From assembly GCA_039924845.1 (NCBI GenBank), contig JBDTAC010000083.1:1-59112 (forward strand): 59,112 nt of DNA, written 5' to 3'. The translations under genes and the position numbers were made by a program. The stretch comes from Bacteroidia bacterium (GTDB lineage Bacteria; Bacteroidota; Bacteroidia; DATLTG01). The stretch's first letter is position 1; each line of letters opens with the position of its first letter. The notes beneath the pieces are model-generated. The model had not been told where the DNA came from and did no database searches. It saw nothing but the letters and a program-made list of their open reading frames with translations. Of this stretch, positions 1-59,112 are shown in pieces.

Positions 1-74
1 CCTGGTTCTTTATTCCGAAGTTTACGAAGCGCCTCTTTTTTAAAGGCTTCAAAATCGAATTTTTCTGCTTTCAT
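1..74 (-). CDS. IS256-family transposase, N-terminal fragment (cut by window edge)
   Basis: The reading frame starts with ATG at 74 and runs off the left edge. Only about 24 residues are visible, beginning MKAEKFDFEAFKKEALRKL. This charged start, with the FxFExFKKEAL pattern, resembles the N-terminus of IS256-type (mutator) DDE transposases. The frame is preceded by a terminal-repeat-like sequence (103-127), which supports a mobile-element reading. The catalytic region is outside the window, so whether the transposase is intact cannot be judged. The assignment rests on family resemblance of a very short piece. Confidence 0.55.
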   Translation of the reverse strand, partial: MKAEKFDFEAFKKEALRKLRNKEP

Positions 75-127
75 ATTGGTCAATTTAAATCTTTTAATTT
101 AATTGACACACTTTATTTTACACCCTC
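1..127 (-). mobile_element. Putative IS256-like insertion sequence, one end
   Basis: This covers the transposase start plus about 50 bases of upstream DNA ending in a GAGGGTGTAAAATAAAGTG-TGTCAA-like end (read on the minus strand, 127 to 103). The same layout, GAGGGT followed by GTGTCAA, recurs at 18404-18452. The outer boundary at about 127 is inferred, because the second end and the target duplication are outside the window. Confidence 0.45.
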
Positions 128-132
128 GTTGA

Positions 133-163
133 AGAGTCAGTTTCCAGACCCGAAGAGTCGTCC
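133..163 (-). repeat. 31-bp repeat flanking the IS end (matches 18319-18400)
   Basis: Read on the minus strand, the unit begins GGACGACTCTTCGGGTCTGG and ends in TGACTCT. It matches the unit at 18319 with only two differences over 31 bases. At both places it lies directly outside a GAGGGT...GTGTCAA IS-end-like sequence, in the same order. It is either part of the mobile unit or a preferred insertion target. Confidence 0.75.
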
Positions 164-194
164 CAACAATTATGGTAGAGAGCACAAATAAAAA

Positions 195-222
195 GGTCTC
201 AAAAAATTAATTTTCTGAGACC
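195..222 (-). terminator. Terminator of the rimP-nusA-infB operon
   Basis: A GGTCTCA/TGAGACC stem encloses an AAAAATTAATTTT core that can extend the hairpin. On the minus strand it lies 25 bases past the infB stop and is followed by a T-rich run (TTTTTATTTG). Its A/T centre resembles the core of the dispersed quasi-palindrome in this window. Confidence 0.75.
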
Positions 223-247
223 CTAAAATGAAATGATAAACGTGAAA

Positions 248-3079
248 TTATAACTTCGGTTTTATTTCTACTTCTTCATAGCCTTCAATCATATCGCCTG
301 CTTTAATATCATTAAAGTTGGCAATATTTAAACCGCATTCGTAACCGGTAGTAACTTCTTTCACATCGTCTTTGAGGCGTTTTAAAGAAGCCAATGTTCC
401 GGCATGAACTACAATTCCATCGCGGATGATGCGTACTTTTGTTTGACGCGTAACTTTTCCGTCAAGCACCATACAACCTGCGATGGTACCCACTTTCGTG
501 ATTTTAAATACTTCGCGGATTTCGATATTACAAACAATTTTCTCTTCAAATTCCGGCGCCAACATTCCTTCCATCGCTGCTTTAATTTCGTTGATGGCAT
601 CGTAAATAATGGAATACAAGCGAATATCAATTTGCTCTTGTTCCGCCAATTTGCGAGCGTTTGCAGATGGGCGAACTTGAAATCCAATAATAATTGCATT
701 GGATGCAGAAGCCAACAATACGTCTGATTCGGTGATTTGTCCAACCGATTTATGAATGATATTTACCTTAATTTTATCAGTAGATAATTTGAGCAAGGAA
801 TCAGCAAGCGCTTCAATAGAACCGTCCACGTCACCTTTCACAATCACGTTTAATTCTTTGAAATCACCAATTGCCAATCTGCGTCCAATCTCATCCAAGG
901 TAATGTGTTTTTGTGTACGAATACCTTGTTCACGTTGCAATTGCAAGCGTTTTGTGGCAATTTCGCGCGCTTCGCGTTCGTCGTTCATTACGTGAAACTT
1001 ATCTCCCGCTTGCGGCGCTCCGTTTAATCCGAGTAATAATACCGGCATAGACGGACCCGCTTCTTTCGTAGAAGTTCCTCTTTCGTTGTGTAAAGCTTTT
1101 ACTTTTCCGCTGTAACATCCAGCAAGTACAATATCGCCAACGTTCATGGTTCCTGCTTCTACAAGGATAGTGGTAACGTATCCGCGTCCTTTATCGAGAG
1201 AAGATTCAATAACAGTTCCCAACGCATTTTTATTCGGATTTGCTTTTAGATCCAACATTTCCGCTTCGAGCAATACTTTTTCGAGTAGCGTATCAATGTT
1301 TTTTCCTTGTTTAGCAGATATTTCCTGACATTGGTATTTTCCTCCCCATTCTTCTACTAAAATATTCATATTCGCCAAAGCAGTTCTGATTTTATCCGGT
1401 TCTGCACCTGGTTTATCAATTTTATTAATGGCAAATACAAGTGGCACTCCAGCTGCTTGCGCGTGATTGATGGCTTCGATGGTTTGAGGCATCACGCTGT
1501 CGTCCGCTGCAATTACAATAATAGCGATGTCTGTTACTTGAGCACCTCTGGCACGCATCGCGGTAAACGCTTCGTGTCCGGGAGTATCCAAAAATGTTAT
1601 CTTTTTACCGTTTTCGAGCGTTACATTGTAAGCACCGATGTGTTGGGTGATTCCACCCGCTTCTCCGGCAATTACGTTGGCTTTACGGATGTAATCGAGT
1701 AAAGATGTTTTTCCGTGATCGACGTGTCCCATAACGGTAACAATCGGCGAACGCGGCAATAAAGATTCGGCTGTATCTTCTTCTTCTTTGATGGCTTCTT
1801 GCACTTCCACACTCACAAACTCCACTTGATAACCAAATTCTTCTGCAACAATAGCAAGTGTTTCCGCATCTAAACGTTGATTGATGGAAACGAAAATACC
1901 CAAACTCATACAAGACGAGATAATCTCGTTGACTTGCACATTCATCATTTGCGCTAATTGATTGGCGGAAACGAATTCGGTCACTTTAATAATCTTTTTA
2001 TCCGCTTCTTGTTGGTCTGCTACTTCTTGACTTTTTTCGCGTGCAGCATCGCGTTTTTCTCTATTGTATTTTGACTTAGTTGATTTCCCGTGTCCGCTGA
2101 GACGTGCAAGTGTTTCCTTAATTTGCGCTTGAATCTCGTCTGGCGTTAATTCTGCTTTTGGTTCACGTCCTTTTTTACCTTTGTAATTCGGATTAATACC
2201 GGGTCTAAATTCTCTTGGTTTGTCGCCTGGACTTCCCGCTGTTTGAGTTCCTGCTGTTACAGTTTTTGGATCAACTGAAGGCTTACGTATTCGCTTTCTT
2301 TTCTTTTTGTTTTTATCTTTTTCAGCGTCGTATGTTCCTGAAGAGGCAACTGGTTTTTTACGTTCTTCGCGTACCGGAAGCTCAATTCTGCCCACGATTG
2401 TAGGACCGCCTAATTTTTGAACTTTTGTTTCTAAGAAATCAATTTCTTTTTTAGGAGCAACAACAGGTTCTTCGGTAGTTTTTTCTTTTATTTCCGGTTT
2501 TTGTACTTCCGCAATTTTTTCTACTCCTTTTCCTTTTTCAATTGCTGTTGGCTCTTCCGCTTTTTCTACTTTCTCTTTTTTCGCAGCTTTGCTTGCTTTT
2601 ACTTTTTCCTTTTCTTCTTCTTCTGCTTGTTTTTTAGTTTTCTTAGCTGGCTTTGTTTTTGAGTTCAAAGATGCTAAATCCACTTTGCCGACCACTTTTG
2701 GTCCGCTTTTTTTCTTCTCCGGTTTTTCTTCAACAATTTCTTCTTTTTCAGCAACAACAGCAGCAATTGGCTTTGCAACAGGTTCTTCTGGCTCAGTAAC
2801 TTTTTTTAGTTCTGTTTTTACAACTTCTTTTTCTTGAAGAGCTGTTTCCTTTTTCGCTTTTTGGGCAGATGTAACACGTTTCGACTCTTCTTTTTCTTCC
2901 TTATCGGATTCAAATTCCTTCAATAAAAGCGCGCGCATATCCTCCGAAATTTTCTGGTTCGGATTGCTATCCATGACGAAGCCTTTTTCCGTAAGGAAAC
3001 TAATCATCCTGTCTGGTGGGACATTCTGAAGTTCCTTACGAACATTACTTAATCGTATTGTTTTTTCTGTTTCTGACAT
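248..3079 (-). CDS. infB: Translation initiation factor IF-2
   Basis: This GTPase delivers initiator fMet-tRNA to the 30S subunit and promotes subunit joining. The 943-residue product has a long, highly charged Lys/Glu-rich N-terminal region (about residues 40-400, low complexity). The IF2 N-terminal fold follows, then the G domain with [11 protein letters not shown] (near residue 450), [11 protein letters not shown] and [10 protein letters not shown]. The C-terminal domains end in [13 protein letters not shown]. The extended, alanine/lysine-rich N-terminus is usual for Bacteroidota IF-2. It is the last gene of rimP-nusA-infB, 23 bases after nusA, with a hairpin terminator at 195-222. The ATG at 3079 starts [10 protein letters not shown] and fits the family. 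Confidence 0.98.
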
Positions 3080-3102
3080 ACTTTAGTTTAATCAACAATC
3101 AT

Positions 3103-4353
3103 TTATTCAAATTCTGATTTCAAAATGTTTTTCACATCTGTAATCGTTTCTTCTTCTAAATCGGTGCGTTTCACCAATTCTTCCGTCGTAATTTCTAATA
3201 CACTTTTTGCCGTATCGCAGCCAATGCCTTTCAAAGCATCCAATACCCAACCGTCTATTTCGTCTGCAAATTCTTCCAAATCCACATCTTCTTGATCCAC
3301 GTCTGTATCGCGATACACATCAATTTCGTATCCTGTAAGTTTACTTGCTAATTTGATATTATGCCCGCCTTTTCCAATTGCCATTGATACTTGATCAGGT
3401 TTCAAAAACACTTCGGCACGTTTGCTCACATCGTCAATTTTCACGGAAGTAATTTTTGCCGGACTCAATGAACGAGTGATGAACAAAGTTGGATTGCTTG
3501 TATAATTGATAACGTCAATATTCTCGTTCTTCAATTCGCGTACAATTCCGTGAATACGAGATCCTTTCATTCCCACGCAAGCACCTACCGGATCAATTCT
3601 ATCGTCGTAAGATTCTACTGCCACTTTAGCTCTTTCTCCTGGTTCGCGAACAATTTTTTTAATGGTGATTAATCCGTCAAAAACTTCTGGAACTTCCAAT
3701 TCAAATAAACGCTCTAAAAACAATCCTGAAGTTCTGGAAAGTACAATCACTGGATTGTTATTTTTCATTTCTACGCGCTCTACAACAGCACGAAGCGTAT
3801 CTCCTTTTTTGAAAAAATCAGAAGGGATTTGTTCCGATTTAGGAAGAATTAATTCGTTTCCTTCGTCGTCCAAAATTAAAATTTCGCGTTTCCAAATTTG
3901 ATACACTTCACCAGTAATAATATCTCCCACACGCTCTTTGTATTTTTTGAAAATGCCGTCTTTTTCCAATTCCATTACTTTCGCCACTAAATTTTGACGA
4001 ATTGCAAGTACGGCTCTACGTCCGAAATCGTTTAATCGCAAAGGTTCCGAAACATCTTCTCCAATTTCAAAATCGGGTTCTATTTTGCGTGCTAAAGTTA
4101 AAGCGATGTGTTTATTTTCATCATAATCAAAACTATCTTCAGCAAATTCATCGTCCACAATTTGACGATTTCTCCACACTTCTAAATCACCTTTATCAGG
4201 ATTTACGATGATGTCAAAATTTTCGTCTGAACCGTATTTTTTAATCAGTAAATTCCGGAACACATCTTCCAAAATGCTCATCAATGTTACCCTGTCGATG
4301 TTTTTTACGTCTTTGAATTCAGAGAATGACTCAATTAAATTTATGTTTTCCAT
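3103..4353 (-). CDS. nusA: Transcription termination/antitermination factor NusA
   Basis: This RNA-polymerase-binding elongation factor modulates pausing, termination and antitermination. The 416 residues comprise the N-terminal polymerase-binding domain (about 1-125), an S1 domain with GDIITGEVYQI (about 140-205), and two KH domains (GACVGMKGSRIHGIVREL, and VSMAIGKGGHNIKLASKLTG near 320-340). A short acidic C-terminus has a helix-hairpin-helix-like stretch, ALKGIGCDTAKSVLEIT. It lacks the two long acidic repeats of the E. coli protein, which is normal for this phylum. It lies between rimP and infB with 19- and 23-base gaps and is presumably co-transcribed with them. Confidence 0.97.
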   Translation of the reverse strand: MENINLIESFSEFKDVKNIDRVTLMSILEDVFRNLLIKKYGSDENFDIIVNPDKGDLEVWRNRQIVDDEFAEDSFDYDENKHIALTLARKIEPDFEIGEDVSEPLRLNDFGRRAVLAIRQNLVAKVMELEKDGIFKKYKERVGDIITGEVYQIWKREILILDDEGNELILPKSEQIPSDFFKKGDTLRAVVERVEMKNNNPVIVLSRTSGLFLERLFELEVPEVFDGLITIKKIVREPGERAKVAVESYDDRIDPVGACVGMKGSRIHGIVRELKNENIDVINYTSNPTLFITRSLSPAKITSVKIDDVSKRAEVFLKPDQVSMAIGKGGHNIKLASKLTGYEIDVYRDTDVDQEDVDLEEFADEIDGWVLDALKGIGCDTAKSVLEITTEELVKRTDLEEETITDVKNILKSEFE

Positions 4354-4372
4354 TGTTCTGTTGATTTTGTTT

Positions 4373-4843
4373 TTATTTATTGAACGATATCATTCGTTTG
4401 GTTTCTTTTAAGGTTTCAAAAGGAATTTTTATGTTTTCTACGATTGTTTTTTTACCTTTTTTATTTTCGAGGCGTATTGTTTTTGTTTCTTCTATTTCAA
4501 TACCAGCTTCGTCTGCAAAAATTAATTTTCCAGACACTGTAATTCCTTCTTTTGTAACTGATTGCACTTGTTTTCCAATACTTTTTGTGTATTGACGCAT
4601 CACTTTTAAAGGAGAATCAATGCCGGGCGAAGAAACGGTCAATTCAAAATCTTCTTTTTCACGATCTAAATTTCCCTCAATCTGTCTGCTTACGCCCACG
4701 CAATCTTTTACTGTAAGTGCTTCGTCGCTATCAATCAAAACGGTAATTTTATTTGACGTCGAAACGCTTACATCTACAATAAAACAAGCCGTTCCGTTTA
4801 TCTTTTCGGATATTAAAGAACGTATTTTTTTTTCTGAAATCAT
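4373..4843 (-). CDS. rimP: Ribosome maturation factor RimP
   Basis: RimP assists 30S subunit maturation. The product has 156 residues, the usual family length, when started at the ATG at 4843 (MISEKKIRSLISEKI). A longer frame reaches 4924 but would use the promoter and leader as coding sequence, so it is rejected. Typical RimP segments are visible: the KDCVGVSRQIEGNLD region, and YELTVSSPG-like FELTVSSPGIDSPLK. It is first in the rimP-nusA-infB operon, behind a well-formed promoter (4914-4944) and a 9-bp leader hairpin (4864-4887). Confidence 0.95.
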   Translation of the reverse strand: MISEKKIRSLISEKINGTACFIVDVSVSTSNKITVLIDSDEALTVKDCVGVSRQIEGNLDREKEDFELTVSSPGIDSPLKVMRQYTKSIGKQVQSVTKEGITVSGKLIFADEAGIEIEETKTIRLENKKGKKTIVENIKIPFETLKETKRMISFNK

Positions 4844-4863
4844 GGTTAAGTTTTGTAAATGCA

Positions 4864-4887
4864 AGAGGGGACTATTCTGTCCCCTCT
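4864..4887 (-). promoter_or_regulatory. Leader hairpin upstream of rimP
   Basis: A perfect 9-bp stem, AGAGGGGAC pairing with GTCCCCTCT around a 6-base loop, sits in the transcribed leader 20 bases before the rimP start. No T-run follows it, so it is not a simple terminator. It could be an mRNA-stability or translation-control structure, or a pause site for NusA autoregulation. The last idea is inference. Confidence 0.6.
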
Positions 4888-4913
4888 GATGGCATTGTCG
4901 TAAAACTGAGGCG

Positions 4914-4944
4914 CAAATGTACAACCTATTTCCGAAATATCAAA
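4914..4944 (-). promoter_or_regulatory. Promoter of rimP-nusA-infB
   Basis: On the minus strand, TTTG (4944-4941), then 19 bases, then TACATTTG (4921-4914). This is an exact match to the Bacteroidota vegetative promoter TTTG-N19-TAnnTTTG. It lies about 70 bases before the rimP ATG. Confidence 0.85.
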
Positions 4945-5077
4945 ATAGGACTTAAAATAGTTTTAGAGACATAACATTTTAATTTTTAAAACGTTTCATA
5001 CAAGAGAGAGAGAAAAAATTGGCGGATTTTAGTTTAGATGCTTGAAAATTATTTTTTTAACCCCAAAACCATTTATT

Positions 5078-5362
5078 ATGAACCCATTTTCTTTATTTTT
5101 TGAGTTTCAGCAAAGAAACTCATCTCTACAAAAAGCAGCACTTTTTATTTTGATGTTTTCTGTTATTTCTCTCAGCGCAGAAGCTGGCGCAACAAGCACG
5201 GCAGGTGATGATGGAAGTCAATCACAAGTACTTGTTTATGCTATTTCTGCAGTTGGGCTGATTGCGGTTATTGCTTTGGCTTGGTTTTTAACAACGCATG
5301 ATTTTTCGGAAAAACCAGCAGAGCACAAACGACCAAAAATGCAGCATAAACCGCGTCGTTAA
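5078..5362 (+). CDS. Small membrane protein of unknown function
   Basis: Started at the ATG at 5078 the product is 94 residues; a longer TTG-started frame from 5042 is less likely. It has a hydrophobic segment near residues 20-38 that may act as a signal peptide, ending in an AEAGA-like site. A second membrane span lies at about 52-72 (YAISAVGLIAVIALAWFL). It ends with a basic tail, HKRPKMQHKPRR. Small proteins with this layout are common in Bacteroidota, but I do not recognise a named family. It stands alone on the plus strand, divergent from rimP, and its stop codon lies inside a terminator hairpin. Confidence 0.75.
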   Translation: MNPFSLFFEFQQRNSSLQKAALFILMFSVISLSAEAGATSTAGDDGSQSQVLVYAISAVGLIAVIALAWFLTTHDFSEKPAEHKRPKMQHKPRR

Positions 5363-5371
5363 AAACGACGC
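5353..5371 (+). terminator. Hairpin terminator overlapping the stop codon
   Basis: An 8-bp stem, GCGTCGTT-AAA-AACGACGC, includes the TAA stop of the preceding small membrane protein gene. It runs straight into TCGAAAAATTATTTTTT, so the T-rich part is supplied by the dispersed A/T repeat. Confidence 0.7.
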
Positions 5372-5422
5372 TCGAAAAATTATTTTTTGAAATGTTTTTT
5401 TGGTTTGAAAAATTATTTTTTG
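5372..5422. repeat. Two adjacent copies of the dispersed A/T quasi-palindrome
   Basis: GAAAAATTATTTTTTGAA occurs at 5374-5391 and again about 30 bases later at 5406-5423. Both are non-coding, between a plus-strand terminator and the end of the minus-strand gene at 5469. Confidence 0.85.
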
Positions 5423-5468
5423 AAACTGTTTTTTTTACTGAAAAAAATCTCAGGTAACATTTTGAACA

Positions 5469-5792
5469 CTACCAATTCTCAACTTCTTTTTCCCAGCCCG
5501 CCCCGTACAATGACATCGTATTATTAAGCCATTCTCTGTATTCCTTATTGTTCGGTTGATTTGACACCAATATTCGTAATGCAACTATCTTTATCCAAAA
5601 AGGTGTTTCAAAAGATTTATTAAAATCCTTTTCTATTTCTCTTATTAATGCTTCTATTTCTTCTACACTACCAAATGCGAGTGCTTCCGCTAAGGCTGTT
5701 TGATTGTTTGCGAGTGCTTGCAATTGTTCCGCAGGGTCTTTTGATGGAATTCCTTCCATTAATTTATTTAATCGTTCTATTGAGTAATTCAT
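5469..5792 (-). CDS. Hypothetical 107-residue soluble protein
   Basis: This is an intact ATG-started frame (MNYSIERLNKLMEGIPSKD) predicted to be mostly helical and acidic. It has an Ala/Leu-rich middle (ALANNQTALAEALAF) and a Trp-rich end. There is no signal peptide, membrane span or recognised domain. It is the last of three same-strand genes after the MORN-repeat protein, with an A/T repeat pair just downstream. It may be an immunity-like or accessory partner, but nothing in the sequence shows that. Confidence 0.6.
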   Translation of the reverse strand: MNYSIERLNKLMEGIPSKDPAEQLQALANNQTALAEALAFGSVEEIEALIREIEKDFNKSFETPFWIKIVALRILVSNQPNNKEYREWLNNTMSLYGAGWEKEVENW

Positions 5793-5818
5793 ATTTAAGT
5801 GTTTTACAATTTATATTA

Positions 5819-6022
5819 TTAATTTCCCGTTGCCGGTGTTGTTGTATTAGTTGGTTCGGATGGTGGTGCTGGATAATAATCAGAAATGTGTATAATATTA
5901 TCTGGAGTAATTATAGCTCTATATTGTATTTTCTGATTATTAATTTCAATGTTGCCTCTATAATTGCCCTCGTAGGCGCGAAGCTGAAGCAATGGCTTTG
6001 TGCGATTGCGCTTCGTGACCAA
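5819..6022 (-). pseudogene. Short orphan frame, possibly a gene remnant
   Basis: An open frame of about 67 codons has no ATG; the only upstream start is a TTG at 6022. The part from NYRGNIEINNQKIQYRA onward looks protein-like, and the end is rich in Pro and Thr (YYPAPPSEPTNTTTPATGN). The first 20 codons are basic and overlap a small CGAAGC/GCTTCG inverted repeat, so they may be unrelated DNA joined to an old coding tail. It lies between the MORN-repeat gene (28-base gap) and the 107-residue gene. Real expression is doubtful. Confidence 0.35.
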
Positions 6023-6050
6023 TTAAGGTTGTAAGCTGGTATCAGCATCT

Positions 6051-7784
6051 TTAAAATACTTTTTCACCTTTTTTGTATTTTACTTTTAAAGTAACGTTGC
6101 CGTTTTTATCATAATAGATCCAGTCACCGTCTGGTTTACTGTTTTTCCGTCCGCTTTCTGTTACAATGGTATAATTAGAAATACTTTGTAGTTTAGAATC
6201 GGGATACCACATGGTACTTTTTCCGTCCAATTTTCCATCACTAAAGTGTTGTTCTAAAAATTTAACGCCAGTTTCGTAAAAATAGGTCCAAACGCCATTT
6301 GGCAATTCGTTTTTATAATCGCCTTCACTGTCTTCGTTTCCGGCTTTAAACCAATATTTCCAATGACCTTCTTTTTTTCCTTCTTTGTAATCACCTTCTT
6401 CGGTTGGTTTGCCATTTTCATAAAATGTTTTCCAATGTCCGTCCTTGATATTATCCAAGTAATCTCCGCTGTAACTCATGATTCCGCTATCGTACCAACT
6501 TTTCCACGCGCCATTCATCATTCCGTTTTTAAAAGATCCTTCGTCTTTTTCTTGTCCAGATTCATACCACGATTTCCAAAAACCTTGCTCTTGACCAGCA
6601 ACGTAACTGCCTTGTTGCAATTGTTTTCCGTTTTCATACCAAACGTTCCATTCTCCTTCTTTTAAATCATTTTTATAATTGCCTTCGCGCCATTTAGCAC
6701 CACCTTTGTACCAATACGTCCACACACTATCTTGTCTATCGTTTTTATAAAAACCTTCCGATTCTTTTTCTCCAGTTGCGTACCAATAATCCCATTTTCC
6801 TTCCCGATTATCATCTTTCAAAGTCCCTTCCATGTCTTTTTTTCCATCATCATTATACCAAATCCAATCTCCATCTTTTTTATCGTTTTGATACGGACCT
6901 TCGCTTTTAATTTGCCCATTTTCAAACCAAATCGTACACGCTCCATTTTTCTTTCCGTTTTGATACGTTATTTCGTAATCTTTTTTTCCGTTAGGATGCC
7001 AAAAAGTCCAAGTTCCGTTTTGTTTTCCATCTTGATAATTTCCTTCGCCCACTTTGTTTCCGTGCCCATCTACAATCGTAAATTTTCCGTTTCCGTTTTT
7101 AATAATTTGATTCCCAGTTTCATCAAAATAATTCATCAAATAAATTCCGTCTGCACGATAATCGAGTTCTTGTTTTAAATTTCCTGTCGCGTACCATTCT
7201 TTCCACGTTCCTGTTTCTGCGCCATTGTTGTAGGTTCCTTCTTTGTATTTTTTTCCGTCTCTAAACCAAGCTTTAAAACTTCCGTCGGTACTGTCTTTTT
7301 TGAAAAATCCTTCCGATTGAGGTTCGCCGTTATCGTACCAATATTGCCATTTTCCTTCTTTTTTTCCATTTTTAAAATGCTCGATGGCGCGTGTTTTTCC
7401 GTTTTCGAAACCTATTTTCCAGGTGCTATCTTCTTGATCGTTTTTGTAAAAAGATTTTTGCAGCGTATCTCCATTGATAAATAAATACGTCCATTGCCCT
7501 TCTTTTTTTCCGTTCGAATAATTTTCTTGTGATTTTAATTTTCCGTTATCGTAAAAACTTTTCCAAGCGCCGTTTTCTTTTCCCCTTTTGAAAAAAAATT
7601 CTTTCGCGAGTTGTCCGTTTTTATACCACAAGGCGAAGCGTCCGTCTTGCATTCCATTTTTATAATTGGATTCACTTTTTTTAGTGGAATCAGTATCTTC
7701 CCAGTATGTGATTTCGGATTGTGCGTACAAATAAACGCTCGAAAAAATCAAGAAAAAGAGGAAAATAAATTGTTTTTTTATCAT
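6051..7784 (-). CDS. Secreted MORN-repeat protein (about 20 repeats)
   Basis: The start chosen is the ATG at 7784 because it gives a clean signal peptide (MIKKQFIFLFFLIFSSVYLYAQ); the upstream 27 codons have no such logic. The remaining roughly 555 residues are about 20 tandem copies of a 23-24 residue unit with pattern G.W..WY.NG....G.Y.N, the MORN_2 type also found in YwqK-like proteins. One unit near the middle is longer (GNGKFTIVDGHGNKV). Such repeats form extended beta structures, often on the cell surface or in the periplasm, and may bind lipids or proteins. It heads a minus-strand group with two small hypothetical genes. Substrate and role are unknown. Confidence 0.9.
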   Translation of the reverse strand: MIKKQFIFLFFLIFSSVYLYAQSEITYWEDTDSTKKSESNYKNGMQDGRFALWYKNGQLAKEFFFKRGKENGAWKSFYDNGKLKSQENYSNGKKEGQWTYLFINGDTLQKSFYKNDQEDSTWKIGFENGKTRAIEHFKNGKKEGKWQYWYDNGEPQSEGFFKKDSTDGSFKAWFRDGKKYKEGTYNNGAETGTWKEWYATGNLKQELDYRADGIYLMNYFDETGNQIIKNGNGKFTIVDGHGNKVGEGNYQDGKQNGTWTFWHPNGKKDYEITYQNGKKNGACTIWFENGQIKSEGPYQNDKKDGDWIWYNDDGKKDMEGTLKDDNREGKWDYWYATGEKESEGFYKNDRQDSVWTYWYKGGAKWREGNYKNDLKEGEWNVWYENGKQLQQGSYVAGQEQGFWKSWYESGQEKDEGSFKNGMMNGAWKSWYDSGIMSYSGDYLDNIKDGHWKTFYENGKPTEEGDYKEGKKEGHWKYWFKAGNEDSEGDYKNELPNGVWTYFYETGVKFLEQHFSDGKLDGKSTMWYPDSKLQSISNYTIVTESGRKNSKPDGDWIYYDKNGNVTLKVKYKKGEKVF

Positions 7785-7912
7785 ACAAAAAGACGCTTTT
7801 GTTTTGCTTCGGCTCAAAGCTACTAAAAAAATAATTTTCGAGAAGGTGTTTTCATCGCATCGCAAAAATTATTAAAAATGACACGGAAACATCAAAATAT
7901 GAAATTACGTAT

Positions 7913-7920
7913 TAACTTTG
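7913..7920 (+). promoter_or_regulatory. TAnnTTTG promoter element before the hydroxylase gene
   Basis: TAACTTTG, followed by C, lies 21 bases before the ATG at 7941. It matches the Bacteroidota -7 consensus. A clear TTTG -33 box is not evident. Confidence 0.6.
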
Positions 7921-7940
7921 CACGAAAATGAAAACAATCA

Positions 7941-8570
7941 ATGGCTAAAAACTTTGTCTCCAATAAAGACGAATCGGTAAAAATGTTTGAGAATCGCTTT
8001 TTAGAAGCGTGTTCAAAAGTGCATCCGATTGTTCCGCTGTTTATTTTTGTACCCGTTATTTTGTGGTTCGGCTACACTTCGGTGGCAGCGTACCATTTCT
8101 CGATTATTACGATTGTTGAATTTATTATTTTCGGAATTATTATTTGGACGATTACCGAATATGTATTGCACCGTTTTGTGTTTCACTTTACGCCGAAAAC
8201 ACCATTTATGGAAAAGATACATTTTCTTTTTCATGGCGTTCACCACGATTATCCGAGCGATTCGAGACGTTTGGTTATGCCGCCATCCGTGAGCATTCCA
8301 TTGGCAGCACTTTTTTATTTTTTATTTTATCTAATATTGGGACGTGCTTATGTAGCGCCTTTTTTTGTGGGTTTTATTGCAGGATATCTTTTTTACGACA
8401 TCACACATTATGCCATTCATCATTTTAATATGCACAGTAAATTTTGGTTGGCGATAAAAAATCACCACATGAAACACCATTATCAACAAGCCGATAAAGG
8501 CTACGGTGTTAGTTCTGCCATTTGGGATTATGTTTTTAAAACAGATTTTCCGCCTGCCGAGAAAAAATAA
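7941..8570 (+). CDS. Fatty acid hydroxylase / sterol desaturase family protein
   Basis: This is a membrane di-iron oxygenase of the fatty-acid-hydroxylase superfamily, 209 residues long. Histidine clusters expected for iron binding are visible in order: EYVLHRFVFH (near 73), FHGVHHDYPSD (near 97), HYAIHHFNMH (near 154) and NHHMKHHYQ (near 173). About four hydrophobic spans separate them. The HGVHHDYP and HHMKHHY forms are most like fatty acid 2-hydroxylases, so a role in making 2-hydroxy fatty acids or sphingolipids is likely; this is inferred from family resemblance. The stop codon TAA lies inside a copy of the A/T repeat. Confidence 0.88.
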   Translation: MAKNFVSNKDESVKMFENRFLEACSKVHPIVPLFIFVPVILWFGYTSVAAYHFSIITIVEFIIFGIIIWTITEYVLHRFVFHFTPKTPFMEKIHFLFHGVHHDYPSDSRRLVMPPSVSIPLAALFYFLFYLILGRAYVAPFFVGFIAGYLFYDITHYAIHHFNMHSKFWLAIKNHHMKHHYQQADKGYGVSSAIWDYVFKTDFPPAEKK

Positions 8571-8711
8571 TTTTTCAAACGCTAAAATTTGAATGTATTT
8601 TTTGTGCTTCAAAAAAATAATTTTTCAACCCTCTTTTTCAGACTCTTTTTTATCCTTCGAAAAAATAATTTTTCGAAACGGAAACCTCGTACTTAAAAAA
8701 ATAATTTTCAG
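8559..8711. repeat. Cluster of four A/T quasi-palindromes
   Basis: Copies lie at 8559-8579 (spanning the hydroxylase stop codon), 8608-8628, 8656-8677 and 8692-8711. The third is nearly a perfect palindrome, TTCG-AAAAAATAATTTTT-CGAA. The last sits just upstream of the tRNA-Leu promoter. A further copy follows the tRNA at 8926-8948. Confidence 0.9.
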
Positions 8712-8724
8712 AGAATAAAATTTG

Positions 8725-8732
8725 TATCTTCG
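8725..8732 (+). promoter_or_regulatory. Promoter element of tRNA-Leu
   Basis: TATCTTCG, followed by CAGC, lies 17 bases before the tRNA. The same TATCTTCGCAGC string stands in front of the rplM-rpsI operon (minus strand, near 26133), so this variant of TAnnTTTG is probably a strong stable-RNA/ribosomal promoter. Confidence 0.65.
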
Positions 8733-8748
8733 CAGCGCGCAAGTAAAT

Positions 8749-8830
8749 GCGGATGTGGCGTAATTGGCAGCCGCGCCAGACTTAGGATCTGGTGCCGCAA
8801 GGCGTGGGGGTTCGAGTCCCTTCATCCGCA
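8749..8830 (+). tRNA. tRNA-Leu (anticodon UAG)
   Basis: The 82-base gene has acceptor arms GCGGATG and CATCCGC plus discriminator A. It has a D loop with AATTGGCAG, an anticodon loop ACTTAGGAT (TAG anticodon, reads CUN), a long class II variable arm GCC-GCAA-GGC, and a T loop GGTTCGAGTCC. The 3' CCA is not encoded. A strong terminator follows. Confidence 0.97.
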
Positions 8831-8837
8831 CAAAACT

Positions 8838-8877
8838 AAACCACCGATACTTTTTATAAGTATTGGTGGTTTTTTTG
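8838..8877 (+). terminator. Terminator after tRNA-Leu
   Basis: CCACCGATACTT pairs with AAGTATTGGTGG (one G-T pair), followed by TTTTTTT. This is a classical intrinsic terminator for the tRNA transcript. Confidence 0.85.
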
Positions 8878-8953
8878 TGTCGCTGTGCGATTGTCTTTCA
8901 GGAAAATAGCCGAATACAAAATCGCTTCGAAAAAATAATTTTTGTTCGTCTTC

Positions 8954-9916
8954 TTATTTTTCCTTTTTTATGGACTCCTTTTTATTGCCAAAAGCATAGG
9001 AATATCCAAGCATCGTGATTGGTTCTAAAAACTCAAAATGTTGGCTTGCTTTTCCACCTTCAATTGTTGTATTTATATCAGGCAAATTGATATATCCTCC
9101 TTTTAAACGAGCTTGTAAAAAGAAATTTTTACAGAAACTAAAATCGAAGCAAAAAGTTGCGGAGCCGCTATATCCTGCCAAATGATATGCTTTTTTTCCG
9201 TTAGCATAATTATGTGTAGATGGATATCCTAAGATTTCTGCTTGCGTATCCACTATTTCCAATCCTCCTCCAAGCATACCCATAATCGCTATTGCGTACT
9301 TGCCATTGTTGGCAACCCAAAGATTCATTACCCGCCCAATTTCTGCCGTAACATCATTTAATCCATCGCAATTCTCAAAATTGGAAACAAAACCATCTTT
9401 CAAAAAATTGGAATTGGAGAAATCAAGTGAGGTATTCGTATTATCATTTTCGCCCACAATTACTTCTGTATTATTATAATTTCCTACATTTTTACTTCCA
9501 TTATTATCTGTATTGATGTATCCTGTAAGAGAAGTAGTTTGCTTATATATTCTGTATTTCATGTGGTCTTGTCCAATAGAAATAAAGAGATTATCATTTA
9601 AAAAATATTCTAATCGATAATTATATTGGGGAACCGAAAATGAAGTTGGTTGAATGTATGTAGTTGAAAAAGGCGCTGGCTCATCGTGGGCTGCAAGATT
9701 CGTAATTTTAAAATTATATCCAGCACCAGTAATATGGATGTCGCTTTTGGAGTATATCGCACGATTATAACCCCAACAAAAGGAAAGTCGCCCTTTTCTT
9801 CCGAAATGATTTTTAACCGTATTTTGTGTAGGTGATGCTGCGTCTATTTGGACTTGTGCTATGCCATTTAGGAAACAGAAGGATATGATTAAAAAGAGTG
9901 TTGCCGTCTTTTTCAT
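8954..9916 (-). CDS. Outer-membrane beta-barrel-like protein, unknown function
   Basis: The 320-residue product has a signal peptide (MKKTATLFLIISFCFLNGIAQ) and then alternating polar/aromatic strands, typical of outer-membrane barrels: LEYFLNDNLFISIGQD, FFLQARLKGGYINLP, and a C-terminal MLGYSYAFG. The middle (about 130-180) is Asn/Thr-rich and probably an extracellular loop. No named family is recognised. It stands alone with an A/T repeat (8926-8948) just downstream. Confidence 0.7.
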   Translation of the reverse strand: MKKTATLFLIISFCFLNGIAQVQIDAASPTQNTVKNHFGRKGRLSFCWGYNRAIYSKSDIHITGAGYNFKITNLAAHDEPAPFSTTYIQPTSFSVPQYNYRLEYFLNDNLFISIGQDHMKYRIYKQTTSLTGYINTDNNGSKNVGNYNNTEVIVGENDNTNTSLDFSNSNFLKDGFVSNFENCDGLNDVTAEIGRVMNLWVANNGKYAIAIMGMLGGGLEIVDTQAEILGYPSTHNYANGKKAYHLAGYSGSATFCFDFSFCKNFFLQARLKGGYINLPDINTTIEGGKASQHFEFLEPITMLGYSYAFGNKKESIKKEK

Positions 9917-10080
9917 TATTGTGGAAGAAGAAAAGAATTAATTGGATATAAGCAATATGCTTGCAAATATACGCATTGCTGTTGTGTTGCCAAACCGATG
10001 TTTGCAGATACTACTAGTGAATTTTCTCTGCATTTAAGAACCTTGAGGGTAGAATTCGCAGCAGGCATGTCAATTTTATT

Positions 10081-11082
10081 CTATTTCAATTTATCCGTCA
10101 ATAATTTTATCTCGAGTGCGGGTGAAATTTTTTCGTATAAAATATTGTAAACAGCATTGCTAATAGGCATTTCTACTTGATACGTTTTATTTATTTCGTA
10201 GATACATTTTGCGGCATAATAACCTTCCGCCACCATATTCATCTCAAATTGTGCATATTTAACGGAGTATCCTTTTCCCACCATGCTGCCAAACGTGCGG
10301 TTACGACTGAATTGCGAATACGCCGTTACCAATAAATCACCCAAATAAGCAGAAGAATTTATATCGCGCGAAATCGGATGAACAGTATCTACAAAACGTT
10401 TTATTTCTTGAATCGCATTCGAAATCAACACCGCCTGAAAATTGTCACCATAGCCTAAACCATGACAAATCCCGCTGGCAATCGCAAAAATATTTTTTAA
10501 AACAGAGGAATATTCCGTTCCGTGAATGTCGTCCGAAATAGATGTTTTTATATACCGACAATTTAATTTTGATGCGATAAACGTAGCGTTTTCAGTATTT
10601 TTAGATGCAACGGTGAGATACGATAATTTTTCCATCGCCACTTCTTCTGCATGACAAGGACCTGTAATTACGCCAATAGAATCAAGTGGAGCACCGTATT
10701 GTTGATGAAAAAATTCGCCAACAATTAAATTATTTTCTGGTACAATTCCTTTGATTGCCGAAAAAATTATTTTGCTTTTTAAATCTTCTGGCTGAATACT
10801 TTTAAGCGCTTCTTTCAAAAAAGCAGAAGGCACTGCCATGATTAAAATATCCGCGGCAGCAATGGCTTTCCGTAAATCACTTTCTAAAAATAATTTTTCT
10901 ACCTCCAATTCTACCGAACTTAAATAATTCGGATTGTGTTTAAATTTTGCAATAAAATCAATGGTTTCTGTATTTCGAATCCACCAAATTATTTTTCCGG
11001 AAAGGTTACTTGATATTATTTTGACAATCGCTGTCGCCCAACTTCCTCCACCGATAACCGCTATTTTAGGTTCTTTACTCAT
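10081..11082 (-). CDS. gpsA: Glycerol-3-phosphate dehydrogenase [NAD(P)+]
   Basis: The enzyme reduces dihydroxyacetone phosphate to sn-glycerol 3-phosphate for phospholipid synthesis. The 333-residue cytosolic protein has the dinucleotide motif IAVIGGGSWATAI (about 7-19), the ITGPCHAEEVAM block (about 140), and GICHGLGYGDN with the catalytic-region ALKN-like SVLKNIFAIASG (about 190). NAFAL-like and YLGDLLVTAYS segments follow. It is followed by about 160 bases without a gene. It lies downstream of a glycosyltransferase and a large membrane protein, a setting that fits envelope lipid biogenesis. Confidence 0.94.
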   Translation of the reverse strand: MSKEPKIAVIGGGSWATAIVKIISSNLSGKIIWWIRNTETIDFIAKFKHNPNYLSSVELEVEKLFLESDLRKAIAAADILIMAVPSAFLKEALKSIQPEDLKSKIIFSAIKGIVPENNLIVGEFFHQQYGAPLDSIGVITGPCHAEEVAMEKLSYLTVASKNTENATFIASKLNCRYIKTSISDDIHGTEYSSVLKNIFAIASGICHGLGYGDNFQAVLISNAIQEIKRFVDTVHPISRDINSSAYLGDLLVTAYSQFSRNRTFGSMVGKGYSVKYAQFEMNMVAEGYYAAKCIYEINKTYQVEMPISNAVYNILYEKISPALEIKLLTDKLK

Positions 11083-11147
11083 TTATTTTATTTTTATAAA
11101 AGGGGAAATTACGCATTTTTTCACTGTTCATTTTTGTTCTGAAAATG

Positions 11148-12398
11148 TTATTCCTTCTGCCGCAACACGACGCCTAAAGGTTGTTGCGCTTCATTTTCAT
11201 AAATAATGGGATTTTTAGTTTTAGGTAATATGTTTAACGACAAAGAAATATCAATGGCAGTAAGTGCTTCCAAAACAATTATTTTTTTCATACATTGATT
11301 ATCTCCTTTACAAGGCGGCGTTACAAACTCGTGCACACATGGACTGCAATACACGTTTTTGTACAATGCAATGCAATTTTCTGAATTCCCATAATGTATC
11401 GGAGAGCAAGGACCAAAAAGCGCCACCGTCTTTTTTTTGAGCGCAAAAGCAAGGTGCATCGGACCTGTATCATTGGTAAAAAGCAAAGCAGATTTCTGTA
11501 TCAAAACGATTAATTCTAAAAGTGTTAACCTGCCGGAAGTATCAATAAAATTATTATTTCCAGAAAAACTTTCTGAAATCGTTTTCACATATTCTTGCTC
11601 TTTTTTATTTCCAATAAGTACAATTTTAAATTCTTTTTTTTCTGATAAAAGATATTGGATTACGGCGATAAAATTTTCTTTTGCCCAACGTCTTTCCAAA
11701 CGTAATTCCGATGCATTTGGGTTAATAACGATATATGAATTTTCTTTTAAATCAAATGCTGTCAGCGTTTTTTCAGCACTATCTTTTTCATCATCCGAAA
11801 GTAGAGGCGCCAATAAATCGTGCGTCAAATCGGAGCAACCAAGCAATCGCGCAAACTGTAAATACACTTCCGAAACGGGCGCTTGCAAATTAAAATACAT
11901 CATGTGAGTGTACATTCCCATGCGGTAATTTTTATCGCTTTTAAAAAAACCAAAACGATTGGTAGCAAGGCTACAAGTAGTGATAATACTACTAAAGTTG
12001 GAATAAATTTCTAAATCAATGTATAATTCTACTTTTCGTTTCCACAGTTTTCGAAGCACTGAAAAGGTAGAAAAAATAAGTGAAGAGATTTTTTTTTCCG
12101 ACAATACAATTACTTCGTCCACTACAGGAAAATGTTGCAATAAGAAAAGATTTTCCTCGCTCGTTACAAAAATCATTTTGCTGTTCGGGAAATTTTTTTT
12201 CAAGGTCTGCAAAAGTGGAGTGGCTTGTAAAATGCTTCCTAATCCTAAAAACTTTGCAACCGCAATCGTTTTGTAATCGCGTGCTACGCGATGATTTATG
12301 CGTAAAATAAATCCTAAAATGCGTGCCGAAAAATTTAAAAAATAAGCAATCGGCAAACCCAATAAACGATCAATTCGTATTTTTCGATTTACATTCAT
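11148..12398 (-). CDS. Glycosyltransferase family 9 (ADP-heptose:LPS heptosyltransferase-like)
   Basis: GT9 enzymes add heptose or related sugars to LPS core on the inner face of the membrane. The 416-residue product shows the GT9 start IAVAKFLGLGSILQATPLLQTL (about 45-66). It also has the donor-site region LLFTNDTGPMHLAFALKKKTVALFGP (about 310-335). A Cys-rich stretch near 350-372 (CSPCVHEFVTPPCKG, QCMKK) is common in Bacteroidota members. It starts 5 bases after the stop of the 1063-residue membrane protein, so the two are surely co-transcribed. Sugar donor and acceptor are not determined. Confidence 0.88.
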   Translation of the reverse strand: MNVNRKIRIDRLLGLPIAYFLNFSARILGFILRINHRVARDYKTIAVAKFLGLGSILQATPLLQTLKKNFPNSKMIFVTSEENLFLLQHFPVVDEVIVLSEKKISSLIFSTFSVLRKLWKRKVELYIDLEIYSNFSSIITTCSLATNRFGFFKSDKNYRMGMYTHMMYFNLQAPVSEVYLQFARLLGCSDLTHDLLAPLLSDDEKDSAEKTLTAFDLKENSYIVINPNASELRLERRWAKENFIAVIQYLLSEKKEFKIVLIGNKKEQEYVKTISESFSGNNNFIDTSGRLTLLELIVLIQKSALLFTNDTGPMHLAFALKKKTVALFGPCSPIHYGNSENCIALYKNVYCSPCVHEFVTPPCKGDNQCMKKIIVLEALTAIDISLSLNILPKTKNPIIYENEAQQPLGVVLRQKE

Positions 12399-12403
12399 AC
12401 CTA

Positions 12404-15400
12404 TTAATCTCCTTTTAAAAGACTTATTCTTTCAATTTTAATTTGGCTCGAATCTAAATCCAAAGCTCCAATTTTTATCCAATTATTTTTTATTGAATAC
12501 CAATTGTATTGTGTGCTCACTCGTATCGCAAATTTATTGTTTCTATTCGTTCCAGAAGGAATCTCAAATAAAAATGCGCCAGAGGTACTATTGTTTTTTC
12601 CATACGTTAACCGCATTGTAATTGTTTTTTTGAGATCCGAATTCATTTTGATAAAAATATAATTTCCTTCTGAACGATTTACCTTTTCAGGAAGATTACA
12701 TTCTATCATGTTGTTTTTTACAATTATTTTTTCTTGTGAAAGCAAATCAATAATTTTATTTTTTGATTCGAGCGAAGGATCCGAATTTGCCCAAATAGAT
12801 GGTAATTGCTGCAAATTATACGTTTGCATTTGTTGCGAATAAAAATCTGGAATGTTCGGTGCAGAAAGAACAGAAGCTGAAAAAATATTTTTTGCAGGAA
12901 AAAATAGTTTCGAGTAAGATACCGAATCTAATATGAAAAAGCGCGTTTTATTGAGCGAATCCACGTACACACATTTTATTCTTTCTTTGAAATTTTTATT
13001 TTCATTGGAATAAGAATAGCGCAAACAAGAATCTTCTGCAAAAAGAGTATCGTATTTTATTTTGAATAAATATTTAGTGTTTGAAAAATTATTTTTTTGA
13101 ACAGTAAAATAGATACTATCCGATTTCATTAAAGATTCAATACCTCTAAAGAACAAAGTATCCGTCAGGTTTTTCAAATCAGTATCCGAAATTTTTTTCC
13201 AAACGCAATGATTTTGAATGATAATATATGGGGCGTAATGTTGGAAAAAATATTCTGCCATTCTGTAATGCCTCACCGCATTTGGTACGTCATCCACGTG
13301 ATCCCAAAAGGATTCTGAAAAATTAGAATAAACTAAAAGAGGTGTATCATATTTTTTTAAATTGCTCAAAAAATTATTTTGCAAATAATCATTTTGAAGC
13401 GAAAGCGTGTTTTGATTAAAAACTCCGGGAGTTTCTTTTTCAGTATAGAAATACAACATCGGCGAATTAGAGAAATCAATAAATGTTTGATTTTTTTTCA
13501 AATTTTTATCGATGTAATTTTTGAAGTCTGCGAAAATTATTTTTTTGAAATCGTTGCTCATCGGACAACGATCAATGGTTTTCGCAACAGGTTTTAATTC
13601 CTGAATCGTGTCGTATTTTTGAATCATTTCCGAAAAGGGAGAATCGAAATTTTTCGCTGGCAGCGTAGGAAAATTGTAATTTAAAATAAGGAAACACGCA
13701 GTTCCCGTAAAAAGTAAAAATTTAAATATAGAAGATCTCTTTTGAAAAAAAAGAAACGTAGTTCCACTAAAAATATAAAATATAAAAGAAGAAAGTAGAT
13801 AGTCTTTTCCTTCTATAAAGCTGTGCCGTACCAAGCCGCGTTGAAAATTTACGAAATATAAAATCGTTAAAAAAATCAATGCGTAAACAATAATTTTTGT
13901 ATGTTTTTCGGAACAATAATGTTGGAACTTTAGGATTAAATATCCCAGCAAAATCAAACCTAAAAACGGGAATATAAAATACTGCATTTTATACGAAGAA
14001 AGCGATACATCTCCCATACTAATTGTTCCGTAAGACTGAGAAGAAGAAAAATAATTTAAAATAGTAGATATGCTTTCTCCTAAATTTATTTTCCGAAAAA
14101 GCAGTAAAAACACGATTAATAAAACTCCGCCGATAGCGATTAAAAAGCTCTTCCAAAAAATTATTTTTTCGAACGCTGATTTTTTTTCTACAAAAATGTG
14201 AAGCAAAAAAACACCTCCAATTGTCCACAAAGCAGCGTATCCTAAGTCTATTTGCCAAATTAAAAGAAACGCAATAATTGTAAGTAAGCCAAGATATTTT
14301 TGAATCGTAGCGGGAGTATCTATTGCCTTTATGAAAACGAAAAAGGCAAGCAAACACAATATAAAATGTCCAGGAAAAAGCTGCGAAGAAAGCGGAAAAA
14401 ATAAGGCGAAAAAGAGCGCTACAAAAGCATTCCCTGTAAAATACAATACAAAATAATAGATAATTAAAATGCTTGCACTTAATAAAATAAAATCGTAAAT
14501 AATAAATGCTTGTCCGCTATAACCGTTGATAAACGTATACAACAAGCCTGAAAAAATTTCGGAAAACATGTGTGAATTAAATTTTTGAATAACTGGAATA
14601 GTACCAAAACGCACCATTTCCATAATTGGAAGCGTACGATTGGCAAGCTCAAACATTTCCGAGGATGGCTTCGCAAAAGGCTGATAAACAAGGAACGTTG
14701 CCAAAGAAAGAATACTGAACGGAAAATAAATTTTCGAAAGTAATTGTTTAAAATCAAGCGTACTTAATTTTATTTTTCGTGGAAATAAATAGCTTCTAAA
14801 AAGGATCCAAATCGTTAAAAAAAAGAGTGCTAAAAAATAAATTTTCTTCGACGTGAAATAGAAAATATCTTTGTTATTGAGAATTAAATAAATTTCATTT
14901 TTCAAAACTGAAAAAAGCGGAATGATGGCTATTGGAGCGAATACCCAAAGCACTTTAAAAATTATTTTTTCGGAACGATTTCTAAATAAAAGACTCCAAA
15001 ATAGTGTTGTAAAAAACCCACAAACACAAAATAATTGTAGGAAGTTTAATTTGATTCCAAGCGTTAATAAAAGATTTATCTCTTTGAAAAAAAAGATTTC
15101 CGAAATGGAAATACACATCAATGCCGCAAAAATAGATATCGAAAAAAGCTTGTCTGAAAAATTATTTTTCAGCACAATGAAAAATATCCAAAAGGCTTGG
15201 ATAAAGATGATAATCGCGATTAAAGAATCGGTATTTTCTCCGTATAATTTAAAGAATAAAAAAAACAATCCAACCAAAGAAGTTGCGTTAAATACTTGCA
15301 TTTCATTGTGCAAATACGCCATTCGTCTTCTGTATAAAACGTACAAAAACAAACTAATTCCCGCTGATATGGCAACAATTAAAAAAAGACTTTGGTAAAA

Positions 15401-15595
15401 AACGAGGATGCGTTGGTGAATGTCAAAGCCTTGCAGTGTGGCAATTCCAATCATTCTCCCGGAGAAGGATGTAAGTGAAAAATTTGTTTTTGTAATAAAC
15501 TGAAAAATAAATTTCGTCGCGTAAAACAAGCAAACGAAAACGAAAGAACGATAATGAGCTGAAATAAATTGAAAATATTTTTTTATAGAAGCCAT
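12404..15595 (-). CDS. Large polytopic membrane protein with C-terminal soluble domain, unknown function
   Basis: The 1063-residue product has about 18 predicted membrane spans in residues 15-640. A soluble region of about 420 residues follows, presumably outside the cytoplasm, with no clear domain. A conserved-looking loop after span 9 carries ANRTLPIMEMVRFGTIP. This layout recalls GT-C glycosyltransferases and YfhO-like proteins, but I see no defining catalytic motif. It is the upstream partner of a GT9 enzyme (5-base gap), which suggests a surface-polysaccharide or lipid-glycosylation role. At least six copies of the A/T repeat lie inside its coding sequence, read as NNFS, NNF, KIIF or KLF. 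Confidence 0.75.
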   Translation of the reverse strand: MASIKKYFQFISAHYRSFVFVCLFYATKFIFQFITKTNFSLTSFSGRMIGIATLQGFDIHQRILVFYQSLFLIVAISAGISLFLYVLYRRRMAYLHNEMQVFNATSLVGLFFLFFKLYGENTDSLIAIIIFIQAFWIFFIVLKNNFSDKLFSISIFAALMCISISEIFFFKEINLLLTLGIKLNFLQLFCVCGFFTTLFWSLLFRNRSEKIIFKVLWVFAPIAIIPLFSVLKNEIYLILNNKDIFYFTSKKIYFLALFFLTIWILFRSYLFPRKIKLSTLDFKQLLSKIYFPFSILSLATFLVYQPFAKPSSEMFELANRTLPIMEMVRFGTIPVIQKFNSHMFSEIFSGLLYTFINGYSGQAFIIYDFILLSASILIIYYFVLYFTGNAFVALFFALFFPLSSQLFPGHFILCLLAFFVFIKAIDTPATIQKYLGLLTIIAFLLIWQIDLGYAALWTIGGVFLLHIFVEKKSAFEKIIFWKSFLIAIGGVLLIVFLLLFRKINLGESISTILNYFSSSQSYGTISMGDVSLSSYKMQYFIFPFLGLILLGYLILKFQHYCSEKHTKIIVYALIFLTILYFVNFQRGLVRHSFIEGKDYLLSSFIFYIFSGTTFLFFQKRSSIFKFLLFTGTACFLILNYNFPTLPAKNFDSPFSEMIQKYDTIQELKPVAKTIDRCPMSNDFKKIIFADFKNYIDKNLKKNQTFIDFSNSPMLYFYTEKETPGVFNQNTLSLQNDYLQNNFLSNLKKYDTPLLVYSNFSESFWDHVDDVPNAVRHYRMAEYFFQHYAPYIIIQNHCVWKKISDTDLKNLTDTLFFRGIESLMKSDSIYFTVQKNNFSNTKYLFKIKYDTLFAEDSCLRYSYSNENKNFKERIKCVYVDSLNKTRFFILDSVSYSKLFFPAKNIFSASVLSAPNIPDFYSQQMQTYNLQQLPSIWANSDPSLESKNKIIDLLSQEKIIVKNNMIECNLPEKVNRSEGNYIFIKMNSDLKKTITMRLTYGKNNSTSGAFLFEIPSGTNRNNKFAIRVSTQYNWYSIKNNWIKIGALDLDSSQIKIERISLLKGD
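13080..13102. repeat. A/T quasi-palindrome inside a coding sequence
   Basis: TTTGAAAAATTA-TTTTTTTGAA lies in frame in the 1063-residue membrane protein gene (encoding QKNNFS). Other in-gene copies are at 13362-13385, 13531-13554, 14151-14173, 14957-14979 and 15157-15176. Confidence 0.8.
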
Positions 15596-15636
15596 TTCAT
15601 TTCCGAGTAAAAACAGGTGTCCGAAAAATTATTTTT

Positions 15637-17337
15637 TTAATCGATTATTTGATAAATCGGTCCTTCTCTTTTTACTAACTTTTTTTCTTCTAATGCATTC
15701 ATCATTTTTTGTAATTGATTTTTGGAAATACCGGTACTTTCGCTCATACTGGCGAGCGTTGCCGAACTTTGTTTTTTTAATTCTTCCAAAATTTTCTCCT
15801 CTTCTGGCTTTAATTCTATTGTTACTTTTTTTATAGTTTCCGGACGCATTTGCGGAAAAAATAATACATCTTGAATGGATGGAGAATTAGTCATAATCAT
15901 CGCCAAACGATCGATTCCCATTCCCATTCCAGATGTAGGTGGCATGCCGTATTCCAAGGCGCGTAAAAAATCTTGGTCGATAAACATTGCTTCGTCGTCG
16001 CCTTTTGCTGCGAGTTTCATTTGTTCTTCAAAACGCGCGCGCTGATCAATTGGATCGTTTAATTCGGAATACGCATTACACAATTCTTTTCCGTTTACCA
16101 TTAACTCGAAACGCTCTACCAGTCCAGGTTTACTACGGTGTTTTTTAGTAAGCGGCGACATTTCTTCTGGATAATCTGTAATAAAAGTAGGCTGTATATA
16201 ATGGTGTTCGCATTTTGCTCCAAAAATTTCATCAATTAATTTTCCTTTGCCCATCGATGGTTCCGTGTGGATGTCGAGTTTCGTACACGCTTCGCGCAAT
16301 TGCGTTTCGTCCATCGCAGAAATATCAATTCCGGTATATTCTTTAATCGAATCGTACATGGTGATGCGTTTAAACGGACGCTGAAAATCAATTTCTTTTT
16401 CGCCCACTTTAACTTTTGTTTTTCCGTGTAAATCGAGCGCCACTTTCTCAATCATTTCTTCCGTAAAATCCATCATCCAGAAATAATCTTTGTAAGCCAC
16501 GTAAATTTCCATCACCGTAAATTCGGGATTGTGCGTGCGATCCATTCCTTCGTTACGGAAATCTTTTGCAAATTCATACACGCCATCAAATCCGCCAACA
16601 ATCAGTCTTTTGAGATACAATTCATTCGCGATACGCAAATACAGCGGCATATCTAAGGCATTGTGATGCGTTTTAAAAGGGCGAGCAGCTGCACCGCCCG
16701 GAATGGCTTGCAAAATGGGCGTTTCCACTTCTAAATATCCTTTTGCATTAAATGTGTCGCGCAACGATTGTGTGATTTTCGTACGCTTGATAAACGTTTC
16801 TTTTACATCTTGGTTCACGATTAGATCCACGTAACGCTGACGGTAGCGCATTTCCGGATCAGTAAACGCATCATGCACATTTCCTTCGCTGTCTGTTTTT
16901 ACGATGGGAAGTGGGCGCAGCGATTTACTCAATACTTTAAGCGACGTAACATGAATGGAAATTTCGCCCACTTGCGTCGTAAATACATATCCCGAAACAC
17001 CAATGATATCGCCAATATCCAAGAGTTTCTTAAATACAGTATTATACAAAGTCGTGTCTTCTCCGCTACAAATTTCGTCGCGTTTCACGTAAATCTGAAT
17101 ACGTCCTGTGGCATCTTGCAATTCTGCGAAAGCGGCGTTGCCCATAATACGGCGCGACATCAAGCGTCCTGCCAACGAAATATTTTTATAATTCAGTTTA
17201 TCGCGTTCATAATTTTGATGAATATCTTGCGCGGAAGCATTGATTTCAAAGAGTTCTGCGGGATACGGATTGATTCCGAGTGTAATTAATTCTTGTAAAG
17301 ATTGTCTTCTAAGGACTTCTTGTTCCGATAATTCCAT
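15637..17337 (-). CDS. lysS: Lysyl-tRNA synthetase, class II, with C-terminal winged-helix-like tail
   Basis: The enzyme charges tRNA-Lys. The 566-residue product has the anticodon-binding OB fold (about 55-160; [20 protein letters not shown]) and the class II catalytic core: motif 1 near 200 ([21 protein letters not shown]), motif 2 [20 protein letters not shown], and motif 3 [13 protein letters not shown]. The core ends at [10 protein letters not shown] (about 500). A further 60 residues ([19 protein letters not shown]...[13 protein letters not shown]) look like a small winged helix, which differs from the usual LysRS end. The stop codon overlaps an A/T repeat (15621-15640). Confidence 0.96.
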
Positions 17338-17388
17338 AAATAAAATTTTAGCAAATATATAAAATCAAGCAGAACAACTGTTTCTGCT

Positions 17389-18081
17389 TCAGTTTCTGTT
17401 TTCTGTCTTGTCGCTTTTCTTGAAATCAATCAATTCTCCTCCTGCATCTTTTATCAAGCGCAGCGACCATCGCGTAATAATAAATGCGCTGATAATTCCA
17501 CTCATTGCATCAAAAAAGAAAAGATGATATAGCAAACCCAATGTTAACGCAATGATGGCGCCTAAGCCAGAAACAGCATCTGCTAAAATATGGATGTATG
17601 CCGCGCGAATATTGTGATCGCTTTGCGATTTATCGTGATGTAAAAAAAACGTACAAATAACATTTACAATCAATCCAATACTCTCGACGAATAAAGCTTC
17701 GCTAAAATTAATTGGCAATGGATTTAGTAAACGACTTGCCGATTCAATTGCCATAATAATGGCAACCGCCAACAAAGCGATAGCACTGGTAAATCCAGAA
17801 AGTGCAAGCAGCTTTTCTTGTTTGAAAAAATATTTTTTTGAAGCTGTATTTCTTCTCGAAACGACATAAACTATCCACGTTAAGCCCATCGCAAAAACGT
17901 GCGAAGCCATGTGCCAGCCGTCTGCCAGCAAAGCCATCGAACGACTGTGATGCCCGTACCAAATTTCGGCAACCATCGTAATTGCTGTAATGACCACGAC
18001 CACGCGCATTCTGCGCTCATTGGTGTAATGCGGAAAGTGCCACTGATTTTTAAAAGCCTTTTTTTGAAGCGATTCCGACAT
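17389..18081 (-). CDS. Cation diffusion facilitator transporter, DmeF-like, lacking the C-terminal domain
   Basis: The product is 230 residues from the ATG at 18081 (MSESLQKKAFKNQWHFPHYT); a start at 18114 is possible but adds nothing family-like. Six membrane spans are visible. Metal-site motifs are ALLADGWHMASHVFAMG in span 2 and AAYIHILADAVSGLGA in span 5 (HxxxD). The HNIRAAYIH and ITRWSLRLIKDAGGELID segments are closest to DmeF-type Co/Ni exporters. The His loop is short (LHHDKSQSDHN). Usual DmeF proteins run about 80 residues further into a cytoplasmic domain; here the frame ends just after GGELIDFKKSD. Confidence 0.88.
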   Translation of the reverse strand: MSESLQKKAFKNQWHFPHYTNERRMRVVVVITAITMVAEIWYGHHSRSMALLADGWHMASHVFAMGLTWIVYVVSRRNTASKKYFFKQEKLLALSGFTSAIALLAVAIIMAIESASRLLNPLPINFSEALFVESIGLIVNVICTFFLHHDKSQSDHNIRAAYIHILADAVSGLGAIIALTLGLLYHLFFFDAMSGIISAFIITRWSLRLIKDAGGELIDFKKSDKTENRN

Positions 18082-18150
18082 GATTGTAAATCCTTTTTTT
18101 AAATCTGAACACAAAATTAAATTCTTATTTGGAAATAGGCGGAATTAAAA

Positions 18151-18252
18151 ATAAGTCTTCAAAAAACAGGTATAGCAATACTCTTTTTGATTTTCATTTT
18201 TGGTAAAACTTCTGCACACAAAACAAGTGCAGGAGAAAGTGCTGCTTATTAA
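18151..18252 (+). pseudogene. Signal-peptide-like remnant before the repeat scar
   Basis: In this frame the DNA reads ISLQKTGIAILFLIFIFGK followed by TSAHKTSAGESAAY and a stop. That is a good secretion-signal pattern but has no ATG, GTG or TTG start. It ends 66 bases before the tandem repeat at 18319. It may be the 5' end of a secreted-protein gene broken by the IS-related insertion, but it could also be chance. Confidence 0.25.
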
Positions 18253-18318
18253 ATGTAATTGGCGCTCTCTACTCAATAACCGTATCTGCATTGAAATAAT
18301 TGACTCTACAAGTCTATC

Positions 18319-18400
18319 GGACGACTCTTTGGGTCTGGAAATTGACTCTCACACTCCAGGGGACGACTCTTTGGGTCTGGAATTTAACTCTCACACTCCT
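18319..18400 (+). repeat. Tandem 42-bp repeat, two copies
   Basis: Two units (18319-18358 and 18361-18400), each starting GGACGACTCTTTGGGTCTGG, differ at only a few positions. A degenerate partial copy (TTGACTCTACAA) precedes them near 18300. The same unit occurs once at 133-163, next to the IS256-like end. Confidence 0.85.
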
Positions 18401-18403
18401 GCG

Positions 18404-18452
18404 GAGGGTCTATTCATGGAACTGTGGGGTCTGTTCAGAGAACTGTGTCAAA
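18404..18452 (+). mobile_element. IS-end-like remnant
   Basis: GAGGGTCTATTCATGGAACTG is followed by a second start, GGGGTCTGTTCAGAGAACTG, ending in TGTCAA. It has the same layout and orientation as the IS end at 103-127 but no transposase follows; a secreted-protein gene begins 80 bases later. It is read as a scar or solo end of the same type of element. Confidence 0.5.
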
Positions 18453-18533
18453 TTAGATTTTCTGAAATGATTCCGAAAGATGTTTGCTTTCCATTTCCGA
18501 TTGGATTACATTTACCAAGCTAAATTCATACTC

Positions 18534-20660
18534 GTGAAAAAAATAATTTTTCAAGCCTCATTAATTGCTTTCCTTTTTCCGAGCATACATTCCATTCAAG
18601 CGCAAAACAAAACAGGTTCTAAAAATTGGACAAAAAATCCGTTTGAAGAAAAAGTTTTTGTTGAAAATAAAACTCAATTTGACGGACAAGATAAATTACC
18701 AAACAGTGCTATTTTATTTGGCGTTCGCAACGATGGCGTTCAAATTTATTTTATCCAGAAAGGTTTAACTTATCGCCACGATGAATTTGTGCCGATGAGC
18801 GAAGCTGAAAAGGATAAAGCCGAAAAGGAGGCTGCAAAATCAGGTAGAAAAATGGATGCGGATATGATGCGCAAAAGAAAAACAGATTGCATCAGTATGC
18901 AATGGGAAAACGCGAATCCGAATGTTCAAATTTTTAGCGAGGATGAAGTAAGCAATTATTTTACCTATCCCGACTTGCGCGATAAATCAGGCAAAACAAC
19001 TATTAAAGCATTTGCTTACAAAAAAATAATTTACAAAAATTTATATCCGAATATTGATGTGGAATATTCCTTTCCCGAAAATAAAATAGGAATAAAATAC
19101 ACGATTATTTTGCATCCTGGAGCGGATGTTTCTCAAGTAAAAATGAAATATTCCGAAAACGGAAAAATAAATTTGGATGCAAGTGGAAACGCAGACATAA
19201 ATTCAAACTTTGGAAATATAATTGACCACGCGCCTAAAACATACTACGAAAACGGAAATGTTATTTCTTCCAAATTTACTACCACACAAAATACCGTTTC
19301 ATTTGCTTTGCAAAATTACGATCATGCACAAACTGTTATTATTGATCCTTGGGTAACAGTGCCAGGTTACACAACAGGAAGTCCTTATGATGTAGATGCT
19401 GATTTGGCGGGCAATGTATATATTTACGGAGATGGCTACCCTCATATAGAAGTAAAACTAAACAATCTCGGGACTATTTTATGGACTTATACCGCATTAG
19501 CTATTGATTCTTTTGGTTTTTATGGGGGTTTTGCAGTGGACGAACACAGCCAAAATTCTTATTTAGTTGAAGGTTTTGGCAGTTTTTATGGTGCAAAAAT
19601 TATAAAAATAAATCCCTTTGGATTTCAATTGGCAATTTCTGTAGGAAATATTAATTTAGAAGAAATGTGGCGTATTGTTTTTAATAATACCACTCGAACT
19701 GGTGTTATTGGGACTGGATTTGGTTACGAAGCTTGTGTTTTAGATACAACGCTTTCTAATGTTACACCTATAAATGTTTTAGAAGGCACTAATACTGCTG
19801 ATGATATTTGCCTATTAGCACAAGATAATAACAATAATTGCTACATGGCAGATGCGTATAATACAGTAGATTCGGCATCAAACAATTTCTTATTTAAAAG
19901 TAAAATTCCAACTATACTTCCAATTTCATACGAAGTTTCAGATGGATATAAATTTAAGGAAATTCAATCTATTTCCTATACAGAAAGAAATGGTTTAGGT
20001 ATGTTTTTTAATGCCAACGGATTTAACGGTATGGCAGTAAACAACAATTATCTCTACACGTACGATGGAGCCATTTTAAAAAAATGGAATGCACCTACTG
20101 GAGTTTTACTGGGAAGTGTTGCTGTTGAGGATAGTTCTTTTAAATGGGGAGGTTTACAAGTAGATAGTTGTAACGATATTTTTGTAGGAGCAATGAACAG
20201 TGTTAAACAATACGATGTTAATTTGAATCTTATAAATACCATTGCTACTACCGATACTGTTTATGATTTAAAATTAGGAACAAATAATTTACTTTATGCT
20301 TGCGGAAAAGGTTTTGTGCAATCTATCCAATTAGATTCGTTATGCGGTTCTGAGCCGACTTCGCCTCCGATTGTGCCTACTCTGCAATCTTCTCTAATAA
20401 TTCCCAATGTTTTTTCGCCAAACGGAGATGGAAAAAATGATGTGTTTAAAGTGCAATCGATCGGCATCAGTACCTTCGATGCAAAAATATTTGACCGTTG
20501 GGGAATTCAATTATTCGAATGGACAAACCCAAACATTGGCTGGAACGGTGAAACAAAAACAGGCAATGCTCCTGACGGAACGTATTATTACCTCATAAAC
20601 GCCACCGGAATTGACGGAAAAAAATATCTGGAAAAAGGATTTGTAACATTAATAAGGTGA
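18534..20660 (+). CDS. Secreted protein with C-terminal gliding-motility (CHU_C) domain
   Basis: The GTG at 18534 is chosen because it gives a signal peptide (MKKIIFQASLIAFLFPSIHSIQAQ-like, written with initial V in a longer frame). The mature region starts with a domain found at the N-terminus of many Bacteroidota SBBP-type secreted proteins (FVENKTQFDGQDKLPNSAIL, HPGADVSQVKMKY). A beta-propeller-like section follows (DADLAGNVYIYG, KWGGLQVDSCNDIFVG). It ends in a CHU_C domain: NVFSPNGDGKNDVFKV, FDRWGIQLFEW, GWNGETKTGNAPDGTYYY. The C-terminus suggests type IX secretion and a cell-surface or released location. 708 residues. Confidence 0.9.
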   Translation: MKKIIFQASLIAFLFPSIHSIQAQNKTGSKNWTKNPFEEKVFVENKTQFDGQDKLPNSAILFGVRNDGVQIYFIQKGLTYRHDEFVPMSEAEKDKAEKEAAKSGRKMDADMMRKRKTDCISMQWENANPNVQIFSEDEVSNYFTYPDLRDKSGKTTIKAFAYKKIIYKNLYPNIDVEYSFPENKIGIKYTIILHPGADVSQVKMKYSENGKINLDASGNADINSNFGNIIDHAPKTYYENGNVISSKFTTTQNTVSFALQNYDHAQTVIIDPWVTVPGYTTGSPYDVDADLAGNVYIYGDGYPHIEVKLNNLGTILWTYTALAIDSFGFYGGFAVDEHSQNSYLVEGFGSFYGAKIIKINPFGFQLAISVGNINLEEMWRIVFNNTTRTGVIGTGFGYEACVLDTTLSNVTPINVLEGTNTADDICLLAQDNNNNCYMADAYNTVDSASNNFLFKSKIPTILPISYEVSDGYKFKEIQSISYTERNGLGMFFNANGFNGMAVNNNYLYTYDGAILKKWNAPTGVLLGSVAVEDSSFKWGGLQVDSCNDIFVGAMNSVKQYDVNLNLINTIATTDTVYDLKLGTNNLLYACGKGFVQSIQLDSLCGSEPTSPPIVPTLQSSLIIPNVFSPNGDGKNDVFKVQSIGISTFDAKIFDRWGIQLFEWTNPNIGWNGETKTGNAPDGTYYYLINATGIDGKKYLEKGFVTLIR

Positions 20661-20714
20661 TCTACAATCCTTAATTTGGATAGAAAAAAGTAAGAAGCGA
20701 AGCAAAATACAATG

Positions 20715-20735
20715 TCGAAAAATTATTTTTTTGAA
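20715..20735. repeat. A/T quasi-palindrome
   Basis: TCGAAAAATTA-TTTTTTTGAA lies between the CHU_C gene and the radical SAM gene. A TTG inside it could be taken as an upstream start but is unlikely. Confidence 0.85.
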
Positions 20736-20773
20736 CGTGTTTTTTTCCTTCCTTTTAAAAATCGCGAAAAGCC

Positions 20774-20781
20774 TATCTTTA
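20774..20781 (+). promoter_or_regulatory. Promoter element of the radical SAM gene
   Basis: TATCTTTA, 12 bases before the GTG at 20794, fits TAnnTTTG with one change. It argues for the GTG start and a very short leader. Confidence 0.5.
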
Positions 20782-20793
20782 CAGAAAAATAAT

Positions 20794-21819
20794 GTGTTGA
20801 GAAAAAAAATAACAGACGGAATTAACTTTCTAAGCAAACTTACCTTTTCGAAATCGTTAAATGCAGTTCAGATTTTGGGAAGTTTTTATTTTTCTAAAAT
20901 CACCAAACAAGTTCGTCATCGCGGAATGCCGATTAGTATTTCCATCGAACCTACAACTTCTTGCAATTTGCGTTGTCCAGAATGCCCGAGTGGAAAACGT
21001 GAATTTACGCGACCTACAGGAATGCTCGAAAAGAATTTTTTTAAAAAAGTGTTGGATGAATTGGAAAATAATTTATTGTATCTCATTTTTTATTTTCAAG
21101 GCGAACCGTATCTGAATCCACAATTTTTGGATATGGTAAAGTATGCTTCCGAAAAAAAGATTTACACGGCAACTTCTACCAACGCGCATTATTTGAATTC
21201 TGAAAATGCAAAAAAAACAATTGAATCTGGCTTAGATCGATTGATTATTTCCATTGATGGAACAACGCAGGAAACCTACGAGCAGTATCGTATCGGAGGT
21301 AATTTAGAAAAAGTAATTGAAGGCACAAAAAATATTGTTGCGTGGAAGAAAAAGTTGCATTCAAAAACACCCTTTATCATTTTTCAATTTTTAGTGGTAA
21401 AACCAAATGAACATCAAATAGAAGACGTAAAAAAATTAGCAAAAAATTTAGGTGTGGACGATGTGCGTTTTAAAACAGCGCAAATTTACAACTATGAAAA
21501 CGGGCATGATTTAATTCCGGAAACAGAAAAATATTCGCGATACAAAAAGCAAAAAAACAATACGTATATTCTGAAAAATAAAATGCGTGATGAGTGCTGG
21601 AAGCTTTGGCATTCCAGCGTTATAACCTGGGACGGAAAAGTGGCGCCGTGTTGTTTCGACAAAGATGTAAAGCACGCGATGGGAACTGTTTCCGAAAAAA
21701 CATTTTCGGAAGTATGGAAAAACGAAGCGTATCAAAATTTTCGCGAATCCGTTTTTCGTTCGCGCAGCGAAATTGATATTTGTAAAAATTGCACCGAAGG
21801 CACGAAAGTGTGGGCATAA
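20794..21819 (+). CDS. Radical SAM/SPASM domain protein
   Basis: This SAM-radical enzyme has about 341 residues from GTG 20794 (MLRKKITDGINFLSKL). An earlier TTG (20731) is rejected because a promoter element lies between. The radical SAM cluster motif is SCNLRCPECPSG (CxxxCxxC, about residue 55). Core strands FYFQGEPYLNP and IISIDGTTQETYEQYR follow. A SPASM-type end binds auxiliary clusters (WDGKVAPCCFDKD, and DICKNCTEGTKVW). Such proteins modify peptides, sugars or nucleosides. No peptide gene or maturation partner is adjacent, so substrate is unknown. A 38-bp perfect palindrome follows. Confidence 0.88.
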   Translation: MLRKKITDGINFLSKLTFSKSLNAVQILGSFYFSKITKQVRHRGMPISISIEPTTSCNLRCPECPSGKREFTRPTGMLEKNFFKKVLDELENNLLYLIFYFQGEPYLNPQFLDMVKYASEKKIYTATSTNAHYLNSENAKKTIESGLDRLIISIDGTTQETYEQYRIGGNLEKVIEGTKNIVAWKKKLHSKTPFIIFQFLVVKPNEHQIEDVKKLAKNLGVDDVRFKTAQIYNYENGHDLIPETEKYSRYKKQKNNTYILKNKMRDECWKLWHSSVITWDGKVAPCCFDKDVKHAMGTVSEKTFSEVWKNEAYQNFRESVFRSRSEIDICKNCTEGTKVWA

Positions 21820-21831
21820 TTTTCGGCAAAG

Positions 21832-21869
21832 AAAAGGGGTTTGAAAAATTAATTTTTCAAACCCCTTTT
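21832..21869. terminator. Bidirectional terminator, perfect 38-bp palindrome
   Basis: AAAAGGGGTTTGAAAAATT pairs exactly with AATTTTTCAAACCCCTTTT. It lies between two converging genes, so it probably stops both. The inner part is the dispersed A/T repeat in its AATT-centred form, here wrapped in a GGGG/CCCC clamp. Confidence 0.9.
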
Positions 21870-21900
21870 CTGGAAAAAAATTTCACTCGGAAAATTTAAT

Positions 21901-22464
21901 TTATACGGTCATAATTTCTTTTTCTTTTTGCTCTAAATGTTTGTCACATTTAATGGCAAAACCGTCGGTAAGCACTTGTATCTTGGCTTCTGCGTCTTTC
22001 ATTTCGTCTTCCGGCAATCCATTTTTTTGTAATTTTTTGATGGATTCATTTGCATCTCTGCGAAGAGTGCGAAGTGTTACTTTGCAATTTTCTGCTTCTG
22101 CTTTCGCTGTTTTTACAAGTGCTTTTCGGCGCTCTTCCGTTAATGGCGGCACAAGGATGCGAATTAATATCCCGTCGTTTTGCGGATTAAATCCTAAGTT
22201 GGCAGCCTGAATCGCTTTCTCTATCGGCGTTAGCATTGTTTTTTCCCAAGGCTGCACAATTAAAGAACGCGCATCTTGCGTATTGATACTTGCCACCTGA
22301 TTTAGCGGCGTACGTGTTCCATAATAATCTATGAAAATACCTTCCAACATCGCAGGATTTGCTTTGCCGGCGCGGACTTTTATAAGTTCTGCTTCCAAAT
22401 GAATAACGGCTTTTTCCATTAATTCTTTGGCACTTTCTATGAAAAATTTAATTTCTTCGTTCAT
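21901..22464 (-). CDS. frr: Ribosome recycling factor
   Basis: It splits post-termination ribosomes together with EF-G. The 187 residues are the standard length. Recognised blocks are EAELIKVRAGKANPAMLEGI, YYGTRTPLNQVASI, ARSLIVQPWEKTML and IRILVPPLTEERRKALVK. It is downstream of pyrH with a 35-base gap, the common pyrH-frr pair, and ends at the shared palindromic terminator. Confidence 0.98.
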   Translation of the reverse strand: MNEEIKFFIESAKELMEKAVIHLEAELIKVRAGKANPAMLEGIFIDYYGTRTPLNQVASINTQDARSLIVQPWEKTMLTPIEKAIQAANLGFNPQNDGILIRILVPPLTEERRKALVKTAKAEAENCKVTLRTLRRDANESIKKLQKNGLPEDEMKDAEAKIQVLTDGFAIKCDKHLEQKEKEIMTV

Positions 22465-22499
22465 CTTTTTTTATCTATGGAAACAAATGTATACAAAAT

Positions 22500-23249
<750 letters not shown>

Positions 23250-23292
23250 TCAACAAATTTCAGGAACAAAAGTAAATAAATAAGCGCAAAAA

Positions 23293-23320
23293 AAATCCCG
23301 ATTTTTAAAAATCGGGATTT
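23293..23320. terminator. Terminator after tsf (perfect palindrome)
   Basis: AAATCCCGATTTTT pairs exactly with AAAAATCGGGATTT, directly after the tsf stop codon, with A/T runs on both sides. Confidence 0.85.
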
Positions 23321-23324
23321 TAAA

Positions 23325-24158
23325 TTAACTCAATGCTATTCGCTTAAAGCCGGTAATTTTTAAATCTTTATCGGTTTCGCTTAAATATTGTCTGATGGTT
23401 TTTTTATTGTCTTTGATAAACTCTTGGTTAAGTAACGTAAATTCTTTGTAGAATTTATTCAATTTTCCGAGTGCAATTTTTTCCAACATCTCTTCTGCTT
23501 TTCCTTCTTGACGCGCTTGTTCTTTACCAATTTCAATTTCGCGTTCCAAAGTTTTGCTGTCTACATCTTCTTTATCTAATGCAACTGGAGCCATTGCTGC
23601 AGCTTGCATTGCAATGTCTTTTGCAATTGTTTCAGAAACTTCTTTATTGAAACCTACAATCGTTGCCAATCTATTTCCTGGATGATTGTAAGCAATCACT
23701 TTCGGAGCTTCGATGGCTTCGTAATTTGCCAATTCCAATTTCTCACCAATTTTTCCAACTTGTTCAATTATTTTATCAGCAATAGTTACAGAACCGTCAA
23801 AAGGCAATTGCACTAATGCTTCTAAAGAAGCTGGTTTTTTATCCAATGCAATTTTTGCGATAGTAGTAGCGAAGTTTACGAAATCATCATTTTTTGCTAC
23901 GAAATCTGTTTCGCAACTCAATCGAATAATAATCGCTCTTTTGTGATCCGCACTTAATTGTGCAATAACCAATCCTTCTTTCGCATCTCTGTCACCACGA
24001 TTAGCAGCCACTTTCTGACCTTTTTTTCTTAAATAATCAACCGCTTGTTCAAAATCTCCGTTGGCTTCTGTAAGCGCTTTTTTGCAGTCCATCATTCCTG
24101 CACCTGTTTGTTGGCGCAGTTTGTTAACATCACTTGCTGAAATTGTCATCGTACTCAT
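23325..24158 (-). CDS. tsf: Elongation factor Ts
   Basis: This is the nucleotide-exchange factor for EF-Tu. The 277-residue product begins with the signature VNKLRQQTGAGMMDCKKAL, and the core CETDFVAKNDDFVNF is clear. MSTM... at 24158 is kept as start, though the Met three residues later is equally good. It lies 15 bases after rpsB and is co-transcribed, the classical rpsB-tsf pair. Confidence 0.97.
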   Translation of the reverse strand: MSTMTISASDVNKLRQQTGAGMMDCKKALTEANGDFEQAVDYLRKKGQKVAANRGDRDAKEGLVIAQLSADHKRAIIIRLSCETDFVAKNDDFVNFATTIAKIALDKKPASLEALVQLPFDGSVTIADKIIEQVGKIGEKLELANYEAIEAPKVIAYNHPGNRLATIVGFNKEVSETIAKDIAMQAAAMAPVALDKEDVDSKTLEREIEIGKEQARQEGKAEEMLEKIALGKLNKFYKEFTLLNQEFIKDNKKTIRQYLSETDKDLKITGFKRIALS

Positions 24159-24173
24159 TTCAAAAAATATTTT

Positions 24174-25127
24174 TTAATGTGATTTTTTTGTGTGATTTGA
24201 ATGTCCACCTGCAGAATGGCCGCCACCTGAGTGTCCGTGTCCTCCGCCAGAATGACCACTACCAGTGTGTCCTCCACCTTGGCTATTTTTTGCTCCCACT
24301 GTTTTACGTGGACCAGCAGCTGTTCTTCTTGCTCTTCTTTCTGTAGAACCATCGCCATCAGCGTCGTCCGACATTCTCGGTCTTGTTTCTTTTGTTATTT
24401 TTCCTTCTTTTTCTTCTAAAGCTGCTGCTTCTTTATCTACTTTACGTTCAGAAAGTCCTTCTTCAATCGCTTTTGTAATCGTGCTGATAATTAATGAAAT
24501 CGAAGTCGTAGCGTCATCATTAGCAGGAATTGCGTAATCCACTAAATTCGGATCTGAGTTCGTATCTACAATTCCGAAAGTTGGAATGTTTAATCTTTTT
24601 GCTTCCGCAACAGCGATGTGTTCTTTTGAAATATCAACGATGAACAATGCAGCTGGAAGTCTTGTTAAATCTGTAATACTTCCTAATTGAATCTCCATTT
24701 TAGCACGTTGGCGAGAAATCTGTAATTTTTCTTTTTTAGAAATATTTTCAAATGTTCCGTCAGTAGCCATTTTATCAATGGTTGCCATTTTTCTTACCGC
24801 TTTACGGATAGTTGCAAAGTTAGTAAGCATTCCGCCTGGCCATCTTTCCGTTACATAAGGCATGTTGATGTTTTTCACTTTTTCCGCCACCACATCTTTT
24901 GCTTGTTTTTTTGTTGCCACAAACAATATTTTTTTGCCCGAACGCGCAATTTGTTTCAATGCTGCCGATGCCTCATCAATTTTCACAACAGTTTTGTTGA
25001 GATCAATGATGTGGATGCCATTTTTTTCGGTAAAAATATATGGAGCCATTGCTGGATTCCATTTTCTTTTCAAATGTCCGAAGTGTGCTCCGGCTTCTAA
25101 TAATTCGTTGAAATTTGTTTTTGACAT
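24174..25127 (-). CDS. rpsB: 30S ribosomal protein S2 with His/Gly-rich C-terminal extension
   Basis: The S2 core occupies about residues 1-230: LLEAGAHFGHLKRKWNP, RWPGGMLTNFATIRK, FIVDISKEHIAVAEA, VDTNSDPNLVDYAIPANDDA. The protein then goes on for about 85 residues to 317, against about 230-260 in most bacteria. The tail has an acidic/basic linker (KETRPRMSDDADGDG, STERRARRTAAGPRK). It ends in GGGH-type repeats with about ten histidines. It precedes tsf; two A/T repeats separate it from rpsI. Confidence 0.97.
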   Translation of the reverse strand: MSKTNFNELLEAGAHFGHLKRKWNPAMAPYIFTEKNGIHIIDLNKTVVKIDEASAALKQIARSGKKILFVATKKQAKDVVAEKVKNINMPYVTERWPGGMLTNFATIRKAVRKMATIDKMATDGTFENISKKEKLQISRQRAKMEIQLGSITDLTRLPAALFIVDISKEHIAVAEAKRLNIPTFGIVDTNSDPNLVDYAIPANDDATTSISLIISTITKAIEEGLSERKVDKEAAALEEKEGKITKETRPRMSDDADGDGSTERRARRTAAGPRKTVGAKNSQGGGHTGSGHSGGGHGHSGGGHSAGGHSNHTKKSH

Positions 25128-25160
25128 TTTTGGTTTTTAATGTTATTGTAAATAAATCGT

Positions 25161-25206
25161 TTCAAAAAAATAATTTTTCGGACACCCAAAAAAATAATTT
25201 TTGAAA
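25161..25206. repeat. Two A/T quasi-palindromes between rpsI and rpsB
   Basis: TTCAAAAAAATAATTTTTCG at 25161-25180 and CAAAAAAATAATTTTTGAAA at 25187-25206, six bases apart, fill most of the 86-base gap. Confidence 0.85.
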
Positions 25207-25213
25207 GTGTTTT

Positions 25214-25600
25214 TTAACGTTTACTAAATTGAAATCTTTTACGCGCTTTTTTCTGACCTGGTTTTTTACGCTCCACCATTCTTGGATCTCTTGTCATCAA
25301 ACTTGCTGCTTTTAAAACAGGTTTATTTTCTGGATTGATTTCCACCAATGCTCTTGCAATTCCAAGTCTTACAGCTTCCGCTTGTCCTGAAATTCCGCCG
25401 CCATTAACTGTTGCTTTCACGTCGTATTCGCCAAGTGTTTTGGTTAACATCAAAGCCTGATTAACGATGTATTGCAAAGTTCCTGTTGGGAAATACGCTG
25501 CATAATCTTTATCGTTAACAACAATTTTTCCTTTTCCTTTTTGGAGATAAACGCGTGCAACCGCATTTTTTCTTCTTCCAAGTGTGTTTGTAATTTCCAT
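25214..25600 (-). CDS. rpsI: 30S ribosomal protein S9
   Basis: The 128 residues are typical in length. It starts [18 protein letters not shown], contains [20 protein letters not shown], and ends with the invariant-type [12 protein letters not shown] tail that reaches the P site. It is 11 bases after rplM, in the conserved rplM-rpsI operon. Confidence 0.98.
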
Positions 25601-25611
25601 ATTATTCTTAC

Positions 25612-26067
25612 TTATTTAAGATCTTTTAAATTCATTTTTTTAGGGCTTTGCGCTTCATGGGGATGTTGTTCTCCAGCATAAATGAAAACATTTTTTTGCA
25701 ACGCAGCTCCTAATTTTGTTTTAGGCAACATTCCTTTAACTGCTTTTTCGATAATCGCAGCAGGGCGTTTTTCCAAAAACTCACGAGGCGTTGTAAAACG
25801 CTGTCCACCAGGGTATCCAGTATGGCGAACGTATTCTTTCTCGTCCATTTTTTTGCCGGTCAATTTTACTTTTTCGGCATTTATAATGATTACATTATCA
25901 CCACAATCTACATGAGGCGTGTAATTTGTTTTGTTTTTTCCGCGTACTACCATGGCAACTTTTGAAGCCAAGCGACCTAAAATTTCGTTTTCGGCATCCA
26001 CCAAAAACCATTCTTTCGTAACGGTTGCTTTGTTGGCAGATACTGTTTTGTAACTCAATGCGTCCAC
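25612..26067 (-). CDS. rplM: 50S ribosomal protein L13
   Basis: The 151 residues include [47 protein letters not shown] and [10 protein letters not shown], all L13 hallmarks. It is first gene of the rplM-rpsI(-rpsB-tsf) group, with a promoter 60-90 bases upstream. Confidence 0.98.
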
Positions 26068-26125
26068 TGTTATATCTTTAAAAAATGAATACTAAAATCC
26101 TTTTTGGTTTCTTCAAAATGGGCTG

Positions 26126-26157
26126 CGAAGATAAATACTATTTTTCTCACACACAAA
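26126..26157 (-). promoter_or_regulatory. Promoter of rplM-rpsI
   Basis: On the minus strand: TTTG (26157-26154), 20 bases, TATCTTCG (26133-26126), about 60 bases before the rplM start. It shares TATCTTCGCAGC with the tRNA-Leu promoter. Confidence 0.75.
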
Positions 26158-26247
26158 TTTATTGACAAATTATTGTTAATAAGCCCATTTTAATCTCTAT
26201 GAGATGAAGAATTCTTCATCTGTTTGCAAATATCGTAAAAAAGTGGG

Positions 26248-26268
26248 TTGAAAAATTATTTTTTTGAA
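26248..26268. repeat. A/T quasi-palindrome between HU and rplM
   Basis: TTGAAAAATTA-TTTTTTTGAA, 20 bases past the HU terminator. It is part of a 264-base gap (26068-26331) that also holds the rplM promoter and HU terminator; nothing else is seen there. Confidence 0.85.
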
Positions 26269-26287
26269 GACGAAATTTTGGTGCATA

Positions 26288-26313
26288 AAAAAGCCCCGAA
26301 ATCGGGGCTTTTT
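26288..26313 (-). terminator. Terminator of the HU gene
   Basis: AAAAAGCCCCGA pairs with TCGGGGCTTTTT around a 2-base loop. It lies 19 bases past the HU stop and is followed on the minus strand by TTATGC. Confidence 0.9.
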
Positions 26314-26331
26314 ATTTTAAATCGGCAGTAA

Positions 26332-26607
26332 TTATTTGTTTACTTTACCTGCTAATTCTGCACCAGCTTTAAATTTAGCTACTTTTTTAGCAGCAATTTT
26401 AATTTCTTTTCCAGTTTGTGGATTTCTTCCAATTCTGGCTGCTCTTTTAGCAACAGAGAAAGATCCAAAACCTACTAATGCTACTCTGTCACCTTTTTTA
26501 AGTGCTTTTGTAGTTGCACTAACAAATGCGTCAAGTGCTCTTTGTGAATCTGCTTTTGTAAGTTTTGATTCAGATGCGATTGCATCAACTAATTCTGATT
26601 TGTTCAT
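26332..26607 (-). CDS. HU-family DNA-binding protein
   Basis: This nucleoid protein bends and compacts DNA. The 91 residues are standard: [60 protein letters not shown]. It stands alone with its own promoter and strong terminator, as usual for an abundant protein. It is an obvious candidate, among others, to interact with the many A/T palindromes nearby, but that is inference. Confidence 0.97.
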
Positions 26608-26652
26608 GTTGTTTTTGTTTTAATTTAGTTAAACATTTATTTATTTGAGTTG

Positions 26653-26660
26653 TAAATGTA
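26653..26660 (-). promoter_or_regulatory. Promoter element of the HU gene
   Basis: On the minus strand TACATTTA lies about 46 bases before the HU ATG. A TTG about 21 bases further upstream could be the -33 box. Confidence 0.55.
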
Positions 26661-27006
26661 CAATATATTCCTTTTAAAACGCAAGTCTTGAAGCAAAAAA
26701 ACGCTAAAATTGTTGATAAGTAAGCTTTTTGTTAATAAATAAGCGCTGATTCGTCCTAAAATAAGGCTTATTGGAGATAATAAAACGCCGAGCTATACTT
26801 TTCATTTGCATTTTTTTATTTTCAATACCTTCTCCTTTTCAACACCTTTATCTACAAGGCATTCAGAAAAAGTTATTTTTTTTCGTTCAAAAAAATAATT
26901 TTTTAACATTTTTTCACTTGACGGCGCATACTAAATGAAGTAATTTAGTGTTCGCATAGTAAGTAAATGTTTTTTATTTTGTTGTGTTATTTATCCTTGA
27001 CCCCCT
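26661..27006. other. Non-coding gap between divergent HU and a small gene
   Basis: About 345 bases without a gene. It contains the near-direct repeats GTTGATAAGTAAG and GTTAATAAATAAG (26709-26745), an A/T repeat copy at 26886-26906, an inverted repeat ACTAAAT/ATTTAGT (near 26929-26949), and a TATCCTTG promoter-like element (26992-26999) just before the ATG at 27007. No DnaA-box cluster or RNA gene is recognised. Confidence 0.5.
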
Positions 27007-27204
27007 ATGTACGAATTAAGTAAACAAATTTTGCAGAAAGTAAGTTTTGATAAAAAACTTTTCGGCAAAGAATTGGGAAAAGCCATCAGATGGCTTAAAC
27101 CCAATGAGAAAATGATGCTTCGGATGTGGTGTCTTTCCACTTTTGGACACACGTATAAAGATGTAATTATCGAAACTTTTAAGAAGGTAACGAAGATTCA
27201 ATAA
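27007..27204 (+). CDS. Conserved small protein of unknown function (65 aa)
   Basis: This basic, helical 65-residue protein ([27 protein letters not shown]-like [25 protein letters not shown]) resembles a small protein family I associate with Bacteroidota genomes. No signal or membrane span is seen. A promoter-like TATCCTTG lies 8 bases before the ATG, implying almost no leader. Its last 26 bases overlap the end of queG on the opposite strand. Function unknown. Confidence 0.75.
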
Positions 27205-28117
27205 ATTGGATATTCCTTTTAATGCCTTTGTATTTAGGTCGTTTGAGCGGAGAATTTTTGAATACTTTTGCGAAGACATCTTCTGTTATTTCTTGCCAAT
27301 CAGCTTTTGTCATTTTTAATAAATCAGGATTGGCTGTAAACAGTGGCTCTTGGTGCGGTTCTGAAAAACGATTCCAAGGACATACATCTTGACAAATATC
27401 GCAACCGAACATCCAATCGGCTGTTTTTCCTTTCATTTCAGCCGGAATATTTTCTTTCAATTCAATTGTAAAATACGAAATACATTTACTGCCGTCCACC
27501 ACGTAAGGCTCTAAAATCGCATCCGTTGGGCAAGCGTCTATACAACGCGTGCACGATCCGCAAAAATCTTTTATTGCACCATCGTATTCCAATTCCAAAT
27601 CGCAAATTATTTCGGCAATGAAAAAAAAGGAACCATTTTTTTTTGTGATGAGATTACTGTTTTTTCCAATCCAACCTAAACCGCTTTTTTTTGCCCACGC
27701 TTTATCTAAAACTGGCGCAGAATCAGTAAAAGCGCGACAATTTACTTCGCCAATATTTTCCTGAATAAACTGAATCAGGTTTTTTAATTTATCTTTTATG
27801 ACGGAATGATAATCGTTTCCGTACGCATATTTAGAAATTTTTGGCGCGTCCGAATTTTGTTTTTCCGAAGGATAATAATTCAGCAAAAGTGAAATCACAG
27901 ATTTCGCTCCGTCCACCAGCAAGCGCGGATCCAAGCGTTTGTCGAAATAATTTTCCATGTACGTCATTTTTCCATGACGATTATTTTGCAACCAATTTTC
28001 GAGGCGAGGCGCCTCTTCTTCCAGAAAATCAGCTTTTGAAATGCCGCAAAAATCAAAACCCAAACGTTTGCTTTCAGATTTTATAAGTGCCGTATTTTTA
28101 GTTTGAAGATTTAGCAC
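27179..28117 (-). CDS. queG: Epoxyqueuosine reductase
   Basis: It performs the last step of queuosine synthesis, reducing epoxyqueuosine in tRNA with a cobalamin cofactor and two 4Fe-4S clusters. The 312-residue product shows [14 protein letters not shown], the [12 protein letters not shown] cobalamin region and [13 protein letters not shown]. The clusters are [16 protein letters not shown] and [13 protein letters not shown]. It is slightly shorter than E. coli QueG because it lacks the C-terminal HEAT part, as in many short QueG proteins. It converges and overlaps with the 65-residue gene. Confidence 0.95.
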
Positions 28118-28118
28118 G

Positions 28119-28139
28119 TTGAAAAATTATTTTTTTGAA
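28119..28139. repeat. A/T quasi-palindrome between queG and its upstream neighbour
   Basis: TTGAAAAATTA-TTTTTTTGAA begins two bases upstream of the queG start codon, in the presumed leader or promoter region. Confidence 0.85.
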
Positions 28140-28170
28140 GCAGAGTTTAATATTTACTGAAATTGCCAAA

Positions 28171-28932
28171 CTATTTTATCTCTTGAAGTCTGATAGTATT
28201 CTTCTTTTCTCCTTTGAATGACAACTCTAAGAAAAGTCCGCATTCATCAGGGTGGTCGTCTTCACACATTTCCACATCGTCAACGATATACGTCCAATCT
28301 CCATTCTTAAATGTCGAAGTCCATCCCCACTCTCCTCCGTCCTCAACTCCATTATTTAGAATAATATCTGGTGCGTCTTTCATTGTTTTTGCTTTACTCC
28401 AACAAACATATCTTACTCCTTTGTCTGTTTGGTCTATTCTAATTAATAATTTTTCTGATTTTGCAACTAGAACATTTTCATTCCATTTATTGACTGTCGG
28501 GTACATCTCTTTTTTTATTTTCTCAATCAAAAGTTGTTTTGCTTTTTGCTCTGCTTTTGAACTGTAGTTAATTGTTACAATATTTCCGTCTTCATCAAGC
28601 CAAATTGCGCCTGAAAATTTTCCTTCAATAAATCCATAATAACCATTGTGTTCGAAAATATCACTGTCATTGTATTGATTTAGTAATTTTTTGAATAAAC
28701 TGTCAATTAATATAGGATAATCCGAAATAAAATCGGCTGCGTTTTTAATGTCAGGTAAAGGATTTTCTCGTTTCAAAGGATAGTCAACAAACTTTGATAA
28801 TTCTTGCACATTATTAGATTCAATTAATTTAGTTATTTGCCTAAAATGTGTAATCATAACTGAATCAACAGCAGCATGACAAGGATTGCTCCAAAAAAGA
28901 AGCGTCATCAGAGATAGTGTAATAATTTTCAT
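28171..28932 (-). CDS. Exported protein of unknown function (253 aa)
   Basis: A signal peptide (MKIITLSLMTLLFWSNPCHA) is followed by a soluble domain. Features include FVDYPLKRENPLPDIKNAAD, a DDHPDECG acidic patch near the end, and a C-terminal region with several Trp and Gly (VEDGGEWGWTSTF). YPLKR-type segments occur in exported proteins of unknown function in many bacteria. It lies between ruvB and queG on the same strand; no functional link is evident. Confidence 0.7.
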   Translation of the reverse strand: MKIITLSLMTLLFWSNPCHAAVDSVMITHFRQITKLIESNNVQELSKFVDYPLKRENPLPDIKNAADFISDYPILIDSLFKKLLNQYNDSDIFEHNGYYGFIEGKFSGAIWLDEDGNIVTINYSSKAEQKAKQLLIEKIKKEMYPTVNKWNENVLVAKSEKLLIRIDQTDKGVRYVCWSKAKTMKDAPDIILNNGVEDGGEWGWTSTFKNGDWTYIVDDVEMCEDDHPDECGLFLELSFKGEKKNTIRLQEIK

Positions 28933-28955
28933 TAAAATTTATTTTTCAGAAGAAA

Positions 28956-29987
28956 TTATTCTTCGCTAAAAAGCGTGTTTTTACTTGCCGGCGGAATTTT
29001 CCCCAAATGTTTGTAAGCGCGTTCTGTTGCTTCTCTACCGCGTGGAGTGCGCACCAAATAGCCTTCTTGAATTAAAAAAGGTTCGTACACTTCTTCAATT
29101 GTTCCGGCTTCTTCGGCAACAGCCGTTGAAATAGTTGTAATTCCAACCGGTCCGCCTTTAAATTTTTCAATTAATGTGGAAAGTATGCGAATGTCCATTT
29201 CGTCCAATCCGTTTTTATCCACGTTCAGTGCATTGAGTGCGTAATCTGTAATTTTTAAATCGATGGTTCCGTCGCCTTTTATTTGCGCGAAATCACGAAT
29301 ACGTCTCAACAAAGCATTTGCAATACGTGGTGTTCCGCGACTTCTACGCGCAATTTCTTGCGCAGCTTCGGAATTGATTTGTGTATTTAAAATTTCCGCA
29401 GAGCGAATAATAATTTTTTTCAGTAAAACAGCATCGTAATAATTTAAGCGCGAATTAATTCCGAAACGTGCTCTGAGTGGCGATGTCAATAATCCCGAAC
29501 GAGTTGTTGCGCCAACTAAAGTAAACGGATTTAATTTTATTTGTACGCTGCGTGCGTTTGGTCCAGTGTCAATCATTATATCAATGCGATAATCTTCCAT
29601 CGCGGAATACAAATATTCTTCTACAATCGGACTGAGGCGATGAATTTCATCAATAAATAAAACATCAAATTCGCCCAAATTGGTGAGCAATCCCGCTAAA
29701 TCTCCGGGTTTATCTAAAACAGGACCAGAAGTAATTTTAATTCCCACACCCAATTCAGTTGCGATAATATTGGCAAGTGTTGTTTTTCCTAAACCTGGAG
29801 GACCGTGTAATAGCACGTGATCCAAAGCTTCGCCGCGTTGCTTCGCTGCTTGAACAAATATTTTCAAATTCTCGACAACCTCGTGTTGCCCAGTAAAATC
29901 AGTAAACTCGCGCGGACGCAATACTTTTTCTACTTCCTTTTCGGCAGCATTTAAATTATCGGGATCAGGATTTATATTCGGATTCAT
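28956..29987 (-). CDS. ruvB: Holliday junction DNA helicase RuvB
   Basis: This AAA+ motor drives branch migration with RuvA. The 343 residues contain Walker [17 protein letters not shown] (about 60-75), Walker [12 protein letters not shown], sensor [19 protein letters not shown], and the C-terminal winged helix ending [19 protein letters not shown] and RTPRGREAT. All catalytic motifs are intact. RuvA and RuvC are not in the window. Confidence 0.98.
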
Positions 29988-30028
29988 TTTGGATTCGCGC
30001 TAAAACGCGTTTTACAAAAATAGAAAAA

Positions 30029-30709
30029 CTAATCGGAATTACTGTTGAGCTTTTTGGTAATCTTACAATGTGGAAAAATGGATTTAAAAATTTCGATATA
30101 ATAAATTTGAATACCAAAATCATACGTGGGAGAATTAAAATTTTGTTTGATAGCAGCGTTGTTTACCAGCATAAAACGATAGCCGATATTCGTGCCAAAG
30201 CCCAGCCATTTATTAAATTGATAGGTAATGGAAAAAACGGGTTCTATCGGAATAATCATATTTTGGTTATCGGTATACGTTACACCGCGATACACGTATT
30301 GATAATCAGAATTGCCAATGCCGATTTGAAAAGGAATACTGAACTGCCAATGTTTGGTGCTGTAAAAAATATATTCTACATAATAAGACCAATAAAAAAA
30401 CGACAGCGTTTCTTTCACCGTCGAATCGTTTCCAACCATTGTTCGAAGTTGTTTGTTCTTAAAAAAAGTCGTATTTAAGGTATTGAAGCCGCCGCCAATA
30501 TTTATTTTATCATTAAAGTTTACGCCCAACACAAATCCCCAAATATCGGCTTCGTTATTGGTGATAAAAGAACTGCGACTATTAAATGAAAAAAAGAATT
30601 TCGGACGTTTATGAATGCTGCTGCGTAAGCTATCCATAAATTGTGCTTGCGCAGAAAAATGAATTCCTATCAACACAAAAAAAAGAAAAAACGTACGCGA
30701 AATTTTCAT
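30029..30709 (-). CDS. Outer-membrane beta-barrel-like protein, unknown function
   Basis: The 226-residue protein has a signal peptide (MKISRTFFLFFVLIGIHFSAQAQ). The rest is aromatic-rich alternating strands (WSYYVEYIFYSTKHWQFSIP, FNKWLGFGTNIGYRFM), as in small barrels. The last 20 residues are basic (HCKITKKLN), unlike the aromatic end typical of barrels. It is 41 bases upstream of ruvB on the same strand. An A/T repeat lies directly before its ATG. Confidence 0.65.
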   Translation of the reverse strand: MKISRTFFLFFVLIGIHFSAQAQFMDSLRSSIHKRPKFFFSFNSRSSFITNNEADIWGFVLGVNFNDKINIGGGFNTLNTTFFKNKQLRTMVGNDSTVKETLSFFYWSYYVEYIFYSTKHWQFSIPFQIGIGNSDYQYVYRGVTYTDNQNMIIPIEPVFSITYQFNKWLGFGTNIGYRFMLVNNAAIKQNFNSPTYDFGIQIYYIEIFKSIFPHCKITKKLNSNSD

Positions 30710-30710
30710 G

Positions 30711-30731
30711 TCGAAAAATTATTTTTTGGAA
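30711..30731. repeat. A/T quasi-palindrome at a gene start
   Basis: TCGAAAAATTA-TTTTTTGGAA ends two bases from the start codon of the barrel gene (30709). Confidence 0.85.
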
Positions 30732-30805
30732 AGCTTTTTTTCTGATACAAAAGAACGAAAAAATAAAGTAAAAAAGATGTCGAAAAATTGGCACAAAAAA
30801 AGGGC

Positions 30806-30890
30806 TTCGAAAAATTATTTTTTCAACCGTGTTTTTTTGAGAATAAAAAAAGCCGAAAAAAATTCGGCTTCTAAAAATTATTTTTTGGAA
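30806..30890. repeat. Two A/T quasi-palindromes flanking the siaC terminator
   Basis: TTCGAAAAATTATTTTTTCA at 30806-30825 and TCTAAAAATTATTTTTTGGA at 30870-30889. The second abuts the terminator hairpin at 30850-30870 and the end of siaC. Confidence 0.85.
30850..30870 (-). terminator. Terminator of siaB-siaC
   Basis: AAGCCGAA pairs with TTCGGCTT around five A. On the minus strand it is followed by TTTTTATTC. It lies 27 bases past the siaC stop. Confidence 0.8.
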
Positions 30891-30896
30891 TTGTTT

Positions 30897-31277
30897 TTAT
30901 ACTGCTGTTAAAATCATTTTAAACGGCACGTTGATAATGGCTTGGTAATCTTCGCCAGCTTCCAACATATCTTCATCGTCTTCTTCGTAATACCAATTAA
31001 TGATAATTTCATTTCCAGATTTGTGTATGCCTTCTAATTTTTTAAAGACATCCAAAATACATTTGGATGAACTGGTATTAAAATATTCCAATTGAATATT
31101 GACGCTAGTTTTCGACTTTGGTTTGGCGGCGTACTTTTCCAAATTATCTACCAAAGGTTTGTAAAATTCAATAGAATTTTCTGGAATAGATCTTCCTTTT
31201 ATTTCTAAAAATCCTTTATCAATATCAAAATGAATAGCAGGAGTTTTTGGCGTTCCTTCGATTGTAATTGTTTCCAT
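30897..31277 (-). CDS. siaC: SiaC-family regulatory phosphoprotein (DUF1987)
   Basis: SiaC is a small partner-switch protein, phosphorylated on threonine by SiaB and dephosphorylated by SiaA in Pseudomonas. The 126 residues show TPAIHFDIDKGFLEIKGRS, the SIEFYKPLVDNLEKY block, and YFNTSSSKCILDVFKKL, which holds the likely phospho-acceptor Thr/Ser cluster (about 64-68). EIIINWYYEEDDEDMLEAGED follows. It is 11 bases downstream of siaB. The Pseudomonas effector, diguanylate cyclase SiaD, is not in the window, so the target here is unknown. Confidence 0.9.
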   Translation of the reverse strand: METITIEGTPKTPAIHFDIDKGFLEIKGRSIPENSIEFYKPLVDNLEKYAAKPKSKTSVNIQLEYFNTSSSKCILDVFKKLEGIHKSGNEIIINWYYEEDDEDMLEAGEDYQAIINVPFKMILTAV

Positions 31278-31288
31278 AATGTGCCTTT

Positions 31289-31840
31289 TTAATTAGAAAT
31301 TTTAATATTTAAACTGAAAAATGAATACTTCTGATCGACTTCCATGAAATTATAATTTAATTTTTGTCCGGTTTTGCGGGCGATGTCAATCATTCCCAAG
31401 CCGCCGCCGCCTTTTTGCGACATTTCTCCGTTGCTCAACACTTCTTTGTAATAATCTTTCAATTGTTCCTTTGATAAAAGATTAATCTCGTCCAACCGTT
31501 TTTTAAGCGATTCTACATTTCCCGAACGAATGTAATTTCCGGTAATGATATTGTATGAATTTTCCAATTTCCCAATCATAAAAATGGCGGAACGAACGGG
31601 TTCTTGCGGTTCAAAATCCACCAATTCCAAATCATCCATGTGATGGTATAAGTTTTGCAAACATTCCACCAATACGTTATATACTTTTTTCTTGATTTTC
31701 GGTTCTTCCTGCATGTTGTCCAATTTGGATTCCATGATTTGTAAAATGGAAGTTAATAAATCCGCAGTAATATCGCCTTTAAACGAAAGCATAACATTGT
31801 TACGCTCCATTTTATCGTAAAAATCATATATATCTAACAT
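31289..31840 (-). CDS. siaB: SiaB-family protein kinase (DUF6272)
   Basis: This GHKL-fold kinase acts on SiaC. The 183 residues carry an N-box-like VECLQNLYHHMDD (about 67-79) and a glycine lid QKGGGGLGMIDIARKTG (about 145-160). The C-terminal FFSLNIKIS strand closes the ATP site. It heads a two-gene operon with siaC and has a TATATTTG promoter element 55 bases upstream. In the known system SiaB phosphorylates SiaC; the upstream sensor-phosphatase SiaA is not seen here. Confidence 0.9.
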   Translation of the reverse strand: MLDIYDFYDKMERNNVMLSFKGDITADLLTSILQIMESKLDNMQEEPKIKKKVYNVLVECLQNLYHHMDDLELVDFEPQEPVRSAIFMIGKLENSYNIITGNYIRSGNVESLKKRLDEINLLSKEQLKDYYKEVLSNGEMSQKGGGGLGMIDIARKTGQKLNYNFMEVDQKYSFFSLNIKISN

Positions 31841-31894
31841 CCTAAAATATCAAAATTTGCGGTTTTATTCCGTGTTCTTTTTTCAAAGGAAGAA

Positions 31895-31902
31895 CAAATA
31901 TA
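31895..31902 (-). promoter_or_regulatory. Promoter element of siaBC
   Basis: TATATTTG on the minus strand, about 55 bases before the siaB ATG, is an exact TAnnTTTG. A GTTCTT/AAGAAC inverted repeat (31873-31894) lies in the leader. Confidence 0.65.
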
Positions 31903-31965
31903 ACCATTTGTTAAACATATAAGAGTTACCGAAAATTTATTTTTCAAATGCTTGTTTTCTTTGTC

Positions 31966-32808
31966 TTATTTCATTGTGAAAGGAAATACTGTTCCATTAA
32001 TCGAAACAGAAGCTTGATCGGAGCAATTTCCAGTTCCATCACCAAAAGTAAGTATCCGAGTAGCTAAGCCTGTTGGAGTTAAATCCAATTTCCCAGAGCT
32101 AATCCATGGACAATTTGCTTTTTTAACAAGTGGATAATTTTGTTCAATCGAAACTGTATAAGCTTGTCCGTTGCGGTTCACCCCATTTTCGCTTCCTGTA
32201 ATTTGATATACGCGGTGAGCTGCTGTAGTGTCTGTAATCGTTACTTGCCGATTCATTGCCCAAGTAATTACCCAATTACTTGCAGTACATTTTCCGTTTG
32301 AGATATTAGAACTATAAGACGTTCCGCTGTTATGCGTAAGCGTAAGTGTGCCCTGAAAATTAGTACCGTTTACGTAATAATTACTTAAAGAAACGGTAAC
32401 CACCGCGCCGTTATGATGCCAACGATCTGAAAAAACAATTGTGATTAACCCAGAACGTGTTCTTCCATCTGTGGTGTCAAGAACTCCTGGCAAAGGACCA
32501 TAATCAATAGTAACTGTTCTTGGAAAACCGTGAGTGGTGTCGGCAGGTGTAATGTGTGGATAAGCAGATTCCGTTTGTAGGTTGCCTCCATGTCCTCCAT
32601 ATTTTATAATCTGAACTCCATTTCCTCCAGCATGATCTACCGCGATACTATTAACTGTTGGTAACATGCGCGAGTATTCCGCCTCACACATACTATTGTC
32701 AATAGGCGATTGAATATCGGTATCTGCTACTGCTTTTTTGCAGGAATTAAACATTAAAGCAGCCGCTCCAGCTACTAAAAGTAAGATGGGAAAAATTATT
32801 TTTTTCAT
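31966..32808 (-). CDS. Lipoprotein of unknown function (280 aa)
   Basis: The lipoprotein signal is MKKIIFPILLLVAGAAALMF followed by NSCKK, with the Cys at about 23. The soluble part is Thr/Ser/Gly-rich and beta-looking: FPRTVTIDYGPLPGVLDTTDGRTRSG, then GTLTLTHNSGTSY. The WHHNG motif and the acidic ending GNCSDQASVSING are notable, but no family name is recognised. The first codons are formed by an A/T repeat copy (32788-32808). Confidence 0.75.
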   Translation of the reverse strand: MKKIIFPILLLVAGAAALMFNSCKKAVADTDIQSPIDNSMCEAEYSRMLPTVNSIAVDHAGGNGVQIIKYGGHGGNLQTESAYPHITPADTTHGFPRTVTIDYGPLPGVLDTTDGRTRSGLITIVFSDRWHHNGAVVTVSLSNYYVNGTNFQGTLTLTHNSGTSYSSNISNGKCTASNWVITWAMNRQVTITDTTAAHRVYQITGSENGVNRNGQAYTVSIEQNYPLVKKANCPWISSGKLDLTPTGLATRILTFGDGTGNCSDQASVSINGTVFPFTMK

Positions 32809-32860
32809 AGGTATCCGTTTTTATGTCAAGCAAATATACAAAAATAAATGATCTTGCAAA

Positions 32861-33658
32861 TTATTTTTGATGCAACAAATCGGGGCTTGTTTTTTTAGCA
32901 GTTTTTGATTTGGTTGCGCGTTGATAATCTTTGAAAATGGCGACACAAATTTTTGGATAACAAAGTGCTTCTATTTTTTTCGGATTGTTTACGCTTACTG
33001 GAAAACGTATGGACGAAACGCCCGCTGTAATTGTTTTTCCAGCTTTATCCAAAATAGAATATTGAACGGTCATTTCGCGTTCATAAATATTATCGCTTGT
33101 ACTCATATCTGCATCGCTTTTCAACACGTGTTTAATGTCTAATTCATTGATAAAAATAAATACATCTGCTCCATATTTTTTATTCAGTTTCGGCAATAAT
33201 AACTGATTGGTTACTTTCGTATTCATAAAACCTTGCTGCGCATTTACGTCCGTATTTACTTGTCCGTTTATCATTTGATGCGTGTCTTCCTGATTTTTTT
33301 TTGAAGATGCTTTCGCGCTTGTATCGGGCACCGCATCGTATTCGTACGTAATATTTTCATAAATATATTGCAATTCGTTGGTGTCCGAAAGCAAAGAAAT
33401 CGGTGCGTAATTTCCTTTAAATTGAAGTGCCAGTGAAGTGTTTAAATTGTTCCGAAAATTTGCCCACATTTGTGGATAGGTCATTTTTGTTTCTTGCGAA
33501 ATGTACAAGTCAATTTCCGACATATACATTTTTGGTTCAAAAGGAATGATTAACATTTTTTCCTTTACTGTTGTGGACGAAGTAGTTTGCGAAAATAATT
33601 TTTCGGAGCGTAAAAGCAGATTCGAAAAAATCAGAAAAAAGAAAATTATTTTTTTCAT
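32861..33658 (-). CDS. Exported protein of unknown function (265 aa)
   Basis: The start is placed at the ATG at 33658 because it yields a signal peptide (MKKIIFFFLIFSNLLLRSEK then LFSQ); a longer frame to 33703 would overlap the end of rseP. The mature part has LIIPFEPKMYMSEIDLYISQ, VFIFINELDIKHVLKSD and a C-terminal basic tail. It is 10 bases after rseP and probably transcribed with it. Possibly an envelope lipoprotein-like partner, but no domain is recognised. Confidence 0.75.
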   Translation of the reverse strand: MKKIIFFFLIFSNLLLRSEKLFSQTTSSTTVKEKMLIIPFEPKMYMSEIDLYISQETKMTYPQMWANFRNNLNTSLALQFKGNYAPISLLSDTNELQYIYENITYEYDAVPDTSAKASSKKNQEDTHQMINGQVNTDVNAQQGFMNTKVTNQLLLPKLNKKYGADVFIFINELDIKHVLKSDADMSTSDNIYEREMTVQYSILDKAGKTITAGVSSIRFPVSVNNPKKIEALCYPKICVAIFKDYQRATKSKTAKKTSPDLLHQK

Positions 33659-33668
33659 GTTCAAAAAA

Positions 33669-34991
33669 TTATTTTCCGAAGAGGCGTAAAACATCGTTTC
33701 CATTGGCGTATAAAACCAAAGCCAATAAAATTAACATCCCAATATATTGTGCGTATTCCAATACTTTTTCAGGAACTTTACGTCCCGTAATTACTTCTAT
33801 CAATAAAAATAAAACGTGTCCGCCATCCAAAGCTGGTATCGGTAAAATATTTAAAAATGCCAACATAATGGATAAAAATGCGGTAAACGACCAAAAGCGT
33901 TGCCAATCCCAAACGGGGCTGTATGCCTTGCCGATAGAGATAAATCCGCCGATGGATTTGTGCGCATCTTTCACAGTAAATAAAACATCTACCTGTTTCA
34001 AATAACCTTTAAACGTTTCGTACGCCGTTTTTATTCCTGCTGGAAAACAGGTAATGAGATTATAATTTTGTATTTTGAAATCTAAAAATTTATCCATCGG
34101 AACAGGTCCAAAACCAAGCATTCCGTCGTTTCCAATCGTCGCAGAAAGATTTTTTTGAACGCCATTTCTTTCCACAGTTATAGCCAATATTTTACCTTTA
34201 TTCGTTTGTAATTTTTTTACAATGTCTTGAAAAAATGGAGTCGGAAAACTGTCAATCGCCATAATTTTATCACCTTTTTGCAAACCTGCTTTTATGCCCG
34301 GCATATTTGGTACAACCGTGTCAACAACGCAAGGATAGCGCGGTTCAAAAAGAACGCCTTTCCCTTTTTTTATTAAATTGCTGATTAAACTTTCCGGAAT
34401 CGGAATGTTGAGTGTTGTACCATTTCTGTCTACTTGTACTGTTTTCGCTTTGTTGAGAATAATGTCCAACGTAATTTTATTGAAATTATCTTCTTTTACG
34501 CCGCCAACAGAAATAATCTTATCTCCATCCTGAAATCCTAATTTCGCAGCAATAGAATCGCAAGTAACGCCGTATTTTACATTTTGTGTTGGCAAATAAT
34601 CTTGTCCCCAAGTCAAAGCAATCATCGAATAAATAAACATCGCGAGCAGCACATTCACAGTAACGCCGCCAATCATAATAATTAAACGTTGCCAGGCTGG
34701 TTTTGCCCTAAATTCCCACGGTTGCGGAGCTTGGTTCAATTGTTCTTTGTCCATGGATTCGTCAATCATTCCAGAAATTTTCACGTATCCGCCTAAAGGC
34801 AGCCAACCGATTCCATATTCCGTTTCTCCTTTTTTAAATTTGAAAAGCGAAAACCAAGGATCAAAAAACAAATAAAATTTTTCGATGCGAGTTTTAAAAA
34901 GTTTGGCAGGTATAAAATGCCCCAGTTCGTGTAATATTACAAGTATGGATAAACTTAAAACTAATTGTTCGGCTTGTGTTGCTGCTCCCAT
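33669..34991 (-). CDS. rseP: RseP-like site-2 zinc metalloprotease (M50)
   Basis: This intramembrane protease cleaves anti-sigma factors and signal-peptide remnants. The 440 residues have the zinc site LVILHELGHFIPAKLF (HELGH near 20-24), two periplasmic PDZ domains (about 135-290), and the third metal ligand LPIPALDGGHVLF near 390. Four membrane spans are visible. It follows dxr by 3 bases, the usual dxr-rseP order in many bacteria. The C-terminal codons contain an A/T repeat copy. Confidence 0.93.
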   Translation of the reverse strand: MGAATQAEQLVLSLSILVILHELGHFIPAKLFKTRIEKFYLFFDPWFSLFKFKKGETEYGIGWLPLGGYVKISGMIDESMDKEQLNQAPQPWEFRAKPAWQRLIIMIGGVTVNVLLAMFIYSMIALTWGQDYLPTQNVKYGVTCDSIAAKLGFQDGDKIISVGGVKEDNFNKITLDIILNKAKTVQVDRNGTTLNIPIPESLISNLIKKGKGVLFEPRYPCVVDTVVPNMPGIKAGLQKGDKIMAIDSFPTPFFQDIVKKLQTNKGKILAITVERNGVQKNLSATIGNDGMLGFGPVPMDKFLDFKIQNYNLITCFPAGIKTAYETFKGYLKQVDVLFTVKDAHKSIGGFISIGKAYSPVWDWQRFWSFTAFLSIMLAFLNILPIPALDGGHVLFLLIEVITGRKVPEKVLEYAQYIGMLILLALVLYANGNDVLRLFGK

Positions 34992-34994
34992 TTC

Positions 34995-36194
34995 TTAAAT
35001 TTTTACGCTTTGTGCGTTGTTCAATTGCTGAATTAATTCTGTTGCTTTTATTCTTGTTTCTTTATCTGTTTCCAGATAATCGGCGTAGCTTGGTTGTGCT
35101 GAAAAAAATATTTTTTCGAGGCACTTTTCAATCAACACGGACATTTGCGTGAACGATATTTTATCTTGTAAAAAGGATTCCACTGCAATTTCGTTTGCTG
35201 CATTTAAAATACAAGGCATATTTCCGCCTTTTTCCATCGCAAAATAAGCGAGGGCAAGATTACGAAAAGTTTTTATATCCGGCTTTTCAAACGTGAGCGA
35301 AGGATAATCCATAAAATTTAATCTCGGAAAATTCGATGAAATTCGTTGTGGATAAGCCAACGCATATTGAATCGGCAATTTCATGTCCGGCAATCCCATT
35401 TGCGCTTTGATGGAACCATCAGTGAACTGAACCATGGAATGAATAATGGATTGTGGATGCACCAACACTTCTATCTGTTCTGGTTTTAAATGGAATAACC
35501 ATTTAGCTTCGATTACTTCCAAGCCTTTGTTCATAAGGCTTGCCGAATCAATCGTAACTTTTGCTCCCATCACCCAATTGGGATGTTTCAGCGCGGCTTC
35601 CTTTTTTACTGTTTCCAGAAACGCAATATCTTTTCCACGAAACGGTCCGCCAGAAGCGGTCAAAAATATTTTTTCAATTGGATTGTGAAATTCTCCAGCA
35701 AGGCATTGAAAAATAGCGGAATGTTCCGAATCCACGGGATAAATATTTACTGCATTTTCTCGCGCCAGCGAAGTAATTAATTCTCCGGCAACTACCAAAG
35801 TTTCTTTGTTGGCAAGGGCAATCGGCTTTTTGGCTTTGATGGCATTTATGGTAGAAGGCAATCCTGCAAAGCCGACAATGGCTGTCAAAACAATGTCAAC
35901 GCTGTCCATTTCCACAATTTGGGCAATCGCATCTTCGCCAGCAAAAACTTTTATTTCCTTTGATTGTAACGCTTCTGCAACTATTTTGTATTTTGATTTG
36001 TCCGCAATTACCACTGCATTTGGATGAAAGCGAAGTGCTTGTTGAATGAGTAAATCTGCATTATTTCCAGCTGTTAACACTTCCACCGAAAAATGTTCGG
36101 GATGTGCAGCAATCACTTCTAATGCTTGCGTACCAATGGATCCAGTAGAACCAAGGATGGCAATTTTTTTCGGAATTTGTTTTTCAGTGTTCAA
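34995..36194 (-). CDS. dxr: 1-Deoxy-D-xylulose 5-phosphate reductoisomerase
   Basis: This is the second step of the MEP isoprenoid pathway (DXP to MEP, NADPH). The 399-residue product shows the NADPH motif ILGSTGSIGTQALEVI (about 12-27), LANKETLVVAGELI, PVDSEHSAIFQCL and ASGGPFRG. The catalytic-loop region WVMGAKVTIDSASLMNKGLE and HPQSIIHSMVQF follow. All key residues are present. It is co-transcribed with rseP. Confidence 0.98.
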   Translation of the reverse strand: MNTEKQIPKKIAILGSTGSIGTQALEVIAAHPEHFSVEVLTAGNNADLLIQQALRFHPNAVVIADKSKYKIVAEALQSKEIKVFAGEDAIAQIVEMDSVDIVLTAIVGFAGLPSTINAIKAKKPIALANKETLVVAGELITSLARENAVNIYPVDSEHSAIFQCLAGEFHNPIEKIFLTASGGPFRGKDIAFLETVKKEAALKHPNWVMGAKVTIDSASLMNKGLEVIEAKWLFHLKPEQIEVLVHPQSIIHSMVQFTDGSIKAQMGLPDMKLPIQYALAYPQRISSNFPRLNFMDYPSLTFEKPDIKTFRNLALAYFAMEKGGNMPCILNAANEIAVESFLQDKISFTQMSVLIEKCLEKIFFSAQPSYADYLETDKETRIKATELIQQLNNAQSVKI

Positions 36195-36261
36195 AAAAAT
36201 ATTTTTTCGAGGACGAATTTACGGTTTAAAATTAATCAATAATAGCACTGCATTGGGAGCA

Positions 36262-36281
36262 TCAGAAAAATAATTTTTCAA
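36262..36281. repeat. A/T quasi-palindrome before dxr
   Basis: TCAGAAAAATAATTTTTCAA lies in the 110-base gap between the M23 peptidase gene and dxr. Confidence 0.8.
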
Positions 36282-36304
36282 AGAAAGATATTCGTTATTG
36301 TTTA

Positions 36305-37171
36305 TTAAAAAAGCATGTATTGTTGAGGATCTATAGGCGTTCCGTTGTACCAAAGTTCAAAATGCAAATGTGAGCCAGTGGTTAATTCACCCGAATTTCC
36401 AATAATCGCAATGGCTTCTCCAGCTTTCACATAATCTCCCATTTTTTTTAACAAAACGGAATTGTGCTTGTAAATAGAAATCAAATTATTGCTGTGCTGC
36501 AATTCAATCACATAGCCCGTTTGAGACGTCCAGCCAGCAAAAACAACTGTTCCATCAAGTGTTGCTTTAATGGCATCGTTTTCATTCGCAACAATATCAA
36601 TTCCATAATGCCCAGTCGAAATATTAAAAGCGTTCGTTACCATTCCCTTTACCGGTGTAAAGAAGAAAAAATTACTAATGCCGCCCGTTTTGCTTTTGTT
36701 GTTAAATACCAAGGAATATTTATCTTGAGTCTCAATAGAATCACGCAAAGCGGAGTCTTGTGGAGAAGGCTTTACATTTATTTTCGCAGCTACATTTGTA
36801 GTATCTGGGCGTTGTTCGTTGCCTTTCCCTTCGAGGTTTCCAGAAACAATATTATTGATATTTTGGATGTACATATTTTTCGCGGAAAGCACTTGCTCCA
36901 GCGAATCGGCTTTTGCAGTAAGAACAATTAATTGTCTGCGGAAGTTTAAATCGGTATATCCAGGAATATACTCGCGCAAGGGTGTAAACGCGATTAAACT
37001 GGTTACAACCACAATCAAAAAAATGGTGATGGATCCGATAAAAATAAAGAGCGATAAAGGAGATAACTTCAACGAAGCTTTTTCTTCAAAAGTGGCGTCG
37101 TTCATAACCACAAGCCGGTATTTGCCTTTCAGCCACTTTACAGAAAATAATTTATTTTTTTTCTCTTCCAT
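36305..37171 (-). CDS. M23-family peptidoglycan endopeptidase, membrane-anchored
   Basis: Started at ATG 37171 (MEEKKNKLFSVKW) the protein has 288 residues. A cytoplasmic start is followed by one membrane span (about 45-67, LFIFIGSITIFLIVVVTSLI) and a coiled-coil-like linker (about 75-120). The LytM/M23 domain follows: HYGIDIVA gives the HxxxD ligands, and SHLHFELWYNG gives the HxH motif. All zinc ligands are present, so it is probably active rather than a degenerate activator. It lies upstream of dxr. Confidence 0.92.
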   Translation of the reverse strand: MEEKKNKLFSVKWLKGKYRLVVMNDATFEEKASLKLSPLSLFIFIGSITIFLIVVVTSLIAFTPLREYIPGYTDLNFRRQLIVLTAKADSLEQVLSAKNMYIQNINNIVSGNLEGKGNEQRPDTTNVAAKINVKPSPQDSALRDSIETQDKYSLVFNNKSKTGGISNFFFFTPVKGMVTNAFNISTGHYGIDIVANENDAIKATLDGTVVFAGWTSQTGYVIELQHSNNLISIYKHNSVLLKKMGDYVKAGEAIAIIGNSGELTTGSHLHFELWYNGTPIDPQQYMLF

Positions 37172-37290
37172 TCGGGATACTTTTTCAAAAGCGTACAAAT
37201 ATCGTAAAATCTAAGTGAATATTGTTGTACCATTTATTCGTTGCAACATTGACTGCTGAGGAGTAAAAACACCATTCTAAAATGATACTG

Positions 37291-37298
37291 TATATTTG
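37291..37298 (+). promoter_or_regulatory. Promoter element of the GT-C-like gene
   Basis: TATATTTG, then CC, lies 40 bases before the ATG at 37338. It overlaps a TTG that would extend the frame, which supports the later ATG start. Confidence 0.6.
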
Positions 37299-37337
37299 CC
37301 CAAGTATCTGCAACAGCAAACACATTTGAAAACAACC

Positions 37338-39017
37338 ATGCTTACAAGTCCGAAACCGAAAATTTATATTCTACTGTTGTTATTGCCCCTGTGTTATTTC
37401 CTGTACAGCCTTTTGCAAGTCTATCAATATTATCCGGATTTTACCACAATGATAGATCCATACTATGCTTACTTGATGAATGGGACTAATTTGGCGGGCG
37501 GGCATTTGGAAATTGGACATTTAGATCATCCCGGAACTCCCGTACAATGTTTTGCAGCACTGGTTATTTTCATCAAACATTTATTTTCCGGAAGCGGTAT
37601 TCCTGTTTACCAGGATGTGTTATTGCATCCAGAAAGTTATTTATTAGCCTGCAATTTTGCTGTATTAGCGCTATTTATTGTTACTAATTATTTAACCGGA
37701 ATTTATGTTTATCGTCATACATCATCAAGGTTTAAGGCGCTACTTTTTCAGGCCACACCGCTGCTTTTACAAGGCGTATTAGTTCGAACCACAAAATTGG
37801 CTCCAGAAGCTTTCCTTATTATTTTTGGGACTTTTTTTATGGCTTATTTCTATGTTCATTTTATACAAGAGAATCTCCCAGAAAAAAAATCCAATAACCC
37901 ATTAATTATCAGTGGGGTATTTATCGGCTTGCTGATAGCGTGTAAGTTTACAGCAGCTGTCGTAATAATATTGCCATTGTTCGTTCTAAAAGGAATAAAG
38001 CAAAAAATATTTTTTACACTAACAGTGTTTGTTGCTTTTCTATTTTTCATTATTCCAGCTCTTCCTAAAATAAATTATATTTTTCATTGGCTATCCAGTT
38101 TATTGACTCATGAAGGAAAATACGGACAAGGAAGTGAAGGCTTTGCCAATGCTTCAAAATTTAGTACCAATCTGTATCATCTATTCACTACCGATTTTGC
38201 TTTTACAAGTATTTTCATTTTTATCTCTGTCGCATTTATTTCCATATTATTTGGAAAAAATTTCAAAAAGAAAATAAATCGAATAAACACTCGCGCTATA
38301 CAAGGTGCTTGGATTTATGTAACAGTATTAATCATTTTTGTAGCAAAGCACTATAATTTTTACTATTTAATTCCATCCGTTTTAGTATTTCCATTGGCAC
38401 TTATTATTATCTATGAACAATTTTTTTCTGCGGATAAAACTATTTTTTTCATCCATAAGAAAACAGTTGTTGTCGCTTTTTTAGGTATTTTGTGTTTCGT
38501 CCAAATTAAATGGTATAAAGAAAATACCAATCTAAATCGCCCGAATTTACAGGCAATGGAAAGTATTCGGAGTTTTATGAAAACAAAAAAAAATATTCCG
38601 GTAATCGTTAATAATGCCTATTATTCAAGTTTTATAGAACCAGCTTTGTATTTCGGAGTTGTTTATTCTGGCAGTATGCAAAACGAATATTTTACTTTTT
38701 TAAAAAAAATATATCCTAATTCGTATTTGTATAACAGCGATGTTGGTGGCATTGTTAATTGGGAATGGGGTTCAAAAAAGGCAGTTATATTGCCAACGTG
38801 TTTTTTTGCCAAGTATCCAAAAACGCTTGTTTATTTCATAGATTACGACTCTGCTGCTTGTTACCAATTGATGAATAGTTTTGTAATTTGGAATGGAATA
38901 ACTTTAGGCAAATACAAAAGAGTATATGACAATCCGCTCGTGAATGAAAAAATGTTTCAGATTGATGCAGATACTGCGCTATCGAAAAAATGTATTATGC
39001 AATCACTCCTATTGTAA
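37338..39017 (+). CDS. Polytopic membrane protein, GT-C glycosyltransferase-like
   Basis: The product is 559 residues from ATG 37338 (MLTSPKPKIYILLLLL), with about 11 membrane spans. The first large outer loop has TTMIDPYYAYLMNGTNLAGG and GHLDHPGTPVQ. An acidic residue in this loop is the usual GT-C catalytic feature, but the exact family is not clear. The final 200 residues are a soluble domain with FMKTKKNIPVIVNNAYY. It is probably a lipid-linked-sugar transferase or relative. A single gene, with its own promoter. Confidence 0.75.
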   Translation: MLTSPKPKIYILLLLLPLCYFLYSLLQVYQYYPDFTTMIDPYYAYLMNGTNLAGGHLEIGHLDHPGTPVQCFAALVIFIKHLFSGSGIPVYQDVLLHPESYLLACNFAVLALFIVTNYLTGIYVYRHTSSRFKALLFQATPLLLQGVLVRTTKLAPEAFLIIFGTFFMAYFYVHFIQENLPEKKSNNPLIISGVFIGLLIACKFTAAVVIILPLFVLKGIKQKIFFTLTVFVAFLFFIIPALPKINYIFHWLSSLLTHEGKYGQGSEGFANASKFSTNLYHLFTTDFAFTSIFIFISVAFISILFGKNFKKKINRINTRAIQGAWIYVTVLIIFVAKHYNFYYLIPSVLVFPLALIIIYEQFFSADKTIFFIHKKTVVVAFLGILCFVQIKWYKENTNLNRPNLQAMESIRSFMKTKKNIPVIVNNAYYSSFIEPALYFGVVYSGSMQNEYFTFLKKIYPNSYLYNSDVGGIVNWEWGSKKAVILPTCFFAKYPKTLVYFIDYDSAACYQLMNSFVIWNGITLGKYKRVYDNPLVNEKMFQIDADTALSKKCIMQSLLL

Positions 39018-39117
39018 AATACGAAAGGTTCGATAATATGATCCGACATATAAAATCTCACCTGTTTGAAATTCACCTATTTTTCACAATCTTTGCCGCC
39101 TTAAATAAAAAATCTCC

Positions 39118-41706
39118 ATGAAAAAAATCTCCTTTATTGTCCTTGCTGCATTGGCTTTTGCTGCTTGTAAAACTTCCAAACACACCACTACATCTACGAT
39201 GCCAACCGTAAAATTAGATACTGTTTATAAAGTAGCTGATGCTCCACATCCTCCTATTTATAGAGGTTCTGCCAAAATGGCAAGTAAGTTAATGCACACC
39301 AAACTCGAAGTAAAATTTGATTATGCAAAAGCATTTCTTTACGGAAAAGCAACTATTACCGCGCAACCTTATTTTTATGCAGACAGCACGTTTATCCTTG
39401 ATGCTAAAGGTTTTGACATCCACGAAGTAGATTTGGTAAAAGGAAATACGAAATCGAAATTAAATTATACTTACGATGATACTACTTTATCTATTCAATT
39501 AGATAGAATCTATACACGCAACGATTCTTTTACCGTTTTTGTGGATTATACCGCAAAACCAAACATGTTAAAAGCGGGAGGTAGCGCTGCTATTACGGAT
39601 GACAAAGGACTTTATTTTATCAATCCTGATGGAAAAGAAAAAAATAAACCGCAACAAATCTGGACACAAGGTGAAACACAATCTAATTGCTGCTGGTTTC
39701 CAACAATCGACCGTCCAAATCAGCGTCAAACTTGCGAAATTTACATGACCGTTGATAAAAAATACGTAACACTTTCAAACGGAGCAATGGTTTCTCAAAA
39801 AGAAAACGGAGACGGAACACGCACCGATCATTGGGAAATGAATTTGCCTTTTGCGCCTTATTTAACAATGATGGCTGTGGGCGATTTTGTGATTACGAAA
39901 GATCATTGGAAAGATCGCCCAGTGGATTATTATTTAGAACCTAAATATGCGCCGTATGCACGCGATATTTTTGGAGATACGCCAGCGATGATTGATTACT
40001 TTTCAAATACTTTAAAATTTCCGTATGCCTGGAATAAATACGATCAAATTGTGGTGCGCGATTATGTTTCGGGAGCGATGGAAAACGTAACAGCAACGCT
40101 TCACGGAGATTTTGTACAACGCACCAAACGCGAATTGCTCGATAATAAAATGGGCAACGAAGACATTATTTCACACGAACTTTTTCACCATTGGTTTGGC
40201 GATTTAGTAACCTGCGAATCGTGGTCGAATATTCCGCTTAACGAATCTTTTGCTACGTATGGCGAATACATGTGGCGCGAACATCGCTTTGGCAGAGATG
40301 CTGCGGATGAATTGATGCAAGAAAATTTGAGGAATTATTTAGCAGGCGCAGCCGATCAACACGTAGATTTAATTCGTTTTCATTACAACAGTCGCGAAGA
40401 TATGTTTGATTTGAATTCGTATCAAAAAGGCGGTTGCGTATTGCACATGCTTCGCAATGTGGTGGGCGACGATGCCTTTTTCAGTGCACTTCATTTGTAT
40501 CTCGAAAAAAATAAATTTTCATCTGTCGAAATTCATAACCTCCGTTTAGCTTTCGAAAAAGTAACTGGAACAGATATGAATTGGTTTTTCAATGAATGGT
40601 TTTTGGCAACTGGAAACATGGAATTGAAAATACAATCCACTTACAATGACACTACAAAAAAGGAAATGGTGAGTATTTCGCAAACGCAAGACTTTAAATA
40701 TGCACCGCTTTATACGATGCCGATTGATGTAGATATTTATTTCAACGGGAAAAAAGAGCGTCATAAAATTACTATCAGCAAAGTAGATCAAACATTTAGT
40801 TTTGATGTACCCGTAAAACCAGATTTAGTAAATGTGGACGCACAAAAAATGTTGCTGTGCACCAAATCGGAAAACAAATCTATGGATGAATGGGCGTTTC
40901 AATACAAACACGCACCGCTTTATTTAGATCGTTACGAGTCATTGGATAAATTAAGCGAATCCATAAATATGGATCCAACCGCAAAATCTACAATGCTGAG
41001 TGCTTTAAACGATCCTTATTTCTCATTACGCGTATTCGCCATCGAAAAATTACACAACGATACAGACATTACCTTCGAACAAAAATTAATTGAAATGGCT
41101 AAAAATGATGCAGAATCCACAGTTAGAAGTCATGCCTTGAAATCACTTTCTGCTAATTTTAAAGGTGCTGATTTAATGGCTTTGTACCAAAATGCATTAA
41201 ACGATAGTTCTTATATGGTAGAATCTACAGCACTGTTAGCAATTGCTAAAACGGATCCGAAACAAGCTGTTGCATTGGCAAAAAAATATGAAAATAATCC
41301 TTTCGGAGACATGGATGCTGCCATCGAACATCTTTATGGAACTGACGGAACAGAGGCAGATAACGCCTTTTTCTTGGAAGCTGCCAATCGCAGTTCAGGT
41401 TTCACAAACATCGGCTTAGCAATAAACTACACGGATTTTCTGAAAAATTGTTCCGACACAACGATTGACAAAGGCTTGCCTGTATTGGAAACAATTGCGA
41501 AAGATCCGATGAGTAAATGGATTCGTTATTACGGAAAAAAAGGCTTGAACAGTTTGATGGATATGTACAGCGACCGCGAAGACAAAGCAACTGAACAACT
41601 CAAAACAAATCCTTCCGATACAAAATCGCAAAGTGATTTATCCGAAATAAAAAACCAAAAAGAGAAAATCAAAACTATTTTGAGTGGTTTGGGAGCGGAT
41701 GAATAA
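39118..41706 (+). CDS. M1-family aminopeptidase lipoprotein with HEAT-like C-terminus
   Basis: The 862-residue zinc peptidase is anchored by a lipoprotein signal (MKKISFIVLAALAFAACKTS, Cys 17). The M1 domain shows the exopeptidase motif SGAMENVTATLH (about 321). The zinc site is HELFHHWFGDLVTCESWSNI followed by NESFATYGEY (HExxH-18x-E, about 352-375). The C-terminal 250 residues are helical repeats (LNDPYFSLRVFAIEKL, LALKSLSANF-like), as in ERAP-type HEAT regions. It probably trims peptides at the periplasm or cell surface. Confidence 0.93.
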   Translation: MKKISFIVLAALAFAACKTSKHTTTSTMPTVKLDTVYKVADAPHPPIYRGSAKMASKLMHTKLEVKFDYAKAFLYGKATITAQPYFYADSTFILDAKGFDIHEVDLVKGNTKSKLNYTYDDTTLSIQLDRIYTRNDSFTVFVDYTAKPNMLKAGGSAAITDDKGLYFINPDGKEKNKPQQIWTQGETQSNCCWFPTIDRPNQRQTCEIYMTVDKKYVTLSNGAMVSQKENGDGTRTDHWEMNLPFAPYLTMMAVGDFVITKDHWKDRPVDYYLEPKYAPYARDIFGDTPAMIDYFSNTLKFPYAWNKYDQIVVRDYVSGAMENVTATLHGDFVQRTKRELLDNKMGNEDIISHELFHHWFGDLVTCESWSNIPLNESFATYGEYMWREHRFGRDAADELMQENLRNYLAGAADQHVDLIRFHYNSREDMFDLNSYQKGGCVLHMLRNVVGDDAFFSALHLYLEKNKFSSVEIHNLRLAFEKVTGTDMNWFFNEWFLATGNMELKIQSTYNDTTKKEMVSISQTQDFKYAPLYTMPIDVDIYFNGKKERHKITISKVDQTFSFDVPVKPDLVNVDAQKMLLCTKSENKSMDEWAFQYKHAPLYLDRYESLDKLSESINMDPTAKSTMLSALNDPYFSLRVFAIEKLHNDTDITFEQKLIEMAKNDAESTVRSHALKSLSANFKGADLMALYQNALNDSSYMVESTALLAIAKTDPKQAVALAKKYENNPFGDMDAAIEHLYGTDGTEADNAFFLEAANRSSGFTNIGLAINYTDFLKNCSDTTIDKGLPVLETIAKDPMSKWIRYYGKKGLNSLMDMYSDREDKATEQLKTNPSDTKSQSDLSEIKNQKEKIKTILSGLGADE

Positions 41707-41753
41707 TTTGTTCTTTCAGTATTTTTAGCTTCAATTTACCTGAGAAAATCCAC

Positions 41754-41774
41754 TTCGAAAAATTAATTTTTTCG
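41754..41774. repeat. A/T quasi-palindrome upstream of lepA
   Basis: TTCGAAAAATTAATTTTTTC lies 15 bases before the lepA promoter element. It is the AATT-centred form, as in the palindrome at 21832. Confidence 0.8.
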
Positions 41775-41788
41775 TGGCAATAAAATTT

Positions 41789-41796
41789 TAATTTTG
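41789..41796 (+). promoter_or_regulatory. Promoter element of lepA
   Basis: TAATTTTG, then CAG, 24 bases before the GTG start, matches TAnnTTTG. Confidence 0.6.
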
Positions 41797-41819
41797 CAGA
41801 CCAATTTAAAATCCTGAAA

Positions 41820-43610
41820 GTGGAAAACATTCGTAATTTTTGCATCATTGCTCACATTGATCACGGGAAAAGTACGCTCGCCGATCGTTTGTTGGAATAC
41901 ACGAATACTATTTCCAAACGCGATTCTCAGGCGCAAGTGTTGGACGATATGGATTTGGAACGCGAACGTGGCATCACGATTAAAAGTCATGCCATACAAA
42001 TGAATTTTGAGCGCAACGGACAAAAATACATTCTCAATTTAATTGATACGCCCGGCCACGTTGATTTTTCGTACGAAGTTTCACGTTCCATTGCCGCTTG
42101 CGAAGGTGCTTTGCTGATTGTGGACGCCGCTCAAGGCATACAAGCGCAAACGATTTCGAATTTATATTTGGCGTTGGAACACGATTTGGAAATTATTCCG
42201 ATTCTCAATAAAATTGATTTGCCAAGCGCGAATCCAGAAGAGGTGAAAGATCAAATTGTGGATTTGTTGGGCTGTAAACGCGAGGAAATTCTTTCTGCCA
42301 GTGGAAAAACAGGCGTAGGCGTTTTCGAAATTTTAGATGCTATTATTGATCGTATTCCGGCTCCGAAAGGCGATCCTGAAAAACCGTTGCAAGCACTTAT
42401 TTTTGATTCGGTGTTTAATTCTTTTCGTGGTATTATCGCCTATTTTCGTGTGATGAATGGGACTTTGAAAAAAGGTGATCGCGTAAAATTTGTGGCTACC
42501 GGAAAAGAATATTTTGCGGAAGAAATCGGAATTTTAAAATTAAAACAAGAATCGAGAAACGAAATTTCTGCCGGAAATGTCGGCTATATTATTTCAGGAA
42601 TTAAAGAAGCGCGCGAAGTAAAAGTGGGCGATACCATTACACGAATGGATAATCCGTGTACGGAAATTATCAAAGGATTTGAAGAAGTGAAGCCGATGGT
42701 TTTTGCTGGAATTTATCCCGTGGATACGGATCAATTTGAAGAGTTGCGCGCCTCGATGGAAAAATTACAATTGAACGATGCGTCATTGACGTTTGCTCCA
42801 GAATCCTCTGCTGCATTGGGTTTCGGCTTTCGTTGCGGATTTTTGGGAATGCTTCACATGGAAATTGTTCAAGAGCGTTTGGAACGCGAATTTGACATGA
42901 CTGTAATTACCACCGTACCCAACGTATCGTACATCGCGTACACCACAAATGGCGACGAAATGGTAGTAAACAATCCTTCTGATTTGCCCGATCCAAGTAA
43001 AATGGAACGCGTGGAAGAGCCTTATATCATTGCAAATATTATTACGAAATCCGAATATGTCGGTTCGATTATGTCGCTGTGTATTGAAAAACGAGGTATC
43101 ATAAAAAACCAAGTTTATTTAACCACGGATCGTGTTGAACTTATTTTTGAAATGCCTTTGGGCGAAATTGTTTTTGATTTTTACGATCGCTTAAAAACAG
43201 TTTCAAAAGGCTACGCATCGTTTGATTATCATCCGATAGAATATCGAACTTCGGATTTAGTAAAGTTAGATTTACTTTTAAACGGCGATCAAGTAGATGC
43301 ATTGTCTGCTTTGATTCATCGCAACAATGCGCAAAATTTCGGAAAGAAAATTTGTGAAAAATTGAAAGAATTAATTCCGCGCCAACAATTTGAAATTGCG
43401 ATACAAGCTGCTATTGGTGCTAAAATTATTTCTCGCGAAACGGTGAAAGCCATTCGTAAAGATGTTACTGCAAAATGTTACGGCGGCGATATTTCTCGTA
43501 AACGTAAATTACTCGAAAAACAAAAAGAAGGAAAAAAACGGATGCGTCAAGTAGGCAATGTGGAAATTCCGCAATCCGCATTTATGGCGGTGTTGAAGCT
43601 AAGTGAGTAA
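41820..43610 (+). CDS. lepA: Elongation factor 4 (LepA)
   Basis: This translational GTPase back-translocates or helps stalled ribosomes. The 596 residues start at GTG 41820, where the family normally starts ([20 protein letters not shown]). G motifs are [27 protein letters not shown] and [10 protein letters not shown]. The LepA-specific C-terminal domain includes [20 protein letters not shown] and [14 protein letters not shown]. All elements are intact. The 73-base gap to the sulfotransferase gene allows co-transcription. Confidence 0.98.
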
Positions 43611-43682
43611 TTTTTGAAGGCATTAATCGAACTTGAAATACACTAATTTAAGGGCTTCCAAAAAATATTTTTTCATTCGGAA

Positions 43683-44729
43683 ATGGATTTTCAGAAAGTA
43701 GAACAAGTTCCCTTTTTTTTTATCCTCGGTAAATCGAGATCCGGAACTACTTTGCTACAAACGATACTGGACGCGCATCCGAACGCCATGGTTCCAGTCG
43801 AATCTATTTTTTTAGTATATCTGAAAAAAAAATATTTTCGAATTAAAAACTGGAACGAAAATCGAGTAAATCAATTTATTAATGATTTATATAAGGAGCG
43901 AAAATTTCGATATTTCTGGAATGAGGATCGAGAAAAACTACGCGCCGATTTGCAAGCTATTCCCAAAAATAAAATTTCATTCGCGCTGCTTTGTAAATAT
44001 ATTTATTTGAATTATTCTTCTGTTTTTACGAAAGAAAATATTCAACTGATTGGAGATAAAAATCCGGTGTACCCTTTTTTTATATCCGATATTTTGGAAG
44101 TTTTTCCAGATGCGAAATTTATACATTTGATTCGTGATTATCGTGATGTCATTGTATCGAGTCGTGAAGCACTTACCAATAGAAGTGCCGCGTATTTTGC
44201 GTACGAATGGAGAGATGTAAACGAACGTATTGAAAAAGAAAAAGCAAAACATTCTTCTGCCTTTTACACGCTCAAGTACGAAGATTTAATTACAGATCCC
44301 GAATTTTTCTTGAAAGAAGTTTGCGCTTTTTTAATGCTGTCGTATTCTCCTAAAATACTTGATTTTTACAATCGCCCAGAAAACTATTTTTACAATAAAG
44401 CGCACGACAATACGCGCCAGCCGATTAATAAAAAAAGCATGGATAAATGGAAATCAAAGCTGAGCGAAAAAGAAATTTTAATAGCTGATTTTATTGCTGG
44501 AACTTTCGCAAAAAAATATAACTATGAATCGGAGGACATTCGAAAAAATATTTTTTTGAACGTTCTTTTTTGGACTGCAATGTTGCGTCAAAAAATGGAG
44601 GTTTTTATTTTCAGATGGTATCAAAAAATGCCAATTAGATTCAAAAATACGAAAGCGATTCTCGCTAAAAAATTTCATGTTTTTTCGCATCACAGTCGAG
44701 CGGAAGATCGCTTTTTGAAAGGAAAATAA
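43683..44729 (+). CDS. Sulfotransferase-family protein
   Basis: The 348-residue product has a PAPS-binding 5' motif FFILGKSRSGTTLLQTILDA (about 10-29) and the 3'-phosphate region FIHLIRDYRDVIVSSREAL (about 140-158). TLKYEDLITDPEFFLKEVCAF follows, all Sulfotransf_3-like. It has no signal peptide; a basic, aromatic C-terminal region (about 280-340) may touch the membrane. The acceptor is unknown. In a Bacteroidota setting, sulfated lipids (sulfonolipid or glycan sulfates) are possible but not shown. Confidence 0.87.
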   Translation: MDFQKVEQVPFFFILGKSRSGTTLLQTILDAHPNAMVPVESIFLVYLKKKYFRIKNWNENRVNQFINDLYKERKFRYFWNEDREKLRADLQAIPKNKISFALLCKYIYLNYSSVFTKENIQLIGDKNPVYPFFISDILEVFPDAKFIHLIRDYRDVIVSSREALTNRSAAYFAYEWRDVNERIEKEKAKHSSAFYTLKYEDLITDPEFFLKEVCAFLMLSYSPKILDFYNRPENYFYNKAHDNTRQPINKKSMDKWKSKLSEKEILIADFIAGTFAKKYNYESEDIRKNIFLNVLFWTAMLRQKMEVFIFRWYQKMPIRFKNTKAILAKKFHVFSHHSRAEDRFLKGK

Positions 44730-45086
44730 AATATAGAAGGTGCTTCTCTATTTCCTAAATTTATTTTTCAAAACAAAAATAAATACTATTTTGCTCTTCG
44801 AAAAATTATTTTTTCAATCTTATTTTTCTTAGTTTCTTTTTTCTTGAAAAAATAATTTCATTTCTATTTTTTCTTTCTTTTATCTTGAAACAAATGAAAG
44901 AAACAAAGAATAATTCAAGGCTGTGATTTCTCATTTCATTTTCGCTTCCTGAAGCCTATTCGTCGGGTGATTTCCTCGCATTCGCTCGGAGCTTCCTGAA
45001 CTCATCACGTCTTCATTTTGCTAAAATTTTATTCGAAATCAGATACCGTTTTATGGCGTTCAAAAAAATAATTTTTCAAATCAAAA
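44730..45086. other. Non-coding gap with A/T repeats and a G+C-richer stretch
   Basis: 357 bases without a credible gene between converging sulfotransferase and purL. It contains A/T repeats at 44797-44817 and 45059-45080. Between 44920 and 45020 is a less A/T-rich segment with short inverted repeats (GCTTCctGAAGC, GTGAT...ATCAC). I do not recognise an RNA family, but this block could be a structured RNA or a dispersed element. Confidence 0.5.
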
Positions 45087-47315
45087 TTACTTCAACAAAT
45101 TTCCGAGGGCGTTGTCGTACATGTCTTTTGCTTCTTTAATGTTGCCATAAGATTCGTCATCAATCAGCATTTCGGTATCATATACTTCTCCAATAAAATT
45201 AAATTCCACGTCTTCGTTCATCAACAAATTAATGAAATTGTCTTCGTCTTCTTTTTTCACGGAAACGACTACACGACTTTGCGCTTCGCCAAACAGAAAA
45301 GCATCTTTCCGAAATTCGTTATCGCTGCTCACATCAAAACCTAAACCACGTGGCATCGCTGATTCCGCCAACGTAATAAACAAACCCCCGTCGGAAACAT
45401 CGTGTGCCGATTGTATCAAACCCGCATTTATCATTGCTTTGATAGCTTGTTGTACTTTGTATTCTTCGTCCAAATTAAAATGAGGCGCGGGAGAATTTTT
45501 TATTTTATGAAAAGAATAAAGGTATTCCGAAGAAGAAATATCGTTTTGTGATGCGCCAATTAAATAAATTAAATCGCCTTCGTTTTTAAAATCAAGTGTC
45601 ATTTGCGAAGATTTATTTTTCAGAATTCCCAACATACCAATTGTAGGCGTTGGAAACACTGGACCTTCAAACGAAGACTGATTGTAAAAACTCACATTTC
45701 CGCCAGTTACTGGCGTTTGAAATTTCAAACAAGCAGTGCTCATTCCTTTGATGGCACTTACAAATTGCCAATATACTTCGGGATTATACGGGTTTCCGAA
45801 ATTCAAACAATTGGTAATAGCAGAAGGTTCACCTCCGCTACAAACTATATTTCGTGCAGCTTCTGAAACGGCAATGGCACAGCCCGTTTCCGGATCGGCA
45901 TTTACGTAACGTGCGTTGCAATCTACCGTTAATGCAATAGCTTTTTCAGTTTCTTTGATGTTTACAATAGCAGCGTCAGAAGGTTTGTTGGTGCTCATAT
46001 TCACAGTTCCCACCATCGAATCATATTGATTATAAACCCATTTTTTAGATGCAATATTTGGATGCGACATCAAAAATTTCGCAACACTTTTTAAATCACT
46101 TGGCAATTGAACGGAATCCATTTTAAATTTTTTCGACTCCGCAAAAGATGCAGGCTCTTTGTATTCGCGCTCATAAACGGGCGCTCCGCCGCCCAACACC
46201 AAATCATCTGCCGGAACATCCGCCACTAATTCATCGCCCATAAAATAATGCAAACGCTGTGTGTCCGTTACTTCGCCGATGATGGCGCAATTCAAATCCC
46301 ATTTCTCGAAAACAGCTTCTACTTCTTTTTCCATTCCTTTTTTCACGATGATCAACATCCGCTCTTGACTTTCGGAAAGCAGGATTTCAAAGGCTTGCAT
46401 ATTGGCTTGACGTGTCGGAACTTTGTCTAACCAAATGTTCATTCCGTGTTTTCCTTTCGCGCTCATTTCAGAAGTAGAACAAGTAATTCCTGCTGCGCCC
46501 ATATCTTGCATGCCAATAACAGCGCCTGTTTTAATCACTTCTAAACTTGCTTCCAACAATAATTTTTCTTGAAAAGGATCGCCTACTTGAACAGCAGGTA
46601 AATCTTTTGCGGAATCTTCGGTAATATCTGCGGAAGCAAAAGTAGCTCCGTGAATACCGTCTTTTCCGGTGGCTGAACCAACAATGTAAACTGGATTTCC
46701 AGCTCCGTATGAAGTAGCCGAAACCATTTCGCCAGCTTTGATAATTCCTGCGCTCATGGCGTTTACCAACGGATTGGTGTTATAACATTCGTCAAAAAAT
46801 ACTTCTCCGCCAACAGTTGGTATCCCGAAAGCATTGCCATAATCGCCAATACCCTTTACCACACCCTTCACCAACCATTTTGTTTTTTCTAATTTCAAAT
46901 CACCGAAACGCAAAGAATTTAATTGCGCAATCGGTCGCGCGCCCATCGTAAAAATATCGCGATTAATTCCGCCAACTCCCGTTGCTGCACCTTGATAAGG
47001 CTCCAATGCAGAAGGATGATTGTGCGATTCTATTTTAAAAGCGCAACCCAAACCATCGCCAATATCTACCAAACCAGCGTTTTCTTCACCAGCTTTTGCC
47101 AACATGTGCGGACCATCTTTCGGAAGTTTTTTTAACCACGTAATGGAATTTTTATACGAACAATGTTCGCTCCACATCACCGAGAAAATACTCAACTCCG
47201 TGAAGTTTGGCGTGCGTCCGAGTATGGATTTTATCTTTTCAAATTCTTCGGGTAAAAGCCCGAGTTTTTTTGCTGTATCTATGTTGGTAAGTTGTTCTGT
47301 TGCCGTTGCTGCCAT
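45087..47315 (-). CDS. purL: Phosphoribosylformylglycinamidine synthase, small PurL type
   Basis: This ATP-dependent step makes FGAM in purine synthesis. The 742-residue form is the PurL subunit that works with PurS and PurQ (neither is in the window). Motifs include [39 protein letters not shown], the [14 protein letters not shown] loop, and [19 protein letters not shown] in the second half. [21 protein letters not shown] follows. It is intact and stands as a single gene. Confidence 0.97.
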
Positions 47316-47363
47316 AAATTTATTTTCTAAGGAAGCGTAAAGGTAAGAAACTGTTTAACGTCC

Positions 47364-47384
47364 TTCAAAAATTATTTTTTTGAA
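47364..47384. repeat. A/T quasi-palindrome upstream of purL
   Basis: TTCAAAAATTA-TTTTTTTGAA lies 49 bases upstream of the purL start, in a 200-base gap (47316-47515) with no gene or other clear signal. Confidence 0.85.
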
Positions 47385-47515
47385 GTGATAAAAGAATAGA
47401 CATAATAAAACGGCATAGGATTCCTTACTTTTTATTTTGTTTGACTTAAAATAACGTATTGGAGAAGTACTTTTTGAGAAATGAGATTCTTGTATTCCTT
47501 GTGAGATAAATGAAA

Positions 47516-48460
47516 TTACTCTATCCCAATGTGGATAAGCGCGTCGCCTTGATTGATAACTGGCATATTATTGATACCAACGATGTAGCCATCGGCAGGA
47601 GCCAACATTTTTTGAGTAATTTCTCCGTAAGGATCACCAATCATACCAATGGTTTCACCTTTACGAACATGCGCGCCGTTTATTTTTGATGTGTGAAACA
47701 AACCAGAAATTTTGGCACGCACCCAAATGGATTTACTGATAACAACAACTGGATTTGGAGGCACTCCAGAAGCAATCATTTTATAATGACGCAACACGCG
47801 CAAACAACCATTCAAGCCTTCGTTGATAGAGGTATAATCGAAACGCGAAGATTCGCCACCTTCAAAAACCAATACTGTTTTTCGCTTGCGCGATGCTTCT
47901 TTACGAAGCGAATTATCGCGGTATGTTGAATTGACTATAAGCGGCGGAGAAAAAATCTTCGCCAAGTCCATGTTCGCTTTTTTGCTTTGAACACAGCGTA
48001 TTTGCGGATGATTATTCAGCTTCAAACCTCCCGTATGGAAATCAATTCCGAAATCAATTTGCGGAATAATCTCATTCATTAAATCATAGGCAATCCGACT
48101 TCCAAGCGAGCCGTTTTTAGTTCCGGGGAAACAACGATTCAAATCGCGGCCATCGGGTAAATCTCTTTTTCCGTTGATAAACGAAACAATGTTAATCACC
48201 GGAATCACAATCACAGAGCCACACAGCGGATTTTGAATATCTTCTCTGCCCAACAATCTGCGAATAATTTCGATGCCATTAATTTCGTCTCCGTGCATTC
48301 CGGCTAAAAATAAAATCACAGGACCAGGTTTCAAGGAACGAAACACATACACCGGAATATCAATAATAGTACGGGTTGGGAGGCGGTATACATTTAAATT
48401 GACTTGCGCAGAATTTCCGGGGAGAACGCTGGTGCCATTTATAATAATATTTTTTTGCAT
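47516..48460 (-). CDS. AstE/aspartoacylase-family zinc hydrolase
   Basis: The 314-residue enzyme starts at ATG 48460 (MQKNIIINGTSVLPG). An upstream TTG would add three residues. The zinc-carboxypeptidase-type core shows LFLAGMHGDEINGIEIIRRL (HxxE metal ligands, about 55), RDLNRCFPGT, and DFHTGGLKLNNHPQIRC (His ligand, about 143). A C-terminal barrel-like part carries GMIGDPYGEITQKMLAPADG. It lies 18 bases after rimK and belongs to the same operon. Proteins of this family remove acyl or amino-acid groups. Next to RimK it is a candidate for removing or trimming glutamate chains, but that is inference. Confidence 0.88.
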   Translation of the reverse strand: MQKNIIINGTSVLPGNSAQVNLNVYRLPTRTIIDIPVYVFRSLKPGPVILFLAGMHGDEINGIEIIRRLLGREDIQNPLCGSVIVIPVINIVSFINGKRDLPDGRDLNRCFPGTKNGSLGSRIAYDLMNEIIPQIDFGIDFHTGGLKLNNHPQIRCVQSKKANMDLAKIFSPPLIVNSTYRDNSLRKEASRKRKTVLVFEGGESSRFDYTSINEGLNGCLRVLRHYKMIASGVPPNPVVVISKSIWVRAKISGLFHTSKINGAHVRKGETIGMIGDPYGEITQKMLAPADGYIVGINNMPVINQGDALIHIGIE

Positions 48461-48478
48461 CTTTTTCAACCTTCGAAA

Positions 48479-49366
48479 TTAGCTTTCGCTGTGAAATTCA
48501 TTTCGCTCAATGTATTCAATTATTTTTCCAGCAATGTCCACACCCGTAGCACCTTCAATACCTTCCAAGCCAGGCGAAGAATTTACTTCCATCACCAAAG
48601 GTCCGCGTGCCGATTGCAACATATCCACGCCCGCAATGGCAAGACCTAATTTTTTAACGGATTTAATCGCCGTTGCTTTTTCTTCCGCGGTCAAATCAAT
48701 TAATTGGGCTGTACCGCCGCGGTGCAAGTTGGAACGAAAATCGCCCGCCACACCTTGTCTTTTCATTGCTCCCACAATTTGTCCATCCACCACAAATGCG
48801 CGAACATCCGCACCTTTCGCTTCTTTGATAAACTCTTGCACCAAAATATTTACTTTTACATCTAAAAAGGCTTCTATCACTGATTTTGCAGAGTTATGCG
48901 TTTCTGCCAAAATAACGCCGATGCCTTGCGTTCCTTCCAACAATTTAATCACAACGGGCGCTCCGCCTACTTGTTCAATCAAGCTATCAATGTTTTTTGG
49001 GGTAGATGCAAAAGCAGATTTTGGCATACCAACACCTGCACGCGCCAACAATTGCAAGGAACGCAGCTTATCGCGCGCGCGAACCAAAGCTTGCGATTCC
49101 ACAACGGAAAATATTTTCATCATTTCGAATTGCCTTACTACGGCTGCTCCGTAAAACGTAACCGACGCACCAATACGCGGAATAACAGCATCCACGCCTC
49201 GCACTTCTTCCCCTTTGTAAAAAATATGCGGGCGACTTTTTTCAATCACCAACACACATTTTAAATGATCGAGCACCGCAATCTCGTGTCCGCGCTTTTC
49301 CCCAGCTTCAATAATTCTTTTGGTGGAATACAAATTTGGATTCCTTGATAGAATAGCAATTTTCAT
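48479..49366 (-). CDS. rimK: RimK-type ATP-grasp ligase (ribosomal protein S6:glutamate ligase)
   Basis: RimK adds glutamate residues to the C-terminus of ribosomal protein S6. The 295 residues show the N-terminal domain ([31 protein letters not shown]) and the ATP-grasp region [19 protein letters not shown]. The metal site is [15 protein letters not shown] near the end. Length and motifs match true RimK rather than lysine or coenzyme F420 ligases. It sits between a retropepsin-like protein and an AstE-like hydrolase. The S6 gene is not in the window, so the substrate is assigned by family only. Confidence 0.93.
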
Positions 49367-49377
49367 AGCTTAAAATT

Positions 49378-49857
49378 TTATTTTTCAGGTATTTTGTGAA
49401 TTGATTTTTGGGACGACCACGTATTTTCTAAGGCAACATCCACGATAAATTTATTGCGAATTAATTTCCGCCCGATTAAAACTGGATAACGCATATTGCC
49501 TCTATCGCTCAGCGAAATGATGGAATTTATTTTTTTACCCGCTATTTTAATAACTGTTTTCACGACAAATCGTTTTTCAAAATCGCCAAACGAATTTTTA
49601 ATTTTCTTTTCGCTGAATTCCGTGAAACGAAGCTCCTGCTTATTCGATTCAGGATGCGAAGGATCCAACAATTTGAAATACAAAATATCGTTCCCGTTTT
49701 CGTTTTTCAAATAAATATCGTGGCAATGCAAAGCCGTGGTATACGCGCCAGTATCTATTTTCGCGATAATATCAAACAAGCCCAGCATCGGAAAATCAAT
49801 TTTTTCCGTGCGACCGATTACGCGTTTTTGTTTTTCTGTCGGATTGCCGCTGTTCAT
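49378..49857 (-). CDS. RimB-like retropepsin-fold protein (ATP-dependent zinc protease family)
   Basis: The 159-residue protein carries an aspartic-protease-like motif KIDTGAYTTALHC (DTGA, about 35). A YPVLIGRKLI segment is typical of this retropepsin-like family. Despite the old family name, no zinc motif is visible. In Pseudomonas a homologue, RimB, acts as the protease that opposes RimK in S6 modification. Here it is first in the rimB-rimK-AstE-like operon, 11 bases before rimK. Whether it acts on S6 in this organism is unproven. Confidence 0.85.
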   Translation of the reverse strand: MNSGNPTEKQKRVIGRTEKIDFPMLGLFDIIAKIDTGAYTTALHCHDIYLKNENGNDILYFKLLDPSHPESNKQELRFTEFSEKKIKNSFGDFEKRFVVKTVIKIAGKKINSIISLSDRGNMRYPVLIGRKLIRNKFIVDVALENTWSSQKSIHKIPEK

Positions 49858-49900
49858 TAGAAGCGCAATTTAATTATTTTTTGAGGAGCAAAATTGGTGC

Positions 49901-49922
49901 TTCGAAAAATTATTTTTTTGAA
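49901..49922. repeat. A/T quasi-palindrome in the rimB upstream region
   Basis: TTCGAAAAATTA followed by TTTTTTTGAA, the fullest form of the repeat, lies 43 bases upstream of the rimB-like start. Confidence 0.88.
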
Positions 49923-49948
49923 CGGACTTTTACCTTGCAATATAATGT

Positions 49949-50134
49949 TTGGAAATCTCGTTACCATTAGGTTTTCAATTAGAAGATATATTGAAAAACA
50001 GAAAAACCGATAATCAAGGAAATCCAAGAGATACAATGATTTGGACACTATTTAAATCCGACTATGAAAATAGTTCGATACGGAAAACGAATCTGAAAGC
50101 ATTTGATATTATCGGACGTGAAATTAATTTTTAA
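49949..50134 (+). CDS. Possible short gene or remnant (61 codons)
   Basis: An open frame starts at TTG 49949. A TACCTTGC promoter-like sequence lies about 16 bases before it. The product would be basic and polar (ILKNRKTDNQGNPRDTMIW, SSIRKTNLKAFDII). No family is recognised. It lies between the rimB-like gene and higB and could be part of an old gene. I give it low weight. Confidence 0.3.
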   Translation: MEISLPLGFQLEDILKNRKTDNQGNPRDTMIWTLFKSDYENSSIRKTNLKAFDIIGREINF

Positions 50135-50154
50135 CAAACAAGCAAAAATAAATT

Positions 50155-50184
50155 TTCCCAATACGGGAACTTTTTGTATTTTTG
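50155..50184 (+). promoter_or_regulatory. Promoter and operator-like palindrome of higBA
   Basis: TTCCC-AATAC-GGGAA (50155-50169) is directly followed by the promoter element TATTTTTG (50177-50184). A palindrome lying across the -33 to -7 spacer is what an autoregulated toxin-antitoxin promoter would show. HigA is the natural candidate to bind it. Confidence 0.65.
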
Positions 50185-50199
50185 TACAAATCGTTTAGC

Positions 50200-50493
50200 T
50201 TGAGAGTAATTGCTAAAAAAAACCTTCGTAATTTTTGGACTAAGCACAACGACTGTGAATCACAATTAATGGCTTGGTATCATGAGGCTAATAAAGCAAA
50301 ATGGAAAAATCCAACTCAAATAAAACGAGAGTTTCCAACAGCAAGTTTTCTTAAAGATAACCGAGTTGTGTTTAATATAAAAGGAAACAATTATCGCTTA
50401 ATTGTTCGGTTAAATTATGATTACGGAATAATTTGGGTTCGCTTTATTGGAACACATAAAGAATATGACAAAATAAACGCAAATACAATTTAA
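50200..50493 (+). CDS. higB: HigB-type mRNA interferase toxin
   Basis: This RelE-fold ribosome-dependent RNase cleaves mRNA and slows growth. Starting at TTG 50200 gives 97 residues beginning RVIAKKNLRNFWTKHND. Family signatures are AWYHEANKAKWKNP, REFPTASFLKDNRVVFNIKG and the end FIGTHKEYDKINANTI. A start at 50182 is open but overlaps the promoter. It is the first gene of higB-higA, toxin first as usual, with one base between stop and the antitoxin ATG. Confidence 0.9.
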   Translation: MRVIAKKNLRNFWTKHNDCESQLMAWYHEANKAKWKNPTQIKREFPTASFLKDNRVVFNIKGNNYRLIVRLNYDYGIIWVRFIGTHKEYDKINANTI

Positions 50494-50494
50494 A

Positions 50495-50851
50495 ATGGAA
50501 CACAAAGTAATTAAAAACGAAAAAGAATATCAAAATGCGTTAAGCAGACTTGATAAAATTTTTGATGCAAAAAAAGGTACAAAACAAGGCGATGAATTAG
50601 AGTTGCTTGCTTTGCTTATTGATAAATATGAACAAGAAAAATATCCTATCGAATTGCCCGATCCAATTGAAGCGATTAAATTCAGAATGGAACAATTAGG
50701 CTACAAACAAAAAGATCTTGCAATAGCTATTGGACTAAAAAGTCGCGCCAGCGAAATCTTAAATAAAAAACGAAAATTAACTCTTGAAATGATTCGCAAA
50801 TTAAGCGAAACACTCAACATCTCGACAGACATTTTAGTGAAAGATTATTGA
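50495..50851 (+). CDS. higA: HigA-type antitoxin, XRE helix-turn-helix
   Basis: The 118-residue antitoxin has an N-terminal helical region (about 1-60) and a C-terminal HTH (YKQKDLAIAIGLKSRASEI, then NKKRKLTLEMIRKLSETLNI). The ATG is 2 bases after the higB stop. It should neutralise HigB and repress the shared promoter, probably at the palindrome at 50155-50169. Both genes are intact. Confidence 0.92.
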   Translation: MEHKVIKNEKEYQNALSRLDKIFDAKKGTKQGDELELLALLIDKYEQEKYPIELPDPIEAIKFRMEQLGYKQKDLAIAIGLKSRASEILNKKRKLTLEMIRKLSETLNISTDILVKDY

Positions 50852-50890
50852 TTCGGAAAAAATATTTTACTCCTACGGATTTGAAATGGG

Positions 50891-50913
50891 TTTGAAAAAT
50901 TATTTTTTTGAAA
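50891..50913. repeat. A/T quasi-palindrome between higA and the DUF922-like gene
   Basis: TTTGAAAAATTA-TTTTTTTGAAA. Two partial copies follow closely (near 50927 and 50941), the last meeting the end of the next gene. Confidence 0.82.
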
Positions 50914-50948
50914 ACGCTTTTTTGTTTCAAAAAATATGTTTGAAAAAT

Positions 50949-51527
50949 TTATTTTTTACCGTACGTTATTACAAACTCTGTTTGTGAATACGCAGCATAA
51001 GCATTTAGCTGTTCTGCAATGTATTTACTCCATTTGTTTTGCATAGTAGTATCTATAGAATGATTTGTTTCTTTATCATATTTATCTTCTTCCGAATTTG
51101 CAGCTCCATCTACACTCCGATACATTTTATAAAATTCTATTTTAAACTGATTATAATTAATATAGGAACTATCCTGCAATTGCTTTCTTAACATTCTTGC
51201 ATAAAGTTCATTTATATCAAAATGCCCTTGTTCATGCTCCAATATTTCGTTAATTAAATGGCTTTTATCCAAGGACTTGCTAGATAATGATTTAAAGAAA
51301 ATATCGTAAATACCTACTTTTATAGATAGATTATCAATAGGTTTTAGACTATAATCAATTCCTGAATTTGTTCCAGCTGCCTCAGGCGCATATTTAGAAA
51401 GCGGTTTTTCAAAATCTTTCCAAGTCAGTTTTCTGTCGGGAGACCAAATTATCTCATCGTTTTTTGAGTTTGGCTTAAAAGCCATACAAAGCGCTAATAG
51501 AGCTATAAGTGCAAGCGATTTTTTCAT
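50949..51527 (-). CDS. DUF922-like exported protein with HExxH motif
   Basis: The 192-residue exported protein has a signal-like start (MKKSLALIALLALCMAFKP) and the DUF922-type opening ITW-like RKLTWKDFEKPLSKYAPEAAG. It has a clear HEQGH motif (EILEHEQGHFDINELYARM, about 106-110), which fits a zinc metallopeptidase. A third ligand is not obvious from sequence. It is a single gene with A/T repeat DNA downstream. Substrate unknown; cell-envelope location likely. Confidence 0.78.
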   Translation of the reverse strand: MKKSLALIALLALCMAFKPNSKNDEIIWSPDRKLTWKDFEKPLSKYAPEAAGTNSGIDYSLKPIDNLSIKVGIYDIFFKSLSSKSLDKSHLINEILEHEQGHFDINELYARMLRKQLQDSSYINYNQFKIEFYKMYRSVDGAANSEEDKYDKETNHSIDTTMQNKWSKYIAEQLNAYAAYSQTEFVITYGKK

Positions 51528-51599
51528 AAAAATAATGAGTTTTAAAATTTAATTTTTCAACCTTTCAACTTCCCAACCTTTAAACCTTCTAACTTAAAA

Positions 51600-52748
51600 T
51601 TAATAATTAATCTCTTGTTCTTCCATATCCGCGGGCAGTTCACGAAATTCATATTGTTGATTTCGTAATTGCGGTTCGAAACCAGCTTCACGAATAGCTT
51701 CCTGAATGCCTTTAGCAGTAAAGCGATGCGGAGCTCCGGCTGCGGAAACTACGTTTTCTTCAATCATGATAGAACCAAAATCGTTGGCGCCTGCATGCAA
51801 ACAAAGTTGTGCCGTTTGTTTACCAACCGTTAACCACGAAGCTTGTATATTTTTAATATTCGGCAACATAATTCGGCTCATCGCAATGGTACGAATATAC
51901 ATTTCGGACGATACATTATTCGTGATGCCTTTGTGGCGTTTCAACAATGTGCCGTCATCCTGAAAGGGCCAAGGAATAAAGGCTAAAAATCCTTTCGCGT
52001 CTTTCGGTTTTTCTGCTTGTACTTCGCGAATTAAAACCAAGTGTTCAAAGCGCTCTTCTAATGTTTCGATGTGTCCGAACATCATTGTGGCGGAAGTAGT
52101 AATGTGCAATTGATGTGCAGCGCGCATGACATCCAACCATTCTTTTCCAGTACATTTTCCTTTTGAAATTAATCTGCGAACGCGGTCGTTTAAAATTTCG
52201 GCTCCTGCTCCTGGCAAACTATCTAATCCCGCTTCTTTTAATGCTTTTAAAACGGCAGTGTGCGTTGATTTTTCGAGTTTCGTAATGTGCGCAATTTCGG
52301 GCGGACCGAGTGCGTGTAATTTTAATTTTGGATAAAGTTTTTTGATTTCTTGAAAAGTATTTACATAAAATTGCAAACCCAATTCAGGATGATGTCCGCC
52401 TTGTAGAAGCAGTTGATCTCCGCCATAACGAAAGGTTTCTTCAATCTTTTTTTTGTAAGTTTCAATATCGGTGATGTACGCTTCTTTGTGTCCGGGAATG
52501 CGATAAAAATTACAAAATTTACAATTTGCAATACAGACATTTGTCGTGTTTACATTGCGATCTATTTGCCAAGTTACTTTTCCGTCCGGCTTTTGTTTTT
52601 TGCGCAACTCGTCTGCTACAAACATTAAATCGGGCGTTGGCGCATTTTCAAACAAATACATTCCTTCCGAAATAGAAAGAAAATCGAAACGCGAAGCACG
52701 TTCCAACAATTCATTTATTTTCAAATTATCTTTTTGGAAATTCATCAA
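51600..52748 (-). CDS. mqnC: Cyclic dehypoxanthinyl futalosine synthase
   Basis: This radical SAM enzyme of the futalosine menaquinone pathway cyclises dehypoxanthine futalosine. The 382 residues show the cluster motif VCIANCKFCNFYRIPG (about 72-80) and the MqnC block LLQGGHHPELGLQFYVNTF. HALGPPEIAHITKLE, DSLPGAGAEILNDRVRR and SIMIEENVVSAAGAPHRFT follow, characteristic of MqnC rather than MqnE. It shares a 74-base divergent region with the leucyl aminopeptidase gene. Other mqn genes are not in the window. Confidence 0.95.
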   Translation of the reverse strand: MMNFQKDNLKINELLERASRFDFLSISEGMYLFENAPTPDLMFVADELRKKQKPDGKVTWQIDRNVNTTNVCIANCKFCNFYRIPGHKEAYITDIETYKKKIEETFRYGGDQLLLQGGHHPELGLQFYVNTFQEIKKLYPKLKLHALGPPEIAHITKLEKSTHTAVLKALKEAGLDSLPGAGAEILNDRVRRLISKGKCTGKEWLDVMRAAHQLHITTSATMMFGHIETLEERFEHLVLIREVQAEKPKDAKGFLAFIPWPFQDDGTLLKRHKGITNNVSSEMYIRTIAMSRIMLPNIKNIQASWLTVGKQTAQLCLHAGANDFGSIMIEENVVSAAGAPHRFTAKGIQEAIREAGFEPQLRNQQYEFRELPADMEEQEINY

Positions 52749-52790
52749 TACAGGGAATAGAAATTGGAATTATATCAAACAAATTAATCG

Positions 52791-52798
52791 TACTTTTA
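52791..52798 (+). promoter_or_regulatory. Promoter element of the aminopeptidase gene
   Basis: TACTTTTA, then CG, 24 bases before the ATG at 52823, is one change from TAnnTTTG. It lies between the divergent mqnC and aminopeptidase genes. Confidence 0.5.
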
Positions 52799-52822
52799 CG
52801 CTTCAAAATTACAAATAATCCC

Positions 52823-54256
52823 ATGACGAACATCACAAAAAAAACAAGTATTTCGGGCAACGATAACATTTTATTGCTTTGCAGCGCGAAAACAAATTTG
52901 GTAAATTTCGGTTTAACAAAAGCTGAAGCTGATTTTGTAAAAAATGAAATCAGTAAAAACGAAAAAAAATTTCTTACCATCAACCAATTAAAACGTTATG
53001 TTTTTATTCAGTTGATTGACGAAAAAAAAGATGCCTATTTAACGTTAGAAGCACAACGCAGAGCGGGAAGCAACTTAACTAAAATACTGAATAAATTTAA
53101 AATTTCAGATATTTGTTTGCTGGATACCGAAAATAAATTTTCGGAAATGCTCGCTTTCGCGGAAGGACTTGTACTTGCGAATTATCAGTTTTTGAAGTAT
53201 AAAAAAGATGTAAAAAAAGAAACAAACGCTTTGAAAAATGTTTTTCTGAAAGGCGAAAAAATTTCTGCAAAAGATATTGAAGAATTACAAATTATAATTG
53301 ATGCCACTTGTAAAGCGCGTACGCTGATTAACGAACCTGTTATTTATTTAACAGCCGTTCAAATGGCGAAAGAGTTTGAAAAAATGGGCAAAGAAGCTGG
53401 TTTTAAAGTAGAGGTTTTTAACAAAGCAAAAATAGAAGCCTTGAAAATGGGCGGTTTGCTTGCCGTTAATTACGGAAGTGTTGATCCGCCAACTTTTTCG
53501 ATAATGGAATGGAAACCGAAAAATGCGAAAAATAAAAAGCCGTATGTGTTGGTTGGAAAAGGTGTTGTTTACGATACTGGAGGTTTGAGTTTAAAACCTA
53601 CCGCCAATTCTATGGACATGATGAAATGTGATATGTCGGGCGCAGCAGCCGTTGCGGGAACTATTTATGCAGCAGCAAAAGCAAAACTTCCAGTGCATAT
53701 AATCGGTTTGGTTCCTTCAACAGATAATCGCCCAGGTGTGAATGCTTACACGCCTGGAGATGTAATTACAATGCACAGCGGCTTAACCGTTGAAGTTTTA
53801 AATACAGATGCGGAAGGTAGAATGATTTTAGCGGATGCTTTGAGTTACGCACAAAAATACAAACCCGAATTAGTGATTGACTTAGCCACCTTAACTGGCG
53901 CAGCAGCAGCAGCCATCGGCAAATACGGAATGGTTGCAATGGGAACAGCAGACGAAAAAAAGTTTTCCGCGTTGAAGAAAAGTGGAAACAAAGTACACGA
54001 ACGTTTGGTTGAATTTCCGTTTTGGGAAGAGTACGATGAATTGATAAAATCAAGTATTGCTGAAATAAAAAACATTGGTGGACCGCACGCAGGTGCTATT
54101 ACTGCCGGAAAATTTTTAGCACGTTTTATTGATTATCCTTGGATACATTTGGACATTGCCGGACCAGCGTTTTTAACAGCAGATGATAGCTACAAACCAC
54201 AAGGCGGAACAGGTGTAGGCGTTCGTTTATTATTCGATTTTTTCAAGAATTTGTAA
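52823..54256 (+). CDS. Leucyl aminopeptidase (M17)
   Basis: This two-metal cytosolic aminopeptidase has 477 residues. The N-terminal domain is divergent (MTNITKKTSISGNDNILLL). The catalytic domain is clear: VLVGKGVVYDTGGLSLKPTA (about 244-262), MDMMKCDMSGAAAVAG, and the metal/catalytic motif NTDAEGRMILADALSYA (about 334-350). GGPHAGAITAGKFLARF follows. It starts at ATG 52823 and ends 40 bases before pdxA; the two may be co-transcribed. Confidence 0.94.
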   Translation: MTNITKKTSISGNDNILLLCSAKTNLVNFGLTKAEADFVKNEISKNEKKFLTINQLKRYVFIQLIDEKKDAYLTLEAQRRAGSNLTKILNKFKISDICLLDTENKFSEMLAFAEGLVLANYQFLKYKKDVKKETNALKNVFLKGEKISAKDIEELQIIIDATCKARTLINEPVIYLTAVQMAKEFEKMGKEAGFKVEVFNKAKIEALKMGGLLAVNYGSVDPPTFSIMEWKPKNAKNKKPYVLVGKGVVYDTGGLSLKPTANSMDMMKCDMSGAAAVAGTIYAAAKAKLPVHIIGLVPSTDNRPGVNAYTPGDVITMHSGLTVEVLNTDAEGRMILADALSYAQKYKPELVIDLATLTGAAAAAIGKYGMVAMGTADEKKFSALKKSGNKVHERLVEFPFWEEYDELIKSSIAEIKNIGGPHAGAITAGKFLARFIDYPWIHLDIAGPAFLTADDSYKPQGGTGVGVRLLFDFFKNL

Positions 54257-54263
54257 AATTACG

Positions 54264-54286
54264 TTTCGAAAAATTATTTTTTCAAA
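54264..54286. repeat. A/T quasi-palindrome between aminopeptidase and pdxA
   Basis: TTTCGAAAAATTATTTTTTC-AAA fills most of the 40-base gap, immediately before the pdxA start. Confidence 0.85.
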
Positions 54287-54295
54287 GAGAAAACT

Positions 54296-55351
54296 ATGTC
54301 AGAAAATAAAATACGAGTAGGCATTTCACAAGGCGATATCAACGGAATCGGCTTGGAAGTAATTTTAAAAACAGTGATGAATCCAACCTTGTTGGAATTG
54401 TGTACTCCCATTTTATTCGGTTCGCAAAAAACGGTTTCGTACCATCGCAAAGCTTTGGGAATTGAAGATTTCAGCTTTAATCCCGTTAGAGATTTAGAAG
54501 CCATCAATCACAAACGTGCTAATATTTTTAATTGTTACGAAGAGGAAGTTTCCATCGAGCTTGGAAAAGCAACGGAAGTTGCCGGAAGATACGCGCTTAA
54601 ATCATTGGAAGCTGCTTGCGATGCCTTGGAAAAAAAGAAAATTGACGTGCTGGTAACGGCACCAATTAATAAACATACTATTCAATCCGATAATTTTAAA
54701 TTTGTAGGACACACCGAATACCTCGAACAAAAATTTGGAAAAAATGGAAGTTTGATGTTGATGGTTGCCGACACATTGAAAGTAGCGTTGGTAACAGGAC
54801 ACCTTCCAATTGAAAAAGTAGCAGCAGCCATTACTACCGAAAAAATTATTCAAAAAGCTACTTTATTACATCGTTCTTTATTGGAAGATTTTGGAATCAG
54901 AAAACCAAAAATTGCAGTTCTTGGATTAAATCCGCACGCTGGAGATAATGGAACGATAGGCAATGCAGAGGAAACGATTATCAAACCTGCTATTCAGAAA
55001 TTAAGAGAAAAAGATGTTTTTGCTTTTGGTCCGTATGCCGCAGATGGATTTTTTGGCTCTGGCGCGTACACCGGATTTGATGGCGTTTTGGTAATGTATC
55101 ACGATCAAGGATTGATTCCGTTTAAAACAATTTCTTTTAACGATGGCGTAAATTTTACTGCTGGATTGCCCGTTATTCGGACTTCTCCCGATCACGGAAC
55201 GGCGTATGATATTGCCGGAAAAAATAAAGCAGACGAGAGTTCATTTCGCAAAGCAATTTATTTGGCGTGTGATATTTTCAGAACGCGCAATCAATATGCA
55301 GAAATAAGTGCGAACCCTTTGAAAATTAATCCTATCAAAAGAGAGCGTTAG
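54296..55351 (+). CDS. pdxA: 4-Hydroxythreonine-4-phosphate dehydrogenase
   Basis: This step of the DXP-dependent pyridoxal-phosphate pathway oxidises and decarboxylates 4-phosphohydroxy-L-threonine. The 351 residues show GDINGIGLEVILKTV, VTAPINKHTIQ, the metal His in GHTEYLEQKFG, GLNPHAGDNGTIG, MYHDQGLIPFKTI and TSPDHGTAYDIAGKN. All metal ligands are present. The stop codon lies inside GCGTTAGAAAATT..., an A/T repeat copy with extended arms (55345-55371). Confidence 0.97.
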   Translation: MSENKIRVGISQGDINGIGLEVILKTVMNPTLLELCTPILFGSQKTVSYHRKALGIEDFSFNPVRDLEAINHKRANIFNCYEEEVSIELGKATEVAGRYALKSLEAACDALEKKKIDVLVTAPINKHTIQSDNFKFVGHTEYLEQKFGKNGSLMLMVADTLKVALVTGHLPIEKVAAAITTEKIIQKATLLHRSLLEDFGIRKPKIAVLGLNPHAGDNGTIGNAEETIIKPAIQKLREKDVFAFGPYAADGFFGSGAYTGFDGVLVMYHDQGLIPFKTISFNDGVNFTAGLPVIRTSPDHGTAYDIAGKNKADESSFRKAIYLACDIFRTRNQYAEISANPLKINPIKRER

Positions 55352-55371
55352 AAAATTATTTTTTTGAACGT
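55345..55371. repeat. A/T quasi-palindrome with extended arms at the pdxA stop
   Basis: GCGTTAGAAAATTATTTTTT-TGAACGTTG: the outer CGTT and AACG also pair, so the inverted repeat is longer than the usual copy. It includes the pdxA stop codon and runs up to the mtgA gene. Confidence 0.8.
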
Positions 55372-55386
55372 TGATTTTTACCCTTC

Positions 55387-56079
55387 ATGAAAAATTTTTT
55401 CAGAAAAATAATTCGTATTTGTTGGAAAATACTACTCGCTTTTTTTGTGTTGAGTATTTTTTCTGTTCTTGTATTTCGCTTTGTTCCTGTGCCTTTTACG
55501 CCTTTGATGCTAATCAGATGTGTGCAACAAAAAATATCTGGAAAGGAATTAAAATTAGATAAATCCTGGGAATCTTTAGATGCGATTTCTCCGAATTTGC
55601 AGTTGGCTGTGGTGTGTTCCGAAGATCAAACTTTTTTGACAAATCACGGATTCGATTTTCAGGCAATGGAAAATGCGTATGATCACAACGAGAAAAATCG
55701 GCACATCCGTGGCGGAAGTACGATTAGTCAGGAAACGGCAAAAAATGTTTTTTTGTGGACAGGTAGAAATTATTTTCGCAAAGGAGTGGAAGCGTATTTT
55801 ACTGTTTTAATAGAATTTATTTGGGGCAAGAAACGCATTATGCAAACCTATTTGAATGTGATTGAAATGGGCGATGGCATTTACGGAGCCGAAGCCGCTT
55901 CGGAAAAATATTTTCACAAACACGCCAAATACCTCACCAAAAGCGAAGCTGCTTTAATTGCTGCCGTTTTGCCCAATCCCAGAAAATGGAATCCTGCTCA
56001 TCCTGATGCTTTTATAATTGACCGCCAACAATGGATTTTAGCGCAAATGAATAATTTAGGCGGAGAATTGAAATATTAA
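55387..56079 (+). CDS. mtgA: Monofunctional peptidoglycan glycosyltransferase
   Basis: It polymerises lipid II into glycan strands. The 230-residue GT51 protein has one N-terminal membrane span (about 8-38). It carries the catalytic motifs VVCSEDQTFLTNHGFDF (catalytic Glu, about 78), IRGGSTISQETAKNVFLW, KKRIMQTYLNVIEMGDGIYG and GAEAASEKYFHK. No transpeptidase domain follows, which sets it apart from class A PBPs. It is 35 bases after pdxA. Confidence 0.95.
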   Translation: MKNFFRKIIRICWKILLAFFVLSIFSVLVFRFVPVPFTPLMLIRCVQQKISGKELKLDKSWESLDAISPNLQLAVVCSEDQTFLTNHGFDFQAMENAYDHNEKNRHIRGGSTISQETAKNVFLWTGRNYFRKGVEAYFTVLIEFIWGKKRIMQTYLNVIEMGDGIYGAEAASEKYFHKHAKYLTKSEAALIAAVLPNPRKWNPAHPDAFIIDRQQWILAQMNNLGGELKY

Positions 56080-56142
56080 TTTTTGCATTTGAAAAAATAT
56101 TTTTTTGAACCCATTTTTAAAGTAAATTTAATATTGGATTAT

Positions 56143-56529
56143 TTAATTTTTGTGTTTCGAAAAATATTTGCGATGAATAAGTATTGTAAAAACTAATCTT
56201 AATACCTCCAACCCAATCAATATCCAAAATATAGTTATGTAAGCCTGATTTTGTTTTTCAAATAATCGACTTAGTTCAAATAAAAATCCAAATGAAAGAA
56301 TCACAAAAGCTATACGAAGAGGAAATTGTCCATAGGTTATTAAAAGTCCTAATTTATTTTGCTTCAATAAAAAAAATGCTGAAAAAACAAGTGATACATA
56401 AATCAAAATATAACAAACGGAAATTAAAGAAAAAGCTGTCCAGTTTAATACCTGAGGGATAAAAAATTTATAACTCCTGATTAAGGTGATAATGTCGAGC
56501 AATCCAAATAATATTAATAGTCTTTTCAA
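56143..56529 (-). CDS. Four-span membrane protein of unknown function
   Basis: This 128-residue, very hydrophobic protein has about four spans (LNWTAFSLISVCYILIYVSL, AFFLLKQNKLGLLITYG, LRIAFVILSFGFLFELS, IFWILIGLEVLRLVFTILI). The frame opens with TTG at 56529 (MKRLLILFGLLDII); no ATG is near, so the start is uncertain. No family is recognised. It lies alone between mtgA (convergent) and the M1-fusion gene. Confidence 0.6.
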   Translation of the reverse strand: MKRLLILFGLLDIITLIRSYKFFIPQVLNWTAFSLISVCYILIYVSLVFSAFFLLKQNKLGLLITYGQFPLRIAFVILSFGFLFELSRLFEKQNQAYITIFWILIGLEVLRLVFTILIHRKYFSKHKN

Positions 56530-56591
56530 TATTCCTTTTCAATTGCCTATTACACATAAACTTACGCACCTTTTTAGGACTGAAAAAAGCG

Positions 56592-56613
56592 TTAGAAAAA
56601 TTATTTTTTTGAA
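56592..56613. repeat. A/T quasi-palindrome with GCGTT/AACGC arms
   Basis: GCGTTAGAAAAATTATTTTT-TTGAACGC: outer GCGTT and AACGC pair, giving a longer hairpin (56589-56616). It lies 20 bases past the stop of the M1-fusion gene and could end its transcript. Confidence 0.85.
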
Positions 56614-56631
56614 CGCCTCAAAAAGCAAAAA

Positions 56632-59112
56632 TTATTTTCTCGAAACCTTCTCCGATACATCCATTTCATTATCATCCGGATGACGATCAATTAATTTATT
56701 GTAAGGATCTATTCCAGCTTTTACAGGAAGTTCATCCACCGAAATGTCAAAGCTTTCGTTAGCAGCAGTAATTTTATGTTTCTTCAAATAAATCGGAACA
56801 TCTGTCCACGTTCCATTAATTTTTTTCTGCGTAAAAATTCCAATATCTATCCAATCGTGCAAAGGCTCAGCAGTTTCATTTCCTAAACTATCGGCGGTAA
56901 ATTTTTCGCTGTTTGTTTCGATGTGAACCAAGTATTTTTTGTCGGTAGTTTTGGTGTAAGTTGCCGAGACGGTTTTGTTTTCATACAACGTAATTTTCAT
57001 GAACATATCGTTCACAATATATTTCAAAGAATCCGGTACCGCTTTGTTTAAAAACGTTAAAAATTGCAATGAATTAGTATAAGGCGGATATTGAAATGCT
57101 ACTTTATGAATGTATTTTCTCAACGCACTATTCAATGTATCTTCTCCGATGTAATCCTGCAAAGCGTACATCACAACACTACCTTTGCGATAATGAATGT
57201 ATCCTTGATTTTCGACCAAATAAAGCGGCAATTCTTTTTCTCTTTCTGTGGAACGACCGATGAGATAACTATTCATTTCGTACTTCAAATATTTTTTCAT
57301 TTTGTCTGCACCGAAACGTTGTTTCATTATCATCATAGAAGAATATTGCGCCATTGTTTCAGATAAAAGTGTGGAACCTTGCACATTTCCGCCAATAACT
57401 TGATGCGCCCACCATTGATGCGCTAATTCGTGTGCTGTTACGAAATACGGATAATCTATATCCTCCGGATTACTGTCGTCCACATCGGCAATAAATCCAA
57501 TACCTTCAGAGAAAGCGATGGTGTTTGGAAACGATTGCGCGAAAGGAAAATAATCAGGAGTTTCAACAATGCGCATTTGATCAAATTGGTACGGACTAAA
57601 ATTTTTGGAGTAATAAGTGAGTCCATCTTTTAATGCTCGGAACATCCTATCCACATTGTATTCATGCCCTTTGTGATAATAAATAGAGAGTGGAATGTTG
57701 TTCCAAAATTCTTTTTTTATTTCATATCTACCAGAAAAAAATGCGTAAAAATTTTCCATTTTTTGACGGTTTATATAATGGAAATAATTACGATTATTTG
57801 CCGTCCAAGTATTTATTAAATCGCCCGAAGTAAAGGCAGTTTGATCATTGCTGGTACTCACCGTTGCTTCGTAATTTATCCAATCGGCATCATCAGAAAT
57901 ATAAGTATTCATGTGCGCAACGCTGTCATTTACGCGAGCCATCGGTTCTTTAAAAGGCAAACCGAATTTTTTTCGTTCTTCATTATCGCTAAGTTCTCCA
58001 TTCGGATCGTAACCTATCAAAGGCAAAGAACTATTGTCAATAAAAGTTCCGTTGTGATAAACGCGCAAATCCGAAGAACTGTTTCCAAAACCTTTTGTAA
58101 CAAAATCAATGTCCATATTCAACACAATGGAATCATTCGGTTGCAAAGGCGAATTTAATTTATAGATGTAATAGCCGGTTTTAGTATCGTTCAGCACTTT
58201 CTGGCTCGGAACGTTAAAGCTCATTTCGTTAATTTTAGCTTCGTTATTTTCTATAACATGAATAGAATCAATCGGAAATTTCGAATTGTTTTTAAGCGTG
58301 TAAGTGCCTTTGAAAAAAATATTTTTTTTGGCAGGATAAATATCGACGTTCAATTTAACAGCAACAATGCGAGGTTGCGGAATATGTTCGTATTTTTTAT
58401 ACGTTTTTTCATACGCAACTTGCGCTTTTTCTTGCTCGTAACTGGTTACGTATTTATTCAGGATATTGGTGTTGTAAAAAATAAATCCGCCTACTCCGAT
58501 AAAGGCAATTAATACAAATGCGCTAACTATTTTTGTTGAAAAAGTAAAGCGCGCTTTCGCGATTTTTACGCGTTGCGAAAAAGAAGTTTCGTTTCCGCGA
58601 ATCCAAAATAATTTCGCGATTATCGCTAAAAGCGTTGCAAATAAAGCCCAATATAATTTAAACCAAACAAAAGGTGCGACATAACTTCCGTAACCGTTTA
58701 GCGCAGAATACGTCATTCCAGGATCAGAAGCATATTGATACAAGTGATGTTCCAAGCCCATACTTCCCATAAAAATGGAAAATAAATAATATACTACCAT
58801 CACAAAATAGCCCACGTATTTATTGTTTACCAATACTTGGATAAACATAGACAGCACGCAAATCAGCGCGTAATCAATTAATCGAATGCCAAATAATCCT
58901 CGGAGATATAAACCAATTTCGAAATGAAAATAACCATAACAACATTGAATAATAATGCCGCAAAACATCACTACAAAAAGTAAATCTACTTGCACTAAAA
59001 TTAATGCGAAAAGTTTGGAGATAAATGGCGAACGATCATTGATAGGAAGCGCATCGTAAATTTGACTAATTTTTAATTCGCGCTCTTTCCACACTAATTC
59101 GCCCGAATAAAA
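56632..59112 (-). CDS. ABC-type permease / M1 aminopeptidase fusion (5' end outside window)
   Basis: At least 827 codons are present; the frame continues beyond 59112 without a start (FYSGELVWKERELKISQIYD). The visible N-part has at least six membrane spans (about residues 25-210). A periplasmic M1 peptidase domain follows, with the zinc site VTAHELAHQWWAHQ, SETMAQYS (HExxH...E, about 560-585) and RMVE-like RIVETPDYF before it. The usual full proteins of this kind are about 1100-1200 residues and start with more membrane spans. An ABC ATPase gene would be expected upstream. The role is unknown. Confidence 0.88.
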   Translation of the reverse strand, partial: FYSGELVWKERELKISQIYDALPINDRSPFISKLFALILVQVDLLFVVMFCGIIIQCCYGYFHFEIGLYLRGLFGIRLIDYALICVLSMFIQVLVNNKYVGYFVMVVYYLFSIFMGSMGLEHHLYQYASDPGMTYSALNGYGSYVAPFVWFKLYWALFATLLAIIAKLFWIRGNETSFSQRVKIAKARFTFSTKIVSAFVLIAFIGVGGFIFYNTNILNKYVTSYEQEKAQVAYEKTYKKYEHIPQPRIVAVKLNVDIYPAKKNIFFKGTYTLKNNSKFPIDSIHVIENNEAKINEMSFNVPSQKVLNDTKTGYYIYKLNSPLQPNDSIVLNMDIDFVTKGFGNSSSDLRVYHNGTFIDNSSLPLIGYDPNGELSDNEERKKFGLPFKEPMARVNDSVAHMNTYISDDADWINYEATVSTSNDQTAFTSGDLINTWTANNRNYFHYINRQKMENFYAFFSGRYEIKKEFWNNIPLSIYYHKGHEYNVDRMFRALKDGLTYYSKNFSPYQFDQMRIVETPDYFPFAQSFPNTIAFSEGIGFIADVDDSNPEDIDYPYFVTAHELAHQWWAHQVIGGNVQGSTLLSETMAQYSSMMIMKQRFGADKMKKYLKYEMNSYLIGRSTEREKELPLYLVENQGYIHYRKGSVVMYALQDYIGEDTLNSALRKYIHKVAFQYPPYTNSLQFLTFLNKAVPDSLKYIVNDMFMKITLYENKTVSATYTKTTDKKYLVHIETNSEKFTADSLGNETAEPLHDWIDIGIFTQKKINGTWTDVPIYLKKHKITAANESFDISVDELPVKAGIDPYNKLIDRHPDDNEMDVSEKVSRK

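Follow-up and report, generated by a model that had tools for sequence, protein, structure and literature searches.

A nearly symmetric 22-bp motif repeated within and between the genes of a Bacteroidia bacterium: a candidate site for a DNA-bending or DNA-wrapping protein

Why does one protein-coding gene hold six copies of a short A/T-rich repeat, and does the cause lie in the DNA or in the protein? The gene, an ORF of 1063 residues, is located in the window (the whole stretch of 59,112 nucleotides analysed here) from a Bacteroidia bacterium whose genome (2.66 Mb in 101 contigs, 99.1% complete) is 64% A+T where sampled. It adjoins lysS, directly downstream of it on the same strand. Pfam gave no match to the ORF, even at an E value of 10, and 40 genomes, its own included, yielded two distant homologues (34% and 27-28%), with none further in the loci near LysS. 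These loci, the best 80 with a LysS match, match at 66-78% over the best segment and come mostly from Bacteroidota MAGs and isolates. The codon score of the gene, 0.077 per amino acid, falls in the range of the lowest fifth (0.052-0.171). At gathering thresholds, Rfam found one tRNA and nothing else in the whole window.

All six copies that an earlier note had named within the ORF do exist. When scored with the matrix described below, five are strong (16.4 to 34.2, with a threshold of 14) and one is marginal:

12404..15595, -, ORF of 1063 residues, without a Pfam match, holding five strong motif copies and a marginal one
13080..13101, +, motif site in this gene (KNNF), score 34.2
13362..13385, +, marginal copy in this gene (QNNF), score 6.4, under the threshold
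13528..13549, +, motif site in this gene (KKIIF), score 16.4
14152..14173, +, motif site in this gene (EKIIF), score 29.6
14953..14974, +, motif site in this gene (EKIIF), score 21.5
15153..15174, +, motif site in this gene (KNNF), score 17.1

In the sense direction of the gene, the copies are read, in the order given, as VQKNNFSN, YLQNNFLSN, NDFKKIIFA, FEKIIFWK, NRSEKIIF, and IVLKNNFS. Thus, among the peptides that had been proposed, KIIF and NNF each occur three times, while KLF is absent from these six copies. That the copies do not share one frame is correct, as two frames are used within the gene.

The repeated element is TTYGAAAAATTATTTTTTYGAA, a 22-bp, nearly two-fold symmetric, A/T-rich sequence composed of two inverted TTCRAAAAAWT halves. 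The motif was built from 143 aligned seed matches in 453 kb, using a seed rule that fixed the five central bases TTATT, so that their invariance is partly built in; the control at the seed stage was a single shuffle. On each side of the core, the seed alignment has about 3 G/C-rich positions followed by about 5 that are nearly without G or C. A matrix of 26 columns (threshold 14) was trained on this first sample of 453 kb, and a second sample of 302 kb was kept out of the training. The matrix finds 532 sites in 754,967 bases, while the reversed matrix finds 1 and 20 column-permuted matrices find 0-2 each. Site density in the sampled DNA is therefore about 0.7 per kb, or about one site per 1.4 kb, on both strands; at a score of 12, it ranges from 0.4 to 1.05 per kb across the 21 stretches of the first sample. 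By extrapolation, the whole genome would hold about 1,900 sites. An exact 19-mer occurs in 118 copies on the plus strand and 119 on the minus strand (backwards control, 0), and there are 571 matches genome-wide when up to 1 mismatch is allowed. Given this even split, the motif is without strand polarity, which disfavours an oriented signal such as Chi or KOPS. The window contains 54 matches with at most 3 mismatches, compared with 1.39 expected, and 100 dinucleotide shuffles give at most 5. Together, the dinucleotide, reversed, and permuted-matrix controls rule out low complexity or chance. Outside the 1063-residue gene, the sites in the window are as follows:

198..219, +, motif site, extended palindrome, score 15.7
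5371..5392, +, motif site, first member of a pair spaced by 33 bp, score 28.4
5404..5425, +, motif site, second of this pair, score 30.3
8558..8579, -, motif site over a gene end, in an array with axis spacings of 50, 48, and 36, score 21.5
8608..8629, -, motif site in the same array, score 36.2
8656..8677, -, motif site in the same array, score 36.3
8926..8947, -, motif site, score 18.6
10881..10902, -, motif site in the glycerol-3-phosphate dehydrogenase gene (10081-11082), where relatives differ, score 16.7
15620..15641, +, motif site between the 1063-residue gene and lysS, score 26.8
17821..17842, +, motif site in a cation-efflux gene, score 29.6
18534..18555, -, motif site in gene 18480-20660, score 26.8
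20714..20735, +, motif site, score 31.7
21840..21861, +, motif site between convergent genes, terminator-like, within a long perfect palindrome, score 26.1
23207..23228, +, motif site, score 29.6
25161..25182, -, motif site, first member of a pair spaced by 24 bp, score 33.0
25185..25206, -, motif site, second of this pair, score 19.8
26247..26268, +, motif site adjoining the HU gene (26338-26607, -), score 34.4
26886..26907, -, motif site on the opposite side of this HU gene, score 27.7
28118..28139, +, motif site, score 33.2
30710..30731, +, motif site, score 28.7
30806..30827, +, motif site, first member of a pair spaced by 63 bp, score 29.8
30869..30890, +, motif site, second of this pair, score 25.3
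32787..32808, +, motif site over the start codon of ORF 31966-32808, score 17.4
33586..33607, -, motif site in gene 32861-33703, score 17.4
35099..35120, -, motif site in gene 34995-36194, score 19.7
36190..36211, -, motif site at the start of gene 34995-36194, score 25.3
36261..36282, -, motif site 71 bp from the preceding one, score 28.0
41754..41775, +, motif site, score 17.1
43656..43677, -, motif site, score 21.1
44539..44560, +, motif site in gene 43683-44729, score 28.5
44797..44818, +, motif site, score 25.9
45059..45080, -, motif site, score 35.2
47363..47384, +, motif site, score 26.3
49901..49922, +, motif site, score 37.5
50891..50912, +, motif site, score 34.4
54265..54286, +, motif site, score 31.2
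55347..55368, +, motif site at a gene end, score 27.1
56088..56109, +, motif site, score 27.9
56592..56613, +, motif site, score 33.3

A fourth member of the array that starts at 8558 scores only 12.0.

The sites are unevenly placed with respect to genes. With genes called by a home-made codon-usage script instead of a standard annotator (it starts the 1063-residue gene at 15454 instead of 15595), 138 of the 328 sites in the first sample lie in called genes, including 30 that are no more than 15 nt from a gene end, and 190 lie outside. This corresponds to densities of 0.34 per kb in coding and 3.7 per kb in non-coding DNA, and the second sample gives 0.33 and 3.4. The suggestion that genes tolerate the motif is consequently right in that sites are present inside them, but genes are nevertheless avoided, though incompletely. 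Of the intergenic sites of the first sample, 122 are in tandem gaps, 34 between convergent genes, 27 between divergent genes (in 10.4 kb), and 7 at the edges of stretches. Within genes, site density decreases with codon score, from 0.54 per kb in the lowest fifth to 0.13 in the highest. Five strong sites fall within the 3.2 kb of the 1063-residue gene, which is among the motif-tolerant genes.

Shuffling and alignment both address whether these genic sites originate at the level of DNA or protein. Counting only internal sites, those at least 30 nt from gene ends, the 360 genes of the first sample contain 91, while ten synonymous shuffles give 27-36 and ten codon-order shuffles give 0-3. In the 234 genes of the second sample, there are 60 internal sites, with 17-29 after synonymous and 0-2 after codon-order shuffling. 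The excess, 2.5- to 3-fold over the synonymous shuffle and more than 50-fold over the codon-order shuffle, indicates that codon choice leans toward the motif. All six combinations of frame and orientation are used by internal sites, and the reverse complement of the consensus is favoured in genes, by 63 to 28 in the first sample. At the level of protein, KIIF is found 39 times, compared with 4.8 in shuffled proteins, and its reversal 0 times; KNNF is found 41 times, compared with 2.5, and its reversal twice. Relatives could be aligned for 193 of 594 genes, and 43 sites in 30 genes were judged, using one best alignment per gene. Identity to relatives over eight residues is 0.328 at these sites and 0.489 in random windows of the same alignments, a difference for which 0 of 5000 resamplings were as low. 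An earlier count for the first sample, with up to 3 alignments per gene, gave 0.27 and 0.48 in 35 rows, with one relative having a gap of at least 5. Gaps of at least 4 are present at 3 of the 43 sites, where 1.17 would be expected. The orthologue alignment that the earlier note had proposed as a check thus comes down on the side of the DNA, and conservation solely at the amino-acid level was not seen in the aligned relatives. In the 1063-residue gene itself, alignment with the two homologues was possible at two sites, and a matrix scan of both homologue loci gave no motif match. Taken together, the shuffle excess and the poor conservation without excess gaps indicate that KIIF and KNNF are by-products of a DNA motif that is made by substitution. 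Most genic sites thus arose through base changes at tolerant positions and not through insertion.

The motif extends beyond its core, as composition alone; little sequence is conserved there. Around 293 isolated sites, the G+C fraction drops as low as 0.10 some 19 bp from the axis and climbs to 0.41 near 23; further out, it is low near 32, 43, 54, and 63 and high near 39, 48, and 59. Fitted at 27-64 bp from the axis, outside of the matrix, this wave has a period of 11.0 bp (bootstrap quartiles 10.8-11.1) and an amplitude of 0.040, matched by 0 of 100 random sets, and leaving out those sites that have weak neighbours does not alter it (264 and 243 sites). The 166 intergenic sites have a symmetric wave of 11.1 bp and amplitude 0.059 that extends to about ±63 bp (0 of 100 random sets), and the period is 11.2 bp in the first sample and 10.8 bp in the second, again matched by 0 of 100 random sets each. 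For the 127 genic sites, the outer wave was not detected: 14 of 100 random sets equal or exceed the amplitude at 11.0 bp, and 6 of 100 do so for the best period, 14.2 with an amplitude of 0.022. Genic sites have the inner flanks only, to about ±26, which are G/C-rich at 12-15, A/T-rich at 17-20, and G/C-rich at 23-26. Earlier fits over a slightly different range put the period at 11.3-11.8 bp for all and for intergenic sites; genic sites gave 14.5 and 8.4. Around control A4-T4 cores, G+C is flat, at 0.31-0.40 for 910 cores of the same genome and 0.35-0.42 for 963 cores of relatives. A/T tracts away from the sites are phased near 10.4 bp in this genome, while in the sampled relatives the phasing is weaker, at 10.05-10.2 bp, or nothing clear is seen; the genome-wide phasing may contribute to the flank wave.

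Neighbouring sites also keep preferred distances. Among 78 spacings between 24 and 66 bp, 19 are at 35-38 and 29 at 47-50, compared with 4 at 39-45 and 6 at 51-58. The phase power is 28.3, where the 99th percentile of a smoothed null is 6.7, and the preference is seen in both samples. The best period for the spacings, 12.2-13.1 bp, fits them better than 11.0 bp does, and a single helical model therefore fails to account for both spacings and flanks. Close pairs as such are not in excess of random placement (15 versus 21.7 under 40 bp, 41 versus 34.6 under 60 bp) and give no sign of cooperative clustering. Stretch L010 contains two similar pairs, and some pairs may be duplications.

The symmetric core, the symmetric patterned flanks, and the preferred spacings lead us to propose that the repeat is a dispersed site for a candidate chromosome-architecture protein, dimeric, that bends or wraps DNA. 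This explanation, in which the protein is inferred from the pattern in the sequence, is the best that we can offer, and we hold it tentatively, our belief and our doubt being close to balanced. The core would be recognised by a symmetric, dimeric protein, and the DNA on either side would bend or wrap around it, its A/T blocks turning their minor grooves toward the protein. Selection for such sites, whether for compaction, loops, or supercoiling, would have fixed matching mutations even at a cost in amino acids. The presence of inner flanks alone in genes fits a selection that is limited by coding; it is also compatible with a shorter site and a separate cause for the intergenic wave. The first candidate would be gyrase, or else a nucleoid protein with the same sense of wrapping, since the intergenic layout (a centre and two phased arms over about 125 bp, with a period near 11 bp) resembles the E. 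coli gyrase motif. As described in the source, the latter is a degenerate motif of 130 bp, derived from cleavage maps, with a central 36 bp (-16 to 19), two 47-bp arms, and G/C phasing of 10.75 bp, and strong sites slow the E. coli enzyme (PMC6379681). Symmetry over about 130 bp, a centre with two arms, and G/C phasing near 11 bp make this the closest geometry that we found. However, the motif here has a fixed A-tract core and a density of about 0.7 per kb; the gyrase-like outer arms are seen between genes (166 sites, 11.1 bp) and not inside them (127 sites). The fixed core speaks against gyrase itself. Protein p6 of phage phi29 provides another parallel; the text on p6 describes minor-groove contacts every 12 bp per monomer and 24 per dimer, with recognition of bendability and not of a specific sequence (PMC10899789). 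The spacings here likewise gather near 24, 36, and 48-49, and, set against the 12-bp contacts of p6, their period is 12.2-13.1 bp and that of the flanks 11.0 bp; the motif here is a specific sequence. Among other nucleoid proteins, HU is encoded by three genes in the genome, one of them within the window, and neither a histone-fold domain nor an Lrp/AsnC effector domain was found in the genome.

A bolder version of the proposal, which we consider somewhat unlikely, is that the genome itself encodes where DNA is to be wrapped: selection would have written close to two thousand strong, symmetric sites into the chromosome, overriding the protein sequence where this is tolerated, and each site would organise a length of DNA of up to about 125 bp. 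Such a positioning code, if true, would make these sites the bacterial counterpart of nucleosomes that are strongly positioned by sequence. The earlier note had posed a choice between a motif that binds something and one that is favoured by mutation. That reading is supported in part, and of its two options, mutational bias is not favoured, because the specific 22-bp sequence, the patterned flanks, and the neighbour spacings point to recognition by a protein.

The main rival, which we rate as unlikely, is an uptake sequence like the USS/DUS of Pasteurellaceae and Neisseriaceae, such that DNA bearing the motif would be imported preferentially and spread by recombination, a molecular drive held in check by damage to genes; uptake and wrapping do not exclude each other. 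The genome of H. influenzae is about 1.8 Mb. Its USS are counted in the source as 1,465 cores, or 2,206 by motif search, and are said to accumulate by point mutation through biased uptake and to avoid constrained genes and new DNA (PMC7811141); one orientation is described as favoured inside genes (PMC2346458). The density of about 0.7 per kb here is close to that of USS, and the likeness extends to the very many copies in and between genes, the origin by substitution, the scarcity in constrained genes, the orientation bias of 63 to 28, and the A/T tracts that flank the USS core. Three long motif-free stretches, in which 8.0, 12.1, and 12.7 sites would be expected, carry cargo-like genes (stress, ice-binding, and COX1/DUF2249/hemerythrin genes, from a Pfam comparison of 9 of 11, 7 of 14, and 3 of 10 called genes). 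In the stretch of L157 that lacks the motif, PHROGs matches for 9 of the 14 called genes do not support a prophage. The genome does encode ComEC and DprA, but they carry little weight, matching also in 10 and 11 of 14 control genomes, and PF00437, the ATPase of type IV pili and type II secretion, was not found in this 99.1% complete genome although it matches in 14 of 14 controls. Furthermore, the motif here is nearly symmetric, with both flanks patterned, and belongs to another phylum; uptake predicts neither phased flanks nor preferred neighbour spacings. We know of no uptake sequences in Bacteroidota.

Considerably less probable is that the sites are transcription terminators with a common stem sequence. 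It is true that 21 of 530 sites, of which 17 are intergenic, 3 at gene edges, and 1 internal, extend to perfect palindromes with at least 7 additional consecutive pairs. Of these 21 sites, 11 lie between convergent genes, and many have runs of A before and runs of T after, so that they look like terminators built on the motif; sites in general are also frequent shortly after stop codons. Nevertheless, flank pairs do not covary, whether at the 183 intergenic sites or at the 97 internal ones (z values as extreme as 2.2 and -2.0 occur at individual positions). The pairs are no more complementary than column composition predicts, and thus the sites as a set do not form a hairpin family. Between genes, stems of intermediate length (runs of 3-6) are fewer than in re-paired flanks, 27 versus 60, and sites occur within genes and between divergent genes as well. 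A terminator or RNA hairpin is therefore rejected for most sites. More improbable still is a mobile or templated repeat (a MITE, REP, or short insertion), even though the motif is dispersed in many copies and one relative has many copies of other repeats. REP/BIME and MITE-type repeats are inserted elements found mostly outside genes; they share with the motif the character of dispersed inverted repeats, but copies here arose by substitution, orthologous proteins align without insertion at most sites, and beyond the core only composition is conserved. The gap counts given above reject insertion. The least credible reading is that the sites are incidental to A/T-rich composition or to KIIF/KNNF protein motifs. 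The genome is indeed A/T-rich, and the protein sequences by themselves would account for about 30 of the 91 internal sites in the first sample. Yet the dinucleotide, reversed, permuted, and codon-order controls yield almost none, the peptide excess runs in one direction and does not extend to the reversed peptides, and 190 of the 328 first-sample sites are outside called genes. The motif can also be compared with HIP1 of cyanobacteria (GCGATCGC), a highly iterated palindrome with many copies that is linked, in the source, to DNA methyltransferases (PMC4390886). HIP1, however, is 8 bp long and contains G/C, while the motif here is a different sequence of 22 bp, A/T-rich, and with patterned flanks.

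The abundance of the motif appears to be peculiar to this genome among those searched. With up to 1 mismatch, the 19-mer is present in at most 3 copies in each of 394 other genomes of the class, none of the same order, which rejects a motif shared by the class through ancestry. Eleven genomes from the list of LysS matches have 0 or 1 core copies each, and the matrix gives 4 matches in 82 loci (1.42 Mb), 2 in 393 kb of G395, and none in 226 kb of G398. In the open-licence literature, nothing relevant was found on this motif or such a repeat in Bacteroidetes. The motif bears on the extent to which chromosome organisation or DNA transfer shapes protein sequence: here a single DNA motif measurably shifts amino-acid usage, with KIIF about 8-fold and KNNF about 16-fold over shuffled proteins in the sampled quarter of the genome. 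If the sites wrap DNA, they would provide a natural library of perhaps 1,900 members (an extrapolated number) from which sequence rules of bacterial DNA wrapping could be drawn; if they serve uptake, a route without the known pilus motor would be needed. In viral sequences, the exact 19-mer has five single matches.

Three stretches of the genome to which the window belongs contain no site of the 22-bp A/T-rich motif: L023:669-10271, L157:3610-17164 and L153:4794-12110, all within sampled sequence, where 12.7, 12.1 and 8.0 sites, respectively, were expected. Among the genes they carry are some for stress functions (BON, OsmC, ferritin-like), for ice-binding proteins and for COX1/DUF2249/hemerythrin; these stretches are possibly recent arrivals. 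In the window and in the sampled stretches L004-L023 and L142-L161, A/T tracts distant from motif sites are phased at ~10.4 bp, and this phasing, which reaches at least 60 bp, is stronger than in the sampled relatives.

Three further features are present in the window:

21829-21868, perfect palindrome whose inner stem is the motif, flanked by convergent genes
6304-7377, imperfect repeats of families D13 and D17, within the ORF at 6051-7865
133-164 and 18360-18391, G- and C-rich inverted repeat I21, arms 88% complementary and separated by 18 kb

The palindrome is counted among the 21 terminator-like motif sites. The product of the ORF is probably a repeat protein. Inverted repeat I21, with its high content of G + C, differs from the A/T motif.

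Relatives carry repeats as well. G398 (L104-L117, L027), whose LysS is 78% identical over 500 residues to that of the window's genome, shows an iterated palindrome of its own, CCCGATAGCTATCGGG, of which one 11-mer is present in 18 copies across 226 kb, counting both strands. Another relative, G395 (L118-L136, L024), has numerous repeat copies containing GTCATTGCGAGG and CTGTCATCCCGG.
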